DNA from: Paraburkholderia sp. Tr-20389
GTDB lineage: Bacteria > Pseudomonadota > Gammaproteobacteria > Burkholderiales > Burkholderiaceae
NCBI RefSeq assembly: GCF_017104565.1
Contig: NZ_JAAGPD010000013.1
Coordinates: forward strand, 62,001-126,000
Direction of reading: 5' to 3'
Length of the DNA stretch: 64,000 bases
The notes below the pieces were generated by a model, which saw nothing but the letters and a program-made list of their open reading frames with translations, had not been told where the DNA came from and made no database searches. The translations under genes were made by a program, and so were the position numbers. Shown piece by piece: positions 1 to 64,000 of the stretch; the stretch's first letter is position 1; every line of letters begins with the position of its first letter.

Positions 1-4
1 CTTC

Positions 5-409
5 ATGAGTAATCGAAACGATGGAACAACAGCCGTCATCGGCTTTGTCGTATTGGCCGCTCTCGCAGTTTTGCTCGCACTCTCGCGCGCAATCGGCGCC
101 AGCTTTTCATCGGTGTGCACTGCGGCCGTCCCGATCATCTTCGCTGCGGTCATCGCGGTTGCTGCGTGGCGCTTTCTCGAGGACTTTGGACCTGCGCTTC
201 TCGCAGGCTTTGCCGCGATCGCGTGGCCAGCGCTTTGGCCCGTTCTCGACAGCATCGCCAACGGCGGGCGGGACACGGACACCTACTTTCGTCCGATGGA
301 CGATCCGTTCATCAATAGCGTGTGGCTGAAATGGGGCATCGAAGTCATCCTCGTCGCGTTGATCGTCCTGGCGCTTTATGTGCGCCACCGGCGCCGGCGA
401 TACTGGTAA
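5..409 (+). CDS. Hypothetical multi-pass membrane protein
   Basis: 134 residues beginning at the first ATG of the window. The upstream context is cut off, so an earlier start cannot be excluded. Hydrophobic segments lie near residues 10-30, 38-55, 63-82 and 108-127, followed by a basic tail (RHRRRRYW), which suggests an inner-membrane protein with its C terminus in the cytoplasm. No family is recognised. It converges on the leftward gene that ends at 458, and the two share the short terminator-bearing gap. Coding is supported by composition and by the compact fit between terminator and window edge; function is unknown. Confidence 0.6.
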   Translation: MSNRNDGTTAVIGFVVLAALAVLLALSRAIGASFSSVCTAAVPIIFAAVIAVAAWRFLEDFGPALLAGFAAIAWPALWPVLDSIANGGRDTDTYFRPMDDPFINSVWLKWGIEVILVALIVLALYVRHRRRRYW

Positions 410-410
410 G

Positions 411-443
411 CAAAAAAAAACGCCGCCCCTTTCGGGTGCGGCG
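411..443 (-). terminator. Intrinsic terminator of the leftward module
   Basis: Read on the minus strand, a GC-rich stem (CGCCGC...GCGGCG) closed by a CCCGAAAGGG-type loop is followed by nine T residues. It ends transcription of the leftward gene that stops at 458. Confidence 0.9.
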
Positions 444-457
444 CTGTTCGACAGAAG

Positions 458-1546
458 TTAGACCAGTTCGAGAATCAACTGGGCCAGGTCAGTGCAGGAC
501 GTCTCGCGGACCGCCGTCGTCGACGGTGCGTCTTGGGGAACCGTCCACGTCACCTGCTGGCTCCGCAGTCCGCACAGCTTGTACATCGCGGAACCGCGCG
601 GCTCGGCCGGCACCTCGCCAAACCGAAAAGTGAACCGCTCAGGCGCGCGTCCGTTGTCGTCTGCGATGCCGAGATAGCCGGCGAGTTCGTCAGCAACACG
701 GCCGCAATACTCTTCGAGCCCTGCTGGCATGCGGGTGACATCGACAACTGTCTCCGCTGGCAAAGGCCCAGCGTTCACCATCAGCTCCCGATACACCGGA
801 ATCGCCGCCTTCGCGAATCCGGGCGCTTCCATCTCAAGCGGATACGCAACGTCAGTGATGAAGCTACCGATCGCCGAATACTGCCAGCCAGCGTTTTCCC
901 AAGCCTGCCCATCGAGGGAGACAAGCCTGTGCTCGTCGTCGATCTTGTAGCACCTCACCGCGGGCATGCGATCCATTACAGACGGTGAGCGGCTCGGTAG
1001 TTTCACGTCATCATCGACAGCGACGCTTGAGCAGTCATTCACTTCGAGCACACGCCAGACGCTTAGCGGCCCGTTCTCGCCGTAGATCACTTCCAGAAGC
1101 GCAGCGTCAGCGAACAGCGACACTCCGGCTTTCCCACTCACGATCTCCTCGACACGATCACCGAGACCGGCCGCGACGAGGCTTTTGCGCACATCGTCGA
1201 GCGAGCCTTCCGGAAGCGACGCGCGGTGGGACTTTGACACGTCCAGGCGGATCGTCCGGTCCGGAAGACGGAATGGTCTGGCCAGCACGGAGCGCCACGT
1301 TCCGATGTAGTTTTCGGGCCGGATGTTGCCAGCGCGGCTTTGCAACATGCCACCCTCGCAGGAGGTCGCGTGTCGGAACACCCGTCGCATCACATCGCGA
1401 TAGCGACCGAATGCGATCGCCGACCAGCGATCGTCGTGCGGATGGCAGTTTTTTTCGTACGTCCGCTCGAACAGCGCGAACATCCACTCGCCGTCGGCCG
1501 TCTGAAATGCGGCTGCCTGCTTGCCCGTCAATACGGTTGAACCCAT
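458..1546 (-). CDS. Hypothetical protein, last gene of the PRTRC module
   Basis: 362 residues from an ATG preceded by GGAG seven bases upstream; a longer frame reaching 1582 lacks such a site. The protein looks soluble, with no signal peptide or membrane segment. It begins MGSTVLTGKQ. A central stretch (WRSVLARPFRLPDRTIRLDV) and later blocks rich in aromatic residues give no family match that I recognise. It is the last gene in the leftward series that starts with the PRTRC genes and is closed by a strong terminator, so it is probably co-transcribed with them. Whether it works with PRTRC is inference from position alone. Confidence 0.75.
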   Translation of the reverse strand: MGSTVLTGKQAAAFQTADGEWMFALFERTYEKNCHPHDDRWSAIAFGRYRDVMRRVFRHATSCEGGMLQSRAGNIRPENYIGTWRSVLARPFRLPDRTIRLDVSKSHRASLPEGSLDDVRKSLVAAGLGDRVEEIVSGKAGVSLFADAALLEVIYGENGPLSVWRVLEVNDCSSVAVDDDVKLPSRSPSVMDRMPAVRCYKIDDEHRLVSLDGQAWENAGWQYSAIGSFITDVAYPLEMEAPGFAKAAIPVYRELMVNAGPLPAETVVDVTRMPAGLEEYCGRVADELAGYLGIADDNGRAPERFTFRFGEVPAEPRGSAMYKLCGLRSQQVTWTVPQDAPSTTAVRETSCTDLAQLILELV

Positions 1547-1571
1547 CTGAAGCTCCGATATGAAATGCGGA

Positions 1572-1632
1572 GCAGCCCCCAACGGGCTGCGCCCGCTGAG
1601 GGAAGAAAAGACGAGGCCGCCACAAAGGCGGC
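1572..1632 (-). terminator. Two hairpins between leftward genes
   Basis: Two inverted repeats lie in the 105-base gap: GCAGCCC/GGGCTGC (1572-1590) and GCCGCC/GGCGGC (1616-1632, loop ACAAA). On the minus strand the second is followed by CTCGTCTTTTC, so it could be a weak terminator or an attenuator ahead of the next gene. Confidence 0.5.
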
Positions 1633-1651
1633 AATGAAAAGGCGGTCCTGA

Positions 1652-2119
1652 CTAAGACCGCGAACGCGCAGGCGTCTGTGCCGAAACCACCAGTCCATGC
1701 ACCGCGACGATTACGCCGCCGTACACCACCAGCATGAGCAGACCGGCAATCCATCCGTTACCACCGAATCCGGCAAGTGCACCACTCAGGAAACAGACAG
1801 CGGTCGCAGCCTTTCCAAGCAGCCACCAACTGAGTCGTTGGCCTTGCGCCGAGAGCACATCCAGCAACGCGTCACGCCGCTTTTCCGTCGCGATGGACGC
1901 CGCGAACAGAAGCGCAGTCACCACGAGCGCCGCGGCCATCCAGAACCCGATGTGCTGGCTGGCGAACTCGCGGTGACGCAGGAACCACTGTGCGAGCGGC
2001 GACAGCACCGGAATCGACCTGTGATTCGCCGCATAGGAGACCGTAGCTCCGACGGCCACCCAAGCGGCACAGCGCATGAACAGTTTGCCGACCGGAGTCG
2101 ACGGCTTTTGTTGGGTCAT
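1652..2119 (-). CDS. Hypothetical membrane protein
   Basis: 155 residues from the ATG giving MTQQKPSTPV; the longer frame from 2170 would run through the upstream hairpin and is less likely. About four hydrophobic segments are visible (near residues 14-30, 53-75, 93-112 and 118-140), separated by short basic loops such as TEKRRDA. It sits between the ThiF-like gene and the 362-residue gene, transcribed the same way. No family recognised. The placement directly after a ubiquitin-like module is suggestive but proves no link. Confidence 0.7.
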   Translation of the reverse strand: MTQQKPSTPVGKLFMRCAAWVAVGATVSYAANHRSIPVLSPLAQWFLRHREFASQHIGFWMAAALVVTALLFAASIATEKRRDALLDVLSAQGQRLSWWLLGKAATAVCFLSGALAGFGGNGWIAGLLMLVVYGGVIVAVHGLVVSAQTPARSRS

Positions 2120-2146
2120 AGGACACCTTTGTAGAGAGATGAGGGA

Positions 2147-2171
2147 GATGCCCCACCGAAGCGGGGACATC
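2147..2171 (-). terminator. Hairpin with TTCG loop upstream of a membrane-protein gene
   Basis: On the minus strand GATGtCCCCGC-TTCG-GtGGGGcATC forms a long stem with a UUCG tetraloop, between the ThiF stop (2206) and the next start (2119). It is followed by pyrimidine-rich sequence but no T tract, so it is more likely a leader or processing hairpin than a terminator. Confidence 0.5.
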
Positions 2172-2205
2172 CGGTATAGCGCCGCACTCTTAAACGGAGC
2201 GTGCG

Positions 2206-3024
2206 TCAGGCTGAGACCCTGGCCTTTGCAGGCCTTCTGGTCTTTTTCATGGGCGGCTTTGGCGCGTCATAGCCGAAGCGCGCCCACGCCGCTGGGTCAA
2301 TCGGAACCGGGTTCGTTCGCCCCGTTGCGAGGTTCACGAAAACAGCCGAGAAATTGAGGCCACCGTTGCGAAACAGTGACCACAACAGGTTGAATGCCTG
2401 CACCGAGATTGCCTGGTTAATGACGAGCGACTGCTTGCGCAGCGCGTCCGCCATCGAACAGGACGGCGTATCGTCGCCCTTGTCATTCTTCGGATTCAGC
2501 AGGTCGGGAAACAGGTCGCCCACATGGGGCAGCCTGTCGTGTCGCGCCTTGCCGAACTCGCCGAGAATCACCTGGCCACGATCCGTCTCGTTGCCGCAGT
2601 CGAGGTAGTAAAGACAGTTGCCACGCTTCGCGGCCTGCACGATGGCGTGACGGGCACGCCGCGAATCAACGCAGCCAATCACGATGTCCGCGTGCAGGTT
2701 GGTACGCGAATCGACGCGCCGCGGCTCGGCAACCCAGTTCGTTCCCATCAGCAGGTTCAGGCGATTTACCAGCAACGTCGCCTTGTACTGGCCGACGTCG
2801 TTTGGATAGAAGCCTTGCCTGCCAACGTTGAACTCGGAAACCGTGTCGTCGTCGTACACCACGCATTCGATTCCGCCGGGATGACCGAGCTCGACCATCG
2901 CGTGATGCAGCCGCGCGAGCGAAGGCAGCAAGGCGCTACCCGTGCCGCCGGCACCGACCACGACAACTCTCCACGGTCCGCTCAGCATGTGCGCAGGTGT
3001 TGCATGCAATGTCTGTCGGCTCAT
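2206..3024 (-). CDS. PRTRC system ThiF family protein (E1-like)
   Basis: 272 residues of the ThiF/MoeB/E1 Rossmann superfamily. The nucleotide-binding loop VVVGAGGTGS lies at about residues 20-29, an acidic beta-strand end (VVYDDDTV) follows near 57, and a VIGCVDSRRAR block corresponds to the third conserved E1 region. Proteins of this type adenylate the C terminus of a ubiquitin-like partner. The start is the ATG at 3024, which overlaps the stop of the JAMM gene (ATGA), showing translational coupling. It is the E1-like component of the PRTRC cassette, beside the JAMM, E2-like and ubiquitin-like genes. No obvious catalytic-cysteine domain is fused; biochemical activity is inferred. Confidence 0.9.
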   Translation of the reverse strand: MSRQTLHATPAHMLSGPWRVVVVGAGGTGSALLPSLARLHHAMVELGHPGGIECVVYDDDTVSEFNVGRQGFYPNDVGQYKATLLVNRLNLLMGTNWVAEPRRVDSRTNLHADIVIGCVDSRRARHAIVQAAKRGNCLYYLDCGNETDRGQVILGEFGKARHDRLPHVGDLFPDLLNPKNDKGDDTPSCSMADALRKQSLVINQAISVQAFNLLWSLFRNGGLNFSAVFVNLATGRTNPVPIDPAAWARFGYDAPKPPMKKTRRPAKARVSA

Positions 3025-3656
3025 ACGACCTCCGCAGACAGCGCCGCAAGCCAGCGGGAAGGCACTTCGCGCTGGACCTCGAACCGACCCTTGACACACA
3101 GCCGCAGCGCCACAGAAGGCACGCTATGGCAATGACCAAGCACGAGCGCAAGCTTCACGTCGTGCTGATCGTCGCGGTCATCGGTTGACGAGAAAAGCGC
3201 CTTGCTACGACCGTGCGAGTGACAGTCCACCACCATCCATTCATCCGCTTCCAGCTGCGGACGCTCGTACTTCAGGTGGTCGGGGCTGTGAGACAACGAA
3301 GGAAGCGGCACCAGGCGGAACACGCCCGAAGATGCATTCCACGTAATCCACGCACCCACTTCATTGGGCAGGGCCTCGCGCGCCAAGCGCGCGAATCCGG
3401 CTACCAGCTCAGCAGGCACGGAACCACAACGAACCTCCGTTTCCACTTTCGCCTCACCGTAAGGTATAGGCGATCGCCAGCCGAATTCACCGAGCAATCG
3501 GACGAGACGAATCCACGGTCGGTTGATTTCGAGGAACACGCCGTTCGACGCAACCAGCAACCGTTCGCCCGACGCAGACATCGGCGCGACCGCTTCGCGC
3601 GTTGGCACCATCACAGATGGAAACGAGCGCTGGAGGACCTGATCGAGCGGATTCAT
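3021..3656 (-). CDS. PRTRC system protein A, JAB/JAMM metalloprotease
   Basis: 211 residues. The C-terminal half contains HSHGRSKALFSSTD, an exact H-x-H-x7-S-x2-D JAMM zinc motif, preceded by a MVVDC strand. JAMM enzymes cleave isopeptide or peptide bonds after ubiquitin-like domains, and the Prok-JAB branch is the recognised PRTRC-A family. The N-terminal half (residues 1-110) is less conserved. The start ATG overlaps the stop of the E2-like gene and the stop overlaps the ThiF start, so A is translationally coupled on both sides. All the zinc-ligand residues expected of an active protease are present. Confidence 0.9.
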   Translation of the reverse strand: MNPLDQVLQRSFPSVMVPTREAVAPMSASGERLLVASNGVFLEINRPWIRLVRLLGEFGWRSPIPYGEAKVETEVRCGSVPAELVAGFARLAREALPNEVGAWITWNASSGVFRLVPLPSLSHSPDHLKYERPQLEADEWMVVDCHSHGRSKALFSSTDDRDDQHDVKLALVLGHCHSVPSVALRLCVKGRFEVQREVPSRWLAALSAEVV

Positions 3657-4384
3657 GCTTTCACCCCGCTCTTTCCTGCTACCAGCTTGCCTGCCGTCAC
3701 ACCCTTCATCGGCACCAGAACATCAAGCGGAAACGACGCAAACTTGCCGTCGAGCATGTCGGTCCAGAACGCGTAGAAGCCGTTCTTGTATTCGACACGC
3801 TTGCCACCGTGATTCGGATGGGTGAAAGCCGAGTTGAAGAAGCCCTCCTCCCAGCCAGCGATCGCAGATACCTCGATACGGCCCGGGACCCTGGCCGTAC
3901 CGATGCAGATCTGCCCTTCGTTCCACGTGTTGAAGTACGGCGGTTCGAATAGCGGCGTCGAAGGTTCGGGCCGTGAATCGCCCTTTACAGCGAAGACGCG
4001 GAATCCTTCAGCGCTCGCCTGAAAAACCAGCCCCGGATGATGGACGATCGCGCTGCGCTCCCCTATCTCCCTACAATTGAAGAACACGCGTCTCGCGGCC
4101 GGCGGGCACCACCATGTGACCGCGGCGGACGTGACGCCCAGCACCGTCGACGGAAGGAAATCCGCTTTGGGCGAGGCGTTCCGGTCAAGCTTCACCAGCG
4201 TCTCGACGAGAAGTCGACGGTTCAGCGGTCGCCCGGCGCCGATAACGGGCCGCCCGGTTGCACGCTCTGCCGTAATGGGGTGAACCGTCGCGTATTGAAC
4301 ACCGCTGCCAGCAGCCGTATAGAGCAACAGTGCTGACGACAGCTCCACATCGTGACCTGTCTGGCCAATCGAAACGTTTTTCAT
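3653..4384 (-). CDS. PRTRC system protein B, E2-like fold
   Basis: 243 residues. The key segment is PPYFNTWNEGQICIGT (about 148-163). It resembles the E2 signature in which a proline-rich loop and Asn precede a GxICxG cysteine, here Cys160. An upstream HHPGLVFQA strand and a C-terminal helical region fit the prokaryotic E2-like families described for PRTRC operons. The likely role is accepting a ubiquitin-like protein from the ThiF partner; this is family knowledge, not shown here. The start lies ten bases after the F stop, and the 3' end overlaps gene A by four bases. Confidence 0.85.
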   Translation of the reverse strand: MKNVSIGQTGHDVELSSALLLYTAAGSGVQYATVHPITAERATGRPVIGAGRPLNRRLLVETLVKLDRNASPKADFLPSTVLGVTSAAVTWWCPPAARRVFFNCREIGERSAIVHHPGLVFQASAEGFRVFAVKGDSRPEPSTPLFEPPYFNTWNEGQICIGTARVPGRIEVSAIAGWEEGFFNSAFTHPNHGGKRVEYKNGFYAFWTDMLDGKFASFPLDVLVPMKGVTAGKLVAGKSGVKA

Positions 4385-4394
4385 GAGAAAGCTC

Positions 4395-5531
4395 CTATGT
4401 GCTCACCACAGCCAGAAGGCGATCGAGGTGATGAAGCATGCGTAAGGCAAGGCGCCACTGCGCGTACTGCTCGCGGATGCCCTGACGTGTTTTGGAAAAG
4501 GAAATGAACCGGCTGTACTCCGACGCCTCACCAGCCTGGTACTCGTTGTTGATGTGGTCGTCGAGCATTTCACCGGTTCGCTCTGTGTGTTCAAGAACCA
4601 GCGTGCAACCCGAATAAATCGGCCTTGCGTCGTAGCCAGCCATGAAAAGCTCATGCTTGCCTGCGCGCCGCAGCAGACGATGCAGGGCAACAAGCTCCCT
4701 GCAGACGTTCGCAACCATGCCCGTCGAGACGGCGTGCAACTCCAGCAGCTCGCGTTCGGACAGTGCCGTCAGACGGGCTCGCCTCCCCCCGATTTTCGTT
4801 GGGACGCGAACCTCATCTGGACACAGCTCCGGCCTGAGGACAGAGGGCAGATAGCGACGCGACTGCTCCTCGTCGCCGTACATCTCCAGAAGCCACTCGA
4901 GCGCATCCTCGTCGGACGCGCTCTCATCGCCTGCCCAGTGCATGCAGGCCGCTTCACAGAGGAACCACCCCGGCGTACGGAAAAGCACCGTCTTGCCCGA
5001 CACACGGTCAACGAGGTTGAACAGCGTGTAGAGCAGGAGCGGATGCGCTTCCCTGAGCGGTTGAGCGAGCACACCTATCTCGTGCATCCACTCGTCGGTC
5101 AGTTTCACGCCCAGATGTAGCGGCGAGTCGGGTTTGAACTCCTCCCGGTCGTACTGGTGCTGGATGACATCGTTCACAGCGTTCGTGTCGAAAAGGTCCA
5201 GTCCGAACGAGATCATCTTCGTCGGTCCTGACAACTGCCTTCTCGCCCAAGCGAAAAATGCCTGTTGGAACGCGTCGATCGGGCTTGCCGGATCGGTCAC
5301 ATCAGATGCGTGCAGAGGACCGTGACGAAACTGCGCGAGCACGACCGCATCAAGCGACGCGTCCGAGCGCCAGCGAAGTGTTGCTTCTGCCGGGATCTCC
5401 GCAGAGATGTCCGGCAGCGTCAGAACACAAGGGGAAGATCGATGTCGGGCAGCGGCAGTGCATGCCGGTTGCCAGGACGCGGCCGCGTCCGCAACGACGT
5501 GTCGATCAGCGAATGAAGGATCGAACAGCAT
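4395..5531 (-). CDS. PRTRC system protein F
   Basis: 378 residues matching the PRTRC-F type by length and position. The sequence is alpha-rich with no signal or membrane segment. A central acidic region contains ESASDEDALEWLLEMYGDEE, and the C terminus is helical (REQYAQWRLALRMLHHLDRL). No catalytic motif is visible and the family has no assigned biochemical role. An intrinsic terminator lies just upstream (5552-5578), so expression relative to C and E may depend on readthrough or on an internal promoter. Confidence 0.8.
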   Translation of the reverse strand: MLFDPSFADRHVVADAAASWQPACTAAARHRSSPCVLTLPDISAEIPAEATLRWRSDASLDAVVLAQFRHGPLHASDVTDPASPIDAFQQAFFAWARRQLSGPTKMISFGLDLFDTNAVNDVIQHQYDREEFKPDSPLHLGVKLTDEWMHEIGVLAQPLREAHPLLLYTLFNLVDRVSGKTVLFRTPGWFLCEAACMHWAGDESASDEDALEWLLEMYGDEEQSRRYLPSVLRPELCPDEVRVPTKIGGRRARLTALSERELLELHAVSTGMVANVCRELVALHRLLRRAGKHELFMAGYDARPIYSGCTLVLEHTERTGEMLDDHINNEYQAGEASEYSRFISFSKTRQGIREQYAQWRLALRMLHHLDRLLAVVST

Positions 5532-5551
5532 TGGGAAGCCTCATCGTCGAA

Positions 5552-5599
5552 TAAAAAAACCGCCCTCTCGGGCGGTTCCTGATTGAACCCGTTGACCGG
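5552..5599 (-). terminator. Intrinsic terminator inside the PRTRC operon
   Basis: On the minus strand GACCCGGTCAACGGGTTC is followed by a GAACCGCCC/GGGCGGTT stem and seven T residues. It lies between PRTRC-C (5628-5846) and PRTRC-F (starts 5531), with both flanking genes on the same strand, so it works as an intraoperonic terminator or attenuator. Confidence 0.85.
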
Positions 5600-5627
5600 G
5601 TCGGCAAGAGCCTTGAGCAGCGTCTGC

Positions 5628-5846
5628 TTACGCATACGCGCCCTTGGCGCCAGCCGCGCGGACGAACTTATAGGTTGCGATATCGCGCGACATATCCGGC
5701 CCGTCGACGGACGCGGTCGTCAGCTCGGGATACTGCGCCGAGTAGAGATCGCGAACTTCTTCGGGCGAGAACGTCGGGCCGGGGTCCGGCAATGCGACGC
5801 CGTTGTAGGAGAACTCGCGAGCAAGCTGGTTGACGGTAATCGACAT
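5628..5846 (-). CDS. PRTRC system protein C, ubiquitin-like
   Basis: 72 residues, the expected size of PRTRC-C, which belongs to the prokaryotic ubiquitin-like (Prok_Ub) group. Visible features are an N-terminal beta segment (ITVNQLAREFSYNGVALPD), the SPEEVRDLYSAQYPEL helix-turn typical of the family, and a short tail ending AAGAKGAYA. There is no terminal Gly-Gly, so if a C-terminal glycine is used for activation, cleavage after the GAKG segment would be needed, perhaps by the JAMM protein. That step is inference. The start is nine bases after the E stop. Confidence 0.88.
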   Translation of the reverse strand: MSITVNQLAREFSYNGVALPDPGPTFSPEEVRDLYSAQYPELTTASVDGPDMSRDIATYKFVRAAGAKGAYA

Positions 5847-5855
5847 GGCGGCTCC

Positions 5856-6338
5856 TCAGAAAAGGGTCGAAAGGTCGGTACCGTTCTCAGCCGGCGCAGC
5901 AGACGGTGCCGGAGCTCCACCCGCTACCTCATCGTTCGAGCCTTCCGGTTCGTCGGACGACGATTCACCATCATCGTCGCCGTCCACATCGCCTGAACCC
6001 GCCGACGACTTCCCTGGTGCCGATGCTCTCGCACCCTTGCCCGCCAGCGCCTTGGTCGCTTTCGTGACCTGCGCTTTCTGGGCTTCACCGAGAATCGCCG
6101 TGGTTGCCGCAACCTGTTCGGCCAGAGACGCATGCGCGCCGCTATACGCCGCCAGATGCTCGGCAAAGCCAGCGTCAAGTTCCTCAGCGCTCGCCGTCAT
6201 GACGAGGGGCTGACGTAGGGCGGTTTCCTTCGTCTCACCTTCCGGCATGACGAAAACCACCATCTGATCGCCCTTCATCTTGATCGACAGCTTCAGCGTT
6301 GAGCACGCCTTCAACAGCGGTTGCAGTTCAACAAACAT
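5856..6338 (-). CDS. PRTRC system protein E
   Basis: 160 residues in two parts. An N-terminal alpha/beta domain (about 1-90; MFVELQPLLKACSTLKLSI) is conserved in the PRTRC-E family. It is followed by a long disordered, Ala/Lys- then Asp/Ser/Glu-rich tail ending in DLSTLF. The acidic tail with a terminal hydrophobic motif resembles protein-interaction tips such as that of SSB, but no partner is known. The gene starts downstream of a structured leader with a terminator-like hairpin (6339-6433). Confidence 0.82.
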   Translation of the reverse strand: MFVELQPLLKACSTLKLSIKMKGDQMVVFVMPEGETKETALRQPLVMTASAEELDAGFAEHLAAYSGAHASLAEQVAATTAILGEAQKAQVTKATKALAGKGARASAPGKSSAGSGDVDGDDDGESSSDEPEGSNDEVAGGAPAPSAAPAENGTDLSTLF

Positions 6339-6433
6339 AGTTACCCCAGAAATAAAAAAGGACCGCCCGAGGGCAGTCCAGATAAAGGAAGAAGCGGAAC
6401 AGGTCCGCTTCAGTCGATGCGCACGATGCGCGG
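6339..6433 (-). promoter_or_regulatory. Structured leader of PRTRC-E (element copy 1)
   Basis: Three hairpins in order on the minus strand: GCGCATCGTGCGC followed by ATCGACT (+ strand 6412-6431), GAAGCGG/CCGCTTC, then a GGACTGCCC/GGGCGGTCC stem with a TTTTTTATT tail, which is a complete intrinsic terminator just before the GGGG and ATG of gene E. The first hairpin plus ATCGA core is shared with five other leaders in the window. Confidence 0.75.
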
Positions 6434-8110
6434 TTAGAACTTCAAAATCTTCGGGATCTTGCCGGTGTAATCGAAGTCCTTCACGGCGAGCAGCGCCTCG
6501 ATGACTTCCGCCTTAGATTTGCCAAACACCTTCTTGAACTCGTCGCCCAGTGCGGCGCGGATGCCCAGTTCGTCGGCCACCACCATCATTTCCGACTTCG
6601 TGATCAGTTCCAGAAACTCCTTGCAGAGCTTCCAGTGCCGGGTGAGATCGAGACGATGATGGCGGCACAGACCGGTCAGCTGATGGACATCCAGACCTTG
6701 AATCGCGGAGACGGCGATGCCCGTCAGGGCATGCGCAACCTTCTCGTCATCCGCGCTCACAACCGCTTCCGCTGTCTTTGCGACATCGTTCGTGGTGATC
6801 TTTTCGTCCGTCAGCTTTTCCCAGATGCCCTTCAGCGATAAGTCATCCACGCAGCGTGAGTGACCGGCCAGCGCCATCGCCAGCAGATATCGCTGCGCAA
6901 GCGCCGGACTCGAACCGACCTCGCGGCGCAGGACTTTACGCCACAATGCCACGCGATAAGTCTTGATCCGGTCCGACTCGGCAACGACCGTCGCCGGCGG
7001 ATTGCTGGTCGTCGACGGTTTGGCGGAGCCAGCCTTCGCCGGTGCCTTCGCCGTCGCGCCCGCTTTCGCATCCGCCTTCGCATCGATCTTCGGTGCCGCC
7101 GCGGCCTTCGCGGCTTGCAGTTGCTTTGCCACCATCTTCATGTTGCAGACGGTGTCGAAGCACTGGCCCTTGTAGACCTTGCCGATCGAATCGGGCAGAC
7201 CGCTCACCGCCGCGCCGTAGTTCTGGCACGCGTGACAAGCCTTGGCCTGCTCTTCGCCCACACCCTTCGGCCCCTCAACAGCAAGCTGGATGCGGGTGTG
7301 GTTGTCGCCAGCGCGCACGATGCGCACGACCGGATAGTCATCGCGAAGGCCTGTAGCCACAGCGTCAAGCTGTTTCTCGGTCTTCTCGTTGAAACAGGTC
7401 CGGTTCGTACAGTTGCCCGTACTGATGGACTCGCCGAACATCTCGCCCTGATTGGACGAGTTGTGCTGACATCCAGCGCAATCGGTCTTGTCGAAGATCG
7501 CTGCCGCCAACGAACAGGCAACCTGTTCGATGGTCTTCTTCACTTCGGCGACCGGTTTGCCTTCCTTGACGATGACAGGCAGCAGCTTGTCCTGCGTTTC
7601 CTTGGGAAGCGCGGCGAGCAGCTCCGCGTGACCTAGAAGGATCGTCCGCGTGGTGAGCGCCTCCAGCACGTCCGTGCTGCAGTTCATGAGCGCGAGTCGC
7701 TTGTCGAGCGTGGTACGCGTCCACCCGAAGATGCGCGCGACCTCGTCGCGATCGCCTTTGCACAGCCCGACCTGCTCGGCTGCTGCGATCGCTTCTTCTG
7801 CAGGCGACATGTCGGCGCGCTGGATGTTTTCGATGATGGCAAGCTGTTTGGCCTCGACCTCATCGATCTCCCTCACGACAACAGGGATCTCGTAATCCTC
7901 GCCGTGCGCCGCCATGGCTGCCTTGTATCTGCGGCCGCCAGCGACCAAGGCGAAACCGCCGTCAGCGAGCGTCCGAACGATAACCGGCTGGATCACACCT
8001 TTTTCGCGGACCGAAGCCGTCAGTTCCTCCATCTGCGCCGGATCGAAATACTTGCGCGGATTGACGGTGACGGTGATCTGCTTGAGAGCGAGGGTAGGTT
8101 GTTGTTGCAT
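6434..8110 (-). CDS. PRTRC system ParB family protein
   Basis: 558 residues. Residues 5-110 form a ParB/Srx-like N-terminal domain with the GGRRYKAA variant of box II (58-65) and ENIQRADMSP (94-103). A helix-turn-helix (EVARIFGWTRTTLDKRL, 123-139) follows. After it comes a cysteine-rich part, CAGC (211-214) with CTNRTC and later CHAC and CFDTVC pairs, likely zinc-binding, then an Ala/Lys-rich linker and a helical C-terminal domain. This matches the long PRTRC ParB type rather than plasmid partition ParB. It may bind DNA and CTP; in box II, Gly replaces the usual Glu of GERR. It is the first PRTRC gene and follows a leader of about 120 bases. Confidence 0.9.
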   Translation of the reverse strand: MQQQPTLALKQITVTVNPRKYFDPAQMEELTASVREKGVIQPVIVRTLADGGFALVAGGRRYKAAMAAHGEDYEIPVVVREIDEVEAKQLAIIENIQRADMSPAEEAIAAAEQVGLCKGDRDEVARIFGWTRTTLDKRLALMNCSTDVLEALTTRTILLGHAELLAALPKETQDKLLPVIVKEGKPVAEVKKTIEQVACSLAAAIFDKTDCAGCQHNSSNQGEMFGESISTGNCTNRTCFNEKTEKQLDAVATGLRDDYPVVRIVRAGDNHTRIQLAVEGPKGVGEEQAKACHACQNYGAAVSGLPDSIGKVYKGQCFDTVCNMKMVAKQLQAAKAAAAPKIDAKADAKAGATAKAPAKAGSAKPSTTSNPPATVVAESDRIKTYRVALWRKVLRREVGSSPALAQRYLLAMALAGHSRCVDDLSLKGIWEKLTDEKITTNDVAKTAEAVVSADDEKVAHALTGIAVSAIQGLDVHQLTGLCRHHRLDLTRHWKLCKEFLELITKSEMMVVADELGIRAALGDEFKKVFGKSKAEVIEALLAVKDFDYTGKIPKILKF

Positions 8111-8230
8111 TGTGGGTCTCCAGAGAGGGAACCCGCCCTGTCGGGAGAGGTTCCCGAAGGGTTGAACAACATGGACCGGCCAGAACCGGTTAAGTCGATG
8201 CGTCAGCGACGCAGGTGATGACGGAACAAT
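8111..8230 (-). promoter_or_regulatory. Structured leader of PRTRC parB (element copy 2)
   Basis: On the minus strand: GCGTCGCTGACGC then ATCGACT (+ strand core 8193-8212), an AACCGG/CCGGT hairpin, TTGTTCAACCC, and a nested stem GGGAACC...GGTTCCC at 8125-8155, then GGAG and the ATG. The order of elements matches the leader of the 13537 gene. Confidence 0.7.
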
Positions 8231-8407
8231 ACCGCCGCTCTATGCGGTCACGGCTCACAAAGCTCGCGTAAACGCTGTGTCTCTTGAAGAAAATGGGGTG
8301 ATATTTCGAGCTGGAACGATCAGCGGGAATCCGTTGGTTTATTCTAGACCTGCTTCCCGGGGCGGTGACGTACCGTCGCCGGAACCAACCATAAGTAAGG
8401 CGAGGAT
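8231..8407. other. Divergent intergenic region
   Basis: With the adjoining leader this forms a gap of nearly 300 bases between the leftward PRTRC parB and the rightward TraB/GumN-like gene. It should hold both promoters. An AT-richer patch near 8285-8350 is the likely promoter zone, but no clear -35/-10 pair could be assigned. Confidence 0.35.
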
Positions 8408-9193
8408 ATGCTCTGGAAGATCCACGGCAGTGAAACTTTCATTTTGGGCTCGGTGCATTTGGGGGACTTCGATGTTGTCGATACGTCAAAGGTAATCAAA
8501 GCTGCGTTTGATCGTTCCGAGACGATTGTTTTTGAAGCAGACCTAGAAAGGGCAGCAGCGGTCGCGCCTGCGTTCCTCGATCTCCCGGATGGCCAAAGAC
8601 TTGGTGATCTCGTTCCAGCGCCGGTCTATGAAATCACAGCGCAACATTGGGCTCGGCTTGGACTACACGGTGAGGACCTCATTCGACGAAAACCAAGCGT
8701 CGCAGCGGCGGTACTAAATTTTACACAGGCCAATCGGATGGGGTTTGTCGAGCAACACGGAGTTGATCGGCCTTTATGGGAATTGGCACTTCAGCTGGGC
8801 AAAAAGCGGGAGTATTTGGAGACGCCGGAATACCAGTTTCGAAGGATCTTCGACGGCCCGATGCATGAGCAGGTCTCCATTCTGGAGGATTTCGCGAAAA
8901 AAGATGACGCCGGACTTGCCGAACTCGTGTCCCTCATCGTTGCTTGGAAGAATGACGATCTGAACTTTCTTGACGAGTATGTGAGGGAGCGCCTCGAACG
9001 CTGGCCCGCCACGTTTAATTCGCTGATTTGTCAGCGAAACCGTGATTGGGCGCCGAAGATTGCTTCCATGGCCCGACGAGGCAAGCCGACGCTCGTCGTA
9101 ATAGGAGCGCTGCATTTGGTCGGCGACCAGGGCGTGCCTAGCCTATTGACGAATGCGGGATTCGCTTTGGAAAAGTCGGAGTGGCCAACGTAA
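8408..9193 (+). CDS. TraB/GumN family protein
   Basis: 261 residues of the TraB/GumN (TIKI-like) family. The N-terminal ILGSVHLG motif (about 12-19) carries the first conserved His. EADLERA follows, then RNRDWAPKIA (about 209-218) and the C-terminal VIGALHLVGDQGVPSLL segment (about 233-249) with the second metal-ligand His. The family is predicted to be metal-dependent hydrolases or proteases; plasmid members such as TraB are linked to pheromone shutdown. No signal peptide is evident. It lies rightward inside an otherwise leftward module and ends before a bidirectional terminator, which suggests a separate insertion. Confidence 0.88.
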   Translation: MLWKIHGSETFILGSVHLGDFDVVDTSKVIKAAFDRSETIVFEADLERAAAVAPAFLDLPDGQRLGDLVPAPVYEITAQHWARLGLHGEDLIRRKPSVAAAVLNFTQANRMGFVEQHGVDRPLWELALQLGKKREYLETPEYQFRRIFDGPMHEQVSILEDFAKKDDAGLAELVSLIVAWKNDDLNFLDEYVRERLERWPATFNSLICQRNRDWAPKIASMARRGKPTLVVIGALHLVGDQGVPSLLTNAGFALEKSEWPT

Positions 9194-9240
9194 AGAAACG
9201 CCGGGCTTCCTCCGGGCATGTTCGCATCGGGATCACGCGT

Positions 9241-9271
9241 AAAAAAACCCGGCGCGAAGCCGGGTTTGTTC
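9241..9271. terminator. Bidirectional intrinsic terminator
   Basis: AAACCCGGC-GCGAA-GCCGGGTTT with an A run on the left and T residues on the right. It serves the rightward TraB/GumN-like gene and the leftward gene ending at 9312. Confidence 0.9.
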
Positions 9272-9311
9272 AAAAGTACTGTGCGCGCGTCCTGACGGAC
9301 GCCGGTTCCAC

Positions 9312-9560
9312 TCAATGCGAAGTCGCGGCTGCCTGCTCTTTTCGCGGGCGCGAAAGCAGGGTCGTTACAGCCCCTGAAAGCGCCCATTCGCCGAACTGCT
9401 GTTCGTGGGCCGAATGCACGAGCCGATCGAGACACAACACCTCGACGCCGTCCACCTCGACCGTGCCGAGAATGTTGGCCAGCACGGCGCGGTTCGATCC
9501 TTCCCGCTTGACCGTCACCACACCCTCGCCCACAAGAACAGACACTTTCGATTCCTTCAT
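9312..9560 (-). CDS. Small hypothetical protein after the methylase-helicase
   Basis: 82 residues starting MKESKVSVLVGEGVVTV. The start ATG overlaps the stop of the upstream methyltransferase-helicase by four bases (ATGA), so it is translationally coupled. The N-terminal half looks like a small beta-rich fold; the end is RPRKEQAAATSH. No family recognised. The tight coupling suggests a partner or modulator of the large enzyme. A terminator at 9241-9271 closes the unit. Confidence 0.75.
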   Translation of the reverse strand: MKESKVSVLVGEGVVTVKREGSNRAVLANILGTVEVDGVEVLCLDRLVHSAHEQQFGEWALSGAVTTLLSRPRKEQAAATSH

Positions 9561-12500
9561 GCCGCCTCCTTCAGAAGTTTGCGCATGTCGCTGCCCGTGC
9601 GGTCAGAGAGCAATGCGAGATCATCAACAAAACGGTCCAGCAACGAATCCATATGCAGGAACGTCTCGTCCTCAAGCTCCGGCGTCGCCCAGTCCAGACC
9701 AGCCTGTGTGGCGTCGCGCTTGTGCGCGACCATCTGGTCCTGATACTCGTCGATGCTGCCCGGGAGATGGAAATACAGCACCTTCAACGTTCCCTTCCGG
9801 TTCCAGCGCAGCGCGCGCCGCATCGCCTGATACTCGATGCGCCACGTCCACGACCGGTCATAGAAGAGGATGTAGTCGGCATTCGGCAGGTTGTAGCCCG
9901 CGCGGCCCGACGCCTTGGTTGCCAGCAGCCCCGTCGCCAGCCCCGTCAGAAACCGCTTGTCCTTGTCGGCCACGCGGCGCTTGATCGGGATTTCGCCGTG
10001 GAAAGGCACTGACTGCACGCCGTGCGACGCAAGCTCCCGCGCAAGCAGATCCAGCACGCCCGGGTTCTCTGCGAACACGATCGCCTGCTTGCCTTCAGCA
10101 GCGATTTCACGCATGCGCGAAATGACTGCGCGCTGCTTGCTCGAGAGGCCACCGATGCGCTCGACACCTTCCATCCCGTACTGCGGATAGTTGGCAGCGA
10201 AATGCACCGCGCGAATGCGTGCGAGGATTGTGACGAGATTGCACGCTTTCCTGTCGTCTCGCGACGATCGATACCAGTCAGCAAACTCGTCAGCCGCACG
10301 CAGATACGAAGCCAGATGACCACGATCCCAGTCGACCGTTTCCACCTCGAACTCCGGTGGATCGATCCTGATGTACTTCGCGACCTCCGGTTCGGCGACG
10401 AGCCGGCGCTTGATATGCGGCGCCAGCATCGCGCGGTAGCCATGCAGATTGCCGATCTTTGGCACCTCGCGCTTCGCCCCTTCCTGCAGGCTCTCCGCAA
10501 ATTGCCACGTCACCCACTCCAGCACGACGAAGTCATCGCGGAACCGGTCGACACCGCGCATCGCATACTCGACGGTGTTGATCCAGTTCTCCTCCAGATA
10601 GCCGCGCCGGTATCCATACGGCTGGGCCGCCGTTCCATCACCACCTGAAAACGCGATGAGACCGAAAGCGTCGCGCGGATAGTTTGGAATCGGACTGCCC
10701 GTCAGCACGTAGCGGCGTCGCGCGGAAAGCTGCCAGAGCGCGCGGCTCTGATCGCTCGTTGGATTGGCCAACCGCTCGCCTTCATCGGCTACCAGCAGCC
10801 CTATCCTTCGTCTCAGCCGATGAGCGTACGTGACACGCGTCGATACAGCCTTGTCGACAGGCATGCGTAACCGCTCGTACGAGATCAGGTTGAACCGTCT
10901 CAGATCGTTCAGATCAGCTGCGCAGGTGATGACTTTCACGTCATCCATGCTGATCGGGAGCGTCGCGATCTCTGTCATCATCTCGTCGATCAGACGGGAC
11001 TCAACAACGATGAGACCTTGCATCACCCCTGAGAGGAGGATCAGCGCGATCGCGAGGCGCGACTTGCCACAACCCTGCTCCCACGCAATCACGCAACCCG
11101 ACGGCTTCAGCAAGGTTTCGATCAGATCTTCTGTCTGGAATTCCCAGTCCAGCCACTGATCAATACCCAGCGATTTGACCATCGAACGCAACGCCGCGGC
11201 CTGTTCCGGAAAACGCACCGACAGCCCTTCGTGCACAACTTCCCAGCCTTCCGAAACGTTGTCGATCGCAAACCGCGCGTTCAGCTCGTCGACGGACAGG
11301 TAGTACGACGCGCCCTTGAGCACATAGCGGTACCGGCCGTCATCCTCGCGGTCGAAGCTGATGGTGTCTCCAGCCTTCACCAATGGACTCGCCCAGAGCG
11401 ACGCATCGACCTTGTGAGTCTCGCGCGCCGTGCCGCTGACGTGCTCCGATGATCCGGCACCCGTCGTCCACGCTACATGCCGCAACGGCGTCGCCTGCCG
11501 TACGCTTCTTCTTGCGCGGCGTTCGAAGTGTTTCAGAAAACCCGGTCCGAACTGGGGTTCCCCTCCAGCACTGCGAATGCGATCGAGCAGCCTGTCGAGC
11601 GCCGCCCGCGGATCGTCCTGCATCAGGAACGTCTCGAGATCGAGCAGCCCCTGACCCGCGTATCGAAAGCCGCGCGGCAGCCGGTGGCCATCACGCGAAT
11701 AGATGCGATCAACATAGACGCTGTTGAGCACCATCGCTTCGTTGAAGCCACAAGCAAAGCGGAGCCGGATGCGGCGACCATCGTGCGAGATCACCACCGA
11801 CTTGTCGCCGGTGACCGGGCGCGTGATGGCTGGCACGCTGTCATCGAGTTTCTGAAAACGCAGCCGTGGTTGGCCAAAACTGCGATCCTCGAAATGCAGC
11901 TTGAGATTCGGTGCTGGAGCAGCGAGATCAGTCACGACATCGCGCACGAAGTCAGACGGACGATCCCGATACCGGTCGAACACCACCACGGCGGTTCGCA
12001 CGTTCGCGCCCTCGGACCTGAATGCATCGGCCGGCAGCTCGAACAGGCCTGCCGCGCGTCTGCGCAAGCTGTCACCCTGTTCGCCCGCGATCATCGCCTC
12101 CGCCGTTGTGAGCGGTAGAAGCGCGACCACGATGTTGGCTGCGTCGAGCGCCTGATGCACCGCGTAGTCATGACTGAGCGCACTGGTATTGGCGCCATAC
12201 CGGCCCCACGTCGTGCATTCCAGCGGCTTCAGATGCGGTGACTCGAGGTGAATCGAAAACGGAGGGTTGATGATGGCGATATCGAAGCTCACTGGGTGGA
12301 TGTCCTCCATGCCAGCGAGCCTGAATTCACACTCGAACCCCGCGTCTTCGAACACCTTCTGGCACTGCGCGATCACGTCGATATGTACGTCGACGCCGTA
12401 CACCGCGTGCCGCTCGGGATCAGCGAACTGCAGCAAGCGGCCCGATCCTACCGAGTTATCCAGAATGCGGACACGACGGTCCAGCTTCCAGCCGCTCACA

Positions 12501-12676
12501 AAGCTCCACATGAAGGCTGCAATCGCGTCCGGGGTGAAGAACTGCCCCAGATGCAGACGCCGCGCTGCCGCCAGCTCACCTTGATGCGCAACAGGTGCCG
12601 CCTGCGAGCCGAGACTGAAAATCGCGCGCAGCGGCGCGTACCAGTCTTCCTCAAAAGAAAACAGATCTCTCTGCAT
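9557..12676 (-). CDS. N6-adenine methyltransferase fused to SNF2-like helicase
   Basis: 1039 residues. The N terminus has all the marks of an N6-adenine methyltransferase: GQFFTP (44-49), the SAM loop DNSVGSG (73-79) and catalytic NPPF (137-140). The C-terminal half is a superfamily 2 helicase: WEQGCGKSRLAI Walker A (about 532-543), VADEGERL in place of DEAH, LTGSPIPNYP as motif III, and AMRRALRWNRKG as motif VI. The ATG chosen has GAGG nine bases upstream. Such fusions occur on phages and plasmids, for example the much larger DarB antirestriction protein of P1, and beside PRTRC genes. No nuclease domain is visible, so modification with remodelling or antirestriction is likelier than restriction. 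Confidence 0.87.
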   Translation of the reverse strand: MQRDLFSFEEDWYAPLRAIFSLGSQAAPVAHQGELAAARRLHLGQFFTPDAIAAFMWSFVSGWKLDRRVRILDNSVGSGRLLQFADPERHAVYGVDVHIDVIAQCQKVFEDAGFECEFRLAGMEDIHPVSFDIAIINPPFSIHLESPHLKPLECTTWGRYGANTSALSHDYAVHQALDAANIVVALLPLTTAEAMIAGEQGDSLRRRAAGLFELPADAFRSEGANVRTAVVVFDRYRDRPSDFVRDVVTDLAAPAPNLKLHFEDRSFGQPRLRFQKLDDSVPAITRPVTGDKSVVISHDGRRIRLRFACGFNEAMVLNSVYVDRIYSRDGHRLPRGFRYAGQGLLDLETFLMQDDPRAALDRLLDRIRSAGGEPQFGPGFLKHFERRARRSVRQATPLRHVAWTTGAGSSEHVSGTARETHKVDASLWASPLVKAGDTISFDREDDGRYRYVLKGASYYLSVDELNARFAIDNVSEGWEVVHEGLSVRFPEQAAALRSMVKSLGIDQWLDWEFQTEDLIETLLKPSGCVIAWEQGCGKSRLAIALILLSGVMQGLIVVESRLIDEMMTEIATLPISMDDVKVITCAADLNDLRRFNLISYERLRMPVDKAVSTRVTYAHRLRRRIGLLVADEGERLANPTSDQSRALWQLSARRRYVLTGSPIPNYPRDAFGLIAFSGGDGTAAQPYGYRRGYLEENWINTVEYAMRGVDRFRDDFVVLEWVTWQFAESLQEGAKREVPKIGNLHGYRAMLAPHIKRRLVAEPEVAKYIRIDPPEFEVETVDWDRGHLASYLRAADEFADWYRSSRDDRKACNLVTILARIRAVHFAANYPQYGMEGVERIGGLSSKQRAVISRMREIAAEGKQAIVFAENPGVLDLLARELASHGVQSVPFHGEIPIKRRVADKDKRFLTGLATGLLATKASGRAGYNLPNADYILFYDRSWTWRIEYQAMRRALRWNRKGTLKVLYFHLPGSIDEYQDQMVAHKRDATQAGLDWATPELEDETFLHMDSLLDRFVDDLALLSDRTGSDMRKLLKEAA

Positions 12677-12689
12677 GAATTGCATCCTC

Positions 12690-12716
12690 AAACGAAAAGA
12701 CCCGCCGAAGCGGGTC
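12690..12716 (-). terminator. Terminator-like hairpin before the methylase-helicase
   Basis: On the minus strand GACCCGC-TTCG-GCGGGTC followed by TTTTCGTTT, in the short gap between two same-strand genes. It may terminate the upstream DUF4942-like gene partially or attenuate the methylase-helicase. Confidence 0.7.
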
Positions 12717-12739
12717 GTAAAGAGAAATGCGTGACGGGA

Positions 12740-13537
12740 TCAGTACCGGTCGCGCGTTGCGAGATAGTCGGCGCCGAACTCGCTGATGAACAGCGAGAGG
12801 GCATCACCGACCTGATGTGAAAACTTGAACTGCCACTTTTCGTTGAACATCACGATATCGAGGCCCTGAAACGAGACCTTCTCCCGCGTCTCATACTCGT
12901 AATCGAGGAGTCGTCCGTGCGCCAGCACGGCGGCCAAGGCATCGAAACCAGCGTGAGACGCGAACGCTGCGAGACCGCGCATCAATCCGGCGACCGTCGA
13001 CTGGCTGTTATAGGTCGCCTTGCGCAGACTTGAACGGAAACACGCCTCACTCCAGATCCGGCCTTCGAGCACGATTGCACTGGTCGTCCGCTTGATCTCC
13101 GAATTCGGACGAATCCCGAATCCATCGATCAGCAGCTTCGCGGCCTGAATCAAGCCGATCCGCTTGCCGGCGTCACCGCTGAATGTGCGTTCGAGGTGCG
13201 ACCAGAAGGCGTCGAAATCAGGACATTTGCCCGCTCTGAGCGCACCGCGAATGTCCACCGAAGCGTTTTCGAGCTCCTTGTCTTCGTTGATCTCCAGTCG
13301 CCCGCCCGGCGGCGAAAACTGCGCGATCGCCTTGATCACCAGAACGTGCGCGAGTCGGCCGCAGAAGTCCGAAAGCTCGCGCTCGGTCTTGTAGTCGGCT
13401 CTCGACTCCGTCGCGCGGTAGACGTATTGTTCGCCGCCGCGCGGAAACAACGACTCTTCCACCGCGGCGACTTCGAGATAGGCAGCCGCTGCCTTGTTCT
13501 GTGCATCCTTGAACTGCCGAACCAGTGCTGTGTACAT
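12740..13537 (-). CDS. Hypothetical protein, DUF4942-like
   Basis: 265 residues. The C-terminal part (YETREKVSFQGLDIVMFNEK, then an aromatic basic strand) resembles the DUF4942 pattern found beside plasmid methylases and helicases; the assignment is tentative. The central region has a SEACFRSSLRKATYNSQ helical block. No catalytic motif recognised and no membrane segment. It is the first gene of the leftward series and is preceded by a long structured leader. The likely role is with the downstream methylase-helicase, inferred from order alone. Confidence 0.7.
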   Translation of the reverse strand: MYTALVRQFKDAQNKAAAAYLEVAAVEESLFPRGGEQYVYRATESRADYKTERELSDFCGRLAHVLVIKAIAQFSPPGGRLEINEDKELENASVDIRGALRAGKCPDFDAFWSHLERTFSGDAGKRIGLIQAAKLLIDGFGIRPNSEIKRTTSAIVLEGRIWSEACFRSSLRKATYNSQSTVAGLMRGLAAFASHAGFDALAAVLAHGRLLDYEYETREKVSFQGLDIVMFNEKWQFKFSHQVGDALSLFISEFGADYLATRDRY

Positions 13538-13680
13538 AGGGTATCCCTGTGGGAATGCGACGGGGACACCGCACCAGAGCGGGAGTGGTCCCGTCTGGGT
13601 TGAAGAACGTGCCGCGAGTGCGGACGTCGTATGAATGCACCGAAGTGCGGTCAGTCGATGCGCGTATGCGCGTGTGATGC
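13538..13680 (-). promoter_or_regulatory. Structured leader (element copy 3)
   Basis: On the minus strand: CGCGCATACGCGC followed by ATCGACTG (+ strand core 13653-13672), then GCACTTCGGTGC, CCGCACTCGCGG, TTCTTCAACCC and a nested GGGACCACTCCC...GTGTCCC stem before the start codon. It shares order and several sequence blocks with the leader at 8111-8230. Confidence 0.7.
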
Positions 13681-13763
13681 GTGAACGATACTGGCTTCAC
13701 AGCGAGGCAACGGGCTCGAATGACGACGTTTTCGACATGCCTCTTCTTTGCGCCCCGTGAGCG

Positions 13764-13798
13764 TTGTCCACAATTTCTGTGCACAAGGTTGTGGATAA
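13764..13798. other. Paired DnaA-box-like sites
   Basis: TTGTCCACA (13764-13772) and TGTGGATAA (13790-13798, the perfect reverse complement of the DnaA box TTATCCACA) face each other in the gap between divergent gene blocks. They could regulate the divergent promoters or mark a secondary initiation site. Confidence 0.45.
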
Positions 13799-13913
13799 GA
13801 CATCTCCACCGGCACGGCGCAACGTCCCTATCTGAGGTGACTACAAATCGGTCAGCATCGACCACCGACTCCTTCAGGCGAGCGTGAGTGACACCCCATC
13901 CGGCCAAGCTTTT

Positions 13914-13925
13914 ATTACACGTAAT
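13914..13925. promoter_or_regulatory. ATTACACGTAAT palindrome
   Basis: A 12-base near-palindrome (ATTAC-AC-GTAAT) in the divergent intergenic region 13538-14128. Related words occur near 18967, 48386, 48585 and 50339, so it may be the operator of a plasmid-wide regulator. Confidence 0.5.
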
Positions 13926-14128
13926 GGCTAATCCAGAAGAATGGTCACGGTTTTGGCATGTCTTTCAGCAGATGCAATTACGTTCAACTTTCATTTTTCG
14001 CCAAATGCGAGAGCCAGCGCAGCGAGCAAAGGCGAGCGATTTCCTGCGTCTTTTGCGCAGTCGTCCCTCTGGTTGCAGCCGGAAAATACGCATAACGCCC
14101 GCGCAAGCGGCACCGGACACCGCCATCG

Positions 14129-14557
14129 ATGAAATTTAATCACCGCGCCACGCTATCCATCCTTGCCCTCGCCGTTGCCTCGTCGGTGGGCTCGATCGGA
14201 CTCGCAGGGCTCCAGTTGAAGCCGCGGAGTGCGGCTGCCGACGTCATCACCAATACCGCGATCGTCGCGGAACTCAACGGCGTCCATGATGCCCTGAAGG
14301 ATATTCCCGACACAGTGCGCAACGGCGTTCTAGCTCGGCACGGCGTCAGCTCGGAACAGGCCCTGGCTGATTCACTGGAAGCGCAGCGCAAGCACCTGGC
14401 GCAGGCCGAACAGGCACGCGCGCTGGAGTTGCGCACCAACGACAGGAGATCCGCCATTCTGCTGGTTCTCACACTTTTCAACGCGTTCGCGGCGGCACTG
14501 GGTGGAATCTCTCTATACGAAGCCTACCGGGCGAATCGTCGCCAAAGCGCGCCGTGA
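14129..14557 (+). CDS. Hypothetical membrane-anchored protein
   Basis: 142 residues. An N-terminal hydrophobic segment (residues 9-26, SILALAVASSVGSIGLA) is followed by an alpha-helical, charged middle likely to be coiled (about 70-108), then a second membrane segment (about 109-130). The topology suggests two membrane anchors with the helical part between them. No family recognised. It is the first of three genes that overlap by four bases each (14129-15107), so the three are translationally coupled. Confidence 0.65.
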   Translation: MKFNHRATLSILALAVASSVGSIGLAGLQLKPRSAAADVITNTAIVAELNGVHDALKDIPDTVRNGVLARHGVSSEQALADSLEAQRKHLAQAEQARALELRTNDRRSAILLVLTLFNAFAAALGGISLYEAYRANRRQSAP

Positions 14558-14832
14558 TAGCTCCGGATGAAATCAGCAGCCTGCGGCCGTCGACGTTCTA
14601 TCGCGTCCTGACGCGCGGATTTCCCCTGTCCGACGACTACTTTCCTGGCTTGCTACTTGAACGCATGTTCATCCGGCAAATCGACGCTGAAGGCATCACG
14701 TTTCTCGAATTCCAGGGCATCGGTGGCTCGCGTCTCGTCTACGACGCCGCGTCGATTGAGCGGATTGTGCCGTTAGGGCGCGCTCCACGAATGGCCGATA
14801 CCCTGCGACAACCCGCCTGCGAGCAGTCATGA
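14554..14832 (+). CDS. Small hypothetical protein
   Basis: 92 residues starting at a GTG that overlaps the preceding stop (GTGA). The sequence is mixed alpha/beta with ITFLEFQGIGGSRLVYDAASIERIVPL in the second half. No cysteines pair and no membrane segment is seen. It lies in the middle of the coupled trio. Function unknown; the coding call rests on the overlaps at both ends and on codon-like composition. Confidence 0.6.
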   Translation: MIAPDEISSLRPSTFYRVLTRGFPLSDDYFPGLLLERMFIRQIDAEGITFLEFQGIGGSRLVYDAASIERIVPLGRAPRMADTLRQPACEQS

Positions 14833-15107
14833 CGATCATTCACGTGGAATTCTTCGACCATACCCTCGACCCCAAAGGCACCCGCGCTGGCGCGGAGCCG
14901 TCGATGGGTATGCCCGACAGCTGGCTCGATGCCCTCATTGGAGACGGCCACGTTGAGCAACGAGACTACGTTGCGCCCGGTGTCCTGAAAAGCATCACCG
15001 CGCGGTTTCCGACACATGCGCATCGCGAGCAGTTCACATCAGCCGTGCGTGAGGTAAGCAAGCTCGTGGGCACGCGCGCGGTCGTGCATGGCGATCGGAC
15101 CTGGTAG
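14829..15107 (+). CDS. Small hypothetical protein
   Basis: 92 residues with an ATG overlapping the previous stop (ATGA). It begins MTIIHVEFFDH and contains HAHREQFTSAVREVSKLVG, an amphipathic helix near the C terminus. No domain recognised. It is the third gene of the coupled trio and lies 26 bases before the DUF1173-like gene, so all four may be one transcript. Confidence 0.6.
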   Translation: MTIIHVEFFDHTLDPKGTRAGAEPSMGMPDSWLDALIGDGHVEQRDYVAPGVLKSITARFPTHAHREQFTSAVREVSKLVGTRAVVHGDRTW

Positions 15108-15133
15108 CAGGACAACCCCACAACGGAAATGAC

Positions 15134-16345
15134 ATGGCACACATCGCGTTCGACGGCCTGACCATTCCTCTCGAAGAGATACAGGACAATCCGGCCCGAT
15201 TCGCCACGCGGCTAGAACGGGCGAAAATGACCCCCGGATATGCGGTGTGCTGTTGCCGCCCGTCGATCCCCGGCAAGCCGTTGCGCCTTGTCGTGCGTCG
15301 CTACGGCGCGCTCTTTCATCTCGCGCGCTGGCCCGAAGAAGGCCATCTGCACGACCGTCACGGCTGCGCTTTCTTTGCAGAAAAAGGTCCTCTTGAAGAA
15401 TCCCCCGGACGCGCACACGATGCGATCCGAAACACGCCCGCGGGCCTGAACGCGAAGCTCGATATTTCGCTATCTGTACGCACGGTCGCTACGGTGTCCC
15501 GTACGCCCAGCACCGAAACCACCCGTTCCAATACACGTCGTTCGGCACCGCTGTTGGGTTTTCTCAATCGGATCTGGATGGACTCTGGCCTCAACGAGTG
15601 GAAAGGCGGCCCCCAACGCAACTGGGGCACGTGCAACGCGCAATTACTGGCGCTGCTCGGCGAAGGAGAGATGAATGGCAAGCCGATTCAGGACGTTCTG
15701 CATGTGATGCGCCGATACGAGGAAGCTGAGCAGGCAACTTTGAAGGCCGAGCTCGACTCCTTTCTCAGCCGCATCCAGACTTCGAAAACTGGCTCTGAGC
15801 GTGGTGTCGTGATCGCCGAGGTTAAGACGATCGATCAGTCGAAGTACGGCTTTGTCGTGAAGATTCGTCAGACGTTCGAGACGTTCTACGCGTCGAAAGA
15901 CCTCATCGAGACGACCGCCGCCTCCTACCGGCACGCGTGGCCGATGATCGGCAAACCCGAGGCCCGGATCGTCGCGGTGCTGTTGCTTGAGCGGACGAAG
16001 GACGGAAATCTTCGCGTGATCGATCTCGCCCTTCAACTCTGCAACAGTTCGTTCATTCCTTGCGACTCAAGCTACGAGGTCGCGATGGCCAACCGTCTGG
16101 TTGAAGAGCACCGCCGCTTCGTCAAACCGATGCGGCTGACCGACGGCGACGTCATGCTCCCTGACTTCCGCCTCATCGATACGGCGCCGGCGACGGCAAT
16201 CGAAGTGTATGGCATGGAGTCGAACGACACCTACCATGCCCGAAAAGTGCAGAAGCAATCGCTCTATGCCCAAGCTGGCGAACCGTGCGTCGAATGGGTG
16301 CCGCCCGCGTCCCTCTCTGCAGTGGTCTTGCCTGCCGCGACTTGA
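15134..16345 (+). CDS. DUF1173-like protein with PD-(D/E)xK-like C terminus
   Basis: 403 residues. The N-terminal region has the DUF1173 hallmarks: TPGYAVCCCRP (33-43), an LVVRRYG strand, LARWPEEGHLHDRHGC (63-78). The C-terminal region reads LPDFRLID...AIEVYG...YHARKVQKQ, with the D...E...K spacing of PD-(D/E)xK nucleases. DUF1173 genes are common on proteobacterial plasmids and ICEs, and no biochemical role is established. Nuclease activity is an inference from the motif. Confidence 0.8.
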   Translation: MAHIAFDGLTIPLEEIQDNPARFATRLERAKMTPGYAVCCCRPSIPGKPLRLVVRRYGALFHLARWPEEGHLHDRHGCAFFAEKGPLEESPGRAHDAIRNTPAGLNAKLDISLSVRTVATVSRTPSTETTRSNTRRSAPLLGFLNRIWMDSGLNEWKGGPQRNWGTCNAQLLALLGEGEMNGKPIQDVLHVMRRYEEAEQATLKAELDSFLSRIQTSKTGSERGVVIAEVKTIDQSKYGFVVKIRQTFETFYASKDLIETTAASYRHAWPMIGKPEARIVAVLLLERTKDGNLRVIDLALQLCNSSFIPCDSSYEVAMANRLVEEHRRFVKPMRLTDGDVMLPDFRLIDTAPATAIEVYGMESNDTYHARKVQKQSLYAQAGEPCVEWVPPASLSAVVLPAAT

Positions 16346-16403
16346 CATCACATCTTTGCCGGATACGTTTGTGCGACCGAAAGCACTTTCTGAAGGATCA
16401 CAA

Positions 16404-16877
16404 GTGACATCCAATTCCTTTTTTCTGCAGCGCGCGATTCCGTGCGACGCAGACTGGCACGTAAGCTATCCGGCGCTCTGCATGGCAAGCTCGACCGATC
16501 CCGTCGACGAGCGGCGCAAACAGATCGTCGCTGCCGCTGCCGACGAGACGAACATTCGCATGGTGTTCTTCAGTTCGCTCGGCGCGATCCTGGACTTCCA
16601 GGCCTCGTGGGATGAACTCGATGCGACAACGCAAGGCTGGCTCGCCTTCACCACTCGCTGGAATCGCTGGTGGTTGCCCGACGTCACGGCGCTCACTGCA
16701 ATCGACCGTCACGCGCACGCGCCTTGCGATGTCCGCTTTGTCAGGGGAAACGTCCCGTGCAGCCCGACCGACACGACCGCGTTCCGTCAGTATCTCGACA
16801 CCATCGAATATCACTACCGGCGCGACGAATCCATCTCGAAAATCCTGTTCGCGCCTGATGCTACCGTTGCTGCTTAG
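16404..16877 (+). CDS. Hypothetical protein
   Basis: 157 residues from a GTG preceded by AAGGA at suitable spacing; earlier in-frame ATGs lie inside the DUF1173-like gene. The composition is soluble, rich in Trp and Asp around TTRWNRWWLPDVTALTAIDRH. It follows the DUF1173-like gene by 58 bases. Family not recognised. Confidence 0.6.
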   Translation: MTSNSFFLQRAIPCDADWHVSYPALCMASSTDPVDERRKQIVAAAADETNIRMVFFSSLGAILDFQASWDELDATTQGWLAFTTRWNRWWLPDVTALTAIDRHAHAPCDVRFVRGNVPCSPTDTTAFRQYLDTIEYHYRRDESISKILFAPDATVAA

Positions 16878-16916
16878 GTGAGCACCGCGACCGCCCGTCC
16901 CAAAGAGATAACGATC

Positions 16917-17120
16917 ATGAACATTACCGACGCGCGCATCCGACAGATCGAAAATGAGCAAGCGGCCCTGCCCGGCGCGACGCGAAATAACCTGACGATT
17001 CGCACTGTTCGCGCCGTTCTCGCAGAAATGGGCGTTAGCGTCAGCACAGTTGCCGATGGCTCAATCGACGAGCAGTGTGCGAAATTGAACGAGGCAGTAG
17101 CAGCGAGTGAATCGCTGTGA
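16917..17120 (+). CDS. Small hypothetical protein
   Basis: 67 residues from the ATG giving MNITDARIRQIENE; a GTG 39 bases upstream is an alternative. The sequence is helical, with a pattern (IRQIENEQAALPG...LTIRTVRAVLAEMG) compatible with a small helix-turn-helix or tetrahelical bundle. No family recognised. It lies between the 157-residue protein gene and the zinc-ribbon genes, all rightward. Confidence 0.55.
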   Translation: MNITDARIRQIENEQAALPGATRNNLTIRTVRAVLAEMGVSVSTVADGSIDEQCAKLNEAVAASESL

Positions 17121-17165
17121 CGGAACAAGACCGCATCGCGCTGCAATCTTGAATGGCAACACCTG

Positions 17166-17495
17166 ATGGGCGACAACACGAGTTCCGTTATCCCTTTTCC
17201 GCGTGCACGCGTCACTACCGACGATCGCAAGCATCGTCCAGGCGAATGCTCGCACCACCACATCAAACTGGATACGCGCGGAGGCATTGTGACCTGCCGC
17301 GACTGCGGCGCGTCGCTCACGCCGTTCTGGGCGCTCAGGATGCTCGCTGACCAGTACGCTCTCGCAGTGGCCGAGATCGATCGGTTGGAGGACCGCGTTT
17401 CGAGAGCAGACGCACGCATTCTCGATCTGTCTCGCGATCTCGACCAGCACGTAGAAACCGAAAGAGGCCGAAAAACTGCACCAGACGCGCCTTGA
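17166..17495 (+). CDS. Small zinc-ribbon protein with coiled-coil tail
   Basis: 109 residues. Residues 28-49 contain CSHHHIKLDTRGGIVTCRDC, a C-x-H...C-x2-C zinc-ribbon type site. The second half is a heptad-rich coiled coil (EIDRLEDRVSRADARILDL). Such ribbon-plus-coil proteins are frequent on phages and plasmids. No enzymatic motif is seen. Probably an adaptor or nucleic-acid-binding protein. Confidence 0.65.
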   Translation: MGDNTSSVIPFPRARVTTDDRKHRPGECSHHHIKLDTRGGIVTCRDCGASLTPFWALRMLADQYALAVAEIDRLEDRVSRADARILDLSRDLDQHVETERGRKTAPDAP

Positions 17496-17553
17496 CGCGC
17501 CCGGCTACCGTGATCGAATAGGACTCTACTGTCTATCACTGGAGCATTTCCTC

Positions 17554-17946
17554 ATGAAGCGCACTTTCGACTGCGGCCACACCGGCAAGGGCAAGTATTG
17601 CCACGCCTGTGCCATGCTCACGAAAACCAAAGAAAATGCACGTGCCGCGCGCGAAAGCAAACGATCCGAAAAGACCCGCGCTGCCAGCATGGACCCAATC
17701 GACCTTTCCTGCGTCGATCATCTGGTTGCCGTGCAGAGAGAGGCACGCGGCCTGCTCCTACAGGTGCGAGACGGTACGCATCCCTTCGCGCTCAAAGGGA
17801 AGCCGATCAAGTCCTCGAAAGGGCAGCTGGTATCGGTTCCTGTCGGGCGGTCGTATCGTCTGATGTTTGATGCGGACACGCTTGCTCCGCTCGAATTACT
17901 CAGTCACGAGAGCTATAACAAGGTCGTAGAAACCCGCCCCGTTTGA
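17554..17946 (+). CDS. Small zinc-finger protein
   Basis: 130 residues. The N-terminal CGHTGKGKYCHAC (7-19) is a compact zinc-binding site. A Lys/Arg-rich linker follows. The C-terminal domain (about 52-128, LVAVQREARGLLLQVRDGTH...YRLMFDADTLAPLELLSHE) has the beta pattern of small RelE-like folds, but the catalytic set cannot be recognised. A short gap before the gene includes a TTGACG promoter-like word near 17493. Confidence 0.6.
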   Translation: MKRTFDCGHTGKGKYCHACAMLTKTKENARAARESKRSEKTRAASMDPIDLSCVDHLVAVQREARGLLLQVRDGTHPFALKGKPIKSSKGQLVSVPVGRSYRLMFDADTLAPLELLSHESYNKVVETRPV

Positions 17947-18052
17947 TTTGAGCGTGTCGATGACCGATTTCTTGCCGTTTTGTGCGATTATCACGAGCAG
18001 ACAAGACGCACCAATTTAAAATAGCGTTACAGCTCTTGACCGAAAAAACGCA

Positions 18053-18727
18053 ATGACTGACGAACTCTTCCCCTGCGCCCATTGCGGCGGCAACTGGGCT
18101 TTCGGATGGTCCCAACGCGTAATCAACCAGCGATCCAGACCGTTGACTGACTGGTCTCAGGTCGGCAGCAACGCCGGCCGTGCGCTGATCATGGACGACT
18201 TCGAGCCGCGCCCCCCTTCGGATCGACCAACCGAGACCGTCTGCTGCATCTGCTGTGAAGACTGTGGGATGCAGACACCTTGGTTTCCCATCGGCGACGA
18301 CAAGCACGCCGCGCTGGAGAAGGCGGGCAAGGTCTGGAATGAGCGCCTGAACCGACCGAAAGCCACAGAAGGCGATTTGCTGGACCTCGTCCGCAAGGAG
18401 ATTTCGCCCGTCGACGTGCCTTACATCCTTGATCTGCTCGCCCGAACCAACGAGCACTGGGAAACGCGCGGTCCGATTTTCGCTGCGCTCGCGCAAAAGG
18501 TCATCGACGGGAAAATCACCGCCCGCGACTTCTGGCCAATAGAACCGGTGCTGATGGACGCCGCACGCTACCGCACACTCCAGCAGCTAGCCCGCTTCGT
18601 CTACATCGATGGTGTGGCATCGGTGCAGTTCCCGCGGATTCCCGCAACCGACGGCGACGAGGAATGCCCGTTTGAGACCCGCGTTTCCCTGGCCGTAGAT
18701 GATCTGCCTGATCGCAATCGTTGGTGA
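18053..18727 (+). CDS. Lar-like zinc-ribbon protein
   Basis: 224 residues. The N-terminal part has CAHCGGN (8-14), then VCCICCEDCGMQTPW and AGKVWNERLNRP. This is the CxxC...CxxC...WN-R layout of Lar/restriction-alleviation-type ribbons. The C-terminal 120 residues are helical and not recognised. Lar-type proteins modulate type I restriction; whether this one does is unknown. Confidence 0.6.
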   Translation: MTDELFPCAHCGGNWAFGWSQRVINQRSRPLTDWSQVGSNAGRALIMDDFEPRPPSDRPTETVCCICCEDCGMQTPWFPIGDDKHAALEKAGKVWNERLNRPKATEGDLLDLVRKEISPVDVPYILDLLARTNEHWETRGPIFAALAQKVIDGKITARDFWPIEPVLMDAARYRTLQQLARFVYIDGVASVQFPRIPATDGDEECPFETRVSLAVDDLPDRNRW

Positions 18728-18757
18728 CTTGACTTCACGCAGGCGGCGCCATACTGG
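18728..18757 (+). promoter_or_regulatory. CTTGACTTC promoter-like element
   Basis: CTTGACTTC (18728-18736) with TACTGG about 17 bases after TTGACT, upstream of the small gene at 18809. The same nine-base word recurs before four other rightward units, near 21271, 22931, 27164 and 31475. Confidence 0.5.
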
Positions 18758-18808
18758 ATTTAGGTCTCTCCGGTTGGTGAGGCCAGCCTAAGCCACTGGA
18801 GAAACCGC

Positions 18809-18949
18809 ATGTCACCGATCGACTATATCCGCGCTGCCTTTCGTCACCGCACGGAGCTCATGCCCGAGATCGCGACGGTATTCGCACTCGGCATCATCTT
18901 TACCTATCACGCGTTGACCAGCCCGGCGCTCGACTGGATGTTTCGCTGA
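18809..18949 (+). CDS. 46-residue single-span membrane peptide
   Basis: A short gene from an ATG with GGAG seven bases upstream: MSPIDYIRAAFRHRTELMPE, then a hydrophobic span (about 20-36, IATVFALGIIFTYHAL), then TSPALDWMFR. It stands alone, with a CTTGACTTC promoter-like word upstream and a long perfect inverted repeat directly downstream. Function unknown. Size and topology resemble small regulatory or bacteriocin-like membrane peptides. Confidence 0.6.
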   Translation: MSPIDYIRAAFRHRTELMPEIATVFALGIIFTYHALTSPALDWMFR

Positions 18950-18957
18950 AAATCGCC

Positions 18958-18987
18958 AAAGTGCCCACTACGTGTAATGGGCACTTT
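18958..18987. terminator. Perfect 10-bp inverted repeat
   Basis: AAAGTGCCCA and TGGGCACTTT flank CTACGTGTAA, just after the small membrane gene. It can act as a bidirectional terminator. The loop contains the ACGTGTAAT word also seen near other plasmid promoters, so protein binding is also possible. Confidence 0.65.
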
Positions 18988-19042
18988 GCCAGTGGAGAAT
19001 TTCTAATCCGTTGAATTTTCAACGTTTCTTCTTACCCATCAT

Positions 19043-19080
19043 TGTAGCCATTCCTGCGCGTCGCGACTTTTGTGGCTACA
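19043..19080. repeat. 38-bp inverted-arm element, copy 1
   Basis: TGTAGCCA (19043-19050) and TGGCTACA (19073-19080) flank a 22-base centre containing TTCCTGCGCG. The reverse complement matches 48482-48520 at most positions. It lies just past the 3' end of the tyrosine recombinase gene, so it could be a recombination site or a large operator. Confidence 0.7.
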
Positions 19081-19126
19081 GTTTGACCTGCCCCAGTGAC
19101 TCTGAGCGACGTATTCGTCCCGTGCG

Positions 19127-20257
19127 TCACACTCTCTCCAAGAGCCGATACAGCGCCTGTCGCGAGATACCCAGCGCCGCGGCTGCCTGACTCTTTATCC
19201 CCTTGGCTTCGTCAACAGCTTGCTCGGCCAGCTCCCTCGTCATCTTTCGGGTCTTCGTTGCACCGAGCGCGTTATGCGTTGAGAGATAAGCGTTCGCCTT
19301 TGTCCTGCGACTATGGCCAGCAGCCTCGACCACACGCTGCATTGCTTCCGCGTGCGCCTCGCGATCGACTCGTCCCGCCGATTGCTTGATCGGGGCCGGT
19401 ACACCCGCCAGCCGTTCATACATCTGTTGCAGGAATTGATGGCGCAAACCGTGGCTGGTGACGCCGATCCCGGAATTGGTCACGCCGTGTTTTTCGAGGA
19501 CGTGGTAGTAGCGGTTCTTCCACTGCTGTTTCGTCACGCCGTGCGGGATCATCGATCCGGTATACGGGTTGGCAAGGTGCGCTGCTTCTTCGAGGACGGC
19601 CAGCTTGAATTCAATCGGCACAACGCGATCGCGGCCGCCCTTGGTGCCACGCGTGACACCAAGCATGCCATCGTCGCGTACCGCCTCAGCCGGCCTTAGG
19701 AGAAAACTCTCTTCGACCCGCAAGCCGAATGCTGCCTGAAGCTTGAGCTGGATCGCGACGTATCGATCAGTCGTGGCGATCTCTTCGATCTTTGCAGCGG
19801 CGTCAATGCCGTTCCCGTCCCATGACTTGTCCTCGAGCGCCACATACGACCGCACGAGACCATTCGACTCCCGATCCGTGTAATCGGCAAGTGTGCCGAC
19901 AAGATTCGGCTTTTTCATCCATTCGGCAAGCGCCCGCAGATAGGTGAGCTTGTTCTCAATCGAGCCGCCGCTCAGGCCCGCTTTGATCCACAGATTAACC
20001 AGAGCCTGAACATGCTTCTGCTTGAGCGCATACGGCGATTGAAGCGCATACCCGTTCTGCCGCAGTTCCTCGAACGACCGGCAAATCTGCTGCGTTCGGT
20101 AGGTCTGCGTCTTGATCGACAACGGCTTGGCGCTGATTCTGGTACGGCTATGGACGCGGTCTACATTGGTCAGGAACAGCTCTTCCAGTGAGGCCTTGAA
20201 ATCCGCAGGCAAACGGTAGTCGCGCAGCACTGCGCGTACATTCAATATTGCTGCCAT
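19127..20257 (-). CDS. Tyrosine recombinase with C-terminal Fis-like HTH
   Basis: 376 residues. The SAM-like N-terminal domain spans about 40-125. The catalytic domain has Arg in AFGLRVEES, Lys in GTKGGRD, HGLRH (HxxR), GHSRRTKANAYL with the later His, and a Tyr in AYLSTHN. Unusually, the last 30 residues (AKGIKSQAAAALGISRQALY) form a Fis-type helix-turn-helix, so one protein combines recombination with a second DNA-binding module. It might act in plasmid resolution, integration or inversion, with the 19043-19080 element adjacent. Rightward sequence beyond 20257 holds no clear gene. Confidence 0.85.
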   Translation of the reverse strand: MAAILNVRAVLRDYRLPADFKASLEELFLTNVDRVHSRTRISAKPLSIKTQTYRTQQICRSFEELRQNGYALQSPYALKQKHVQALVNLWIKAGLSGGSIENKLTYLRALAEWMKKPNLVGTLADYTDRESNGLVRSYVALEDKSWDGNGIDAAAKIEEIATTDRYVAIQLKLQAAFGLRVEESFLLRPAEAVRDDGMLGVTRGTKGGRDRVVPIEFKLAVLEEAAHLANPYTGSMIPHGVTKQQWKNRYYHVLEKHGVTNSGIGVTSHGLRHQFLQQMYERLAGVPAPIKQSAGRVDREAHAEAMQRVVEAAGHSRRTKANAYLSTHNALGATKTRKMTRELAEQAVDEAKGIKSQAAAALGISRQALYRLLERV

Positions 20258-21094
20258 CGTCGGTCTCCCTATAATCAGTGCAAACGCGGATGCTTCTAAG
20301 AGGCGATACGCCCGCCCCTTTACTCCGCAATTTTTCGTATCGCAGCGTCCAGAACCCAGGGAGCCTATCCCCCGAGCCAGCGTGGCGCACCGCGCGTTGC
20401 GTAACCCCGCCGGGCCCTGCCTTCCTGTCCTTTAGCGATTCCATTCGATCAGCCCCGCACGTGGAAGAAACGTGCATCGACTGTCCGTCTGCTGCCTGCT
20501 GCCAGACACCGCGCTTGCGCGTGATCCCTGCCACCAGAAGTGCCGCGTTGCGCATCCGCGAACCGGATCTGCCTTTGCAGAGTCCATCGTCGTTGATTGC
20601 ATCCGCCGCTTCCCGCTGGTCGGGCCCGAAGCGTCTTCGCTCCGCGAACCCGGCTATGCCGCAGCTACGGCTACCGTGCCGGCCTCCGACGCGCTTTCGC
20701 GTGCCGTGGGCGCCCGTCTCTCAACCCGCGCCGCTGTGGCCATCCTGCCCCGGTAATTCCTTTTGCGCATTTTTGTCTCCGGCTGCGCCTACCGTTCGTC
20801 TTCCGTACAGGGACATGCTCGCCTTAACTGGCGTGCACATACCCCCACCCCCAAGTCCGTTCATCCGCCGCAGTAGTAGGTCGGGCTTCATGTAACGAGT
20901 CCCAGCTTCGTGTGCTGAAAGGGTGCGTCCATGCTCTTTGAGCGCGGTTCGTTCCAGCGTCCAGACTGTCCGACTGTCCGCTTGAACCTCCGCTCAAATT
21001 GCAAATTCGGGCAAAATCGCCCGCTAACCCAATGGATATCGCGTGTCCGGTGTCCTCAAATTGGGCCGGATTGCTTTTGATTTGATTCAGAAAA
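20258..21094. other. Region without a convincing gene
   Basis: About 0.8 kb with several frames open by base composition but of low complexity (Pro/Arg/Ser-rich) and no start context. Many short inverted repeats occur. It follows, on the minus strand, a leader element at 21095-21191 with no gene behind it, so it may contain a decayed gene or a noncoding RNA. Confidence 0.5.
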
Positions 21095-21191
21095 AGGCCG
21101 CTTCAGATTGCGGCCTGTGACAGAAGGGGATTTCGCCAGGCATAGCGATTCCCTTCAATGATGAAACTCAAGGTCGATGCGCAGTTCGCGC
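21095..21191 (-). promoter_or_regulatory. Orphan structured leader (element copy 4)
   Basis: On the minus strand GCGCGAACTGCGC followed by ATCGACCT (+ strand core 21172-21191), a second stem GAAGGGAA...TTCCCCTTC, then AGGCCGC/GCGGCCT with a TTTTTC tail. It has the same first hairpin and ATCGA core as the other leaders, but no intact minus-strand gene follows. Confidence 0.6.
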
Positions 21192-21270
21192 GGTGGGTAA
21201 CGTAGAGATTAACGGGGTCGTTTGGCACGCGGTGCTGCGAAAGCTGCGTAAATGTTGCGAGCTTTGATTC

Positions 21271-21471
21271 CTTGACTTCATTCCCAAGTCGCTAGAGTTG
21301 GAACGTCACAAAGAGCTTTGGCGCAAGATTGGTCCGAGTACGGGCCAACCGGAACTCCAAGGCAGCTATCTGGCTAAGCGTTGTAAGTGGCTCGGGCCAA
21401 GCTTGGACTCAATTGCGCGTTCGCCTTCGCCCTTGTTCAACTTCGGTCCAAACATGGCCCAAGCTTGGCCC
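21271..21471 (+). promoter_or_regulatory. Promoter-like word and GGGCCAA boxes before PRTRC-D
   Basis: CTTGACTTC at 21271-21279. GGGCCAA at 21342-21348 and 21394-21400, and the inverted form TTGGCCC at 21465-21471, with a further ATGGCCCAAGC at 21454. The same heptamer forms an array at 53916-54037. It probably contains operators or a centromere-like region for the actin-type segregation genes. Confidence 0.5.
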
Positions 21472-21510
21472 AAGCAACGTGACTTGATCTAACAACTCTG
21501 GAGAGAGCAA

Positions 21511-22530
21511 ATGAAAGTATCAGTTTTTGCAGTCGACGTCGGATATGGAAACACCAAAAGCGCATTCCGCATGGGTTCTGACATTGCGACCCAGATGTTC
21601 CCGTCTCTGGCGCCTATTGCTGTAAGCGACGCAGTGTCGGGCTTCGGCCAAGGCGTGCTGCATGCACGCAAGGTCGCGCCCATCGAGGTCGACGGCGCAA
21701 CGTACGAGATCGGGCCCGGTGTTGAACTGTCTTCGGCATATGGCAACGCAGGGCGCACCTTGTCGGAAGACTTCTGCCTCACGCCAAACTATGCGGCACT
21801 TCTCGGTGGCTCACTCTATTTTGCAGGGGTGACGGAAGTCGAGCGCATGGTGCTCGGGCTGCCCGTCCATAGCATCACGAAGTATTCTGCGCATCTGCGC
21901 GACGCGTTCACCGGCACCCTGAACTTCGGCCACGGCCCAGTCAAGGTAGGCTCGGTCAAAGTCGTCCCTCAGCCGCTCGGCTCCCTGGTGTCATTCTCTG
22001 AATACGGCGGCAGCCGGTTCGATCGCGAGAATGCCCATCTCGTTATCGACGTCGGCTATTTCACGACTGACTGGGTCGTTGCGCATGGCTTCACTATGAA
22101 CGATCGCCGCAGTGGCGGCGCACCGGGCGGCGCATCGCATGTCTACAAGAGCATCGCTTCCTTGATTGCGAAGCAGGAAGGTGAACCGGTCGACGATATC
22201 GAACGCATCGACAAGTGCCTGCGCGAGAAGAAACCCATGCTGTTCTATGGCAAGGATATCGACCTCGATCCCTTTCTCGAACAGTCACAGGCAGTCGTCA
22301 ATTCCACGGTCAAGGAAATGCAGAACAGGGTTGGTCGCACGGCCGACCTGCGCTCTATCGTGCTCACCGGCGGAGGTGCTGGGCTGTACGAACCCGCGAT
22401 CCGCGCTGCCTTCCCGCGCGTTCAGCTCGACGTCCTCGATGCGCCCTGCTTCGCGAACGCTAAAGGCTTCCTGATCGTCGGTGAATCGACGCTCGCACGT
22501 GAGCGCAAGACGATGGGAGTCGCCGCATGA
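21511..22530 (+). CDS. PRTRC system protein D, ParM/StbA-like actin
   Basis: 339 residues. An actin-type ATPase core is visible: phosphate-1 loop VFAVDVGYGNTKSAF (5-19), phosphate-2 HLVIDVGYFTTDW (about 176-188), and the adenosine motif IVLTGGGAGLYEP (about 288-300). Plasmid actins polymerise and push sister plasmids apart with a small DNA-binding adaptor. The SALYFAGV-like spacer and the PQPLGSLVSF segment fit the PRTRC-D branch. The gene has an AGGAG-like site (GGAGAG) and overlaps the next gene by four bases, the classic ParM-ParR arrangement. Confidence 0.87.
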   Translation: MKVSVFAVDVGYGNTKSAFRMGSDIATQMFPSLAPIAVSDAVSGFGQGVLHARKVAPIEVDGATYEIGPGVELSSAYGNAGRTLSEDFCLTPNYAALLGGSLYFAGVTEVERMVLGLPVHSITKYSAHLRDAFTGTLNFGHGPVKVGSVKVVPQPLGSLVSFSEYGGSRFDRENAHLVIDVGYFTTDWVVAHGFTMNDRRSGGAPGGASHVYKSIASLIAKQEGEPVDDIERIDKCLREKKPMLFYGKDIDLDPFLEQSQAVVNSTVKEMQNRVGRTADLRSIVLTGGGAGLYEPAIRAAFPRVQLDVLDAPCFANAKGFLIVGESTLARERKTMGVAA

Positions 22531-22916
22531 ATGAGGTCACACTGGTCAAGGTGACGCTCAACGAGGCGACCGACCCTGATCTGTATGCCTACATCATGCG
22601 GTACGACAATCCGCGCGTGCGTGCTGGCGCGCTCAGAGCGCTTGCAAGGGCCGCTCTCAGGCGTGATCGCAGCCATTCGACGGGGGAATCCATACCGGCG
22701 GTCGAAACGCCGCCCGTGGCGATACCGGGGCTGGTATCTCATCCCGGCGGCCGTGACATGCAGACCGCGACCGCGAGCAAGCCGGATCTCCGATCCCATC
22801 CCAATCCGATCGCCACGCGTGAAACGGCAACCACGCCTTCTAGCGATGCGAGCGGCGCAGGAAACGGGAGACGGTTTGACACGGACGCGATTGCAGACCA
22901 GTTCGCGCAATTCTGA
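22527..22916 (+). CDS. Putative ParR/StbB-like adaptor
   Basis: 129 residues whose ATG overlaps the stop of the actin-like gene. The N-terminal 45 residues (VTLNEATDPDLYAYIMRYDN, then VRAGALRALARAALRR) are compatible with a ribbon-helix-helix DNA-binding domain. The rest is a disordered linker ending in a short motif, FDTDAIADQFAQF, suited to contact with the filament. This matches plasmid actin adaptors in size and order, but sequence identity to a named family was not recognised. Confidence 0.65.
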   Translation: MNEVTLVKVTLNEATDPDLYAYIMRYDNPRVRAGALRALARAALRRDRSHSTGESIPAVETPPVAIPGLVSHPGGRDMQTATASKPDLRSHPNPIATRETATTPSSDASGAGNGRRFDTDAIADQFAQF

Positions 22917-22930
22917 TCACGGCCGGCGAT

Positions 22931-22962
22931 CTTGACTTCGCGTAGTATTTGCGAATATAGGT
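22931..22962 (+). promoter_or_regulatory. CTTGACTTC promoter-like element
   Basis: CTTGACTTC (22931-22939), and TATAGG 18 bases after TTGACT, upstream of the two overlapping small membrane genes that start at 23016. Confidence 0.55.
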
Positions 22963-23015
22963 CATCGGCTTATCAGCACATCGCTGCTAGAGCCTCAACC
23001 TAACGGAGTCACACT

Positions 23016-23168
23016 GTGGAACTTTTCAATGCACTCGCGCAGTCCGATTGGACGCGTGCCGCGCGCTTCTGGCTTCTCGCCGCAGTGGCGCTCGCTGCGT
23101 TGGAGTCTGCTTATCATTTCCGCGGTGTGCTCAAGGTATGGTTTCGCAAAGGAGGCGATGATGTTTGA
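23016..23168 (+). CDS. 50-residue membrane peptide
   Basis: A GTG start with GGAG seven bases upstream gives (V/M)ELFNALAQSDWTRAARF, a hydrophobic span (about 18-32, FWLLAAVALAALESAY) and a basic tail KVWFRKGGDDV. The stop lies inside the next gene. The tail nucleotides supply the AAAGGAGG ribosome site of that gene, so the two are coupled. Function unknown. Confidence 0.6.
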   Translation: MELFNALAQSDWTRAARFWLLAAVALAALESAYHFRGVLKVWFRKGGDDV

Positions 23169-23391
23169 AAAGTTTATGAACCTCTCGCCTGCCGGCCGTC
23201 GAGTGGTCATCGCGGTCGCCCTGTTTGCGATCATGTTCGTCGACGTGTTGCTCCCTAAGTGTGATTTCACGGTTGGCCTCTTTTTGTTGAGCGGCCTTGG
23301 TGGCATCTGGGCAATGGGTCTAATGCGCCCCATCCTGCTTTTCCTCTTTTTCGTGGTGAGGGCTGTCCTCCGCTACAAAGCCATCGATTAG
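23161..23391 (+). CDS. 76-residue membrane protein
   Basis: MFEKFMNLSPAGRR then two or three hydrophobic segments (about 15-31, 36-55 and 58-72), ending RYKAID. AAAGGAGG lies just upstream; the ATG immediately before is a weaker alternative because it is only two bases away. It overlaps the preceding small gene by eight bases and ends before a bidirectional terminator. Function unknown. Confidence 0.65.
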   Translation: MFEKFMNLSPAGRRVVIAVALFAIMFVDVLLPKCDFTVGLFLLSGLGGIWAMGLMRPILLFLFFVVRAVLRYKAID

Positions 23392-23423
23392 TGGTGTACC
23401 TGCCCGCCCTTTCCTGCGGACGA

Positions 23424-23452
23424 AAAAAAACCCGGCAAGCCGGGTTTTTTCT
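23424..23452. terminator. Bidirectional intrinsic terminator
   Basis: CCCGGC and GCCGGG flanked by eight A residues on one side and six T residues on the other, between the rightward membrane gene and the leftward gene ending at 23465. Confidence 0.9.
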
Positions 23453-23464
23453 TTATGGGGTTGG

Positions 23465-23686
23465 TTAATGCAATAACGAAACACCTTGCGCGCGCGCCTG
23501 ATGGCGAATGCAGTAGAACCATGCATCATCAAGATCGAGGCCGACCTTCTCAGGCTTGATGTTGCCTTGCTGGTGACGGTCGATCACATCGTAGGCTATC
23601 GCTTCCGACTTACCGACGCGTACTGAGCCGTTTTTGACGCCCGACGTTGCAACGATCTCAAACCGGCCAACAATCATCGTGAACAT
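23465..23686 (-). CDS. Small hypothetical protein
   Basis: 73 residues from the ATG seven bases after GGAG; an ATG four codons upstream overlaps that site and is less likely. MFTMIVGRFEIVATSG begins a beta-rich fold; DAWFYCIRHQARAQGV ends it. No family recognised. It is the last gene of the leftward primase block and has its own structured leader. Confidence 0.65.
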   Translation of the reverse strand: MFTMIVGRFEIVATSGVKNGSVRVGKSEAIAYDVIDRHQQGNIKPEKVGLDLDDAWFYCIRHQARAQGVSLLH

Positions 23687-23790
23687 GCTTTTCTCCATTG
23701 AAAAGGCCCGACGGATTGCGGCCCCGATGGGGACGAATCCCCACCGGGCGGTTTAAGAAACAACACTTCAGCGGGGATGCCCGCTTTCAA
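23687..23790 (-). promoter_or_regulatory. Structured leader before the 73-residue gene
   Basis: On the minus strand AGCGGG-CATC-CCCGCT, then TTGTTTCTTAAACC and a long branched stem (GCCCGGTGGGGA...TCCCCATCGGG...CGGGC) ending in TTTTC and GGAG. The UU-AACC word followed by a G-rich nested stem recurs before the genes starting at 8110, 13537 and 26412. Confidence 0.65.
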
Positions 23791-24873
23791 TCAAACATGC
23801 AGCGCCTGACGCTCCCTGCCCGCTCCCGGAGGAACGACGAGAGCGCGTGGCGCGGTGCAGGACGCCAACCACTCGTCTGCGAAATCGGTCCCTCGTACTT
23901 TGGGCCGATGAATGATCACCGTGTACCCTTCCGCTCGAAGCCGCTTCGCGAGAATCAGCGCCGAATCCATCCCGGGCGATTTGCGCGTCTTGGGATCGAC
24001 CACATCGAAGTCCGCGAAAATATGTACAGCGCGGATACCGAGGCCTTCCGGCACAACGAAATCCGAAAGAAGGTTTCTGTTCAGGCAGTACCAGACTGGC
24101 ACGCCAAACATCATGTGCGCCGCGAGCACTGTCTCCAGGCCCTCACCTACTCCGATTTCACCGTTCACAGCTTCCATCAGCCGGACTGCGCCGCCGTTGA
24201 GCTTGTTCACGGTCACGTCGTTCATCTTGGATGGCAGGACTTCACCATCGTTAGTGATGATCGTCGCCTTCGCGGCCTTCGACCGATCGAGGAAAGTTCG
24301 ATGCAGCGTGCCGAGTCGACCGTCCGGCAATACGAACCGGGCAAGAATCCCGGGCCAGTCGCCGATCACCTTCTTCTCATGCCGATACTCGAGCATTCCA
24401 AGCCGCAACGCTGACGACGGCGCCACGGCCAGACCGGGAACGCGCGAACGCAGGTAGCGCGAAATGAGATCGTCGCGACCATTGGAAATCGCTTTTCCCC
24501 ACATCGAATCAAGCCGCTTTTGTGCCCACGCCGGGTCAGCCTTTCGGCCTGGGGCGGGGGCTCGAGTCCTGACGGCATGGTTTCGTGCGGTAGCCGGAAG
24601 GCCGCCGTCGAACTCGAGCATCAACTCGCGAAACGAGATGCCCGCCGTTTTGCAGATCAACTCGAAGCCGTCGCCAGCCTTGAAGCCGCCGTCATTGCAT
24701 TTCCGGCAAACCCAGTCGCCGCGTTGGTGCTGGTTGTCATAGGTGAAGCGGTCGTTGCCGCCGCAAATCGGACACGGCGAGCCCTTCCCGGTCAGTGAAC
24801 TTGCGGGCACTCCATACTTCTGGAGCAACGCAACCCACTGTTCCGGGGACAGCTTGACGTTCTTAACATTCAT
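23791..24873 (-). CDS. Plasmid DNA primase, zinc finger plus Toprim
   Basis: 360 residues. The N-terminal CHC2-type zinc finger reads CPICGGNDRF...WVCRKCNDGG (about 34-67). The catalytic Toprim part has VGEGLETVLA (the conserved Glu) and VHIFADFDVVD (the DxD acidic pair), followed by GTDFADEWLA. This is the plasmid/phage primase type that makes primers for lagging-strand or transfer replication. The start ATG has GGAG six bases upstream. It follows a KfrB-like gene and is separated from it by a strong hairpin plus a leader element. Confidence 0.88.
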   Translation of the reverse strand: MNVKNVKLSPEQWVALLQKYGVPASSLTGKGSPCPICGGNDRFTYDNQHQRGDWVCRKCNDGGFKAGDGFELICKTAGISFRELMLEFDGGLPATARNHAVRTRAPAPGRKADPAWAQKRLDSMWGKAISNGRDDLISRYLRSRVPGLAVAPSSALRLGMLEYRHEKKVIGDWPGILARFVLPDGRLGTLHRTFLDRSKAAKATIITNDGEVLPSKMNDVTVNKLNGGAVRLMEAVNGEIGVGEGLETVLAAHMMFGVPVWYCLNRNLLSDFVVPEGLGIRAVHIFADFDVVDPKTRKSPGMDSALILAKRLRAEGYTVIIHRPKVRGTDFADEWLASCTAPRALVVPPGAGRERQALHV

Positions 24874-24925
24874 TTGTCACTCCAGTCGTGTGGTGTGGTT
24901 GAGGTCGATGCCTTTGAAAAGGCGG
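24874..24925 (-). promoter_or_regulatory. Leader of the primase gene (element copy 5)
   Basis: On the minus strand GCCTTTTCAAAGGC followed by ATCGACCT (+ strand core 24903-24923), then an unstructured CA-rich stretch, GGAG and the ATG. It is the shortest member of the leader family. Confidence 0.6.
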
Positions 24926-24938
24926 AAAACCGTTGCTC

Positions 24939-24988
24939 AAAAAAGCCGTCCGGGAACGCGATTGCGCACCGGATCGAACGGCTTTTTT
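24939..24988. terminator. Long hairpin with A/T flanks
   Basis: AAAAAAGCCGT...ACGGCTTTTTT encloses an inner CCGG...CCGG stem. It acts as an intrinsic terminator in either direction, here between the KfrB-like gene and the primase leader. Confidence 0.8.
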
Positions 24989-25149
24989 CAGCAAGGATGG
25001 TCTGACGGAAGGATTGGTCGCTGACTGCAGCGCGACGAAGATCTCGCCCTCGTCGCTTTGGCCTCCCACGCGGGGTACGGTCGAAGCAACGAAGGTGAGT
25101 TATTACGGGATCGATGGTGAGAATCTTCGGGATCGGTGCCAGTAGTCGA

Positions 25150-25971
25150 TCACTTTTTCGTGACGGACCACAGCCACTTGTCCCAGAGAATCTGTGCTCC
25201 CGACGCATCGAGCTTGGGCCGACCATCGTTGCCGACGGCTGGAACCTTGGTTTTTCCAAGGCGCCGGACCTCGACACGATCGCCAATATGGCAGCGCGCT
25301 TCGGCGATGGCTTCACGCAGTCCCTCGCCCTGCAGAACGTGCTGCTCGCCGCGTTGCTCAAGCGTCAGGCAGAAGGAGACATATGTCTTTCCCGGGCGTT
25401 TTCCATCCGGAAACTCCTTCTCGCCCCACTCTCTCACCTTGCCGTAGTGCGGGCGCTCGGATCGATGGGCTTGTTGCGCCTTTACGGGTGGCTCCAGTGC
25501 CGGCGCATTGTCGATCACTAACGGGACAGGTTGGACATTCGCTTCAGCGCGCCCGCGCGAACCCGGATGGGCATGCTGTGAAGTGCTCGCTCCCGGGACG
25601 TCGGCAATCGGGACATCTGTCACGTCTGCCCGCGCTGACCGGATTGCTTCTGTAATCGCTTCCAGCATCGAGCATTGGTGCTCACGCAGAACGGCCCAGT
25701 GCGGTTCCAGCGCCGGTATCAGCTTCATACCGACTGATGTCTCGCGCAGCTCGTAGTCGAATGTCGGGTGGAACTGGACAATGACGTCGCCCTCATCGCG
25801 AAAAAGCCGGGCCTGCCCAGCGATCACAACGTGACGCTCGTTATCCGCACCGCGCCCCACTTCAACGGGAGGCGGCTGCGAAGGGGCTGAAGGGGCTGCC
25901 GAGCGCGATGGCTGCGCAGCGCCTCCAAACAGACCATCGAACATCCGGCCGAAGGAAGATGTAGTCATCAC
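25150..25971 (-). CDS. Protein with KfrB-like C-terminal domain
   Basis: 273 residues. Residues 1-40 are Ser/Pro/Ala-rich. A middle part (45-100, DERHVVIAGQARLF-like strands) is not recognised. The C-terminal 90 residues (HYGKVREWGEKEFPDGK, ...SFCLTLEQRGEQHVLQGEGL..., HIGDRVEVRRLGK) resemble the small domain shared by KfrB, zeta-toxin-associated and TraC/TraI plasmid proteins. It lies upstream of the primase, as such domains often do. The call is by pattern memory and moderate in confidence; the biochemical role of the domain is not established. Confidence 0.65.
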   Translation of the reverse strand: MMTTSSFGRMFDGLFGGAAQPSRSAAPSAPSQPPPVEVGRGADNERHVVIAGQARLFRDEGDVIVQFHPTFDYELRETSVGMKLIPALEPHWAVLREHQCSMLEAITEAIRSARADVTDVPIADVPGASTSQHAHPGSRGRAEANVQPVPLVIDNAPALEPPVKAQQAHRSERPHYGKVREWGEKEFPDGKRPGKTYVSFCLTLEQRGEQHVLQGEGLREAIAEARCHIGDRVEVRRLGKTKVPAVGNDGRPKLDASGAQILWDKWLWSVTKK

Positions 25972-25977
25972 ATCCCC

Positions 25978-26412
25978 CTACAGCAGGCTGCCGAAGCAGC
26001 TATGACGGACGTCTTCCATGTCCCGCTTGAGCAGCGGATTGCTCATGATGACGTCCTGGAGGATCTCCGGGTCAACGCCATTGATGAGGCAGACATACCG
26101 GTACGGCAATGCACCGTCCCAGAATTCCATCACCCAACCGAGCGTCGCACGATAGTCTTCCATCTCCAGCTTCTTTCTGTTTCTAATTCGCTCGCTGAAC
26201 AGCGTGCAGCAATCCATCAGCGATTCGGGCATGTTGTCACCCCGACGACTGTCGGTCGCGAGACTGATCAGTGCGTCGACCATCTTCTCTCGCACGCCCT
26301 CGCTCCAGAACTGCGGATCGGGAAGCGGATCGACCTTTGCCGGTGGAGGCGCGACGATCGGCGATGCTCCGCCGAACATGTCGAGTTGCCATGCCGCAAT
26401 TTCGTTTTCCAT
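25978..26412 (-). CDS. Hypothetical protein
   Basis: 144 residues from an ATG with GGAG seven bases upstream; the longer frame to 26508 runs through the leader hairpin. MENEIAAWQLDMFGGA is followed by a Pro-rich linker and a helical domain (GVREKMVDALISLATDSRRG...CCTLFSERIRNRKKLEMED). No family recognised. Only six bases separate its stop from the KfrB-like start, so they are co-transcribed. Confidence 0.65.
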   Translation of the reverse strand: MENEIAAWQLDMFGGASPIVAPPPAKVDPLPDPQFWSEGVREKMVDALISLATDSRRGDNMPESLMDCCTLFSERIRNRKKLEMEDYRATLGWVMEFWDGALPYRYVCLINGVDPEILQDVIMSNPLLKRDMEDVRHSCFGSLL

Positions 26413-26507
26413 GGGATTTCTCCGTTGAACGGGAACCCATGACCCCGCAACGGGTTGGGTTCCCGTTGGGGTAAAGGTGAATGGACGCCCAAATGGGCGT
26501 CCATGCA
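26413..26507 (-). promoter_or_regulatory. Structured leader before the 144-residue gene
   Basis: On the minus strand GGACGCCC-ATTT-GGGCGTCC, then TTTACCCCAAC and a nested stem GGGAACCC...GGGTTCCC with an inner AACCCG/CGGGGT pair, then CGGAG and the ATG. It is the clearest match to the second leader class seen at 8111-8230. Confidence 0.7.
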
Positions 26508-26837
26508 TTACAGGCCAGCAGACTTGTCGTCAGTGCCCGTTTTAAGAGGAGCAACGACAGGCGACTTTGCGTACTGTCGTTTGATAGGCGTAACCGTAGC
26601 GGTCACGTTTTCGTCAGGTTTTGCTTGGGGCGTAGCGGCCGCCGAGGGTGCCTTGGCATCGCTAGCCTCAACATCTGCTCGATGCGCATCGCGGATCGAT
26701 TTCTTGATCCACATGAACACCAGGTAGCCAACGAACAGAGCCGCAAAAAACGAATGGGCCGCGAAATACAACCCGATACAGACAAGAAGGAACGACAGCG
26801 GCGTGCGCGTCGCTTTCGCAACAAACTGATTCGGCAT
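26508..26837 (-). CDS. Small membrane protein with Lys/Ala-rich tail
   Basis: 109 residues. Two adjoining hydrophobic segments (about 13-27 and 31-45) are followed by a charged, Ala/Pro/Lys-rich cytoplasmic tail ending DDKSAGL. GGAG lies six bases before the ATG. It is the first gene of the leftward primase block. No family recognised; a small membrane anchor is likely. Confidence 0.65.
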   Translation of the reverse strand: MPNQFVAKATRTPLSFLLVCIGLYFAAHSFFAALFVGYLVFMWIKKSIRDAHRADVEASDAKAPSAAATPQAKPDENVTATVTPIKRQYAKSPVVAPLKTGTDDKSAGL

Positions 26838-27020
26838 TTTTCTCTCCAGAAAAATTAACGCACTAGGGGATGTCCAGGCTGGTCAGCGCTGGAGGGGTTT
26901 CGATGCTCGGGTGAGCAGGGAAAGCTGATGCGCGGAGAGACGCTTTCGTCACGGCTTAGCGGAGCCGTGGCGAAAACAGCAATCAACGAAGGGAGAGAAC
27001 TTGAGAGGCAGGGCTGCAAG
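26838..27020 (-). promoter_or_regulatory. Leader region with element copy 6
   Basis: On the minus strand a CACGGCTC/AAGCCGTG hairpin, then GCTCACCCGAGC followed by ATCGAAAC (+ strand core 26898-26916), a CCAGCGCTGACCAGCCTGG stem, GGAG and the ATG. The core deviates most from the other copies. Confidence 0.5.
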
Positions 27021-27163
27021 CGCGGCTGGCAGAGCCTGTTTTCGATGCGTAGGAAACGCGGTGGTTAATTGAAATTTACGGCTCCGCGCATTTAGCGTGT
27101 GCGGGAAAGCTGCGAAAAACGTACGTTCTTTCGCCCCCGATCCCAATTCGCGATTTCTCGCGC

Positions 27164-27195
27164 CTTGACTTCACAGCCGACGTGTAAAGCTGGTT
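27164..27195 (+). promoter_or_regulatory. CTTGACTTC promoter-like element
   Basis: CTTGACTTC at 27164-27172, about 50 bases before the NERD gene start. A -10 box is not clear; TAAAGC lies at shorter spacing than usual. Confidence 0.45.
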
Positions 27196-27224
27196 TCCAG
27201 TTCAACACCGATGAAGGCACCACG

Positions 27225-27899
27225 ATGGTCCTCGAGATAGCACTTGCGATAGGCGCCTACCAGTTAGTCCGCCGCTTCAAGAAACGCACCAAGGTCGCCT
27301 GGCAAGGGCTGAAGCCTTTGAGCCGGGCGGAAGCGCTGGGCGCACAGGGCGAGGCAGCAGCGCACGCAAAATTGAAAGAGACGCTGGAATGGCTCTGCGG
27401 TTCGGATTACGTCCTGCTGGGTGCACCGCTGGTTATCGAGCATGCGCCACGCACAGCCTTTCCGACCGCTGAGATCGATCATCTCGCCGTCACTCCATTC
27501 GGAATCTTCGTATTCGAGACGAAGAACTGGTCAGGGCGGATCGCTCCGTCGACCGCGCATGGCATGCTCACACGTGTTGCGTCGGATCTACGCGCAGAAG
27601 ATCGCCGTTCCCCCATTGCCCAGAACCGGACGAAGATCGATTTCTTCCGCTTGAACCTGCCGCCCGTCTGGCCGGTGACGGGTGCAGGCCTCTTCACCTC
27701 ACCTTCGGCAACACTCGATGCAGCACTGCATTCCGATCTACTGACCTTGGCCGACCTTCCGCAATGGTTGCGCTCAAAACGCGACGCATATGCCGGACTG
27801 CGTCCCCTCGACGTTCAGAAAGCGCTGACCGCTGTGAACCTGCTCGTGCGAACAAGCGAGAGCGATCTGCTCAAACACAAGGCAATCGTGAGCACTTAA
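27225..27899 (+). CDS. NERD (nuclease-related) domain protein
   Basis: 224 residues from an ATG preceded by AAGG; an earlier in-frame start lies in unlikely context. A short hydrophobic N terminus (VLEIALAIGAYQLV) could be a membrane anchor. The NERD domain follows, with GAQGEAAAHAKL (the conserved Glu), AEIDHLAVTPFGIFVFETKN (Asp...Glu-x-Lys, the restriction-endonuclease-like core) and a helical C terminus. NERD proteins are predicted DNA-processing nucleases. It stands as a single rightward gene with its own promoter-like sequence. Confidence 0.85.
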   Translation: MVLEIALAIGAYQLVRRFKKRTKVAWQGLKPLSRAEALGAQGEAAAHAKLKETLEWLCGSDYVLLGAPLVIEHAPRTAFPTAEIDHLAVTPFGIFVFETKNWSGRIAPSTAHGMLTRVASDLRAEDRRSPIAQNRTKIDFFRLNLPPVWPVTGAGLFTSPSATLDAALHSDLLTLADLPQWLRSKRDAYAGLRPLDVQKALTAVNLLVRTSESDLLKHKAIVST

Positions 27900-28264
27900 A
27901 TGCGACCTTTGTCACATTTTTCGTCGACGATAATTTCAAAAATTGTCACTAAATGTTTCAGAAATGTATCCGTTAAACGATAGCGCCCGCGTGCGTTCCC
28001 GTGCATCTAAATGCGAAAGAGGGGTCGAAAAGCATCTCTTTCCAGAAAACGACAGGCTTCTATCAGCTTAACCTTCGTTACACATGTAACGAACGACCTC
28101 GCGACGAGGGCACCGCCGAGGAAGAAAGAGCCAGGGAGTCCTCGTTGCATCCCGACGCCGCTCGAGAGCCGCAAGACGCAAACGCCCAAGCTGGTCACCC
28201 TTGGCAGTAAAGGGCTGTTTTTGTACGACCGGGGTGGTCGTGTATTCAACTGTTGGAGAGAACA
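27900..28264 (+). promoter_or_regulatory. Leader of the coiled-coil/FlhDC-like operon, with 20-bp palindrome
   Basis: 365 bases without a gene, AT-richer near 27910-27980. TTCGTTACAC/ATGTAACGAA at 28074-28093 is a 20-bp near-perfect palindrome, a good operator candidate for the product of the next gene. A CGACC...GGTCG hairpin lies near 28225-28240 just before the ribosome site. Confidence 0.55.
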
Positions 28265-29539
28265 ATGCAAACAAGCAAGACATCCAGCACGGAAATCAAG
28301 CTCGCAGGCCGGCCGCCTGTCGTAGCTGCCGTGCATGACGTTACGAAATTTGATCCCTTGGACGAGCTTGTGTTCAGCTTGCAGGATCCGAACGCCGTCA
28401 CGCGCAACAACATCGCGAGCGCCGCACAAAAGGTTTTTGGAGCGGGCCCCGAATCGGCGGAGTTCATTGCGAAGCTCGTCGAGCACATGATGTCCGTTTC
28501 GGAATCGCGGTCGAAAGTCGTCGCCGAACTGGTCATCCTGGGCGGACACCTTTCGCAAATGATGAAGTCCGCGATCAGCCACCACACAGGCAAGGTCGGT
28601 GACTCGACGAATGCACGAAGAAAAGGGGCGTCGCTCTGTTTGGATTTTTTCCACCTGGCTCTGAATATCACTCGGCCAAGCGCCTACAACTACATGCGCT
28701 GCCATCAGAGATTTGCCGACGATGCTGAGGCCGTGAAGATTTTCAGCTTCGGCGAACTCAATCTGCTGGCCACTCCGGATGTGACTGACGAGCAGATCGA
28801 GCTCATCAAGGAAAAGAAGAACGCGGATCCGAAGATCGGCCGCGCAGACGTTGCGACGATGCTCAAAGAGCTTCAGTCCAAGGATGAAGCAATCATTGAC
28901 CGCGACAAGCAGCTGGAAAACCTCGAAGGCCTACTGGCAGACAATAAGCTTCAACTGGATGTCAGCGTACGCGAAAACCGCCATCTGATAGAGCAGCTGG
29001 CGGGACATCAGCGTAGTCTCGCCGATCAGGACAGCAGCATTGCGAATTTGCAGGAACTGCTTGCCCAACGGTCAGCCGGGTATCCCGCTCTGGAACAGGA
29101 GCTTGCGGCCAAAAGCAAGGCGCTTGGTGAGGCGACCGCCGAGCTGACGGCGATGCGTGCGGCGAAACCCAAAACGGAACGCGTGGAAGTTCCGGTCGAA
29201 AAGCTGCCTGATGCTTACAAGAACCTCTCAGATGCCTGTGCGGATGCGATGGGCGAACTGCAAAAACTTGAAGCGCAAAAGGATGACCTATCAAAGGAGA
29301 TCGAGAGTCTCCGCGCCAACGTCGCCGCGCAGCAGTCGGAACGACAGGCAGCCGCATCAGTGAAGAACGCACTCGACGATCTCACGAACGCTTGGGGAGA
29401 AGTCTCCGGGAAGATGGCTACCGTCCAGCTGGCAGTACAGGCGTCCAGCAATCCCGAACAGTACAACCCGACACTGGAAGCGCTCGGCGCAGCGATGCGC
29501 AAGACGCTTTCGGAAGTCGACGCCGCGCTGAACCGCTAG
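28265..29539 (+). CDS. Coiled-coil DNA-binding-type protein, KfrA-like in plan
   Basis: 424 residues from an ATG with GGAG six bases upstream. The N-terminal 190 residues are globular and helical, with a segment (ITRPSAYNYMRCHQRF) resembling DNA-binding helices of plasmid regulators. From about 190 to 350 the sequence is strong coiled coil (EAIIDRDKQLENLEGLLADN and repeats), then a short C-terminal helical part. KfrA-type plasmid proteins combine an HTH with a long coiled coil and act as regulators or nucleoid-like partition helpers. Homology to KfrA itself is not claimed. A 20-bp palindrome upstream fits autoregulation. Confidence 0.7.
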   Translation: MQTSKTSSTEIKLAGRPPVVAAVHDVTKFDPLDELVFSLQDPNAVTRNNIASAAQKVFGAGPESAEFIAKLVEHMMSVSESRSKVVAELVILGGHLSQMMKSAISHHTGKVGDSTNARRKGASLCLDFFHLALNITRPSAYNYMRCHQRFADDAEAVKIFSFGELNLLATPDVTDEQIELIKEKKNADPKIGRADVATMLKELQSKDEAIIDRDKQLENLEGLLADNKLQLDVSVRENRHLIEQLAGHQRSLADQDSSIANLQELLAQRSAGYPALEQELAAKSKALGEATAELTAMRAAKPKTERVEVPVEKLPDAYKNLSDACADAMGELQKLEAQKDDLSKEIESLRANVAAQQSERQAAASVKNALDDLTNAWGEVSGKMATVQLAVQASSNPEQYNPTLEALGAAMRKTLSEVDAALNR

Positions 29540-29567
29540 GCTCACTAAATCAGACTGTGCTCGGGGT

Positions 29568-29586
29568 GAGCGACGCTCCGTCGCTC
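29568..29586 (+). promoter_or_regulatory. Hairpin abutting the start codon
   Basis: GAGCGACG-CTC-CGTCGCTC, a perfect 8-bp stem with a 3-base loop, ends directly before the ATG at 29587. A GGGG run lies just upstream (29563-29566). The stem can hold the ribosome site and start codon in a folded state, suggesting translational control. Confidence 0.6.
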
Positions 29587-30798
29587 ATGAGTGAACAAGA
29601 AAAAGACAGAATCATGCAAAAAGAATTCCGCGGCCACAGCGAGCCGACCAACCTCCTGCTTTCGGCGTGGCTGGCCGAAAAACTTCAGCGCGCCAATTTT
29701 GGCCTGACCGACTTCATGCGCCGCGCGCTCGCTGCACACCGTCAAATGGAGAACGTATTCGCCCTGTCACTGCCCGACATGGAAACGTTCGAGAAGTACA
29801 TCGGTGCGAAGGCGACGCTCATGAATATGCCGTTCATGGCGCTCGCGCCAGTTCTCGACGATCCGCGCGACTGGGAATCCTTCGTCGACGGCGTGATGTC
29901 ATCGCAGAAAGTCGAAGCGTTGACGGAGGCCATGCCACGCCTCGATCAGATCACAAGCCGGGATATTTACCACTACAACCAGGCATATGTGCAACTCATC
30001 AAGGATGTGTTGCACATGAACTTGCTCGCGGTGCCGTTGCTTGGGGTCTCGATTGAACTTGCAAACTACCTCAGGCAGTTGCCGATGGCCCGTCTCGAGA
30101 AAGCTATCGGCTCCATCCGCTTCCCGCTGTTTCGATGGCGCTTCGAAGATCCGAATTTCTGGATGGAATATGCAGCTGGATGGGTGACAGAAGAAACGGT
30201 TGCCCATTACCTCATGCGCACGTCGCCAGTTCGCACCGACTCCCTTCCCTATAAGCACATCTGGACGGATCTGCGCCTCGAGCGTGAAGACAAGGAAATC
30301 TACGCGCGTCTGATGATGGCGCAGGGATGCCGGGCGTCGACCGCGATCGACCTGTTCAATCTGAACCCGAACAAGGCGCGGACGACCTACAAAGACATTC
30401 ACGGTGTGAGCTCGCCTTGCGGATGCAGAGCTAATTCTCTGCCCTGGTACGTCGATAGCGCAGTGCGTCGGCTCCAGGCGACTGTCTACGTCTGGCTGTA
30501 TCGAAACGGCCTAGCCGCAGGCGGCAACATCCCGCAATCGTTGATCTCAGCGAACGACATCATGGCGAAGATGTTCGGCAAGAATCTGATGATCACTGCC
30601 GATCGCGCTAACCATTTGACCCGCTCGATGGCAATGGACTCGCGCCTGACGATCGCCGCGTGCCGTGGTTGCTCAACGGACTACGTGCTTTCGAACAGTG
30701 AAGGAAAGATCGAACTGGCGAAAGACTTTTCCTGCCCTGGCTGCAATTATTTGCTTTCGACGAAGGCCCAGGCGAGCAAGCGCAGAGCGTCCATCTGA
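29587..30798 (+). CDS. Single-chain FlhD-FlhD-FlhC-like transcriptional activator
   Basis: 403 residues that read as three units. Residues about 20-100 (LLLSAWLAEKLQ...FALSLPDMETFEKY...MNMPF) follow the FlhD pattern of a helical start, a LPxM segment and a final strand. Residues about 125-205 (DIYHYNQAYVQLIKDVL...LRQLPMARLEKA...FPLFRWRF) match FlhD more closely, including the IY-x2-N-x2-Y start and the FRF end. Residues about 235-390 match FlhC: YKDIHGVSSPCG, WYVDSAVRRLQATVYVWLY, HLTRSM, and four zinc cysteines at 359, 362, 383 and 386. FlhC normally pairs with FlhD as FlhD4FlhC2, so the chain holds the 2:1 ratio. Plasmid and ICE relatives (AcaCD, SetCD) activate conjugation genes. The ATG follows a hairpin; a later ATG at 29614 is possible. 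Confidence 0.82.
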   Translation: MSEQEKDRIMQKEFRGHSEPTNLLLSAWLAEKLQRANFGLTDFMRRALAAHRQMENVFALSLPDMETFEKYIGAKATLMNMPFMALAPVLDDPRDWESFVDGVMSSQKVEALTEAMPRLDQITSRDIYHYNQAYVQLIKDVLHMNLLAVPLLGVSIELANYLRQLPMARLEKAIGSIRFPLFRWRFEDPNFWMEYAAGWVTEETVAHYLMRTSPVRTDSLPYKHIWTDLRLEREDKEIYARLMMAQGCRASTAIDLFNLNPNKARTTYKDIHGVSSPCGCRANSLPWYVDSAVRRLQATVYVWLYRNGLAAGGNIPQSLISANDIMAKMFGKNLMITADRANHLTRSMAMDSRLTIAACRGCSTDYVLSNSEGKIELAKDFSCPGCNYLLSTKAQASKRRASI

Positions 30799-30821
30799 CC
30801 GAAGGAGATAAGGAGACGAAC

Positions 30822-30992
30822 ATGCACGGGACATTTCCTGTAGAAGCTGGTTGGGTAGTCTTTTCTCGCGACGGGCGCGCACAGTTCGGCTGGCGTGACC
30901 CAGAAACGGGATCGTTCCACTCCGAAGCAGACGGCGAACGCATCGCTGACGCCGTCGGAGGGGTCGAATTTTTCTCCGACGTCATGCACTGA
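30822..30992 (+). CDS. 56-residue hypothetical protein
   Basis: Starts MHGTFPVEAGWVVFSRDGRA and ends GVEFFSDVMH. It has two good ribosome sites in a row (AAGGAG then AAGGAG, six bases before ATG), the strongest initiation signal in this region. It lies 23 bases after the FlhDC-like gene, and its stop is one base before the next start. The sequence is compact and acidic with no membrane segment. Function unknown. Confidence 0.65.
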   Translation: MHGTFPVEAGWVVFSRDGRAQFGWRDPETGSFHSEADGERIADAVGGVEFFSDVMH

Positions 30993-30993
30993 A

Positions 30994-31386
30994 ATGCAAG
31001 ACTTCGCCTATCTCTTCAGCGATAGCGTCGCGGCCTGGCTACGAGGCCGCGGCGACTTCCGTTTCAAGCGATACGAACGCCACTACCGTGCCGGTCGTTC
31101 GGCCGCTCAGGACGCAGGAAGCTTCGATCTCGAGCGATCCAACGAACAATACGCAGCAACGTACCGCCGTAAGGGTAGCTATCTCGCCGTCGTGGTTGAA
31201 AGCAAGGCATTCAAGCGTCTGGTGCCCTTTCTCATAATGCTTTGGGGCGGATCGCTGTTGCTACCAGCAATCGGGGAATCGCAGCCAGTCGCAGCGGGCG
31301 TTGTGCTTCTTGGGATTTTTGTTGCATTACGCATCAAGGGCCGCAAAGGAAGCGCACGCGGACGCCAGCAAACGGTTGCGCGCTAA
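30994..31386 (+). CDS. Small membrane protein
   Basis: 130 residues from the ATG one base after the preceding stop. An N-terminal soluble, basic part (MQDFAYLFSDSVAAWLRGRG, ...RRKGSYLAVVVESK) is followed by two hydrophobic segments (about 75-90 and 93-112) and a basic end (RIKGRKGSARGRQQ). It is the last gene of the rightward FlhDC-like unit. No family recognised. Confidence 0.65.
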   Translation: MQDFAYLFSDSVAAWLRGRGDFRFKRYERHYRAGRSAAQDAGSFDLERSNEQYAATYRRKGSYLAVVVESKAFKRLVPFLIMLWGGSLLLPAIGESQPVAAGVVLLGIFVALRIKGRKGSARGRQQTVAR

Positions 31387-31474
31387 CAACGAAGCGTTCA
31401 GACAGATTCTTACCCGCCATTACAATGCGTCGCGGACCGAAAACCATAACTGAGCGCAAGTCAATCGTGTCTGC

Positions 31475-31506
31475 CTTGACTTCGAAATGCGCTCGATAAG
31501 ATGAAA
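31475..31506 (+). promoter_or_regulatory. CTTGACTTC promoter-like element
   Basis: CTTGACTTC at 31475-31483 with GATAAGAT after about 14 bases, roughly 75 bases before the CAP-domain gene. Confidence 0.55.
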
Positions 31507-31556
31507 GTACGGTTGTGCAAAGGGCACAGCCAACCACCACTCCGAGGGATTAGAAG

Positions 31557-32636
31557 ATGAAAAAGAAGCCTTATGTACTGACCGCTCTTTCCTTTGCCGC
31601 TGCACTCGCCCTCTCGGCGTGCGGTGGTGGCGGCGGCGGAAGCCCGACAACCACCACTGCGCCGGTCACACCTCCGGCCAGCACCGGCGGCAATCTTCAA
31701 ACCAGCGTCGCTCCTGCGACCTACACAGGCGGAACGATGCAGGCGCAAGCGTTTTCGCAGCTGAACGCGTACCGCGGTTCGATGGGTGTCGGCCTCTTGG
31801 CCCAGGACACAACGCTCGACACGGCGGCTCAAGCCCACGCGCTGTACCTGAACACGAACATCGGAACGGGTGCTATCACGAGCCTGTCGCACAATGAACT
31901 GTCGTCGCTGCCTAACTATTATGGTGATACGCCGTTGAGTCGCGCTCAGAAGGCTGGCGCACCGGTTACTGAATGGATCGGCGAGGATGTCGCCGGCGGC
32001 ATCCCGCAAGCGGACGCAGCTTCGTATGCGAAGAACTGCCTGAGCCGTCTACTCGACACGGTGTATCACCTTCAGGATCTGACGAGTAGCGTAGAAAAGA
32101 TTGGTATCGGCTTCACGCAGAACTCGGGCACATATGTCGACTACACCTGCTCGCTGGATTTCGGTGAAGTGACGAATGTGGTCGGCGCGCCGCAGGCTAA
32201 CGCCGTCTACATCTATGGTGGCCAGCAAATGCCAACGGACGCTATGGCCGTCTCGCCGTTGACGAATGACACGGGCGTTGAACTCGCGATGACGCCTGAA
32301 ACAACGAACCCGGCTCCGGATCTCGCAAACCCCGGCCGTCCGGTCATGGTTCGCGTCAACGCTGCGTCACCCGGCGACGTGCTGACGGTCAGCAGCTTCA
32401 CGCTGACGGCAGCAAATGGTACGCAAGTGCCAGCGCGTATCATCGTTCCGAGCGCCGCACTGGCAGGTTCGACGGGTGCAACGGCCGACGTGAACAACAA
32501 GTTTTATCCGGGCGTCGCGATCCTGCTGCCTCTCGCTCCGCTCACAGCGAATACGACCTATACGGTCTCGTTTTCTGGCGCACGTGACGGCAAGGCGGTG
32601 AGCAAGACGTGGAACTTCACGACTGGCGCGAGCTAA
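31557..32636 (+). CDS. CAP-domain (SCP/PR-1-like) lipoprotein
   Basis: 359 residues. A lipoprotein signal ends LALSAC (Cys22), followed by a Gly run and a Thr/Pro linker. The CAP domain begins near residue 60 with AFSQLNAYRGSMGVGLL. It continues with AAQAHALYLNTN, LSHNEL (histidine) and EWIGEDVAGG, the order of the CAP superfamily. A C-terminal beta domain (about 240-355, ending TTYTVSFSG) resembles an Ig-like fold. It is probably exposed at the outer membrane. It converges on the pilus operon end, so a surface role next to the pilus is plausible but not shown. Confidence 0.85.
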   Translation: MKKKPYVLTALSFAAALALSACGGGGGGSPTTTTAPVTPPASTGGNLQTSVAPATYTGGTMQAQAFSQLNAYRGSMGVGLLAQDTTLDTAAQAHALYLNTNIGTGAITSLSHNELSSLPNYYGDTPLSRAQKAGAPVTEWIGEDVAGGIPQADAASYAKNCLSRLLDTVYHLQDLTSSVEKIGIGFTQNSGTYVDYTCSLDFGEVTNVVGAPQANAVYIYGGQQMPTDAMAVSPLTNDTGVELAMTPETTNPAPDLANPGRPVMVRVNAASPGDVLTVSSFTLTAANGTQVPARIIVPSAALAGSTGATADVNNKFYPGVAILLPLAPLTANTTYTVSFSGARDGKAVSKTWNFTTGAS

Positions 32637-32662
32637 CTGTAGCCTTATAAACTTGCAATACA

Positions 32663-32699
32663 AAACGCCGTCCAGCTCTCACCGGACGGCGTTTTTTTT
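32663..32699. terminator. Intrinsic terminator between convergent genes
   Basis: ACGCCGTCC...GGACGGCGT with nine T residues on the right. On the minus strand TTTT follows the stem, so it also serves the pilus operon. Confidence 0.9.
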
Positions 32700-32715
32700 T
32701 ATCACGCTGAGTCGC

Positions 32716-33360
32716 TTAGTGGTTACACGCTCCGCCCGTAGCCGTAATGTGTCCGACCCCTGCGCCCAGGAAGTGGTGATCCGCGCTGCTGAAATAACAC
32801 GCGCCGACGTATTCATTGGTGTCGAAGCATGGCAGCGAATATGTTGGCCCCGTCATATACCACGCGTAGATGAGCTGGCCTTCATACGGGTTATTTTGAG
32901 TTCCTGAGACCACCCCCGGCCACCCGCCCATCGGCAATTGCCGACCCGTCATCGCATAGCCCGAGCCAGGAGGTGCCAATAGGGGCGTGCAGAAGCCAAT
33001 AGGATCAGCGTCATCCGATGGCGGAGGAGCAGGCGGATTGCACGTCGGAGGTACCCATGATGAGCCAGTCCACCACGGCGACGAGGCTTGGGTATAGCCA
33101 GCCGGACACGATGGCGGGGGCGCGTAGTTACATTGCGGGGCAGACCACTGTGCACCTTGCCACACGGCGGGAGAAAGCGTTGTCCAACCAGCACCCGCCG
33201 AACACTGAGTCTGTGGAATGGCTGCGTGGCTAACAGGTGCGCCGCACGTCGAATCCTGATAGCCTGGCGCACACAGTACGGGCGTGGCCGTCGCGCTCTT
33301 CCCCACGACCAGCAGGGTTCCCATCAACAACATACCCAAAATATTCTTCCAGCGTTTCAT
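32716..33360 (-). CDS. Secreted Cys-rich repeat protein at pilus operon end
   Basis: 214 residues from an ATG with AAGGG upstream; the frame extends further upstream only as a shadow of pilV. A signal peptide (MKRWKNILGMLLMGTLLVVG, cleavage near ATA-TP) precedes two tandem repeats of the form CxAG...SP-W-G-x-W-P-C-N (about 55-115). A Pro-rich linker and a C-terminal Cys/aromatic domain (PIGFCTPLL...CYFSSADHHF) follow. It is the last gene after pilV, so a surface or pilus-tip accessory is a reasonable guess. No named family. Confidence 0.7.
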   Translation of the reverse strand: MKRWKNILGMLLMGTLLVVGKSATATPVLCAPGYQDSTCGAPVSHAAIPQTQCSAGAGWTTLSPAVWQGAQWSAPQCNYAPPPSCPAGYTQASSPWWTGSSWVPPTCNPPAPPPSDDADPIGFCTPLLAPPGSGYAMTGRQLPMGGWPGVVSGTQNNPYEGQLIYAWYMTGPTYSLPCFDTNEYVGACYFSSADHHFLGAGVGHITATGGACNH

Positions 33361-33386
33361 CTCATTACCCTTCTGTTTTTGGGGAT

Positions 33387-34607
33387 TTAGTACGCGCAAT
33401 AGGTCGATACGACGCCCCTCGCGCCCGGAATCGGCGCACCAGCACCGTCGTAAATGAGGATCGTCCACGGACCCGTGCCGGCTACCGGTCCGAAGTTCAC
33501 GCCCGTTGTCGGATCGACGGAAAAGTTTTGCGGCGTTAGTTCTATCTGCGGGAGTCCGCCGTTCGGACACGTCGGTGCAGGAACAACAGTGCCATGTACG
33601 ACCTGCCAATACGCCATGCGCAAAATTCGTCCTCCAATCGGCAACCACGTCCCATACAGGCATTGCAGCAATTGCCCTGATCCATCGCTGTTGGCCGACA
33701 TAGCGGTGCCAGAGCACGCGGTCCCCGGCACCGCGAGGTTGCCGACCTTCACGAGTCCGTCGACCGTCGCATTCCCGTGTACCGCCGCCGCGCCGGCATC
33801 CAGCGGCCCCGGTGCCGAGCCAGCGGCGTTTTGAACGTAGAGTGTCGACGGCGTGCGAATAGCAGTGCTCACCGCGACGTTCGATGCAGCCAGTGTCGGT
33901 GCTGCAATTGTTCCCGTCGCGTCGATGCTCTGGACATTGTGAAGACTCACCCCATTGACATTCTGGTCGCCCGTCCACGTCAGACTCCCGTCGCGCCGGA
34001 TGTATACCGAACCACCGTCGGTGCCAGGACCGTTCGTCGCAAAGACAGTCGCCGCCTTCGCGCCCAGCGGATTCGGAGCAGTGAACGATCCATTGATGCC
34101 GCCAATCACACTGGGATTCTGGGAATTTGAGTAACCGAACTGGCTCGTCCCTGCCAGCTTTGAGCCCGCCTCCGCCACTTGAGCGGCACCGGCTACGTCA
34201 GGCTTGCCTCCCTTCAGCAGCGGGTTCGTGGGGTACATCGTGAAAGCGACACTACAGTTCCCAGCGGCCTGCGTACATCCGGCGGGCACCATGGTCATGG
34301 TCGTTGCATATGAACCGCCCCAAAACGGTCCTGCCTTGTGCGCCTGCTTAAGGTTACCGGCCGTGACAAGTTGCGCAATGGTTGGGGGCGTCAATGTTGA
34401 AACGTTACCCGATGCGGTGTACTGCGAGAGGACCGTTCCAAAGTTGTCAGAGATCCAAGCGTCGAAAGCCATCACCAGTGTTGCCTGATTCTGACCTTCG
34501 AGCGACAGCATCGTCGCACGCGTATTCGCGACATCTGCCTTGATCGCCTGCACCGTCAGAATGGCTGAACCGAGCAGGACGAACATCATCTCCAGCAAGC
34601 TTCCCAT
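33387..34607 (-). CDS. pilV: PilV-type minor pilin / tip adhesin
   Basis: 406 residues. A short type IV leader and pilin helix (MGSLLEMMFVLLGSAILTVQ) begin the protein. A long repetitive Gly/Ser/Thr-rich stalk follows, with beta-structured C-terminal parts containing CxxxxC pairs (GCTQAAGNC and TACSG). PilV proteins of IncI-type thin pili carry variable tips selected by a shufflon. No inverted-repeat shufflon and no rci recombinase were seen next to it, so this tip appears fixed. The gene follows pilS by 12 bases. Confidence 0.82.
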   Translation of the reverse strand: MGSLLEMMFVLLGSAILTVQAIKADVANTRATMLSLEGQNQATLVMAFDAWISDNFGTVLSQYTASGNVSTLTPPTIAQLVTAGNLKQAHKAGPFWGGSYATTMTMVPAGCTQAAGNCSVAFTMYPTNPLLKGGKPDVAGAAQVAEAGSKLAGTSQFGYSNSQNPSVIGGINGSFTAPNPLGAKAATVFATNGPGTDGGSVYIRRDGSLTWTGDQNVNGVSLHNVQSIDATGTIAAPTLAASNVAVSTAIRTPSTLYVQNAAGSAPGPLDAGAAAVHGNATVDGLVKVGNLAVPGTACSGTAMSANSDGSGQLLQCLYGTWLPIGGRILRMAYWQVVHGTVVPAPTCPNGGLPQIELTPQNFSVDPTTGVNFGPVAGTGPWTILIYDGAGAPIPGARGVVSTYCAY

Positions 34608-34619
34608 GACTGCCCCGGA

Positions 34620-35213
34620 TCACGTGCGCGACGTGTAAAGCTGGAGCGTCGCGTATGCACCACCCGCAGCGCAAGCCGTGCCCGCGGTGGCGCTGTTGAA
34701 GGTCGTCGTCGGACCGGCGAGAGTCGTGCCGTTCGCTGCCACCTGCGAATAGGTGTTAGTCAAAGCGGCCACGCTCATGGAACATACCGCTGCGGGGACC
34801 TGATACGACATGATGAGCGAGTCGTTGGCCGTGCTCAGCGTACCGACCGAGATCGTCACGGGCTGGTTAAAGATGCCCTTCAACGATGACTTGTCCGATG
34901 CCAGACGCGCGCCTGCCGCGTCGAACGCCCGGTTCGTGGCAAGCGTAGTTAGTGACTCTGTGGAAAAGTCGGCGTCGTTCAGCGTGGCTTTCAGCATGCC
35001 CGTATGGAACATTTGCGCTTCACTCGTGAACTCTTGCGACTTAATCAGGGTGTAGACGTAAGCCCCGCCCTTGATCACCGCCATCGCGAGTAGCGCTGCG
35101 CCCGCCATGTATGCACCGGCCTCGATCAGCGATAGTTCGCCCGACTGCTTTCTGCGACGGCCCATCTGGATCAGACGCAAACGACGGACGCCGTCAATCT
35201 TTTTCTGTTGCAT
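34620..35213 (-). CDS. pilS: PilS-type major prepilin
   Basis: 197 residues from an ATG with GGGAG five bases upstream. A basic leader (KKIDGVRRLRLIQMGRRRK) precedes SGELSLIEAGAYMAGAALLA, the prepilin cleavage site and pilin helix. Cleavage after the Gly would leave Glu first and another Glu at +6, slightly off the usual Glu+5. Two cysteines (near AAVCSM and GTACAAGG) probably form the type IVb disulfide. The prepilin peptidase (PilU) is not in the window. Confidence 0.8.
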   Translation of the reverse strand: MQQKKIDGVRRLRLIQMGRRRKQSGELSLIEAGAYMAGAALLAMAVIKGGAYVYTLIKSQEFTSEAQMFHTGMLKATLNDADFSTESLTTLATNRAFDAAGARLASDKSSLKGIFNQPVTISVGTLSTANDSLIMSYQVPAAVCSMSVAALTNTYSQVAANGTTLAGPTTTFNSATAGTACAAGGAYATLQLYTSRT

Positions 35214-35268
35214 AAAATCTCCCAAGATTCACGCGTGAAAGCGTGGAAAAAAGTCTACGATCGACCGC

Positions 35269-36399
35269 TTATTGCGACCCTGCGACGGGAATGCCGCCGC
35301 TCATGTTCACTGCCCCGGTGACCACGTACGAACCGACACCGATGGTTAGAAAGAGAATGACCGCGAAGCCGAGCAGCACGTAGTGCGTTAGCCGTGCATT
35401 TCGCTTCACTGCCTCCACCACGCGAGCAAGCGAATCGCGACCAAGCGACTTAATCGCCGCTTCAAACTGATCCCGGCCCGCAGCATCAGTAATCGTGTCG
35501 ACGATCATTTCCGAAAAGATGCCCGTGTCGAGGGCGCGCATCGGCTGATCGGGACGTTGCGTTAGGCGCTTGCTCATCGTTGTCAGATGCCAGCGCATCC
35601 AGGGGTCAGACGATTGCGCTACCCGGTTTATCGCAGCTCGCAGCGTCAGGTTTGAATCGAACAAGCCAGCCAGCGAAACGATCAGGAGCGCTGCTCGCAT
35701 GTCGCGACGGTTTCGCCACATGAGCGGAAACCTGTCAAAGCGGTTACGCAGCGGACCTATCCAGCGTTTCAATGTGTGGAAGTACAGCGCGATCGTCGCG
35801 ATCACCAGCGAGGCAGATATCCACCAGTACTCGTAAGCGAAGGTGTCGATATGAAACAGCAGACGGCCCGCGTCAGGCCATTGGTCCAACGGCTTGATCT
35901 CGACAATCTGCGGATAGATCACTCCACCAAACATCATGCAGAAGCCGTAGAGATAGACCAGCAGAAATGTCGGGTAGGCGACCTGCAATGCGGTTTGCGA
36001 TGACAGCGTGCGCTTGGCGAACGCTGCCATCTCCGCAAGCTCGAACCCTCTGGCCACCGCGTCTTTCTGAGTCGACTCGTCCGCGATATCGAAAAGCGTG
36101 TACTCGTCGCCGGGGATAAACGGCTTGATAGCGGCGGAAAACGAATCACCCTTTACGAGACGCTCGCGAACTTGCGCAAAGACCTTCCACTCGATGCGGT
36201 CGCGTTTCCGGTTACGGTTCTCGTAGGTCTCGAGACGTTCGCGCAGAGTTTCGACGTCCCGTAGCCCCTTCTTCTCAATATCAAGCCGTGTTTCCTTGTA
36301 GAAGGTCTCACGCACACCCTGAAACCTCCAACGGGCAATACGCATCTGCGCTGCTTCGGGAAGCATGGCGATCAACGAACTGAGCATGACGGATATCAA
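35269..36399 (-). CDS. pilR: PilR, inner-membrane platform protein (GspF family)
   Basis: 376 residues of the T2SF/PilC/PilR family. Three membrane segments are visible (about 155-175, 200-218 and 350-370), with two cytoplasmic helical domains before and between them, as in pilus platform proteins. The start overlaps the pilQ stop by four bases (ATGA). It works with the PilQ ATPase to assemble PilS into the pilus. Confidence 0.88.
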   Translation of the reverse strand: MISVMLSSLIAMLPEAAQMRIARWRFQGVRETFYKETRLDIEKKGLRDVETLRERLETYENRNRKRDRIEWKVFAQVRERLVKGDSFSAAIKPFIPGDEYTLFDIADESTQKDAVARGFELAEMAAFAKRTLSSQTALQVAYPTFLLVYLYGFCMMFGGVIYPQIVEIKPLDQWPDAGRLLFHIDTFAYEYWWISASLVIATIALYFHTLKRWIGPLRNRFDRFPLMWRNRRDMRAALLIVSLAGLFDSNLTLRAAINRVAQSSDPWMRWHLTTMSKRLTQRPDQPMRALDTGIFSEMIVDTITDAAGRDQFEAAIKSLGRDSLARVVEAVKRNARLTHYVLLGFAVILFLTIGVGSYVVTGAVNMSGGIPVAGSQ

Positions 36400-38774
36400 C
36401 CTTGTTGTAGTTTCCCGTCTGCACCCGGCATCACGCGGTATTGCGCGAAGGACTGCATGGAACGGTTGATGAATTGTGGGTCGATTTCGCCGCGCGAAGC
36501 CTTGAAAAGAGCGTGTTCATATAGCGTCTTTCCGGTCATATCCTCGTTATCGAACCCGGTTGTACGTTCCCCACGCCATACAGTGCGCGCGCCGCTCCAG
36601 TCGCGCGCCGCAATCCGCTCGCGAAATTCCGGCGTCGGTCGGTAGAGTTCGGCCACGAGCGTCGGCCGCTTAGTGCCGCCGGCGACCTTGCCGTCGCGTG
36701 AGAAAAGTCCGTCGAGACGGCATTGGTCGCAACCACCATGATTGCGGCAAGCCATCTTCGAAGTATCAAGGCCGAACTTCGAGCGTAGCAACTCGAGGTC
36801 AGCGGTAGGCATCACCTTTTCCGCAGATAGCTTGCAATTTGGGCACAGGGTCGGCACCAGCTTCTGGTTGCCCACGGCATTGATAAACCCCTCCGCCGCC
36901 AGTTCGTCGATCGGAAGTTGAAGTCGGCCGCCCGCCATACGCATGACGGCCGAAATAATGTCGCCTGCGTGTAACGAGAAGCGCACTGGATGGCCTGTCA
37001 ACGCCAGTTCCGACACGAGCCCCATCACGACGCGATCGCGAACTTCCGAGATCGTGACGTCGTCCGGGTCCATACGCATGAGCGTGCGGATGACCTCCGC
37101 GTATTTTCGGTTCGCTTCCTCGTCGGACTCGTCCGGGCGTCGGATGATCGATATTTCCGACAGCCACGGCAATGGATATTCCGACGGCTCGCTGACAGCG
37201 AACTGCTTTTTGAGCTCGCGATCCGGCAGCATGTAACTCAACGCGCGCAGCAGCGTCGTCTTCCCCGAACCAGTTTCCCCCGTCAGAACCGTAATACCGC
37301 CACTGACATAGTTGAGCGTGTCGATCAAGGCAAGTTGGCTTGACGACAGCCCCATCTGCTCGGGCATGAGCACCGAGTAGTTCTTGAAGTTGCCGTCGAG
37401 CAGACGCAGCCCGACGTCATAGCCTCCAACCATCGATGCGGATTGCCATCGCAGATTTACGGTATCCCGCCCTAGAACCAGCGGGATCATTGCCGATTGC
37501 GGCGCGCTCGGCTGAAAGGAGTTGCCCGAGTTTGTATTCTTCTGGACCAGATCCGAATACGCTGCGGAGAGCGCCCGACGCACGATGTTCTTCGGCAGGC
37601 GTCGGTATGTGTAGAGGTCGCCATTCACCCGGAAGCGCACCTCGACTTCCGCCAGAAAGTCGCGCGGCTCAATATGCACATCGCTCGCGCCGTACGCATG
37701 GGCCGCCTCGATGATGTCCCGGAAGTTGCCGATTGCCCGCGATGCTTCACGCTCGCCACTGACAAGCGCATCCCGATTTCCCTGCTTTCCTTCATAGATC
37801 GCCGCGATAACCTGCTCGGTCGCGATCATCTCTTCCTGCACGAGAAGATCGTGGGCAGCGAGGTCCTTAAGGAACGTTGCGAACTGCGCGCGCTCACTGA
37901 AGCGTGCCGTCGCCGCAACGATGGCAATGCCCGGTTGTATTTCGACTGCGACGAATTCCTTGCGCACTGCCGCCGATATGCGCAGCGTCGAATCGGCTTC
38001 GATGCCCGTGATGACGCGCTTGAAGTCCGGCAGTGCTTCCGCCGACACGAGCGCAGGTCTGCCGCTCATCGTGCTGATGGACTCATTCTCCTGGTCATCG
38101 TCCTCTTCGTGGTCCCGTGTCGTCGACACGTGATTCGGTCTTTCCTGAGGATGCGCTGTTGCGGAGATAGGCACGCGAGCGGAAGACTGCGCCGATGCTC
38201 GTGCTGATGCTGCTGATGCTGCTGGTGCTGCGTGCGAGAACGATTGGGTGGTTTCAATGGATACCGCCACCGGTTCAGCGGCATCGGCAGGAAGAGCAGC
38301 CTCAGCGACCGTCGCAACCGTGGCACGCAGCTCCACAGGGTTTGACTGCGCTGCGATCATCTCGTCCAGCTCGCGCAGGGCCTTTTCGCCCTCTGCATAC
38401 GCGTTGCCCAGTGTCGCGGTCAAATTGTCTGCAGGAGCCACAGCGGGCTCGCGGACTGATGGCATTGCGACGTGCTCCTCTAGCAACGCAGGAGCCTCAG
38501 GAGCCGCAGCGGCAATACGCACCTCGGTAACCTTGCCATCTGATTCCTTGAATTCCTCCACATCCGTGATGTCGTCACCGGACAGCTTGCGACCGAGAAA
38601 TGACACCGTTGGATTGATCGCCTTCGTCGGCTCGCTAAAGGGCGGTTCCTTCGCGGCGCGAGTCGCGCCCTGACCCGTCGCCACAAATGCTGTCGGCCTT
38701 ATGCCGCGTAACCGCTTCAGAAAGCCACCGCTTGCCTGATCCTCGTCCGTCTCGATACCTGAAAAGAGACTCAT
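36396..38774 (-). CDS. pilQ: PilQ, type IV pilus assembly ATPase
   Basis: 792 residues. The first 280 are disordered and Ala/Glu-rich, a longer extension than usual. The GspE/PilB ATPase core follows: VLTGETGSGKTTLL (Walker A), an Asp box near DVTISEVRD, and a His box. Downstream come CPNC and CRNHGGCDQC (a tetracysteine zinc site) typical of assembly ATPases. It powers pilin polymerisation at the inner membrane. It begins four bases after pilP and overlaps pilR. Confidence 0.9.
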   Translation of the reverse strand: MSLFSGIETDEDQASGGFLKRLRGIRPTAFVATGQGATRAAKEPPFSEPTKAINPTVSFLGRKLSGDDITDVEEFKESDGKVTEVRIAAAAPEAPALLEEHVAMPSVREPAVAPADNLTATLGNAYAEGEKALRELDEMIAAQSNPVELRATVATVAEAALPADAAEPVAVSIETTQSFSHAAPAASAASARASAQSSARVPISATAHPQERPNHVSTTRDHEEDDDQENESISTMSGRPALVSAEALPDFKRVITGIEADSTLRISAAVRKEFVAVEIQPGIAIVAATARFSERAQFATFLKDLAAHDLLVQEEMIATEQVIAAIYEGKQGNRDALVSGEREASRAIGNFRDIIEAAHAYGASDVHIEPRDFLAEVEVRFRVNGDLYTYRRLPKNIVRRALSAAYSDLVQKNTNSGNSFQPSAPQSAMIPLVLGRDTVNLRWQSASMVGGYDVGLRLLDGNFKNYSVLMPEQMGLSSSQLALIDTLNYVSGGITVLTGETGSGKTTLLRALSYMLPDRELKKQFAVSEPSEYPLPWLSEISIIRRPDESDEEANRKYAEVIRTLMRMDPDDVTISEVRDRVVMGLVSELALTGHPVRFSLHAGDIISAVMRMAGGRLQLPIDELAAEGFINAVGNQKLVPTLCPNCKLSAEKVMPTADLELLRSKFGLDTSKMACRNHGGCDQCRLDGLFSRDGKVAGGTKRPTLVAELYRPTPEFRERIAARDWSGARTVWRGERTTGFDNEDMTGKTLYEHALFKASRGEIDPQFINRSMQSFAQYRVMPGADGKLQQG

Positions 38775-38778
38775 CGTC

Positions 38779-39363
38779 TTATCTCCCGTTCGAACCGAAC
38801 GAACCCACGCTCGTAACCACAGGGAGCGGCCCGCCGAGGTCGGTAATGGCCCGCACAGCCGGGACGTCTAACATCGGCAGCGACGCCGACGTTGTGGATA
38901 TGACTTCTGTCCATGTCCGCTTTCCTTCGGAAACGGAGATGTGGTAGCCGTCGACGCGCGTAACGACCCAGCCGTTGATCAGCCTTTCTCCGCGCGCAGC
39001 GGAGTAGACGCCACCCTGGTAGTCGTAAAGGACGTGCGCCCCGGTCATATCACTGTATGCCCCAACGAAAGTGACAGGCGCAGCGCGCGGTGCAGGTGGG
39101 CTTGATGGCTTGGATGCTTTCGGAATCACCACTGGGGCGGCTACAGGATTCGCCAATGGTGTCGCCAGCGATCCATTTAGACTCACTCCCTGGGCGGGTG
39201 CCTGTGCCCCGTCCGTCTTGCGCATCGAGTTGACAAGATTTTGACGTGCCAAACCGTCAATGTCGCCCAGCGTCAAGTGCTTCTCATCGGCATGCGCGGT
39301 GCTTGCGACACAGAGTGCAAAAAGCGATGCCGCCACGATGCGGGCTGTGTTATTGGAGTACAT
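38779..39363 (-). CDS. pilP: PilP-like pilus biogenesis protein
   Basis: 194 residues with a cleavable signal (MYSNNTARIVAASLFALCVASTAHA, shown only in part as SLFALCVASTAHA). A Pro/Ala linker follows (about 60-95), then a C-terminal beta domain (VLYDYQGGVYSAARGERLIN, WVVTRVDGYHISVSEGK) as in PilP, which links the inner-membrane complex to the secretin. The ATG overlaps pilO by 14 bases. Confidence 0.85.
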   Translation of the reverse strand: MYSNNTARIVAASLFALCVASTAHADEKHLTLGDIDGLARQNLVNSMRKTDGAQAPAQGVSLNGSLATPLANPVAAPVVIPKASKPSSPPAPRAAPVTFVGAYSDMTGAHVLYDYQGGVYSAARGERLINGWVVTRVDGYHISVSEGKRTWTEVISTTSASLPMLDVPAVRAITDLGGPLPVVTSVGSFGSNGR

Positions 39364-40630
39364 AGTATTTACCCTTCGCCGTGAAGTGAACGCCAGTGCC
39401 GTCTTCTTTCAATTCGAGCTCAAGCGCGTCGAGAGACATGTTTTCCGGCAGGTTGCCGAGCAGCCGGCCTTGCCACATATAGCCATCAATCGTCCACTCA
39501 CCTACAAGGACGATGGGCCCGGCCACGTCCCCCACGTTCGGCTGACGTGCGAGAAGGCGTTGTGGTGGCCTCAGTGTCACGACATACCCATGACTCGTCA
39601 GCAGGTCGGGCTTGGTCGAAAGACGCTGCGGATCAGTCTGCAGCTGTTTGATGAGCACTTGCGCGGTAGGCCACTGCCGCGCCTGCGCGAGAGAAACTCT
39701 CTGCGTTTGAGGAACGGCTGGTCCTTTGATTTTCAGATGCAGACCGTCAGCATCGAATACGACGGGGCGCATTTCCGCCGATGCGCGAGCGTCGAATTCC
39801 TTGAACGTGCCCCCTTCGCGCTTGAAAGTGATTGCGCACGAACCAGCGACGCCGCACGATGCCTTCTCGAACTGCCATCCGTCCATGTTCGTTTCCTGAC
39901 GGCCAAATGTGTCCAGTAGAGCGGGGGCAAGTTGAGATGCAAGCGGCACGGAGCCAGCGAACATGCGCGCGACCGCGTTCTGATATTCCTGCATGTAGGT
40001 CGGCGGTGGAGCGGCCGGCGGCGGCGGCGGACTGATATAGCTGATCGCTTCGCTTCCCCCGTAGATCAGCGCGACCGCGATAATTGCCAGCGGAACCGCC
40101 TTTGGCAACTTCACGGGCAGCTTTTTGATGAGGCCGACGCTCTTGCTTCGCAGCAATTCGGCCGCGGCAAATGGCTCATCGAGATCGACAAGATCCGCAC
40201 CGTAGCCGATTGTCACCAGCTCGACGCGATCGCGCTCACATTCATCCTCAAGCGCATTGCGACGCGCGCGTAGCGCATTGAGCGGGATGGTTTCATCTGT
40301 CCGGACTGCCCCCCGTACAACGAGGATCGCATGAACACGCTGTGCGTCCTGGATCAGCACTAAAACCGCTGGTTTAGTCCGCACGCGCTCGAGATCGGCA
40401 ATGCGCGCTGCAGCGGAATAGAGCTTCACACCCTTGCGATCAGCCGCTTCCGGCGCGCAGAAGCCAGCTACCGTTTCTTCCTTTCCCTTGATCTCGACGA
40501 AATGCGTCGCGTCGAGTTCCTTCGCATAGCGTCGGCGTTCGCCAGCCCCGCCCTTCGTTGCATATGCGCGCCATTCGAGGCCGAAGACGAGCCGCGCCTT
40601 CTTTCCGGTCGGAATGTTTTCGAAATGCAT
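39350..40630 (-). CDS. pilO: PilO2-type pilus assembly protein
   Basis: 426 residues from the ATG nine bases after the pilN stop; the longer frame overlaps pilN. An N-terminal cytoplasmic domain (1-185) precedes one membrane span (about 190-206, AVPLAIIAVALIYGG), a PPPPPAAPPP hinge and a periplasmic domain. This is the PilO2 plan of IncI thin pili. It likely connects PilQ/PilR with the PilN secretin. Confidence 0.82.
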   Translation of the reverse strand: MHFENIPTGKKARLVFGLEWRAYATKGGAGERRRYAKELDATHFVEIKGKEETVAGFCAPEAADRKGVKLYSAAARIADLERVRTKPAVLVLIQDAQRVHAILVVRGAVRTDETIPLNALRARRNALEDECERDRVELVTIGYGADLVDLDEPFAAAELLRSKSVGLIKKLPVKLPKAVPLAIIAVALIYGGSEAISYISPPPPPAAPPPTYMQEYQNAVARMFAGSVPLASQLAPALLDTFGRQETNMDGWQFEKASCGVAGSCAITFKREGGTFKEFDARASAEMRPVVFDADGLHLKIKGPAVPQTQRVSLAQARQWPTAQVLIKQLQTDPQRLSTKPDLLTSHGYVVTLRPPQRLLARQPNVGDVAGPIVLVGEWTIDGYMWQGRLLGNLPENMSLDALELELKEDGTGVHFTAKGKYYVLQ

Positions 40631-40638
40631 TGCGCCAC

Positions 40639-42270
40639 TCACATCGACGGCACGACGTTCGCGGTCAGCATGATCACCTGGAACGTCTTGGCCTTGTTCC
40701 ATGCTCCGCTGAAACCCAGGATACCGTTGTTGCTGGCCGCATCGTAGTTGTTGGTCACCGCGCCATACATGACGACCGTTTGGCCATCAGACAACGCGAT
40801 TGTCTGGTCATCTTTGCTGCCCACGATGTCGGGCAACTGGATCTGTTGTGCCGATGCACCGGAGCCCGTTCCAATCGTCGTAAATGGTCCGTTCAGTTTC
40901 GAACTGTCGCTCCAGTAGGACAGAATGATCTGGTTGTGATCATTCACGGACGGCAGGATGTTCACGAAGTCACCGACGGTGACCGATCCAGGTGTAAGAC
41001 CCGGAAGACCCGCACCGCCGCTGAGCGATCCCGTCGCTGGGGTAGTTGCTGCCAGATAGCCCTTGGTCTCGAATGAACCGATCGACATCGGGAGTCCATT
41101 GAGGGTCATCTTCGTCTGGGTGTTGTCCGAGATCGTCTTGCCATATGTGTTGAGCGCGTTGATCACCGCGTTCGTGCCAGTGAGCGGCGCATTTGGCTTC
41201 AGGATCGACAATCCAACCGAACCCGCCGAGGTTGCAAGCGATGTGGGCGACACGACACTGATCGAGTACTGCAGGAGACCATTAGAGATCTTGTTGAAGA
41301 TGATGTCGGCACTTGCGCCCGCCTGCGAACCATTGTTTAGCGCGATTTGAAGCGTACGAACACGCACAGACACCTGACGCGTCGATATCGCGTTCTCACG
41401 CGTGAGCACTTCGCTCATGCGATCAACCGCTTCCTTCGTGTCTCGCACCATAACCAGCCGGCTTTGCGGATTAACCGTGATCTTGCCGAGCGGCGATTTC
41501 AGGCTTTCCAGCTCCTTTGTGATCAGGTCGATCTGATCAAATTTGCCGTCGCGGCCAGTCGACGTAACCGCGGAGAATGAACCGGTGTTAGCACTAGTTG
41601 TACCGTTCGCGGTCGACTGCGAACCCGTAGACGTATCGGTCCCCTTCGACATCGATGATTTGACGTTAACGGTGCCGGGAATAGCTGCGATCTGAAATGT
41701 ACGGGTCACGAAGCGTGAGATATTGATCGTCGCGCCGTCAAAACTCCACGCCAGACCGAGGTCCTCAGTCACGCTGTGCAGGTATTGGCCAAGCTTCGCG
41801 TTGCCGGGCTGCCTGTAGATGGGGTCTACGTTCGTAGCAGCCTGTCCGAGTCCCGGGACCGAAAGCCTTGCAGCTCCATTGCCACCGTTTGCACTGCCCG
41901 AGGTAGTTTCGATCAAGGCATCGCGCGGAATGAAGACGTCCGGGCTCAAGTGCACGGGGTAGCCTGCCGCATCAGAAAGCATTGTTGCGATCTTCGACAG
42001 TGGCAGATTCGCCGGTAGGGTGACGGACTTCTCGCGGAACACTGCTGGCAGAGTCGCTTCGTATGCGACCGGGACAGGCCGGTCGCCGAGAAAGGCGGTC
42101 GGTACGTGTTCGACGAGGGGCATCGACTCACCCATGCCCGCCATTGCGTGCGTTGCGTCGTGTGTTGCCGAGTCATACGCGTTGTTCACGTCGGATTGCG
42201 AAACCACGCAACCGGTAAGCGTGGACGCGACGAAAAGGGAAACAGCAGCCTTAAATCGGTTTGCTCGCAT
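40639..42270 (-). CDS. pilN: PilN, type IVb pilus secretin lipoprotein
   Basis: 543 residues. A lipoprotein signal ends STLTGC (Cys21). The N-terminal domains include a Ser/Thr/Gly-rich spacer near 215-240. The secretin homology region occupies about 330-543 (QKVTVRVR-like strand RQVSVRVRTLQIAL, GSVTVGDFVNILPSVNDHNQ, IVGSKDDQTIALSDGQTVVM). It forms the outer-membrane channel for the pilus. It starts four bases after the TcpQ-domain gene. Confidence 0.9.
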   Translation of the reverse strand: MRANRFKAAVSLFVASTLTGCVVSQSDVNNAYDSATHDATHAMAGMGESMPLVEHVPTAFLGDRPVPVAYEATLPAVFREKSVTLPANLPLSKIATMLSDAAGYPVHLSPDVFIPRDALIETTSGSANGGNGAARLSVPGLGQAATNVDPIYRQPGNAKLGQYLHSVTEDLGLAWSFDGATINISRFVTRTFQIAAIPGTVNVKSSMSKGTDTSTGSQSTANGTTSANTGSFSAVTSTGRDGKFDQIDLITKELESLKSPLGKITVNPQSRLVMVRDTKEAVDRMSEVLTRENAISTRQVSVRVRTLQIALNNGSQAGASADIIFNKISNGLLQYSISVVSPTSLATSAGSVGLSILKPNAPLTGTNAVINALNTYGKTISDNTQTKMTLNGLPMSIGSFETKGYLAATTPATGSLSGGAGLPGLTPGSVTVGDFVNILPSVNDHNQIILSYWSDSSKLNGPFTTIGTGSGASAQQIQLPDIVGSKDDQTIALSDGQTVVMYGAVTNNYDAASNNGILGFSGAWNKAKTFQVIMLTANVVPSM

Positions 42271-42274
42271 CGGT

Positions 42275-42895
42275 TCAATCCTGGCAGTTGGCCGCGCGGG
42301 CGACCACGCGAATTACGTTGTTGGTGTGCTCGCAAACTCGGGTCGGTGTGCGCATGTGATTGGTGGCTTTCATAACCTGCGTGAGCACGGAATCGAAATC
42401 GCCGCTAAAAGTCGCGTTGAATTCGAGCGGTAGGTCGTCGTCGATCTTCCATGCGAGTTGCCAGCCCTGTTGCTGTAACCAGCGATCCAGCGCATTGCGC
42501 AGATTGATGTCCTGCGGAGTGATAGCGAGAGTCAGGACACCACCGGGTGCCGGACCCGTTGCGCCCGGAAGAATTACTGGGGTGACGGCTGTCGATGCAA
42601 CTAGCGTTGTGGGTACGGCTGCAACGGAAGGCATCGAAGCAACAGTCGGAGCCATTGAGGGCTTCCCGCTGACTGACGCCGCTGGAGTTGATGGACTTAC
42701 CGAACCCAATGTCGCTTTAGGGACGGCGGCGGGCGCAGATAGCATCTGCCAGCCATCGCCCGCCGGCGGGGCGACACGCGACTGATCCGGGTCGATGGCC
42801 GCATAAGTCCAGAGGGGCACTGCGGCGAGCGTCAAAGCTGCGAGCACACGTGTGAGGACGCGCACGCTGTCGTTGCGTTCGATGGTTACGTTCAT
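42275..42895 (-). CDS. TcpQ-domain pilus protein (PilL/PilM-like)
   Basis: 206 residues. A membrane or signal segment lies at 14-33 (LTRVLAALTLAAVPLWTYAA). A Ser/Pro/Val linker (60-115) follows, and a C-terminal domain (NLRNALDRWLQQQGWQLAWK...FEATFSGD-like FNATFSGDFDSVLTQVMKA) is of the TcpQ C-terminal family found in toxin-coregulated and type IVb pilus systems. It probably assists secretin placement. Conserved order before pilN supports this. Confidence 0.8.
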   Translation of the reverse strand: MNVTIERNDSVRVLTRVLAALTLAAVPLWTYAAIDPDQSRVAPPAGDGWQMLSAPAAVPKATLGSVSPSTPAASVSGKPSMAPTVASMPSVAAVPTTLVASTAVTPVILPGATGPAPGGVLTLAITPQDINLRNALDRWLQQQGWQLAWKIDDDLPLEFNATFSGDFDSVLTQVMKATNHMRTPTRVCEHTNNVIRVVARAANCQD

Positions 42896-42897
42896 TT

Positions 42898-43326
42898 TTA
42901 TTGCCCCTGCCGCTGCAGGCGGCGATTAATAGCGTTGGCGTAATTCAGTTGCTTCCACGGCGTCGACGCGTTGTAGGCACCGACTGCTTTCCAGGTTGGG
43001 CCATACCGCCTGATCTTTCTCGCGAGAATCCACGTTCCTACATAGGCGTTCACACATGCATCGAACAGGTGTTCGCGGCGTATTCCGTAACGGGCGAGAC
43101 CGGGAAGTTCGCCGGAGTTCACCTGCATCAAGCCGATGTCCTCGGAGCCATCGGAGTTCACGTGAACGGCATTCGCCCGCATACTGGACTCGTTCTGTGC
43201 TATCGCGTGAACGAGCTGGCTGTTGATGTGCTGAAACGCGGCAGCATCATCGAGACAATCCGCCTGTGCGATCGACAGACACAACGACGCAACGACGCCA
43301 ACTACGACACGGATCAGCCTTTTCAC
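42898..43326 (-). CDS. Lytic transglycosylase (PilT/VirB1-like)
   Basis: 142 residues. A signal peptide (to about SIAQA) is followed by the soluble lytic transglycosylase core: AIAQNESSM with the catalytic Glu, DIGLMQVNS, and AVGAYNAS near the end. It opens peptidoglycan for the pilus or secretion complex. The start overlaps the upstream gene by four bases. Confidence 0.9.
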   Translation of the reverse strand: MKRLIRVVVGVVASLCLSIAQADCLDDAAAFQHINSQLVHAIAQNESSMRANAVHVNSDGSEDIGLMQVNSGELPGLARYGIRREHLFDACVNAYVGTWILARKIRRYGPTWKAVGAYNASTPWKQLNYANAINRRLQRQGQ

Positions 43327-44600
43327 GATTTCTCCACCGCCGCCGTTGCTGCTTGCGCCGTCGCAGGCTTGACGGAAGCAGGGCGGTCGAAGAACTTCAC
43401 GTCGTGACTGCGCGTCACATTCACCACGTTGCCGTCAGCATTCACGATGAACTGATCTGCTGTACCGTTGAACTTGTAGTACCGCCCCTTCTGTTCGCCC
43501 GACCCAAGATGTCGGGCGTCAGAGACCTTCACGTTGCCAATGGTGTCGGCGAACTTGAAGTACGTCGAACCGTCCTTGTCGAACACCGCTTCGAGTCCCG
43601 CGCTGTTCTTCGCGTCGAACGAATAGACAAGACCTGCGACCCGGGCCACCTCGACGCTGTCGGTACCGTTCGACACGACAAAGCGGTCAGTGCGGTTCAG
43701 CGTCACGACATTGCTCGATTCATCCCATTTTGGCTTGAGGGAGTGCCCCTCCATGTCCCGAAAGACGAGTTCTTTTGCAGGCCTTTGGGCGAAACGGATC
43801 TGGATATGGGTATCGTCACCGTCGCGGATTGCGACCGCGCCAAAGGACCCAGCGAGGCCATCACTCTGGGGCGACTTTTCAGGGGCCGCAATCGGTTCTG
43901 CCGGAGTCGCCGACGGCGGCGCGGACGCGACAGCAGGTGCCGCGCTCGCAAGATAGTTCACCGCCATGGATTTGGCCCCGGCCCGCCGCAGTGTGACGTG
44001 GTGCGCGTTGAAATCTACATCCGCGTACAGGTCATCCGCGCCGAGAAGCCGATCCAGCGATTGCATCCAGTTCTCGCCATCGCGAGTCGCGTAACTTTGC
44101 GCAGTGGTCAGATCGACATCCTTCTGGGCCGAACCCGTCCAGCCCTGCGGAACAAGCGCCTTAACCAGTTGCGCGAGCGGCAGCGTCGCGCTCATCGATC
44201 GGGTGCTCTCAAGGCGCGAACGGGTTCCGACGATCGCGAGGCGGTTCGAGAATCCGGCAAATCCAGCAGGCATGTCGCCGCTGCCGTTGCCGCGATCCGA
44301 CGCGAAGCTGTTCGCCTTCTTCCAGCGCGCCCTAGCGCTGGCGCCACCGACCGAATAGCTCACTACATCGGGCGTACCTGGCACAACGATATAAGGACCT
44401 TCAGGATGCCCGCCATCGACCTTGAGCAGCTGGCCAGCGCGCGGCTGCACAAAGGTGTCAGTCCCATCGTTGAATACGAGCGCAGGGCGTTCGGCTAGGT
44501 TGCCGTTGATCTGATAGTCGAAGTCGAGCGGATCGGTGCTCGCAGCCGACGCGGACAGCGAGAACACCGTCAGCGCAAAGAGGGTTAGCGTGTGCTTCAT
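43323..44600 (-). CDS. TcpQ / VirB9-like hybrid protein
   Basis: 425 residues with a signal peptide (MKHTLTLFALTVFSLSASA). The first domain (about 38-110, PALVFNDGTDTFVQPRAGQL) has the beta pattern of the VirB9/TrbG C-terminal domain. A TcpQ-type domain follows (about 140-210, LAQLVKALVPQGWTGSAQKD, SLDRLLGADDLYADVD). A third region (about 250-400) repeats the VirB9-like pattern (AVIRDGDDTHIQIRFA-type, LEAVFDKDGSTYFKFAD). The mixture of conjugation and pilus domains in one protein is unusual and suggests a bridge between the two machineries. Confidence 0.72.
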   Translation of the reverse strand: MKHTLTLFALTVFSLSASAASTDPLDFDYQINGNLAERPALVFNDGTDTFVQPRAGQLLKVDGGHPEGPYIVVPGTPDVVSYSVGGASARARWKKANSFASDRGNGSGDMPAGFAGFSNRLAIVGTRSRLESTRSMSATLPLAQLVKALVPQGWTGSAQKDVDLTTAQSYATRDGENWMQSLDRLLGADDLYADVDFNAHHVTLRRAGAKSMAVNYLASAAPAVASAPPSATPAEPIAAPEKSPQSDGLAGSFGAVAIRDGDDTHIQIRFAQRPAKELVFRDMEGHSLKPKWDESSNVVTLNRTDRFVVSNGTDSVEVARVAGLVYSFDAKNSAGLEAVFDKDGSTYFKFADTIGNVKVSDARHLGSGEQKGRYYKFNGTADQFIVNADGNVVNVTRSHDVKFFDRPASVKPATAQAATAAVEKS

Positions 44601-45403
44601 AAGCCCCGATCGATTTGGGAGAGATGCCGGATGAAGCGCGCGAGGTATTCGCGGCCTGGCTGAGGATTGGCGCTGTGGTAGTACGCAACTGCTTTCACAG
44701 CGGAGTTAGTCTTGCGATAGTTCTCGTTGAGAATGTCTTCGGCGACGCGAACGTTCGTGGCAGGTGCGAGCGCGTCCCATGGCGATGCGAATCGCTGCCG
44801 GTGATAGCACCAGTTCACCTGCATGAGGCCAATGTCGAAGTCGCAGCGGCCGTCCGATATCAGGAAGCGGATCGCCTTGTACGTGTCCTCGCGCGTACGG
44901 AAAAAAAAGCCGCGCCCGGCAACATTCAGCGTCCAGGGCCATGCGTGACCGTTGTAGGCCGACTCATTAAGCGCGATGCCCGCAAGGATCTTTGCGTCGA
45001 CGGTCGCACGCAACACATCGAAAGGTGCCTGGGCAGACGCACAAGCCCAGCCACCGCGCCGCTCGGTGAGTGCAGCTTGCGCCTGATCGTCCAGAACAGC
45101 CGGTTGCAACCAGCCACTCCTGACGAGCAAGCTTTGAAGGCTCTCGGTTGCGCCATCGACCACGACCGACGCGACGCCGTTATTCGTCGGCTCGACACGC
45201 TGGCCGATCAAAGGCTTCGCCCATGCAAGGAAGCGCTGCAGCCCACAGGCGTATACGGGTGTACCTGTAAACGCGAGCATCGTGCGCTGACCACCATCTT
45301 CAACGACGAAGCTGTTGGGGCTGATGACTGTCTCGATCACCGCTGCGCGCGACGAGGCACACGCGAGAGCGAGCACGAGCGCAGCGGCGAAACGGTTAGT
45401 CAT
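44597..45403 (-). CDS. Lytic transglycosylase, VirB1-like, with N-terminal extension
   Basis: 268 residues. A signal peptide (ALVLALACASSRA) precedes an N-terminal domain of about 110 residues (AFTGTPVYACG, VEPTNNGVASVVVDG) reminiscent of small nuclease-like beta folds. The transglycosylase core has ALNESAYNG (catalytic Glu), DIGLMQVNW and AVAYYHSAN. It begins eight bases inside virB10. Two transglycosylases in one operon suggest separate entry points for the VirB-like complex and the pilus. Confidence 0.85.
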   Translation of the reverse strand: MTNRFAAALVLALACASSRAAVIETVISPNSFVVEDGGQRTMLAFTGTPVYACGLQRFLAWAKPLIGQRVEPTNNGVASVVVDGATESLQSLLVRSGWLQPAVLDDQAQAALTERRGGWACASAQAPFDVLRATVDAKILAGIALNESAYNGHAWPWTLNVAGRGFFFRTREDTYKAIRFLISDGRCDFDIGLMQVNWCYHRQRFASPWDALAPATNVRVAEDILNENYRKTNSAVKAVAYYHSANPQPGREYLARFIRHLSQIDRGL

Positions 45404-46661
45404 GGTACGGCTCCATGACGATGTCCTGCGTCACCTGCACGAGGAACTTCTGGCCGGGCGGGACAGTGATCGTCGGCGGAATGTTCTGGTTACGTTGAAG
45501 CACGGCTTGCGCAGTCGTCGCAGCCACCTGCCCTGCAGTGCTTCCGGTTGTCGTTATGCCGATCGGGCTTGCCGTCGTCGAGGTAGTCGCTCCGTTGTCG
45601 AAGCTTTTCAGCAGGACAGCTGTAATGAAGCCCGCGCCGAAGATCGCCAGAAAATGGTTATTCACGTCGCCCGAGAATCCGGCATAGCCGTTCTGATCAG
45701 CGCCCTGCATGCCATTCATCGGGACGCTCTTGCCGTTTGGCAAACGTAGGCTGGTCGATGCAACGAGGAGACGTTCCTGACCAACCTTGATGTCTGCGCT
45801 GTACGCGCCGTTGATGAACGATCCTTTCGGGATCATCAGGCAGTCACCTCGGATACTGTCGTAGACATCTTCGTCGACCATGAGCGCGGAGCGACCCGGC
45901 TTGTCTGAATTCAAGCCTTCTATCGTCTTTACGTGGATGTTGTGCGGCGGGGTCAACGTGCAACCGCGCGACTGGCCATTGAACGTCGTCTGCTCGATTC
46001 CGCCCTGCCCCGCCGCTTCCTTGAGGAAAGCGCGATCACGATCTTCGGGCGCTTGGCCCTGTTTGCTGAGCGCGAGTGCCATGGCATCGGCCGGATTTTG
46101 CGCATTCGCAGTAGCAGAAGCGCGCGCAGCACGAAAGTCATCGAGCGACGGGACGCCAGCCGGCGTAGTGACGGCCTGCTGAGTAGAGTTGCGACCCGAG
46201 CCCGTCGTCTTGAAGATCGACGACGTGTAGATCGCGTCCTGCTTGTTACTTTCTGCGAGAGCGCGGGTATCGCCGCCGTCGTGAGCCACTTCCCTCTGGA
46301 AGTCGTTACCCGTCAGCATCGGTTTTGCAGATGGCTTCTGGATAGCAGCAGCATCGGACGCAGCGCGCGCGGCCGCCGCTTCTGACGCAGCGGCTTCCTG
46401 TTGCTGGCGGATCATCTGATCAATGTCCGAGCCGCCCTTCCCCGCTGGAACTTCGGTGCTGCTCTTGAGCGCACTTGCCTTCTTCAGGCGGGCTTCTTCC
46501 TGCGCCTGATTGCTCGCCTTCAGTTCGTAGAAGAAGCCCAATACGCCAATGATGATTCCTGCCACCAGACCTATGCTCAGGATCGCGTTGCGGGGCGTCT
46601 TGCCTTTGACGAGCGCCGCCTGTTCGGGCGTCGGCGCGTTCTGGTCGCTCTTCTTCGCCAC
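45396..46661 (-). CDS. virB10: VirB10/TrbI-like scaffold protein
   Basis: 421 residues. One membrane span (about 27-45, ILSIGLVAGIIIGVLGFFY) is followed by a long coiled and disordered periplasmic part, then the conserved C-terminal barrel (ALMVDEDVYDSIRGDCLMIPKG-like segments, GFSGDVNNHFLAIFGAGFITA). VirB10 spans both membranes and gates the secretion channel. The start is one base after the virB9 stop. Confidence 0.9.
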   Translation of the reverse strand: MAKKSDQNAPTPEQAALVKGKTPRNAILSIGLVAGIIIGVLGFFYELKASNQAQEEARLKKASALKSSTEVPAGKGGSDIDQMIRQQQEAAASEAAAARAASDAAAIQKPSAKPMLTGNDFQREVAHDGGDTRALAESNKQDAIYTSSIFKTTGSGRNSTQQAVTTPAGVPSLDDFRAARASATANAQNPADAMALALSKQGQAPEDRDRAFLKEAAGQGGIEQTTFNGQSRGCTLTPPHNIHVKTIEGLNSDKPGRSALMVDEDVYDSIRGDCLMIPKGSFINGAYSADIKVGQERLLVASTSLRLPNGKSVPMNGMQGADQNGYAGFSGDVNNHFLAIFGAGFITAVLLKSFDNGATTSTTASPIGITTTGSTAGQVAATTAQAVLQRNQNIPPTITVPPGQKFLVQVTQDIVMEPYHD

Positions 46662-46663
46662 GA

Positions 46664-47539
46664 TCAGAACACTCCAAAGACGCGGCGCCGGCCACGCGTA
46701 ACCGTCACTTCATCCTTTCCTGACACGAGCACGATCTCGTCGGCAAGGCGCTGGAACACTAGAAAATCGCCGCGCCGGATGAAGTTACCCACTACCCGAT
46801 CTCCGTGGTCCTTGTACATAGGAACCGGCCACGTCTGCGCCTTGATCGGCATCCGCATCCAGATCGAGTGACCGTCATCGAAAACCACTTCAGGCTTAAA
46901 CTCGGCGCTTCCGTCAACCGAGTAATCCCAGTTCAGCTTGTCGGGGGACACGCTGATATTGCCTGAGTCGGTCGCGCGCTCACCCCCAACTGCGCCAGCG
47001 CCAACCGAGTCGTCGCGAGCGGCAGCTCGCGTCATTGGCGCCCGCGGATACTGGAATCGCACGGTCTGGTAAAAGAGCCCGCCAGCCGGCGACGCAATCA
47101 GCGTGAAGTCGTACTCGCGCCGGTTCGTCGTCAGGTGCAGCGTGTTCACGAGATCGGGCTTATGCGGCTTGATGAACACATGGTTCATCTTGTCGTCATC
47201 AATTTCCCACTGGATGCTGTCGCCCATTGCTGGGTCCGCAATCAGCTTCTCACCCGGTTCGAGCTCGATCGTCGTCAACTTCAGTGGCGCAGTAAGGACA
47301 CGAAATATCTGGTCCCGGCTGTACGAGAACACGCCAATGCGGGCATCGCCAGGCATCGTGAGTGGGTCCGCGCCACTGTTGAATGGGTTCACCGGGCTCA
47401 TCGGATCACTCGCGATCATCGCGGTGTTGATCGCCCCTGCATCTGCAGGGCGTTTGGCCTGTGCGGCCACCATCGGTAAAGCGATCGCGGCAAGCGTAAG
47501 GGCGATGCCAATCGCAGGTCGTAGAGGTTTCGTGATCAT
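46664..47539 (-). CDS. virB9: VirB9/TrbG-like protein
   Basis: 291 residues from the ATG with GGAG ten bases upstream; a TTG nine bases earlier overlaps the virB8 stop and is an alternative. A signal peptide ends near VAAQA. The N-terminal beta domain has LTTIELEPGEKLI. The C-terminal domain (FKPEVVFDDGHSIWMRMPIK) is the VirB9/CagX type that joins VirB7/VirB10 in the outer-membrane core. Confidence 0.9.
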   Translation of the reverse strand: MITKPLRPAIGIALTLAAIALPMVAAQAKRPADAGAINTAMIASDPMSPVNPFNSGADPLTMPGDARIGVFSYSRDQIFRVLTAPLKLTTIELEPGEKLIADPAMGDSIQWEIDDDKMNHVFIKPHKPDLVNTLHLTTNRREYDFTLIASPAGGLFYQTVRFQYPRAPMTRAAARDDSVGAGAVGGERATDSGNISVSPDKLNWDYSVDGSAEFKPEVVFDDGHSIWMRMPIKAQTWPVPMYKDHGDRVVGNFIRRGDFLVFQRLADEIVLVSGKDEVTVTRGRRRVFGVF

Positions 47540-47544
47540 GAGGC

Positions 47545-48255
47545 TCAAGCTCCGCCCGTCCGCTCAAGACGGAAAAACGGGATGTAGATGCCGAAAGGAT
47601 TTTTAGAGAGCGCCGCGTCCGCTGTGGGCGCAACGATCTGATAGCGCAGCGTCAACGCGTAGGACTTCACGTCGGGCTTGCCCGTCGCGCCGGCCTGGGA
47701 GGTCGTGGTTGTGAATTCAACGAGAACCGTCTGATCCTCAAGCAGTGCAATGTTCCGCACGTTCACTTCACGAATCAGTTTCGGGTAGGCCGTGATCTGC
47801 TGGAAAGGCGCGTCGTCCCGCAGCCAGCCTTTAAACTGGTCCGTCGCCGCACCGATCATCTGCGCCTTCACCGAGTTGATGTTGGCTGACATACGGGACG
47901 TGTTGAGACTGTCGGTAAGGACCGGCTCGATCGTGAACCAGCGCACAGCCATGTCGTTCATGCTTGTGCGGATCGCCTGCGAGTCCGGCTTGTATGCGAC
48001 GAGCTCCGTCACGACCGGATGACCGCTCACGTCGGCGGACACCCCAACTACTTTCGTGACCGACGGCGGAGGCTGGCGTGTCCACACCGCGCCCCCGGCA
48101 ACCGCCATAGCTGCGAAGGCGAAAAGCATCCAGCGATTGGCCTCAACCTTCAGCTTGGTGCTGGTCTCGAAGATCACCTGTGCGGGATCTTCCTCGGCGA
48201 AAGAGCCGGGGGCCGTGGAGAGCGCGGCCTGACGCTTGTTCCTGAAAGTACGCAT
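47545..48255 (-). CDS. virB8: VirB8/TrbF-like protein
   Basis: 236 residues. One membrane span (about 42-60, WMLFAFAAMAVAGGAVW) precedes a periplasmic NTF2-like domain (VTELVAYKPDS...MAVRWFTIEPV, ...YALTLRYQIV) with the family-typical NPFGIYIPFF near the end. VirB8 nucleates the secretion complex. It is the first gene of the leftward operon of some 15 kb; the promoter should lie in 48256-48600. Confidence 0.88.
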   Translation of the reverse strand: MRTFRNKRQAALSTAPGSFAEEDPAQVIFETSTKLKVEANRWMLFAFAAMAVAGGAVWTRQPPPSVTKVVGVSADVSGHPVVTELVAYKPDSQAIRTSMNDMAVRWFTIEPVLTDSLNTSRMSANINSVKAQMIGAATDQFKGWLRDDAPFQQITAYPKLIREVNVRNIALLEDQTVLVEFTTTTSQAGATGKPDVKSYALTLRYQIVAPTADAALSKNPFGIYIPFFRLERTGGA

Positions 48256-48905
48256 GGCAACCTTTGATTAATGGCTACCATTGAAACAACTTCTAATGCT
48301 CAATTTGAGGCGAATGGCGCAGAGAATTAAGCGCCTTTATGCTTCCGGCCCTCATGCATTACCCGCTGTTGCGGCGGATGTTTTTATTACGTGTTAAGAC
48401 TGCTCCCGGGGAATGAGAGCTTGTTTCGTAGCTCTTTTACACCCCATCGTCCAAGGAATATGTGCAATCTCGTCGTATTGCTGTAGCCACAATAGAGCGG
48501 AACGCGCAGGAATGGCTACAGTTTCGTCGCACGCGAACTTATTTAAATTCATACACTTAGAAGGACCCGCAGTTCGGACAAGCCATTACACGTAAAAAGA
48601 CAACGCGCTTAATCTCACAAGTTCGCGGGGGCTTGTCTCGTAATTGTGCGATATTCGTACGCTCCCCGAGCGCTCCTATCGCTTCTACCGACGAGGTCCC
48701 AGTCGCGACTCACAGTTGAGACCGTCACGCATGGACGCCTGCGAACGGCGTGTTTGATGTGCTCGCTGCCCATCAGCCGGTCCGCGTGGCACTTCAGCGG
48801 CCGCAGCTGTCGCCTGGTGGTGAAACGGTCTGGATTAAGCGACGATCTATTCGGAGATTCTCGTGCGGGTCTACGAGGTGTGAAGCCGAGTGTTCGCGTG
48901 TCGCT
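48256..48905. promoter_or_regulatory. Promoter region of the virB8-pil operon
   Basis: 650 bases with no credible gene. It holds ATTACGTGTTAA (48386-48397) and ATTACACGTAAA (48585-48596), related to the plasmid operator word. The second 38/39-bp TGTAGCCA...TGGCTACA element lies at 48482-48520, and AT-rich stretches at 48530-48560. It should contain the promoter of the transfer/pilus operon and any activator site. Confidence 0.6.
48482..48520. repeat. 39-bp inverted-arm element, copy 2
   Basis: TGTAGCCA (48482-48489) and TGGCTACA (48513-48520) around a 23-base centre with ACGCGCAGGAA. It matches the reverse complement of 19043-19080 closely, including the CAGTTT flank. Half-sites reading AATGGC recall the FlhDC-box half-site AATGGC, so it is a candidate activator site upstream of virB8. 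Confidence 0.65.
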
Positions 48906-50300
48906 TTAAGTCGAGGGGGCGACTTTCGCTTTCGTGCGCAGGAACACGAAGGAGTAGAGCGCAAAGGATAGATCCTTATGCGCCAGCACTTCCGACTCTT
49001 GGATCGTCGCAGGGTTAAGCTTTACCCGCTTGATGGCCAGCTTACCAGCCGCAGAGGCGATAAATGCACGCATGAAGTCCTTTTGCGCCCTACTGTCCGC
49101 CATGTGGTATGCCTCACGCCCAAGGTCGGCATTCTCGACCGTCCTAGTTTTGCTGCGCTCCTCTGCCGCTGCGGTGCTTGCGGCGACCGCTGCCGTAGCC
49201 AGTTGCCTAGCGCCGGACTCAGCCCTCCCCCGTTCCTGCTGCTGTTGCTGGACCGTTAGCATTTTGCGGTCAGCGTCCGATAGCTTGTAGCCATCAGTGA
49301 TAGCCTTTAACAGGTAGGCGCCCGGACTCTTTTTGATTTGACCAGAGTCGACCTTGGTGCGCGTGTATTCGATCGCCTGGAGAATGCGTTCATCCGACCA
49401 AACAGCGCGGTTTTGCGAGATGGTGTTGAACTGCTTTTCAGTGAAGCCGAATTCGTTCTTCAGCGTCGTGTAGATCTCTTGCGCGCCAAGGAGGCTCGCT
49501 CGAATGGCACCAGCAGTTTCTTTGCGCGTCAACCTGAAACGAATCCGGTCAATCTTCTTCGACTTCGGGTTTACGGTGCGAGTCTCGTAGCTCAACTCAA
49601 TGTCGGAGACTGCGTTAATCTGCTTAACCGCCTTGTCGAGGTTGTCGCGTTTGAAATACTTGAATTCGGTTGCGGGCGACGCTGCTTTCCCGGGCCAACC
49701 ACGTACCACATCGACTTCGAACCATTCGGTTACGCCTTCTGCTACGTAACCGATGACGTGGTCGTAGATAGCTCTAGCATACGTGAGCGTGAAGGCGGAC
49801 GTGATTCGCAGGCTCAGCCAGTGCGACTTCACTGGATCCTTGATGTGCGGAATGAGCGGCTCCGGTACAGCAAACGTGATCCGCCCTTTGTCGATACCGA
49901 CGATACCGATGAGCTGCACGGACACCCACTTTTCATCCTCCCCGGACGTGCTACCCGTGGGCGATGACGAAACCTGAATCAAAGCCTTCTGGGCCTCAGA
50001 TACCACCGTTCGCAGGTGCTTATAGTTGTAACTGTCATAACGCATGAGCCATCGGAAGTAACTCAGCTCAACGTCGTAAACCTTCGGGGTGGTTGGTTCC
50101 TGCGCCACGATGAAATGCGCCGCGTCCAGGAATCGCCTGGCTGTAATGCCCACATCGGTGATGTCGATGAAGACATTGTTACGTTGATACCCAATTTCCT
50201 TCGTCGATTCGTTGATTGGGGTATCTGTGGCGAGCATCTCCTCGAACAGCTCAAACGACAGCTGGCGCGAGGTTGCGCGTGTCGTGATGTTGTTTGCCAT
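48906..50300 (-). CDS. repB: RepB-type replication initiator (Rep_3 family)
   Basis: 464 residues. Two winged-helix domains typical of iteron-binding initiators occupy about 15-280: WVSVQLIGIVGIDKGRI in the first, and SHWLSLRITSAFTLTYARAI with EWFEVDVVRGW leading to the second (DLDKAV-type helix DNLDKAVKQIN). A long helical C-terminal tail (QQQQQERGRAESG onwards) is extra to the family core. It is leftward, away from the iteron array, and its promoter overlaps an inverted iteron, as expected for autorepression. Confidence 0.88.
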   Translation of the reverse strand: MANNITTRATSRQLSFELFEEMLATDTPINESTKEIGYQRNNVFIDITDVGITARRFLDAAHFIVAQEPTTPKVYDVELSYFRWLMRYDSYNYKHLRTVVSEAQKALIQVSSSPTGSTSGEDEKWVSVQLIGIVGIDKGRITFAVPEPLIPHIKDPVKSHWLSLRITSAFTLTYARAIYDHVIGYVAEGVTEWFEVDVVRGWPGKAASPATEFKYFKRDNLDKAVKQINAVSDIELSYETRTVNPKSKKIDRIRFRLTRKETAGAIRASLLGAQEIYTTLKNEFGFTEKQFNTISQNRAVWSDERILQAIEYTRTKVDSGQIKKSPGAYLLKAITDGYKLSDADRKMLTVQQQQQERGRAESGARQLATAAVAASTAAAEERSKTRTVENADLGREAYHMADSRAQKDFMRAFIASAAGKLAIKRVKLNPATIQESEVLAHKDLSFALYSFVFLRTKAKVAPST

Positions 50301-50337
50301 CGGGGATCGCGTCCCTAGTTACCGGTCGCTGGAGAAT

Positions 50338-50378
50338 CTAACACGTGTAGGTGAGATGTCAAAACAAAAAGACTCACC
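50338..50378. promoter_or_regulatory. repB promoter operator
   Basis: TAACACGTGTAG (50339-50350) resembles the plasmid ACGTGTAAT operator. It is followed by GGTGAGATGTC (50350) and an inverted iteron (50359-50378; minus strand GGTGAGTCTTTTTGT). It lies 40-80 bases upstream of the repB start, a place suited to autoregulation by RepB. Confidence 0.6.
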
Positions 50379-50568
50379 ATGAAATCGAGCCCATCACAGC
50401 TGAGCATGGAGCATTCGCGCGTGCGTGCTCAACAGATTCGCTTACTTTCTGCGTTGGACGAATGATGGGCGCGGTTGTTTGTTTTTTAATTCTTTTGAAA
50501 ACGAAAACCAACAGACGAACTACAGAGAATCAACAAGCTTCGTAAAAACAATCGCTTAGCGTCGCGTA

Positions 50569-51165
50569 GGTGAGCACTTTTGTGCTTGAGGTGAGAGCTT
50601 TTGTTGGCCGAAGGTGAGTGGAAATCCTTTTTGACGGTGAGAAGTTTACCCGTGTCTGGTGAGTGATTTTGTACGCATGGAGAGATGGTGAGCATTTTTG
50701 TTGAAGTTTGTTGCCGCTCACGGAGACCGTTATCTGGCAAAGGACTCCGCGGAAAATGACCGTCAGTGGGTGAGTAGTATTGTTGAAACGATGGTGAGTG
50801 ATTTTGTGCGTGGCCGTAGTTTGGGTGCTCGATTTTTCGGCTCGATCCGCGCGAGGGCGCCTGAACGGTGCTCTTAGTCGATGGCGCCTGTGGATAAAAC
50901 GTTGGGCGGGGATGATGGTGAGTAATTTTGTGGGTAGCCGCGGCGTTCTCCGCAGTCCACGCCCGCCACTCGTTTCTGGGCTTGTGAGAAGCGGAGCTGC
51001 CGACTACTAACGTGGATACAGTTCGCTTGAGGCAGGAGACGGGCGGCGAGGCGGCAATGCGTTGGTGAGTAGAATTGTTGAGAAAACCGGTAGGCACGTC
51101 AGCTGCCCGATTCCGCCCCCCTCCTTTTGCCATCGCTTCCAGGTATTTCAACAATTCCTCTCACC
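50569..51165. repeat. Iteron array (replication origin)
   Basis: Direct repeats of GGTGAGnAnTTTTGTnG at 50569, 50590, 50658, 50687, 50769, 50793, 50917 and 51064. Weaker copies lie at 50613 and 50636, and one is inverted at 51146-51165. Spacing is 21-29 within pairs and longer between pairs. A DnaA box lies within. The array sits between repB and parA, marking an iteron-type oriV. Confidence 0.88.
50889..50897 (-). other. DnaA box in the origin
   Basis: TGTGGATAA, the exact complement of TTATCCACA, inside the iteron array. Confidence 0.75.
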
Positions 51166-51354
51166 ATGAAGCGCACTTGATAGCTTGCTTCGAGATGGCA
51201 GCTAATGGGGCCGACCCGTCTGGTCGTTGACGTTTTTATGTTGCATTTCAGCGGTTTAGGCGGGAAATTTCAGAAACCAGCTAATGTGAAAGCGATTTTG
51301 TCGAAGTTTTCGAGTATTCTACGCTTTGTCCTGATTTCCGGTAAAAGTGTAAAA

Positions 51355-52563
51355 ATGATGCCTAAGGCCGAATTCCCCGCTATCACACGCAAGGTTCCTC
51401 TTGCGAAAATCGCTAGATTTGCGAAAAAGCTGGACGGACTGACAGCCGAACTGCGCGAGCAGATCCTCACGCCAAGGCCGCGAAAGGCGCCACCGAACTT
51501 TACGACCGCCGAAGTAGCAGACTTGTGCGGGTTGGACCGAACCAAACTCCACTACCAAGCAACGCGAGAAGGTAGCACATTGCCGCCGGGCGTTGCGCAC
51601 GGCACGGGCCGTAGCCGCCTGTTCAGCTTGGCCGAGGCACGCACCTACGTACAACAATTGTCGGAAATCTATCAATCGCCGCTCGTGACTGGTCGCGAGG
51701 CCGACGGCAAGATTGTTCTAGTTGCAAACTTCAAGGGCGGGTCGACAAAGACTACGACGACCATGTGCATTTCTCAGGGATTGTCGTTGCGTGGGCGGAA
51801 AGTGCTCGTGGTTGACCTGGACCCGCAGGCCTCACTGTCCGAACTCTGCGGACTTTATGCTGAGAACGAGGTCGACGAGGATTCGACTGTGCTTCCTTTT
51901 ATCTACAACGAAGAGATGGAAGGAGGTCTGGAATATGCGATCAAGGAAACTTATTGGGACGGCTTGGATGTGATTCCAGCGCATCCATCGCTGTTCAGTG
52001 CTGAGTTCTTCATCCCCTCGATGCTTAAGACTCGCCCGAGCTATCAGTTTTGGGCAATCCTGCGGAAAGGCTTGGAGCCGCTGCGCAAGAAATACGACTA
52101 CATCATCTTGGACACTGCGCCCTCCCTCTCCTATCTGACATTAAACGCGTTGATGGCAGCTGATTCGATGGTGATGCCCTTGGTGCCGGAGAGCCTTGAC
52201 TTCATCAGCTCGGTGTCGTTCTGGGGGCTGTTTTCGGATATTGCCGGGAACTTCATGGAGAAGGAGTCAGACAAGGTCTACGATTTTATCTCCGTCATTC
52301 TGTCGAAGGTGGATACAAGCCCGACCTCATCTGCACCCATTGTTCGTTCCTGGACGCAACGCGCCTACGAAGACTGGCTGACTACGACCGAGATTCCCGC
52401 GAGTTCGGTGATGAGCAACGGAGCGCTAGCGCTCTCGACAGTGTTTGACCTCAGCAAATCCGATGGGGTTTCAAAGACGGTGCAGCGTGTACGCCAACCG
52501 CTGGTCGAATACTGCAGGTGGATTGACAACATGTACGTCGATGAATGGAGTCTCGCGCAATGA
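51355..52563 (+). CDS. parA: ParA partition ATPase (type Ia)
   Basis: 402 residues from the ATG giving MMPKAEF, close to the usual size of HTH-bearing ParA; the 150-base upstream extension is not needed. The N-terminal helix-turn-helix (FTTAEVADLCGLDRTKLHYQ, about 50-69) binds the operator. The deviant Walker A is FKGGSTKTTTT (about 127-137), and DYIILDTAPSLSYLT supplies Walker A'/B. ParA uses ATP-dependent nucleoid binding to move plasmids. It overlaps parB by four bases. Confidence 0.92.
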   Translation: MMPKAEFPAITRKVPLAKIARFAKKLDGLTAELREQILTPRPRKAPPNFTTAEVADLCGLDRTKLHYQATREGSTLPPGVAHGTGRSRLFSLAEARTYVQQLSEIYQSPLVTGREADGKIVLVANFKGGSTKTTTTMCISQGLSLRGRKVLVVDLDPQASLSELCGLYAENEVDEDSTVLPFIYNEEMEGGLEYAIKETYWDGLDVIPAHPSLFSAEFFIPSMLKTRPSYQFWAILRKGLEPLRKKYDYIILDTAPSLSYLTLNALMAADSMVMPLVPESLDFISSVSFWGLFSDIAGNFMEKESDKVYDFISVILSKVDTSPTSSAPIVRSWTQRAYEDWLTTTEIPASSVMSNGALALSTVFDLSKSDGVSKTVQRVRQPLVEYCRWIDNMYVDEWSLAQ

Positions 52564-53549
52564 GCAGCATTCGTGATCGTATGGCTCAGCAAACTGCCAA
52601 CCTCCGGAAGACGTCCTCAATCTCTGACGAGGAGATGGAAACGACCAAGCCCGTGGTTGAGAAGCCGAAGACGGGACCTGGAATGGCGGGAGCGTTGGCG
52701 GCCGCACAACTCAAAATTCAAGAGTTGGAAGCGAGTGGCGGTCAGGCAACGATTCCAGTTGCGGAGGTGGTGCCGAACCCATGGCAACCTCGGCGGATTT
52801 TTGTCGAGGCCGAGCTTTCGGACCTTGCCGAGTCAATTCGCGAAAAGGGATTAGTTCAGCCGGTGGCGGTGCGTCGCGTCGAGTCTGGCTACCAGTTGAT
52901 CGCTGGTGAGCGGCGATTGCGTGCGCACAAGATCTTGGGCATGGAGCAGATTAAGGCGGTAATAGTCGAATGCTCCGATGAGGACATGGTAGTTCTCGCG
53001 TTGGTCGAGAACATCGGGCGCGCCAACCTGACCGACTATGAAGTTGCGATTTCGCTGCGTCGGGCGGAAGCAGAGTTCCCGAATCGAAAGCGACTTGCTG
53101 AGTCTCTCGGTATGTCGCGCGCCGGGCTGTATCAATTTTTGGCGTTCGACAAGCTCCCTGATTTCATCAAGGAACATTTGGACTTGCAACCGGCATTGCT
53201 TGGGTGCAACGCCGCAGAAGAAATTGTGTCCGCTATAAAAAAACATGGTGCTGCCGGCTTGGCTGCGGCGAAGGATTTGTGGCCGGATGTCGTTAAAGGA
53301 GAAATTCTCCAGGGTCGATATGCTGCGGCAATCGTAGCGCAGACTACACGTCAGGGTTCACGAGCAGAGGCGCGAGAGCGGAGTATCGCGAAGTTCTTTT
53401 CGGGCAAGGAACAGGCTGGAAGCATTACGAAGGACGTCAACTCCTTCACCGTCAAGATCAAGACTGGGTCGCTCAGCGAGGCTCAAGAGACTCGTATCCG
53501 GCAACTGATCAGCGAGCTGTACCGGGAAGAACCAAGCGCGCAGCAGTAA
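52560..53549 (+). CDS. parB: ParB centromere-binding protein
   Basis: 329 residues from the ATG overlapping the parA stop. The N-terminal ParA-interacting tail is disordered (1-60). The CTPase-type core has PWQPRRIF, SIREKGLVQPVAVRR, GERRLRAHKILG (box II with Glu) and ENIGRANLTDYEVA (box III). An HTH (RLAESLGMSRAGLYQFLAF) and a dimerisation C terminus (FTVKIKTGSLSEAQETRIRQ) follow. Three palindromes downstream are the likely parS sites. Confidence 0.92.
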   Translation: MSSIRDRMAQQTANLRKTSSISDEEMETTKPVVEKPKTGPGMAGALAAAQLKIQELEASGGQATIPVAEVVPNPWQPRRIFVEAELSDLAESIREKGLVQPVAVRRVESGYQLIAGERRLRAHKILGMEQIKAVIVECSDEDMVVLALVENIGRANLTDYEVAISLRRAEAEFPNRKRLAESLGMSRAGLYQFLAFDKLPDFIKEHLDLQPALLGCNAAEEIVSAIKKHGAAGLAAAKDLWPDVVKGEILQGRYAAAIVAQTTRQGSRAEARERSIAKFFSGKEQAGSITKDVNSFTVKIKTGSLSEAQETRIRQLISELYREEPSAQQ

Positions 53550-53565
53550 TGCAGCCATCTGAGGG

Positions 53566-53590
53566 AAGCCCGCGACTGCGGGCTTTTTTT
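53566..53590 (+). terminator. Terminator after parB
   Basis: AAGCCCGC-GACT-GCGGGCTT followed by a run of T residues, 17 bases after the parB stop. Confidence 0.92.
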
Positions 53591-53716
53591 ATGCCTTATG
53601 TCAAAGGCGGTCGGCGCTGTGAAGCATGAAGAACGAGCGCTTCGGAGATCGACGCTCTGAGAAACATGACGAGGCATTAGTTCGTCAACGCTGCTTCAGA
53701 TGGACAGCGACGCGCG

Positions 53717-53846
53717 GTGTCAGTAGTACCGACACTTCGGCCTGCAGCTTCGAGCGGGACGTGAGTCTGCCGGGTGTCAGTATTACTGACACGCTTTGTG
53801 TCTGCGCACTCCATGGCTCGCAAATGAGTGTCAGTAATACCGACAC
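53717..53846. repeat. Three parS-like palindromes
   Basis: GTGTCAGTANTACYGACAC at 53717-53735, 53774-53792 and 53828-53846, a 19-base inverted repeat with near-regular spacing (57 and 54 bases). It lies directly downstream of parB's terminator, the expected place and form of a ParB centromere. Confidence 0.85.
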
Positions 53847-53915
53847 TCACGACCGAGCGAGTGATCGACGCATGCCCGCTCAGCGCTCGGCGCCTTATAG
53901 ATGCTGGAGGCCTCT

Positions 53916-54037
53916 TTGGCCCACGTTTGGCCCGTGTTTGGCCCGAAATTGTTAGAGGTTCAAGCTTGTGCCAACGATGTCCCAAATACGGGCCAAGCAA
54001 ACGCGTAAGAAATTGGCTTGGCCCCTACTCGGGCCAA
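53916..54037. repeat. GGGCCAA/TTGGCCC box array
   Basis: TTGGCCC at 53916, 53927 and 53938 (exact 11-base steps), then degenerate forms near 53968 and 53980. GGGCCAA lies at 53990-53996, TTGGCCC at 54018-54024 and GGGCCAA at 54031-54037. It lies upstream of the 54204 gene; the same heptamer occurs before PRTRC-D at 21342-21471. Confidence 0.75.
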
Positions 54038-54203
54038 AGAGGTGCGACGCGCCAACCGATGACGAGAAGAAGTCGCACGTATGCTCTCTACGTCCGTAAT
54101 GATCGCGATTCTCGAGGCGCGTTGAAATCTCGTTGCGCACAGTTGAAGCGTTGGTGGTGATGGAAGTCTCAGCGACCTTGACTGAGTCGGCCGGTAGTAT
54201 CTA

Positions 54204-55145
54204 ATGAATCGACGGCTTCAAATGCCCGGAAACAGCCCATGTTTAGTGGCCCTTTTGGCGATTGCATCGATTGACCTTGTTAGATACTTCGTCGTCGCAC
54301 TCGCGCACATCGATATGCAAACAGAACTTACTCATGCGGCGGCAGACCCTCTTCGGTTGGCCGCGCTCTACCACGCCGGCAACGGTATTCACTGGTCTTC
54401 CTACAGGCAAGCGGCAGTGGTGCTGTCCGAGAAACTGAAGGTAAAGGTGGGATTCGCCAGGATTCGTGAAGCGGTCGCGGTATCCGAACTCCCTACAGAG
54501 ATCCTCGCAATTTTCAGCGAAGTGGGAATCGTCAACAAAACCGCGCGGGAACTGTTGAAAGCCGCAAAGGCGCATGGTGTCTCTTCCCTAGTTGAACGCG
54601 CGAGAACATTGGACCCGCTGGGCAAGTCGCGCGCTCAGTTGTCCGCGCATGTCTGCGGGAAGCGTGGCCTTGTGGGCCCGAAGCAGCAGTATTTACCCCT
54701 GCTGCTGGCCGATACATACAGGGAAGGGATCGCGAATGGCAGATGGGTCTCTATGACAGGGGCTGCATCGCATCTCGGAGTGCACAGAGAGACGATCGCA
54801 AGGGCAAAAGCGATCGCTTCTCTCCCTGGGGAACTGCTGGACCTCTTCCCGGGAATCAGTGCCGAGATGGGAGATCGACTCGTTGGCTTGGCCAAGGTTC
54901 GGGGAATGAAAAAGATGAGAGCTCTCGCCATAGAGGCAGCGAGCGTAATCCCCCGGCTTTCTCAGGATGAACTGGTTGGCCACCTGGTTGGACTGGCTCG
55001 CAACACGGCTTCTGTGAAGCTGGATAGGTCCGGTGGAAACTTGATTTTGACCTACAACCTCGGACCCGTTGACGACAATGTCGAAATCAGGCTTGCCATG
55101 ATGGCTGCGATTCTAAATGCTGGAGGCGTAGTTAAACCCCGATAA
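54204..55145 (+). CDS. Tandem ParB-like-HTH DNA-binding protein
   Basis: 313 residues. Residues about 55-130 contain a ParB-type HTH and following helices (SYRQAAVVLSEKLKVKVGFA, ...IREAVAVSELPTEILAIFSE). A second similar unit lies at about 175-255 (SMTGAASHLGVHRETIARAK, ...AIASLPGELLDLFPGI). The duplicated layout, with no CTPase-type N-terminal domain, suggests a KorB- or RepB-like DNA-binding regulator that binds repeated sites. The GGGCCAA array just upstream is the obvious candidate. The start is uncertain; an ATG at 54315 is possible. CTTGACTGA near 54177 may be the -35 region. Confidence 0.7.
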   Translation: MNRRLQMPGNSPCLVALLAIASIDLVRYFVVALAHIDMQTELTHAAADPLRLAALYHAGNGIHWSSYRQAAVVLSEKLKVKVGFARIREAVAVSELPTEILAIFSEVGIVNKTARELLKAAKAHGVSSLVERARTLDPLGKSRAQLSAHVCGKRGLVGPKQQYLPLLLADTYREGIANGRWVSMTGAASHLGVHRETIARAKAIASLPGELLDLFPGISAEMGDRLVGLAKVRGMKKMRALAIEAASVIPRLSQDELVGHLVGLARNTASVKLDRSGGNLILTYNLGPVDDNVEIRLAMMAAILNAGGVVKPR

Positions 55146-55221
55146 GCCTATATACTGAATTTGAGTCAGATGCACGGATGGGCGCGCTCACGCGCGTCAT
55201 TTGGCCTTTAGGAGAGGGGAG

Positions 55222-57414
55222 TCAGTCTCCGTAAGTCGCATTCCTGAGAAAGGATTCGGCCTCCCGATACTGACGGGCCAATTCTGCCGTCGCATAGATC
55301 GAAGTGGTATCGAGCGAATCGTGCCCCGCAAAATTCCGCGCACTCTCAAGACTCATTCCATTGGCGACCGCGTGCGACAGGAACGTATGCCGTAGCCAGT
55401 GTGGACTGGCTGCCGCGAAGGCCTTCGCATGAGGCGAGTTCTGGCGCAGGGCCTCAGCATTCGCTTTTTCGAAGAAGCGCCTGATTGCGGCATACAGTTT
55501 GGCGTAGTGAACGGGCCGGGCCTGCCGCGCGAGGCCGGCCAGCGCCGCCTGTACGTCGACGCCACGCCCGGCAGCCTCCCGTCGCACGCGGCCGATGTCC
55601 TGCTTGTCGGGAAGCGCTGGAATCAGTGGTGTGCCGGTCGGGCAGGCGAGGGGATCGCGAGGAAAGCCGCGTGATTCCAGATAGTCGCCGAGCGCCCGGA
55701 GTACTTGCGGCACGAGCGGAATGAAGCGCTCCTTCGCCCCTTTGCCGACGACTCGCAGCAGGGCTATCGAGCCCAGTTCGGCACCGGCGTAGCGCAGGCT
55801 GATGTCGTCGGTAAAGGCGCCACACAGCTCGGCGCGGCGCAGGCCGGTGCTGTACATGAAAGCGAGCACAAACCGCATGCGGGCGGCAGAGGCCGAGTCG
55901 GGCAGGGCATTGAGAACACCCATCGCGAAGGCCCACGCTTCCCGTGTCAGGCTGTGCTCGATCTGGACGCGCGGCTTTGCGGCGACCCGCCGCTGGTTTC
56001 CCGCTTCATCGGTCTGGTGGCCGATGAACACCTTGGTCTTGAAGAACGCGTTGTGGTCGAGGTACTGCGCATTGACGAGATCGCCGAAAAACTTCTTGAG
56101 CGCGCCCAGCGCGTCCTGGCGGCTTTTCACGGTCAGGGGGCCGCGAAACGGCTTCCAGGCGGGATCGGACCGTGGAACGGGTGTCCCGTTGACCCACTGC
56201 GCAGCGGGCTGCGGATCGACGAGAAAGCCATTGATGTAGTCGCGCGCGTCGTCGATGTCGAGGCTCGACAGGGGTTTGCCCTTCGCAAAGATCGCCCATA
56301 GCAGTAGGCGTTCGGCTTCGGCGCGATACCGAAGCCGCGTGTTCGGGTTTTCGTAATCCGCCAGCCAGAAATCGATCGCCTGCCGGTCGTCCAGCGCGCG
56401 GCTGTTGTTCTTGAGCCGGTTGCGGTTCGCGCCATGTGAACCATCCAGATCCGCCGGGATCAGGAAGTACTCCAGCGGCACGATGCCGGTTACGGGGTCG
56501 CGCCGGAGCTGCGGCACGGGCAGGTTGCGTGCCGCAGGGTGGGCCAGGGCGGTCGCCCCGACCCGCAGGCCGTCGACGTCACGGTAGTGCGCCAGCCACG
56601 TCACGATGCGGCGCGCGCCGGTCTCGCCAAGGCGCGGCACGTGCCGGTACCAGCGATAGCCGACCGCATTGATCGTCTCTACCAGCCTGCCGAGCGTCGT
56701 GAGGCCAACGTCCGCCAGGCGCAGCGCCACGGCGGTGTCGAACCAGCCCAGCACATGATGGTCGGGTCGCGGATCTTCGGCCACGAGGCGCGCCAGGGCG
56801 TCGAGGGCCGTCATCTGCCGGACGCGCAGCCGCGCGTTGCGCCGCTGCCGGCGCAGCGTCGCGGCGGCTTCCGGGTGCTGGCCGGGCAGCCGGGCCGCGT
56901 GGTGCGCGGCGAAGAGATCGAGCAGTTCCTTTTCCGTATAGAAGCCGTCGGGATCGTGGGTCGCGGCGAAGTCTTCCAGTGACGGCGCGGAAGGGCCGAG
57001 CGGTGCCAGTCCGGCCGCGTTTGACAGGGACGACGGGCGGATCGCGAGCAGCCGCGCGGTGGCGAAATCCTGGCGTTTGCGTGCGGCAGCAACGAAGGCC
57101 GCCACCAGCCAGTTGCGCGTGTCCATTGCCTTGCGGGCGTCGCGCCCGAATCCGAGATAGCGCGCGCCCAGCTCCGCGAGGTCCAGCCCTTCGAGATAGC
57201 CGCGGACGAACGCGACGTGCTGCAGCCCGATCCTGCGCCCGTCGGCGTGCGCGCGATCCGCGTTTCGCAGCCGGGCTTTCGCACGGGCTCCAGCGCTTCG
57301 CGGCGCGCGCCGCGGCTGGCCCAGGGCAGGGCCTGACGACCGGCCGGACGCGACGGGCGCCTCGCGAAACACAACGTCCTCGACGTCGCCGGTGATCGTT
57401 TTGCGGATGGGCAT
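55222..57414 (-). CDS. Large tyrosine integrase (DUF3701-type N terminus)
   Basis: 730 residues from the ATG giving MPIRKTITG; longer frames to 57684 run into the inverted repeat. The N-terminal part has HVAFVRGYLEGLDLAELGAR, the pattern of the DUF3701 integrase-associated domain. The core-binding and catalytic domains follow (about 410-725): STGLRRAELCG, GKGAKERFIPL, HWLRHTFLSHA, GHDSLDTTSIYATAE with the catalytic Tyr. GC content and arginine-rich codon use are higher than in the plasmid core. It is the likely integrase of the island to its right. Confidence 0.88.
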   Translation of the reverse strand: MPIRKTITGDVEDVVFREAPVASGRSSGPALGQPRRAPRSAGARAKARLRNADRAHADGRRIGLQHVAFVRGYLEGLDLAELGARYLGFGRDARKAMDTRNWLVAAFVAAARKRQDFATARLLAIRPSSLSNAAGLAPLGPSAPSLEDFAATHDPDGFYTEKELLDLFAAHHAARLPGQHPEAAATLRRQRRNARLRVRQMTALDALARLVAEDPRPDHHVLGWFDTAVALRLADVGLTTLGRLVETINAVGYRWYRHVPRLGETGARRIVTWLAHYRDVDGLRVGATALAHPAARNLPVPQLRRDPVTGIVPLEYFLIPADLDGSHGANRNRLKNNSRALDDRQAIDFWLADYENPNTRLRYRAEAERLLLWAIFAKGKPLSSLDIDDARDYINGFLVDPQPAAQWVNGTPVPRSDPAWKPFRGPLTVKSRQDALGALKKFFGDLVNAQYLDHNAFFKTKVFIGHQTDEAGNQRRVAAKPRVQIEHSLTREAWAFAMGVLNALPDSASAARMRFVLAFMYSTGLRRAELCGAFTDDISLRYAGAELGSIALLRVVGKGAKERFIPLVPQVLRALGDYLESRGFPRDPLACPTGTPLIPALPDKQDIGRVRREAAGRGVDVQAALAGLARQARPVHYAKLYAAIRRFFEKANAEALRQNSPHAKAFAAASPHWLRHTFLSHAVANGMSLESARNFAGHDSLDTTSIYATAELARQYREAESFLRNATYGD

Positions 57415-57580
57415 TGGTCGGTTACGGAACCCGTGTGATTTGTTACGTGCTGGTCGCCGCGCGGTCGGTGCCCGGCAAGCGCTTTTATCGGGCGAGCCGC
57501 GTTGCTTGGTGGCGGTGAGCCTTATGTGGCGGCCCTTCGCACCGATACGACCCAAAAGATACCCACTTTGACAGAAAAAG

Positions 57581-57616
57581 TGAAGGGTACAATAGTTGTG
57601 GCTATTGTACCCTTCA
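57581..57616. repeat. Perfect 15-bp inverted repeat
   Basis: TGAAGGGTACAATAG and CTATTGTACCCTTCA separated by TTGTGG, about 165 bases upstream of the integrase start. Arms and spacer have the dimensions of a tyrosine-recombinase core site, but an operator or a stem-loop is also possible. Confidence 0.7.
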
Positions 57617-57658
57617 TTTCGGGACATTTTTTTAGCTAACAAGTTACTGCCGCTCACA

Positions 57659-57697
57659 CAACTGATTTTGTTACTAGTTTTCAACTAATTTTGTTAC
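57659..57697 (+). repeat. Left pair of 16-bp repeats
   Basis: CAACTGATTTTGTTAC (57659-57674) and CAACTAATTTTGTTAC (57682-57697), direct repeats 23 bases apart. They are matched in reverse at 58421-58470, so the gene between is flanked by inverted pairs. Confidence 0.75.
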
Positions 57698-57738
57698 TAC
57701 CGCCCCGTGCGGGCAGCCGATCAACGTGATCGCCCTGT

Positions 57739-58389
57739 TTAGTCTGTCCCGTGACTGCGCCGTGTCTGGTCCGCCACCGCGAGCGCGTGACGATACCCGT
57801 CGGCCGTTCTGGCCAGTTTCCCGGCTTCGCTCCAGAATCCGCGACGGGCCTTCACGCAGTCGATGAACAGCCGATAGTCGGCAGCGACGGTCGTGGACAT
57901 CGGGCCGGGTGTGACCACCGGCGCCAAGGCAGGGTAGGGCAGCGCGTGACCATCGATGTGCGGGCATGTCGTCGCGCAGCGACGCAGCCCCGCGATTGCG
58001 GCAGCCGGCGTCGCGGCGCAGACCTGCAGGCGGGCGTTTTCCCAGCGGGCAACAAACTGACCATCGACGCCTTGATAGAGCCAGCACCACGGCCGCCCAC
58101 CGGTCAGTCCCAACAGGCGCCGGTGGCGCACATCCCGATTCGCAGGGGTAAGCGCGTCAACGACTTGCCAGCCGCCCATCTCCGACCACGTCAGGCAGGC
58201 GCCTCGAGCTGCATTCCACATTGATTCAAACCGGGTCTGCAGCCGCGTCAGGTATCTGGCGCGACGCAGACCTTTGCTGGCGTGTGATGAACCGAGCCAG
58301 CTGGCCGTCACGGGGGCAATGAATTGCACGCCGCGTGGCACTACGCGCGCCAGCCATGCACTGTCCGACCATACGGTGCGAGGTGTCAC
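57739..58389 (-). CDS. Hypothetical protein between inverted repeat pairs
   Basis: 216 residues. The sequence is Trp/Arg/Ala-rich with no clear domain (MTPRTVWSDSAWLARVV at the start; TTVAADYRLFIDCVKARRGF near the end). A decayed second copy of its C-terminal part lies at 58560-58900. The gene sits exactly between the two pairs of 16-bp repeats, like the body of a mobile cassette. No transposase motif was recognised. Confidence 0.55.
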   Translation of the reverse strand: MTPRTVWSDSAWLARVVPRGVQFIAPVTASWLGSSHASKGLRRARYLTRLQTRFESMWNAARGACLTWSEMGGWQVVDALTPANRDVRHRRLLGLTGGRPWCWLYQGVDGQFVARWENARLQVCAATPAAAIAGLRRCATTCPHIDGHALPYPALAPVVTPGPMSTTVAADYRLFIDCVKARRGFWSEAGKLARTADGYRHALAVADQTRRSHGTD

Positions 58390-58420
58390 GTCGGCCCATG
58401 CAGCGACACCCGCGCATTGC

Positions 58421-58470
58421 GTTACAAAATCAGTTGCAACTCAACTGCGCAGTGGTAACAGAATTAGTTG
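58421..58470 (-). repeat. Right pair of 16-bp repeats (inverted)
   Basis: GTTACAAAATCAGTTG (58421-58436) and GTAACAGAATTAGTTG (58455-58470), the reverse complements of the left pair with one or two changes. Confidence 0.75.
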
Positions 58471-58559
58471 ACGTTGAATGCGCGGTGGCCCCTTTCTATG
58501 AGGCGCGACGCGCGAAATGGTGCGTCGCACAACGCTAGTAACAAATTTGCTTGCGCGAG

Positions 58560-58900
58560 CGTTACTGCGTTAGCGGCTCACACAACTGAAGTTGTGTCGA
58601 AATTTCAAGGAAAGTTGTGTCTATCGGCGCGCGCCGAGTCCGCACGTTGTTACTACCACTGGTACTGCTCGTTTTCTCCCGCCGGGCATGTAGCCGAACT
58701 CGTCGTTGCGCCGTATGCAGTCCGCCACCGAAAGCGTGTGACGATGTCGTTTGGCCGTATCGGCCAGTCGGTCCGCCTCGCTCCAAAAAGTGGCGACGGG
58801 CCTACGCGGTCGATAAACAGTTGATAGTCAGTTGCGACAGTCTCAGACATCGGCTTCGGCGTGATCACCGGCGGCGCCGTGGCCGTGTACCATCGACAAG
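58560..58900 (-). pseudogene. Decayed copy of the 57739-58389 gene end
   Basis: On the minus strand the sequence first reads TPKPMSETVATDYQLFIDRV, parallel to TPGPMSTTVAADYRLFIDCV of the intact gene. It then continues in another frame with WERGGPTGRYG and the rest. The flank GTTACTGC...GGCTCACACAACTGA also repeats that at 57643-57665. So the element was duplicated and this copy is truncated and frameshifted. Confidence 0.65.
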
Positions 58901-58926
58901 ACAACGACTACAGCAAAGGCGGGGCA

Positions 58927-59898
58927 ATGAAGAAGCACGAGGCGATCTTCAACGTGTTCACATTTTTCGATGCCGGCGAACTGCGGGCCGTGGGGATCAA
59001 GCAATACGTTCGACAGGGCAGCGACAAGAAGAAAATGGCGTTTTTACGAGAGCGCGCCACTCGTGACTTCTCGTCGGCGCGACGCGTACCGCTGGCCCGG
59101 CCGATGCCGCGAGAACAATACTTTGCGATGGAACGTCTAGGCGACACACCCCACCTGTTCGAGCCTTTGTTCCGCGAGGTCGGCGCGGGCGCCACCCCCT
59201 TGTTTTGCGTCACGCCCATCGTCGACGGCGTGCTTACCGTCGACGTGTCGGTGCCATTGGGACCGCTGGACACGTCGAAACTGCCCGACGGTGTGGGAGA
59301 GCCCGGCAAGATGGAAGACTACCTATTCAAGTACATCAACGAAGAGGCCGGAACGTTCGACATGCCAGGCCTGATCCACGATGACTATTTCAAAGCGATA
59401 CGTCTGCTGTTCAACAATCGGCACTTCATCTCGTGCCTCAAACTGTTGATGTCGTTTCTGGACACGATCGCATACGTCGAGTTCGGCGACCGGCCACCGC
59501 GCGAGACGCCAGTGTTCATCGACTGGTTGCGCACGTTCTCCGGCCCGACCACGGCCGGTGCGACGTCAGAAGAGTTATGGGAGTTCCGCAACAGTCTGCT
59601 GCATATGTCGAACTTGGAATCACGAAAGGTCTCCGCCGGGAAAGTCGCTCGGCTGACGCCCTACGTCGGCGTCCAGGCGTATCCGCCCAGTGACGACCCC
59701 ATGGTGAAGTACATCAACACGTATGGTTTGATCGAGGCCGTGGCCGCGGCGATCACGCGCTGGGTCACGTCGTACAACGATCAGCCCGAGAAGATGCGCA
59801 CGTTCGTCCAACGCTACGATCGTGTCGTGTCCGACGACCGCCAGGCGTTCATCCCCATCCCACCCATGAGGCCGGCCCCAGATGCTCCCGTCGGTTAG
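58927..59898 (+). CDS. HEPN-like protein, putative defence gene
   Basis: 323 residues from the ATG with AAAGGCGGGG upstream (MKKHEAIFNVFTFFD); an earlier in-frame ATG is in the decayed element. The N-terminal half is a mixed fold with YLFKYINEEAG. The helical C-terminal half has IRLLFNNRHFISCLKLLMSF and ELWEFRNSLLHMSN, where RNSLLH fits the HEPN RNase signature RNxxxH. HEPN RNases commonly kill infected cells. The overall family is not recognised, so the assignment is by motif. Confidence 0.6.
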   Translation: MKKHEAIFNVFTFFDAGELRAVGIKQYVRQGSDKKKMAFLRERATRDFSSARRVPLARPMPREQYFAMERLGDTPHLFEPLFREVGAGATPLFCVTPIVDGVLTVDVSVPLGPLDTSKLPDGVGEPGKMEDYLFKYINEEAGTFDMPGLIHDDYFKAIRLLFNNRHFISCLKLLMSFLDTIAYVEFGDRPPRETPVFIDWLRTFSGPTTAGATSEELWEFRNSLLHMSNLESRKVSAGKVARLTPYVGVQAYPPSDDPMVKYINTYGLIEAVAAAITRWVTSYNDQPEKMRTFVQRYDRVVSDDRQAFIPIPPMRPAPDAPVG

Positions 59899-59960
59899 AA
59901 ACCGATCCGCCGCTGCCCGTTACAATCGTCGTCGACCAGCCACGACATAAAACACATCCT

Positions 59961-60755
59961 ATGGCAACGCTCTCGTCGATCGAAAAGCGGAAACTTGAAC
60001 GTCTCCTCGGCATGAGTAGCGGCTATGTTCTCGACTTTAAAGGCCGCACCTTCTCGACATTTTTTGAGGAACACACTGGTCTCGACATCGAAGACAGCAA
60101 GTACACGACGGACGCAAGTTCGAACTCGAAAGCAAACAGGCTACGCGGTTTTTGGAAGATTGAGCCTGATCACGTCGTTGCAAAGACACTGAGCGCGATG
60201 ATCGAGTACGCACTGGAATGCAACTGTTTGCCGGCTGACGCGGCCGATCCAGCGCTGCTTGCGGATGTACAGAGGATCATTGACCGACTGCATCAAAGCG
60301 CGTCGAGCCAGTTGCCCGAGGTCGATGCCTTTACGGCGAGCGTCAACGACCTCGATTTTGAGGCAGCGGCGAAGCATATTCGCACGGCAATCGAACAAAA
60401 CGAGCCTGCGACGGCCCTGGATCGCCTCCACGTGTTCGCCATGAAGTTTTTGCGGACGCACTGCGAGCGCCGCGGCGTCGAGGTCAACAGGGACAAGCCA
60501 TTGCACAGCCTTATGGGCGAGTATGTCAAAGCGGTGCGGGCCGTCGGCCTGATTGAGTCGGGCATGACCGACCGTATCCTGCGCAGCAGCATTTCCGTCC
60601 TAGAGGCGTTCAACGATGTGCGCAACAACAAGAGCCTCGCGCACGACAACCCGATCCTGAACCACAGCGAAGCGCTGCTGATTTTCAGTTACGTCGGGGC
60701 CTCGATCCGATTCATTCGCGCGCTCGAGGGCCGCGCGTCTGCACATCGACGATGA
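59961..60755 (+). CDS. Abortive-infection-type protein (Abi_C-like)
   Basis: 264 residues. The N terminus (SSIEKRKLERLLGMSSGYVL, DFKGRTFSTFFEEH, SKANRLRGFWKIE) is the type found in AbiJ-like and other abortive-infection proteins. The C terminus (about 150-260) is helical with VRNNKSLAHDNPI, the RN-x(4)-AH motif of Abi_C/HEPN-type domains. Such proteins typically halt growth on phage infection. It follows the HEPN-like gene by 62 bases and probably shares its transcript. Confidence 0.75.
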   Translation: MATLSSIEKRKLERLLGMSSGYVLDFKGRTFSTFFEEHTGLDIEDSKYTTDASSNSKANRLRGFWKIEPDHVVAKTLSAMIEYALECNCLPADAADPALLADVQRIIDRLHQSASSQLPEVDAFTASVNDLDFEAAAKHIRTAIEQNEPATALDRLHVFAMKFLRTHCERRGVEVNRDKPLHSLMGEYVKAVRAVGLIESGMTDRILRSSISVLEAFNDVRNNKSLAHDNPILNHSEALLIFSYVGASIRFIRALEGRASAHRR

Positions 60756-60866
60756 TCGAGCGGCATGGCGCAAGCGTCGCTTGGTCGCTGACCGTTACAA
60801 TGTCGAAAACGTCACAGGCGAGGCCGCGCAATCGCGCGCAAAACGCCGGAAAGGGGATCGAGGTCG

Positions 60867-61367
60867 ATGGACGCCGGGAAACAAAAAGAGCAGTTCAACA
60901 AAGCGTATGTGCGCGCCATCGCTGCGCAGGCCGGGTTCAACCCGTCGGAACTCGACGTGGACGACGATAGCGTTGACCTTGAACTCACCGGGCGCGGATT
61001 TAAGGGGGCGGTCCGCAATCCTAAAGTGCAATTCCAGCTGAAGTGCACATCACGCGACCTAGTAAGTGGTGAGGTCATCCGCTTTCCTCTTACTCGCAAA
61101 AACTACGATGACCTGCGTGGAACCGATGTCATCTGCCCGCGTTACCTGGCGGTGCTCCTTGTGTCCGATGAGCCGCAGCACTGGGTGCAGCATCATGAAG
61201 ATCACATGAGCATGCACAACGCATGCTTCTATGTGTCATTGCGGGACCTGCCTGAGACGACCAACGGTACATCGGTGACGGTCGAGGTGCCCCTCAACCA
61301 GCGACTGACCACCTCAGCACTGACGCATTTGATGACCCTTGCGAGTAATCCAGGGAGCGTGTCATGA
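60867..61367 (+). CDS. DUF4365-like putative nuclease
   Basis: 166 residues. FNKAYVRAIAAQAGFNPSEL opens the DUF4365 pattern. The catalytic-like core is DDSVDLELTG...VQFQLKCTS (Asp...Gln-x-Lys), as in restriction-endonuclease-like folds, followed by YDDLRGTDVICPRYLAVLL and a WVQHHEDH strand. DUF4365 is predicted to be a nuclease of defence loci. It overlaps the next gene by four bases, so the two are a coupled pair. Confidence 0.75.
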   Translation: MDAGKQKEQFNKAYVRAIAAQAGFNPSELDVDDDSVDLELTGRGFKGAVRNPKVQFQLKCTSRDLVSGEVIRFPLTRKNYDDLRGTDVICPRYLAVLLVSDEPQHWVQHHEDHMSMHNACFYVSLRDLPETTNGTSVTVEVPLNQRLTTSALTHLMTLASNPGSVS

Positions 61368-62512
61368 GCCGCGACGAACTGGTCAAAATCCTAGCCGATG
61401 TGACGCCCGATCAACTCGCCGCCTACCTAGCGCTACGGGGCTGGCGAAAGGATGCGGACCTGGGGGCGTTGGCGTCGGTGTGGCATCGACCCGAACCACA
61501 GCAGGAAGATGCCGAGGTCCTGTTGCCATCGCTTCAACAGCGGGCGAAGGATTTCGGACGTCGACTGGTTGACGCCGTATCGGCGATAGCCGACTTTGAA
61601 GCGCGCCCGGTGCTCGACATCGTTCGTGATGTCTCGGGTTACTTTTCAGACCGCATTCGGCTCCGCGTTATTCATTTCGACGTCGAAGGCGGAACGATCC
61701 CGCTGGACGATGGCGTGTTGCTGAACCAGCGGGCGCGTGACCTGATGGAGGCCGCCGCGCTCGCGACCACCTCAAAGCGTCGTCAGTTTACCGGCCGCAA
61801 ATCGGAGGAGATGAACGAATACTTGCGGTCGTTGCGCTTGGGACAAACGGAGGTCGGCAGCTATGTCGTAAACATCATCGCGCCCGTGCCGGTCCAGCAA
61901 ACTGCGCAACTGGGCTTGCCGTCGGTACCAACGACTCACCTCGTAACAGCAACGTTGTCGTCGGGGTTGCGTGCTCTCGATGATGCAATCGGGGCAATCG
62001 CGATCGGCGGCAGCCAAACCATGCTCGACGAAGCCGTGAACAACGGAGCAAGTGCCAACTTGTGCGATGCGCTTGTCGGTTTGAGCGGCATCGATCAAAA
62101 GCGTGGCTTCGAGGTGACAATCACGCCAGCGAGCAGTGGCCAGGAACCTAGCCCCCCGGTCAAGTTCGTGTTCGATCGCGACAAGGTGGAGCGCGTTGCG
62201 GAGGCCGCGGTTTACTACAAACGTGAAGATTACACGCTGTACGACAGGACAATCACCGGATCCGTTGAAAAACTCGACCGTCCCTTGGCGGACGAAACTG
62301 GAACGATCACAATCGCGGCTACGGTTAATGGACAGCCGAAAAACGTATCAGTCGAACTCGACAAGACCGATTATCAGCAAGCTGTCCTTGCTCACGGTGA
62401 AAAGCACTTGGTGCAGTGTCATGGCGATGTTCGAGTTATGGCGCGGGCTGCCCGCTTGGTCAACCCGCGCAACTTCAAAGTCATCAAAAACGGAGATCTG
62501 CTAGAACCGTGA
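61364..62512 (+). CDS. Unknown partner of the DUF4365-like protein
   Basis: 382 residues with an ATG overlapping the DUF4365 stop (ATGA). MSRDELVKILADVTPDQLAA is a short N-terminal helix pair. A middle domain has FEARPVLDIVRDVSGYFSDR and RKSEEMNEYLRSLRLGQTEV. The C-terminal 130 residues are beta-rich (RGFEVTITPASSG, LYDRTITGSVEKLDRPL, TITIAATVNGQPKNV). No enzymatic motif is seen. Its role is unknown; the coupling suggests a sensor or regulator of the nuclease. Confidence 0.65.
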   Translation: MSRDELVKILADVTPDQLAAYLALRGWRKDADLGALASVWHRPEPQQEDAEVLLPSLQQRAKDFGRRLVDAVSAIADFEARPVLDIVRDVSGYFSDRIRLRVIHFDVEGGTIPLDDGVLLNQRARDLMEAAALATTSKRRQFTGRKSEEMNEYLRSLRLGQTEVGSYVVNIIAPVPVQQTAQLGLPSVPTTHLVTATLSSGLRALDDAIGAIAIGGSQTMLDEAVNNGASANLCDALVGLSGIDQKRGFEVTITPASSGQEPSPPVKFVFDRDKVERVAEAAVYYKREDYTLYDRTITGSVEKLDRPLADETGTITIAATVNGQPKNVSVELDKTDYQQAVLAHGEKHLVQCHGDVRVMARAARLVNPRNFKVIKNGDLLEP

Positions 62513-62687
62513 TCACCGTATTCAAGCGGACGGGCGAAACGTCAACCGTCCTGTGGGGCTTGGGCGAACGGCGACGGCTGTCGCTAAATAGGGGGCAACG
62601 GCGCGACGCAGAACGCCAGCAACGGCACCTGCAGCGAAGTCGGGTTCGCGAGTACGAGTGCTGCGCCCGGGAAGTCAGCATGTAAAC

Positions 62688-62715
62688 GTCAACGGGGCCG
62701 TGAAGCCCCGTTGAC
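62688..62715. terminator. Perfect 11-bp hairpin after the defence genes
   Basis: GTCAACGGGGC-CGTGAA-GCCCCGTTGAC followed by TTTCT. It probably ends the rightward transcript of the four cargo genes. The 170 bases before it (62513-62687) hold no gene. Confidence 0.75.
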
Positions 62716-62800
62716 TTTCTGGGATTGTCGCACCGAACCGATAAGCAAAGCGACACAGCGCCTACGGAAAAAGCCATCATGAACCGGGAGCGAGCACGAC

Positions 62801-63094
62801 ATGCCATCCTTGATCGGCCAAAAGGCTTTGCAGATCGTCAATAGGCTGCCATTCTGTTACGTGTGCGGCCAGTTACTGGATCGGAACAACAAGAACCGCG
62901 ATCATGTGCCCCCAAGTGCGTGTATTGCGCAAGCGGACAAGGCGCATAGTCCATTGATTCTCCCAACGCACCCCGCATGCAACACATCATTCAAAATGGA
63001 TGATGAGAGGGTCGGTCAATTCCTTTCCCTTCTGCGAGTGATAGCCCCACGTCCCCGGGTGTCTGTTCCTCGACGGCCCTGTGAAACCGCATGA
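62801..63094 (+). pseudogene. Truncated HNH-type endonuclease
   Basis: 97 residues. CYVCGQLLDRNNKNRDHVPP and ILPTHPACNTSFKMDDERVG form the front part of an HNH-type metal finger (CxxC, DH, CN-x-S). Family members usually continue for a further 150-200 residues, but here the frame ends soon after VAPRPRVSV-like sequence, so it looks truncated at the 3' side. Ribosome site GGGAG precedes the ATG. Confidence 0.6.
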
Positions 63095-63318
63095 CCTCCA
63101 CCCGCTTCACCACACGCCCATCACCATTATCGAAGTCAAGAACGATCGTGCATCGCATGGCGGCTCCTCGTCTCGAAGTTAGCGAGACGATACGCTTTCA
63201 CGTGGCCGCTTCCCAGCCTTTCTAACGGCTTCCTCCAATACCAACAGCCACGGATTGCACATCCCGCGCTTCTGGACGCGATGATTGCGCGATCATCGCG
63301 ACTGATCGATGTCTTCGC
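63095..63318. other. Gap between the truncated HNH gene and the SDR gene
   Basis: About 220 bases with no credible gene. GTCTCG/CGAGAC forms a short inverted repeat near 63171-63192, possibly part of a terminator-like structure. This may be the right boundary of the island. Confidence 0.35.
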
Positions 63319-64000
63319 TTACGCATCAAGAAGGCCAGCCGCGAGAAAGCCCCCATCAACGGCGATCGTTTGCCCGGTCACGTAAGAGGCGCCGTGTGAG
63401 CAGAGGAACGCCACGGCGGTCGCGATTTCGGAGGGCTGTCCATAGCGCTGCATCGGCACGGTTCGTCGATACGATTTGCGCGTTCCGGCGGAATGATGCG
63501 CGCGCGTCAGCGGTGTATCGATGGGACCCGGGGCGACGCAGTTGACAGTGATCCCGTCATGAGCCAGTTCGATCGCCATCTGGCGTGTCAGACCGATTAG
63601 CGCGGCCTTAGACGTTCCATACGCCGTGCGGCCGACGCCCGCCCTCACGCCGCTGATCGACCCGATGTTGACGATGCGCCCCCAGCGATGCCGCGCCATT
63701 AATCTCGCCGCATGCTGGCTGCACAACAGAGGGCCCGTAACGTTGACCTTCTGCACGCGCTCCCAAACGTCAAGCGGACAATCGATAAACGACGCCACGC
63801 TGGCAATGCCCGCGTTATTGACGAGAATGTCGCAGCGTCCATGGCGGCGCACGGTGGTATTGAATGCATGGTCTATCGATGTCGGGTCCGAAACATCCAT
63901 CTGCACCGCGAGCGCCTGGCCGCCTTGGCTCACTATGTCGTGCGCCAGCGTCTGCGCTGCATCGAGATCGATATCCGCGATCGCGACGGTGACACCTTCT
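63319..64000 (-). CDS. Partial SDR-family oxidoreductase
   Basis: The C-terminal 204 or more residues of a short-chain dehydrogenase; the frame stays open to the window end, where [17 protein letters not shown] is the end of the first Rossmann strands. Visible motifs are LVNNAG, NIGSISG (catalytic Ser), YGTSK (Tyr-x3-Lys), VAPGPIDTP and the terminal VDGGF. These enzymes use NAD(P)H on small hydroxy/oxo substrates. The cofactor-loop start (TGxxxGxG) lies outside the window. It is metabolic and unlike the neighbouring mobile genes. Confidence 0.9.

Follow-up and report, generated by a model that had tools for sequence, protein, structure and literature searches.

In a 64,000-nt stretch of the genome of Paraburkholderia sp. 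Tr-20389, hereafter the window, we observed a stop-free open reading frame (ORF) of 403 residues whose product joins FlhD-like and FlhC-like parts on one polypeptide (Table 1). A GTG located seven codons 5′ of the ORF start is an alternative start; it corresponds to the annotated start position in the Paraburkholderia sabiae copy, which is 97% identical. The gene directly upstream encodes a coiled-coil-like protein for which none of the families listed scores above its curated threshold. When relative regions are compared by position and size, a hypothetical coding sequence of about 1.1-1.35 kb occupies this place in 23 of the 24 annotated ones; the exception, L060, has IS66 genes.

The order of the genes is largely conserved in the annotated regions with long flanks (the KK10 region carries no annotation): PRTRC-D, primase, (NERD), hypothetical protein, regulator, small genes and CAP-domain protein. 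The CAP-domain gene is present in most regions and beyond it, on the opposite strand, lies a pil/virB8-10 operon, so that the regulator gene belongs to a conserved block facing this operon. In the window the presumed target operon encodes VirB8, VirB9, VirB10, transglycosylases, a secretin-like protein, a pilus ATPase and the major pilin. We found virB8 in all 30 fusion-bearing genomes (16) or plasmid records (14) examined, out of about 45 loci. The contig that holds the window (C6, 200 kb) also carries, about 10-19 kb before the window start, genes for a VirB11-type T2SSE protein, VirB4, TrbL/VirB6, a relaxase of the TraI_2 family and a coupling protein of the TraG/D type. Like the activators of the AcaCD/SetCD type, the fusion gene is located beside transfer genes on a conjugative element.

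Table 1. Genes, protein units and candidate regulatory sites (positions in the window)
Feature	Position	Strand	Basis
Single-chain FlhD-FlhD-FlhC-like regulator, 403 aa (alternative GTG 29566)	29587..30798	+	ORF, Pfam, hhalign, cysteines, model
Putative first FlhD-like unit, residues 27-114	29665..29928	+	AlphaFold2 model of residues 20-212; profile support weak, mixed
Second FlhD-like unit, residues 121-211	29947..30219	+	Pfam/NCBIfam FlhD 124-193 / 125-190, hhalign E 9e-7, model
FlhC-like unit, residues 244-388, zinc cysteines 359, 362, 383, 386	30316..30750	+	Pfam, NCBIfam, hhalign, invariant cysteines
Coiled-coil-like protein upstream of regulator, perhaps co-transcribed (47-bp gap)	28253..29539	+	ORF, profile search
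Presumed target operon, virB8 to last pil gene	33387..48255	-	ORFs and P. sabiae plasmid annotation (regulator 97% identical)
Candidate operator copy, intergenic	14026..14053	-	score 24.6
Candidate operator copy between integrase-domain and PRTRC-D genes	21238..21265	-	score 19.8
Candidate operator copy upstream of NERD gene and regulator operon	27106..27133	+	score 20.2, clade-free profile
Weak candidate operator copy upstream of regulator operon	28014..28041	-	score 12.9
Extended -10-like TGTTTCAAT, 25 bp after proximal operator	48280..48288	-	promoter layout
Proximal virB8 candidate operator, 55 bp before virB8 start codon	48311..48338	-	score 17.6, clade-free profile
TTAACACGTAATAA / TTAACRCGTAATAA element beside distal operator, common to virB8 and virB11 promoters	48384..48397	-	promoter comparison
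Distal virB8 candidate operator copy	48410..48437	-	score 15.3-15.7

A fused FlhD-FlhC protein of Burkholderiaceae plasmids

We compared the protein with Pfam, NCBIfam and profiles of the canonical families. Pfam matched FlhC (PF05280) at residues 244-388 (E = 3e-4), with a score of 21 bits that lies below the curated cut-off of 27 bits, and FlhD (PF05247) in the second unit only, at residues 124-193 (E = 0.008), with 16.8 bits for the same cut-off value of 27. NCBIfam agrees with these calls. For hhalign, canonical profiles were prepared from 41 FlhD loci, some of which are the same operon taken twice, and 44 FlhC loci, from the own genome and from relatives. Residues 113-208 matched the FlhD profile (probability 91, E = 9e-7, about 30% identity) and residues 209-403 the FlhC profile (probability 99, E = 4e-17, about 26% identity). 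With these two E-values the FlhD-FlhC fusion is therefore well established, and the FlhC part announced by the initial annotation is recovered by Pfam and by hhalign.

The four cysteines that had been proposed as zinc ligands align with the zinc cysteines of canonical FlhC. They are unchanged in 46 of 46 aligned members, that is, the window copy and 45 relatives with stop-free single frames (E cut 1e-50; 35-97% identity to the window protein). The C-terminal remnant L022 and the tandem-FlhC frame L032, described below, were left out of this alignment.

Among 72,556 plasmid records (PLSDB), 48 carry the fusion. All are from Burkholderiaceae (Cupriavidus 18, Burkholderia 15, Paraburkholderia 9, Caballeronia 4, Robbsia 2) and they include pMOL28, pBVIE02 and pHG1; according to PLSDB, 26 of these plasmids are conjugative, 9 mobilizable and 13 non-mobilizable. 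Since each of the 48 matches is a single piece covering at least 80% of the query, an artefact of gene calling is ruled out, and a broken gene pair is likewise ruled out because the window copy has no stop. In an order-wide search, 11 of 399 genomes matched, only two of them over near-full length; five matched from about residue 120 onwards with an in-frame stop, like ordinary adjacent FlhD and FlhC genes, and four in the FlhC region only. In a class-wide search, where at most five candidates per genome were scored, 13 of 369 genomes matched, at full length in the own genome only. This genome carries four canonical FlhD and FlhC pairs besides the fusion. A scan of viral contigs with the family alignment gave 13 pattern matches, with no relative among them.

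Most of the fusion genes already carry the database label "FlhC family transcriptional regulator". Their FlhC part was thus known, and the present analysis contributes the pair of FlhD units, the AcaD comparison and the operator. A narrow literature search, with most subscription journals outside it, found no description of the fused regulator or of another FlhDC-type transfer regulator for these megaplasmids; it included the available sections of PMC7423338, PMC4207636, PMC10838148, PMC11493245, PMC9962212, PMC5058578 and PMC4542580.

Other arrangements of related genes were also seen. An incomplete Burkholderiales genome (68% complete) has a 555-codon open frame with two tandem FlhC-like stretches (L032:418-2082). 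Elsewhere in the class, divergent FlhC-like genes stand beside short FlhD-like genes (L098-L103, L110, L112-L114), and one genome there, G666, holds FlhC-like stretches at five places. In Candidatus Burkholderia humilis there is apparently a C-terminal remnant only (L022:10001-10331, query residues 293-401), which looks like decay.

The N-terminal unit and the tandem architecture of AcaD

The first FlhD-like unit had been called the weaker match, and this is indeed the case: residues 1-112 gave no match in the Pfam and family HMM searches, and hhalign against the FlhD profile gave a probability of 0.3. Structure prediction was of unequal value. The full-length AlphaFold2 model is poor (pLDDT 53.8, pTM 0.37); with it, Foldseek placed FlhC of 8j56/2avu first, the best E-value being 2.5e-3 and none being below 0.001. 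For residues 20-212, modelled with 22 sequences, the best of five models reached a pLDDT of 85.7 and a pTM of 0.82 (mean pLDDT of the five: 85.7, 75.9, 74.8, 70.8 and 69.3). In this model a series of seven elements, namely four helices (24, 7, 9 and 8 residues), one short strand and another two helices, recurs in the same order and with near-equal lengths 94-96 residues later, the halves being compared without superposition. When Foldseek was run with this model, E. coli FlhD (1g8e) had the highest probabilities among the 50 rows listed (0.93 and 0.90; TM by target 0.67 and 0.76; rmsd 2.1 Å over 79 columns and 1.8 Å over 73). These two matches rank 9 and 16 among the matches listed, with E-values above 1 and without indication of the half that is matched, and ferritin-type bundles outrank them by E-value. 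An FlhD fold in at least one unit is supported by the profile match of the second unit together with these Foldseek matches.

We also examined AcaD, the partner of AcaC in the transfer activator of IncC plasmids. In the IncC plasmid pAR060302 the FlhC-like gene was found with the Pfam model, and the gene directly upstream was taken as acaD by position and size: it encodes 202 residues (L096:833-1438), and the published AcaD, encoded in acaDC, is a 22.8-kDa protein (PMC4207636, available sections). Stretches 23-86 and 105-168 of AcaD are 28% identical (E = 2e-8) and score 77 against each other, versus 25.6 ± 4.6 for shuffles; with two relatives added, hhalign of one half against the other gave E = 2.6e-7. 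The first half alone did not match the FlhD profile (probability 1.8). With AcaD as query, no match came from the 369 genomes of the class, an empty result that carries no weight as evidence of absence. This internal similarity indicates that AcaD is itself an FlhD-FlhD tandem duplication, of which the parts of the AcaCD and SetCD papers available to us make no mention; relatives of AcaD are mostly annotated as hypothetical protein. The initial annotation described AcaCD and SetCD as made of separate subunits, which stands, but AcaD is itself a tandem FlhD pair and not a single FlhD. The 2:1 ratio would therefore already sit in AcaD plus AcaC, and the window protein resembles AcaD fused to AcaC. 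It goes beyond them in having FlhC on the same chain.

Residues 1-115 could instead be an unrelated helical domain, for instance for signal sensing, the protein then being FlhD-FlhC only. The lack of a profile match and the Foldseek E-values for 1g8e speak for it, as do column permutations of the first unit against FlhD, in which 73 of 200 reach the observed score, and against the first unit of AcaD, in which 134 of 200 do. On the other side, none of 200 permutations reaches the score against the second unit of AcaD (a borderline 10 of 200 do so against the second unit of the protein itself), the seven elements appear twice in the model, and AcaD offers a precedent for a tandem FlhD. We consider the unrelated domain quite unlikely; judging from the model, we take the first unit to be, most probably, an FlhD that has eroded. 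The domain order FlhD-FlhD-FlhC given by the initial annotation is then upheld by profile for the second FlhD-like unit and the FlhC-like unit, and made probable by the model for the first.

A candidate operator upstream of transfer genes

We took 39 regions upstream of virB8 and derived an iterated profile, seeded by eye. It describes a 28-bp near-palindrome with the approximate consensus AAAGnCGCnnAAAATCGCnnnnCTTTCG (28 bits), and these promoters share ancestry, there being 37 unique sites in the 39 regions. In 36 of these regions the copy with the highest score ends 54-71 bp upstream of the virB8 start codon; in L046, L148 and L152 a distal copy scores highest. When only the last 150 bp are considered, the hexamer TYNAAT lies 25 bp beyond the site in 23 promoters and 26 bp beyond it in the other 16, counts that carry no chance level, and it is preceded by TGn in all 39 promoters, as in an extended -10. 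No conserved -35 box was obvious by eye. With profiles trained by leaving one clade out, all 39 promoters score above 99% of shuffles (7/7, 8/8, 14/14 and 10/10), the lowest score in three clades being smaller than the largest shuffled score.

For the scan of the contig, the Paraburkholderia clade was left out of the training of the profile, and 400 kb from two further contigs served as control. At a score of at least 20, C6 gave 10 rows, equal to seven distinct places when the near-palindrome is counted once, and the control none; at a score of at least 16, there were 15 rows in C6 versus one in the control. Two of the seven places belong to the virB11 operon, as its proximal (51947) and distal (52088) sites; the others are C6:35224, C6:41250 and positions 14026, 27106 and 43759 of the window. 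The candidate operator consequently not only precedes virB8 but also precedes the virB11 operon, and it adjoins the operon of the regulator itself, where the NERD start was set by comparison with L024. A third promoter with distal and proximal copies lies 54 bp before an ORF starting at C6:41007, which encodes a 288-residue protein without Pfam match and is followed by a UvrD-like helicase gene; the match at C6:35224 precedes genes without Pfam match. The TGnTYNAAT rule fails at the virB11 and C6:41062 sites, where the hexamer 25 bp further on is AACAAT. The strong match at 43759-43786 lies inside the second TrbG/VirB9-family gene and occurs only in close relatives (L024, L127, L128), so it may be due to chance.

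In other loci, copies scoring at least 16 are found at virB8 (L024, L127, L128, L045, L046, L047, L025, L049), upstream of the NERD gene or the regulator operon (L024, L127, L128, L045, L046, L048, L025) and, by position, between the integrase and PRTRC-D genes (L024, L055, L046, L048). L055 has no virB8 site at this score. At the place equivalent to the weak copy upstream of the regulator operon in the window, L045 and L046 have stronger ones. Matches also lie close to PRTRC-D and maintenance genes, so that the regulon, if real, extends beyond transfer.

Another element, TTAACRCGTAATAA, was the first operator candidate. In the window plasmid its best 27-base match between the promoters of virB8 and virB11 is 21/27, which none of 300 shuffles reaches. 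With up to two mismatches allowed, only two of 15 further loci have it, and both come from the P. sabiae plasmid; of the 13 loci that lack it, six (L001-L004, L007, L011) stop short of the virB8 promoter. Owing to this rarity, the 28-bp near-palindrome is regarded as the main operator. At a place similar to that of TTAACRCGTAATAA, L128 and L143-L145 have a palindrome, TAACGCGTTA.

Candidate binder and proposed role of the regulator

We compared the operator profile with the sites of related activators. It resembles the AcaCD core GCCCAAAATGGGC (PMC5058578, available part) with p of about 0.002. For the half-site of E. coli FlhDC, AAYGSSNNAAATAGCG (PMC9962212, available part), p is 0.01-0.02; the likeness to the 8-base core of this half-site alone is not significant (p = 0.055). 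An FlhDC-type activator is suggested by this likeness to the AcaCD core and the FlhDC half-site, by the absence of an obvious conserved -35 and by the constancy of the spacing, and we infer that such a protein binds the candidate operator.

Another protein of the plasmid, such as the upstream coiled-coil-like one, or a host factor might nevertheless bind the operator, the FlhD-FlhC chain regulating something else. The near-constant presence of a similar-sized gene directly upstream of the regulator would fit such a binder, the motif was discovered without reference to any binder, and operator copies are also found near maintenance genes. We hold this to be unlikely: for the upstream protein no family listed reaches its curated threshold, the candidate site is similar to both the AcaCD core and the FlhDC half-site, and the layout of the promoters suits an activator sitting just upstream of the polymerase.

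The homology to FlhDC and the four canonical FlhD and FlhC pairs (FlhDC operons) of the host could also suggest a regulator directed at the host, which takes over its flagellar or motility genes. Against this stand the low identities in the profile alignments (about 30% for FlhD, 26% for FlhC), the location of the gene within plasmid transfer neighbourhoods and the absence of candidate operators scoring at least 20 from the 400 kb of other contigs examined. We regard this as very improbable.

The regulator is most likely the transfer activator of the plasmid. In our view (probability about 0.7) it is a plasmid transcription activator with FlhD-FlhD-FlhC on one polypeptide, which would turn on the transfer operons via the candidate operator. 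Two chains would pair to give an (FlhD)4(FlhC)2 arrangement; this complex would bind the 28-bp near-palindrome, centred near -50, and bring sigma-70 polymerase to promoters that have an extended -10 but lack an obvious conserved -35. In this way it would turn on two operons, virB8-pil and that of the virB11, virB4, relaxase and coupling-protein genes, and the regulator probably controls its own operon. The transfer switch had been suggested initially from the VirB and pil genes; the idea gains support from the conserved gene block, the type IV secretion and TraI_2 relaxase genes on the contig and the candidate operators before virB8 and virB11.

The regulator probably acts in the manner of AcaCD, its D2 and C parts being joined in a single chain. 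AcaCD of IncC is a transfer activator with FlhD-type and FlhC-type parts (PMC4207636, available part), and like SetCD, AqaCD and SgaCD it is such an activator on a plasmid or ICE, as the window protein would be. AcaD also shares the tandem FlhD, and the AcaCD core matches the operator profile. The differences are that AcaCD and SetCD are encoded by two genes, D then C, whereas the window family has one gene (48 of 48 plasmid matches and 45 relatives), and that residues 1-208 show no significant similarity to AcaD (hhalign probability 1.2, E = 0.04). The AcaCD type was reported by HMM search in Enterobacteriaceae and Vibrionaceae (PMC4542580, in the sections available). In canonical FlhDC (FlhD4C2; PDB 2avu, 8j56) we find likewise FlhD-like and FlhC-like units, zinc cysteines, the presumed 2:1 ratio and a palindromic DNA site with an AAAT core, but FlhDC has separate subunits and flagellar targets, and its box of 42-44 bp (PMC9962212, available part) is longer than the 28-bp candidate site. 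BisDC of ICEclc, an activator of transfer competence known from Gamma- and Betaproteobacteria, has an FlhC-like subunit too, but it is encoded by two genes and BisD has a ParB domain and no FlhD domain detected, according to the available sections of PMC7423338. In the IncT plasmid Rts1, conjugation needs both of the adjacent FlhC-like and partner genes setC and setD (PMC10838148, available part). These are two genes, in contrast to the one of the window. The transfer genes of Rts1, which we take to be F-type, are unlike those of the window plasmid.

We lean towards a more specific reading, in which the protein is a covalently built master activator of conjugation carrying the 2:1 ratio of FlhD to FlhC on one chain. 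It would be the end point of a series going from FlhD + FlhC to (FlhD-FlhD) + FlhC, as in AcaCD, and then to FlhD-FlhD-FlhC, with its own 28-bp operator common to megaplasmids of the pHG1/pMOL28/pBVIE02 kind. As one chain would hold exactly two FlhD and one FlhC, a homodimer would be the whole FlhD4C2 machine. Such a single-chain version would fix the stoichiometry genetically, so that the 2:1 ratio and the contacts of the hexamer with DNA could be studied in one polypeptide, and the tandem FlhD of AcaD suggests the same logic in IncC plasmids. For the large class of Burkholderiaceae megaplasmids that includes pHG1 and pMOL28, the analysis provides a candidate transfer switch and an operator that can be put to the test.

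A further palindrome, AGGAACATGTTCCTT, perhaps the site of a second regulator, is common to pMOL28 and pHG1 in their divergent virB8/virB11 region (L025:37598-37995 and L047:39640-40017).
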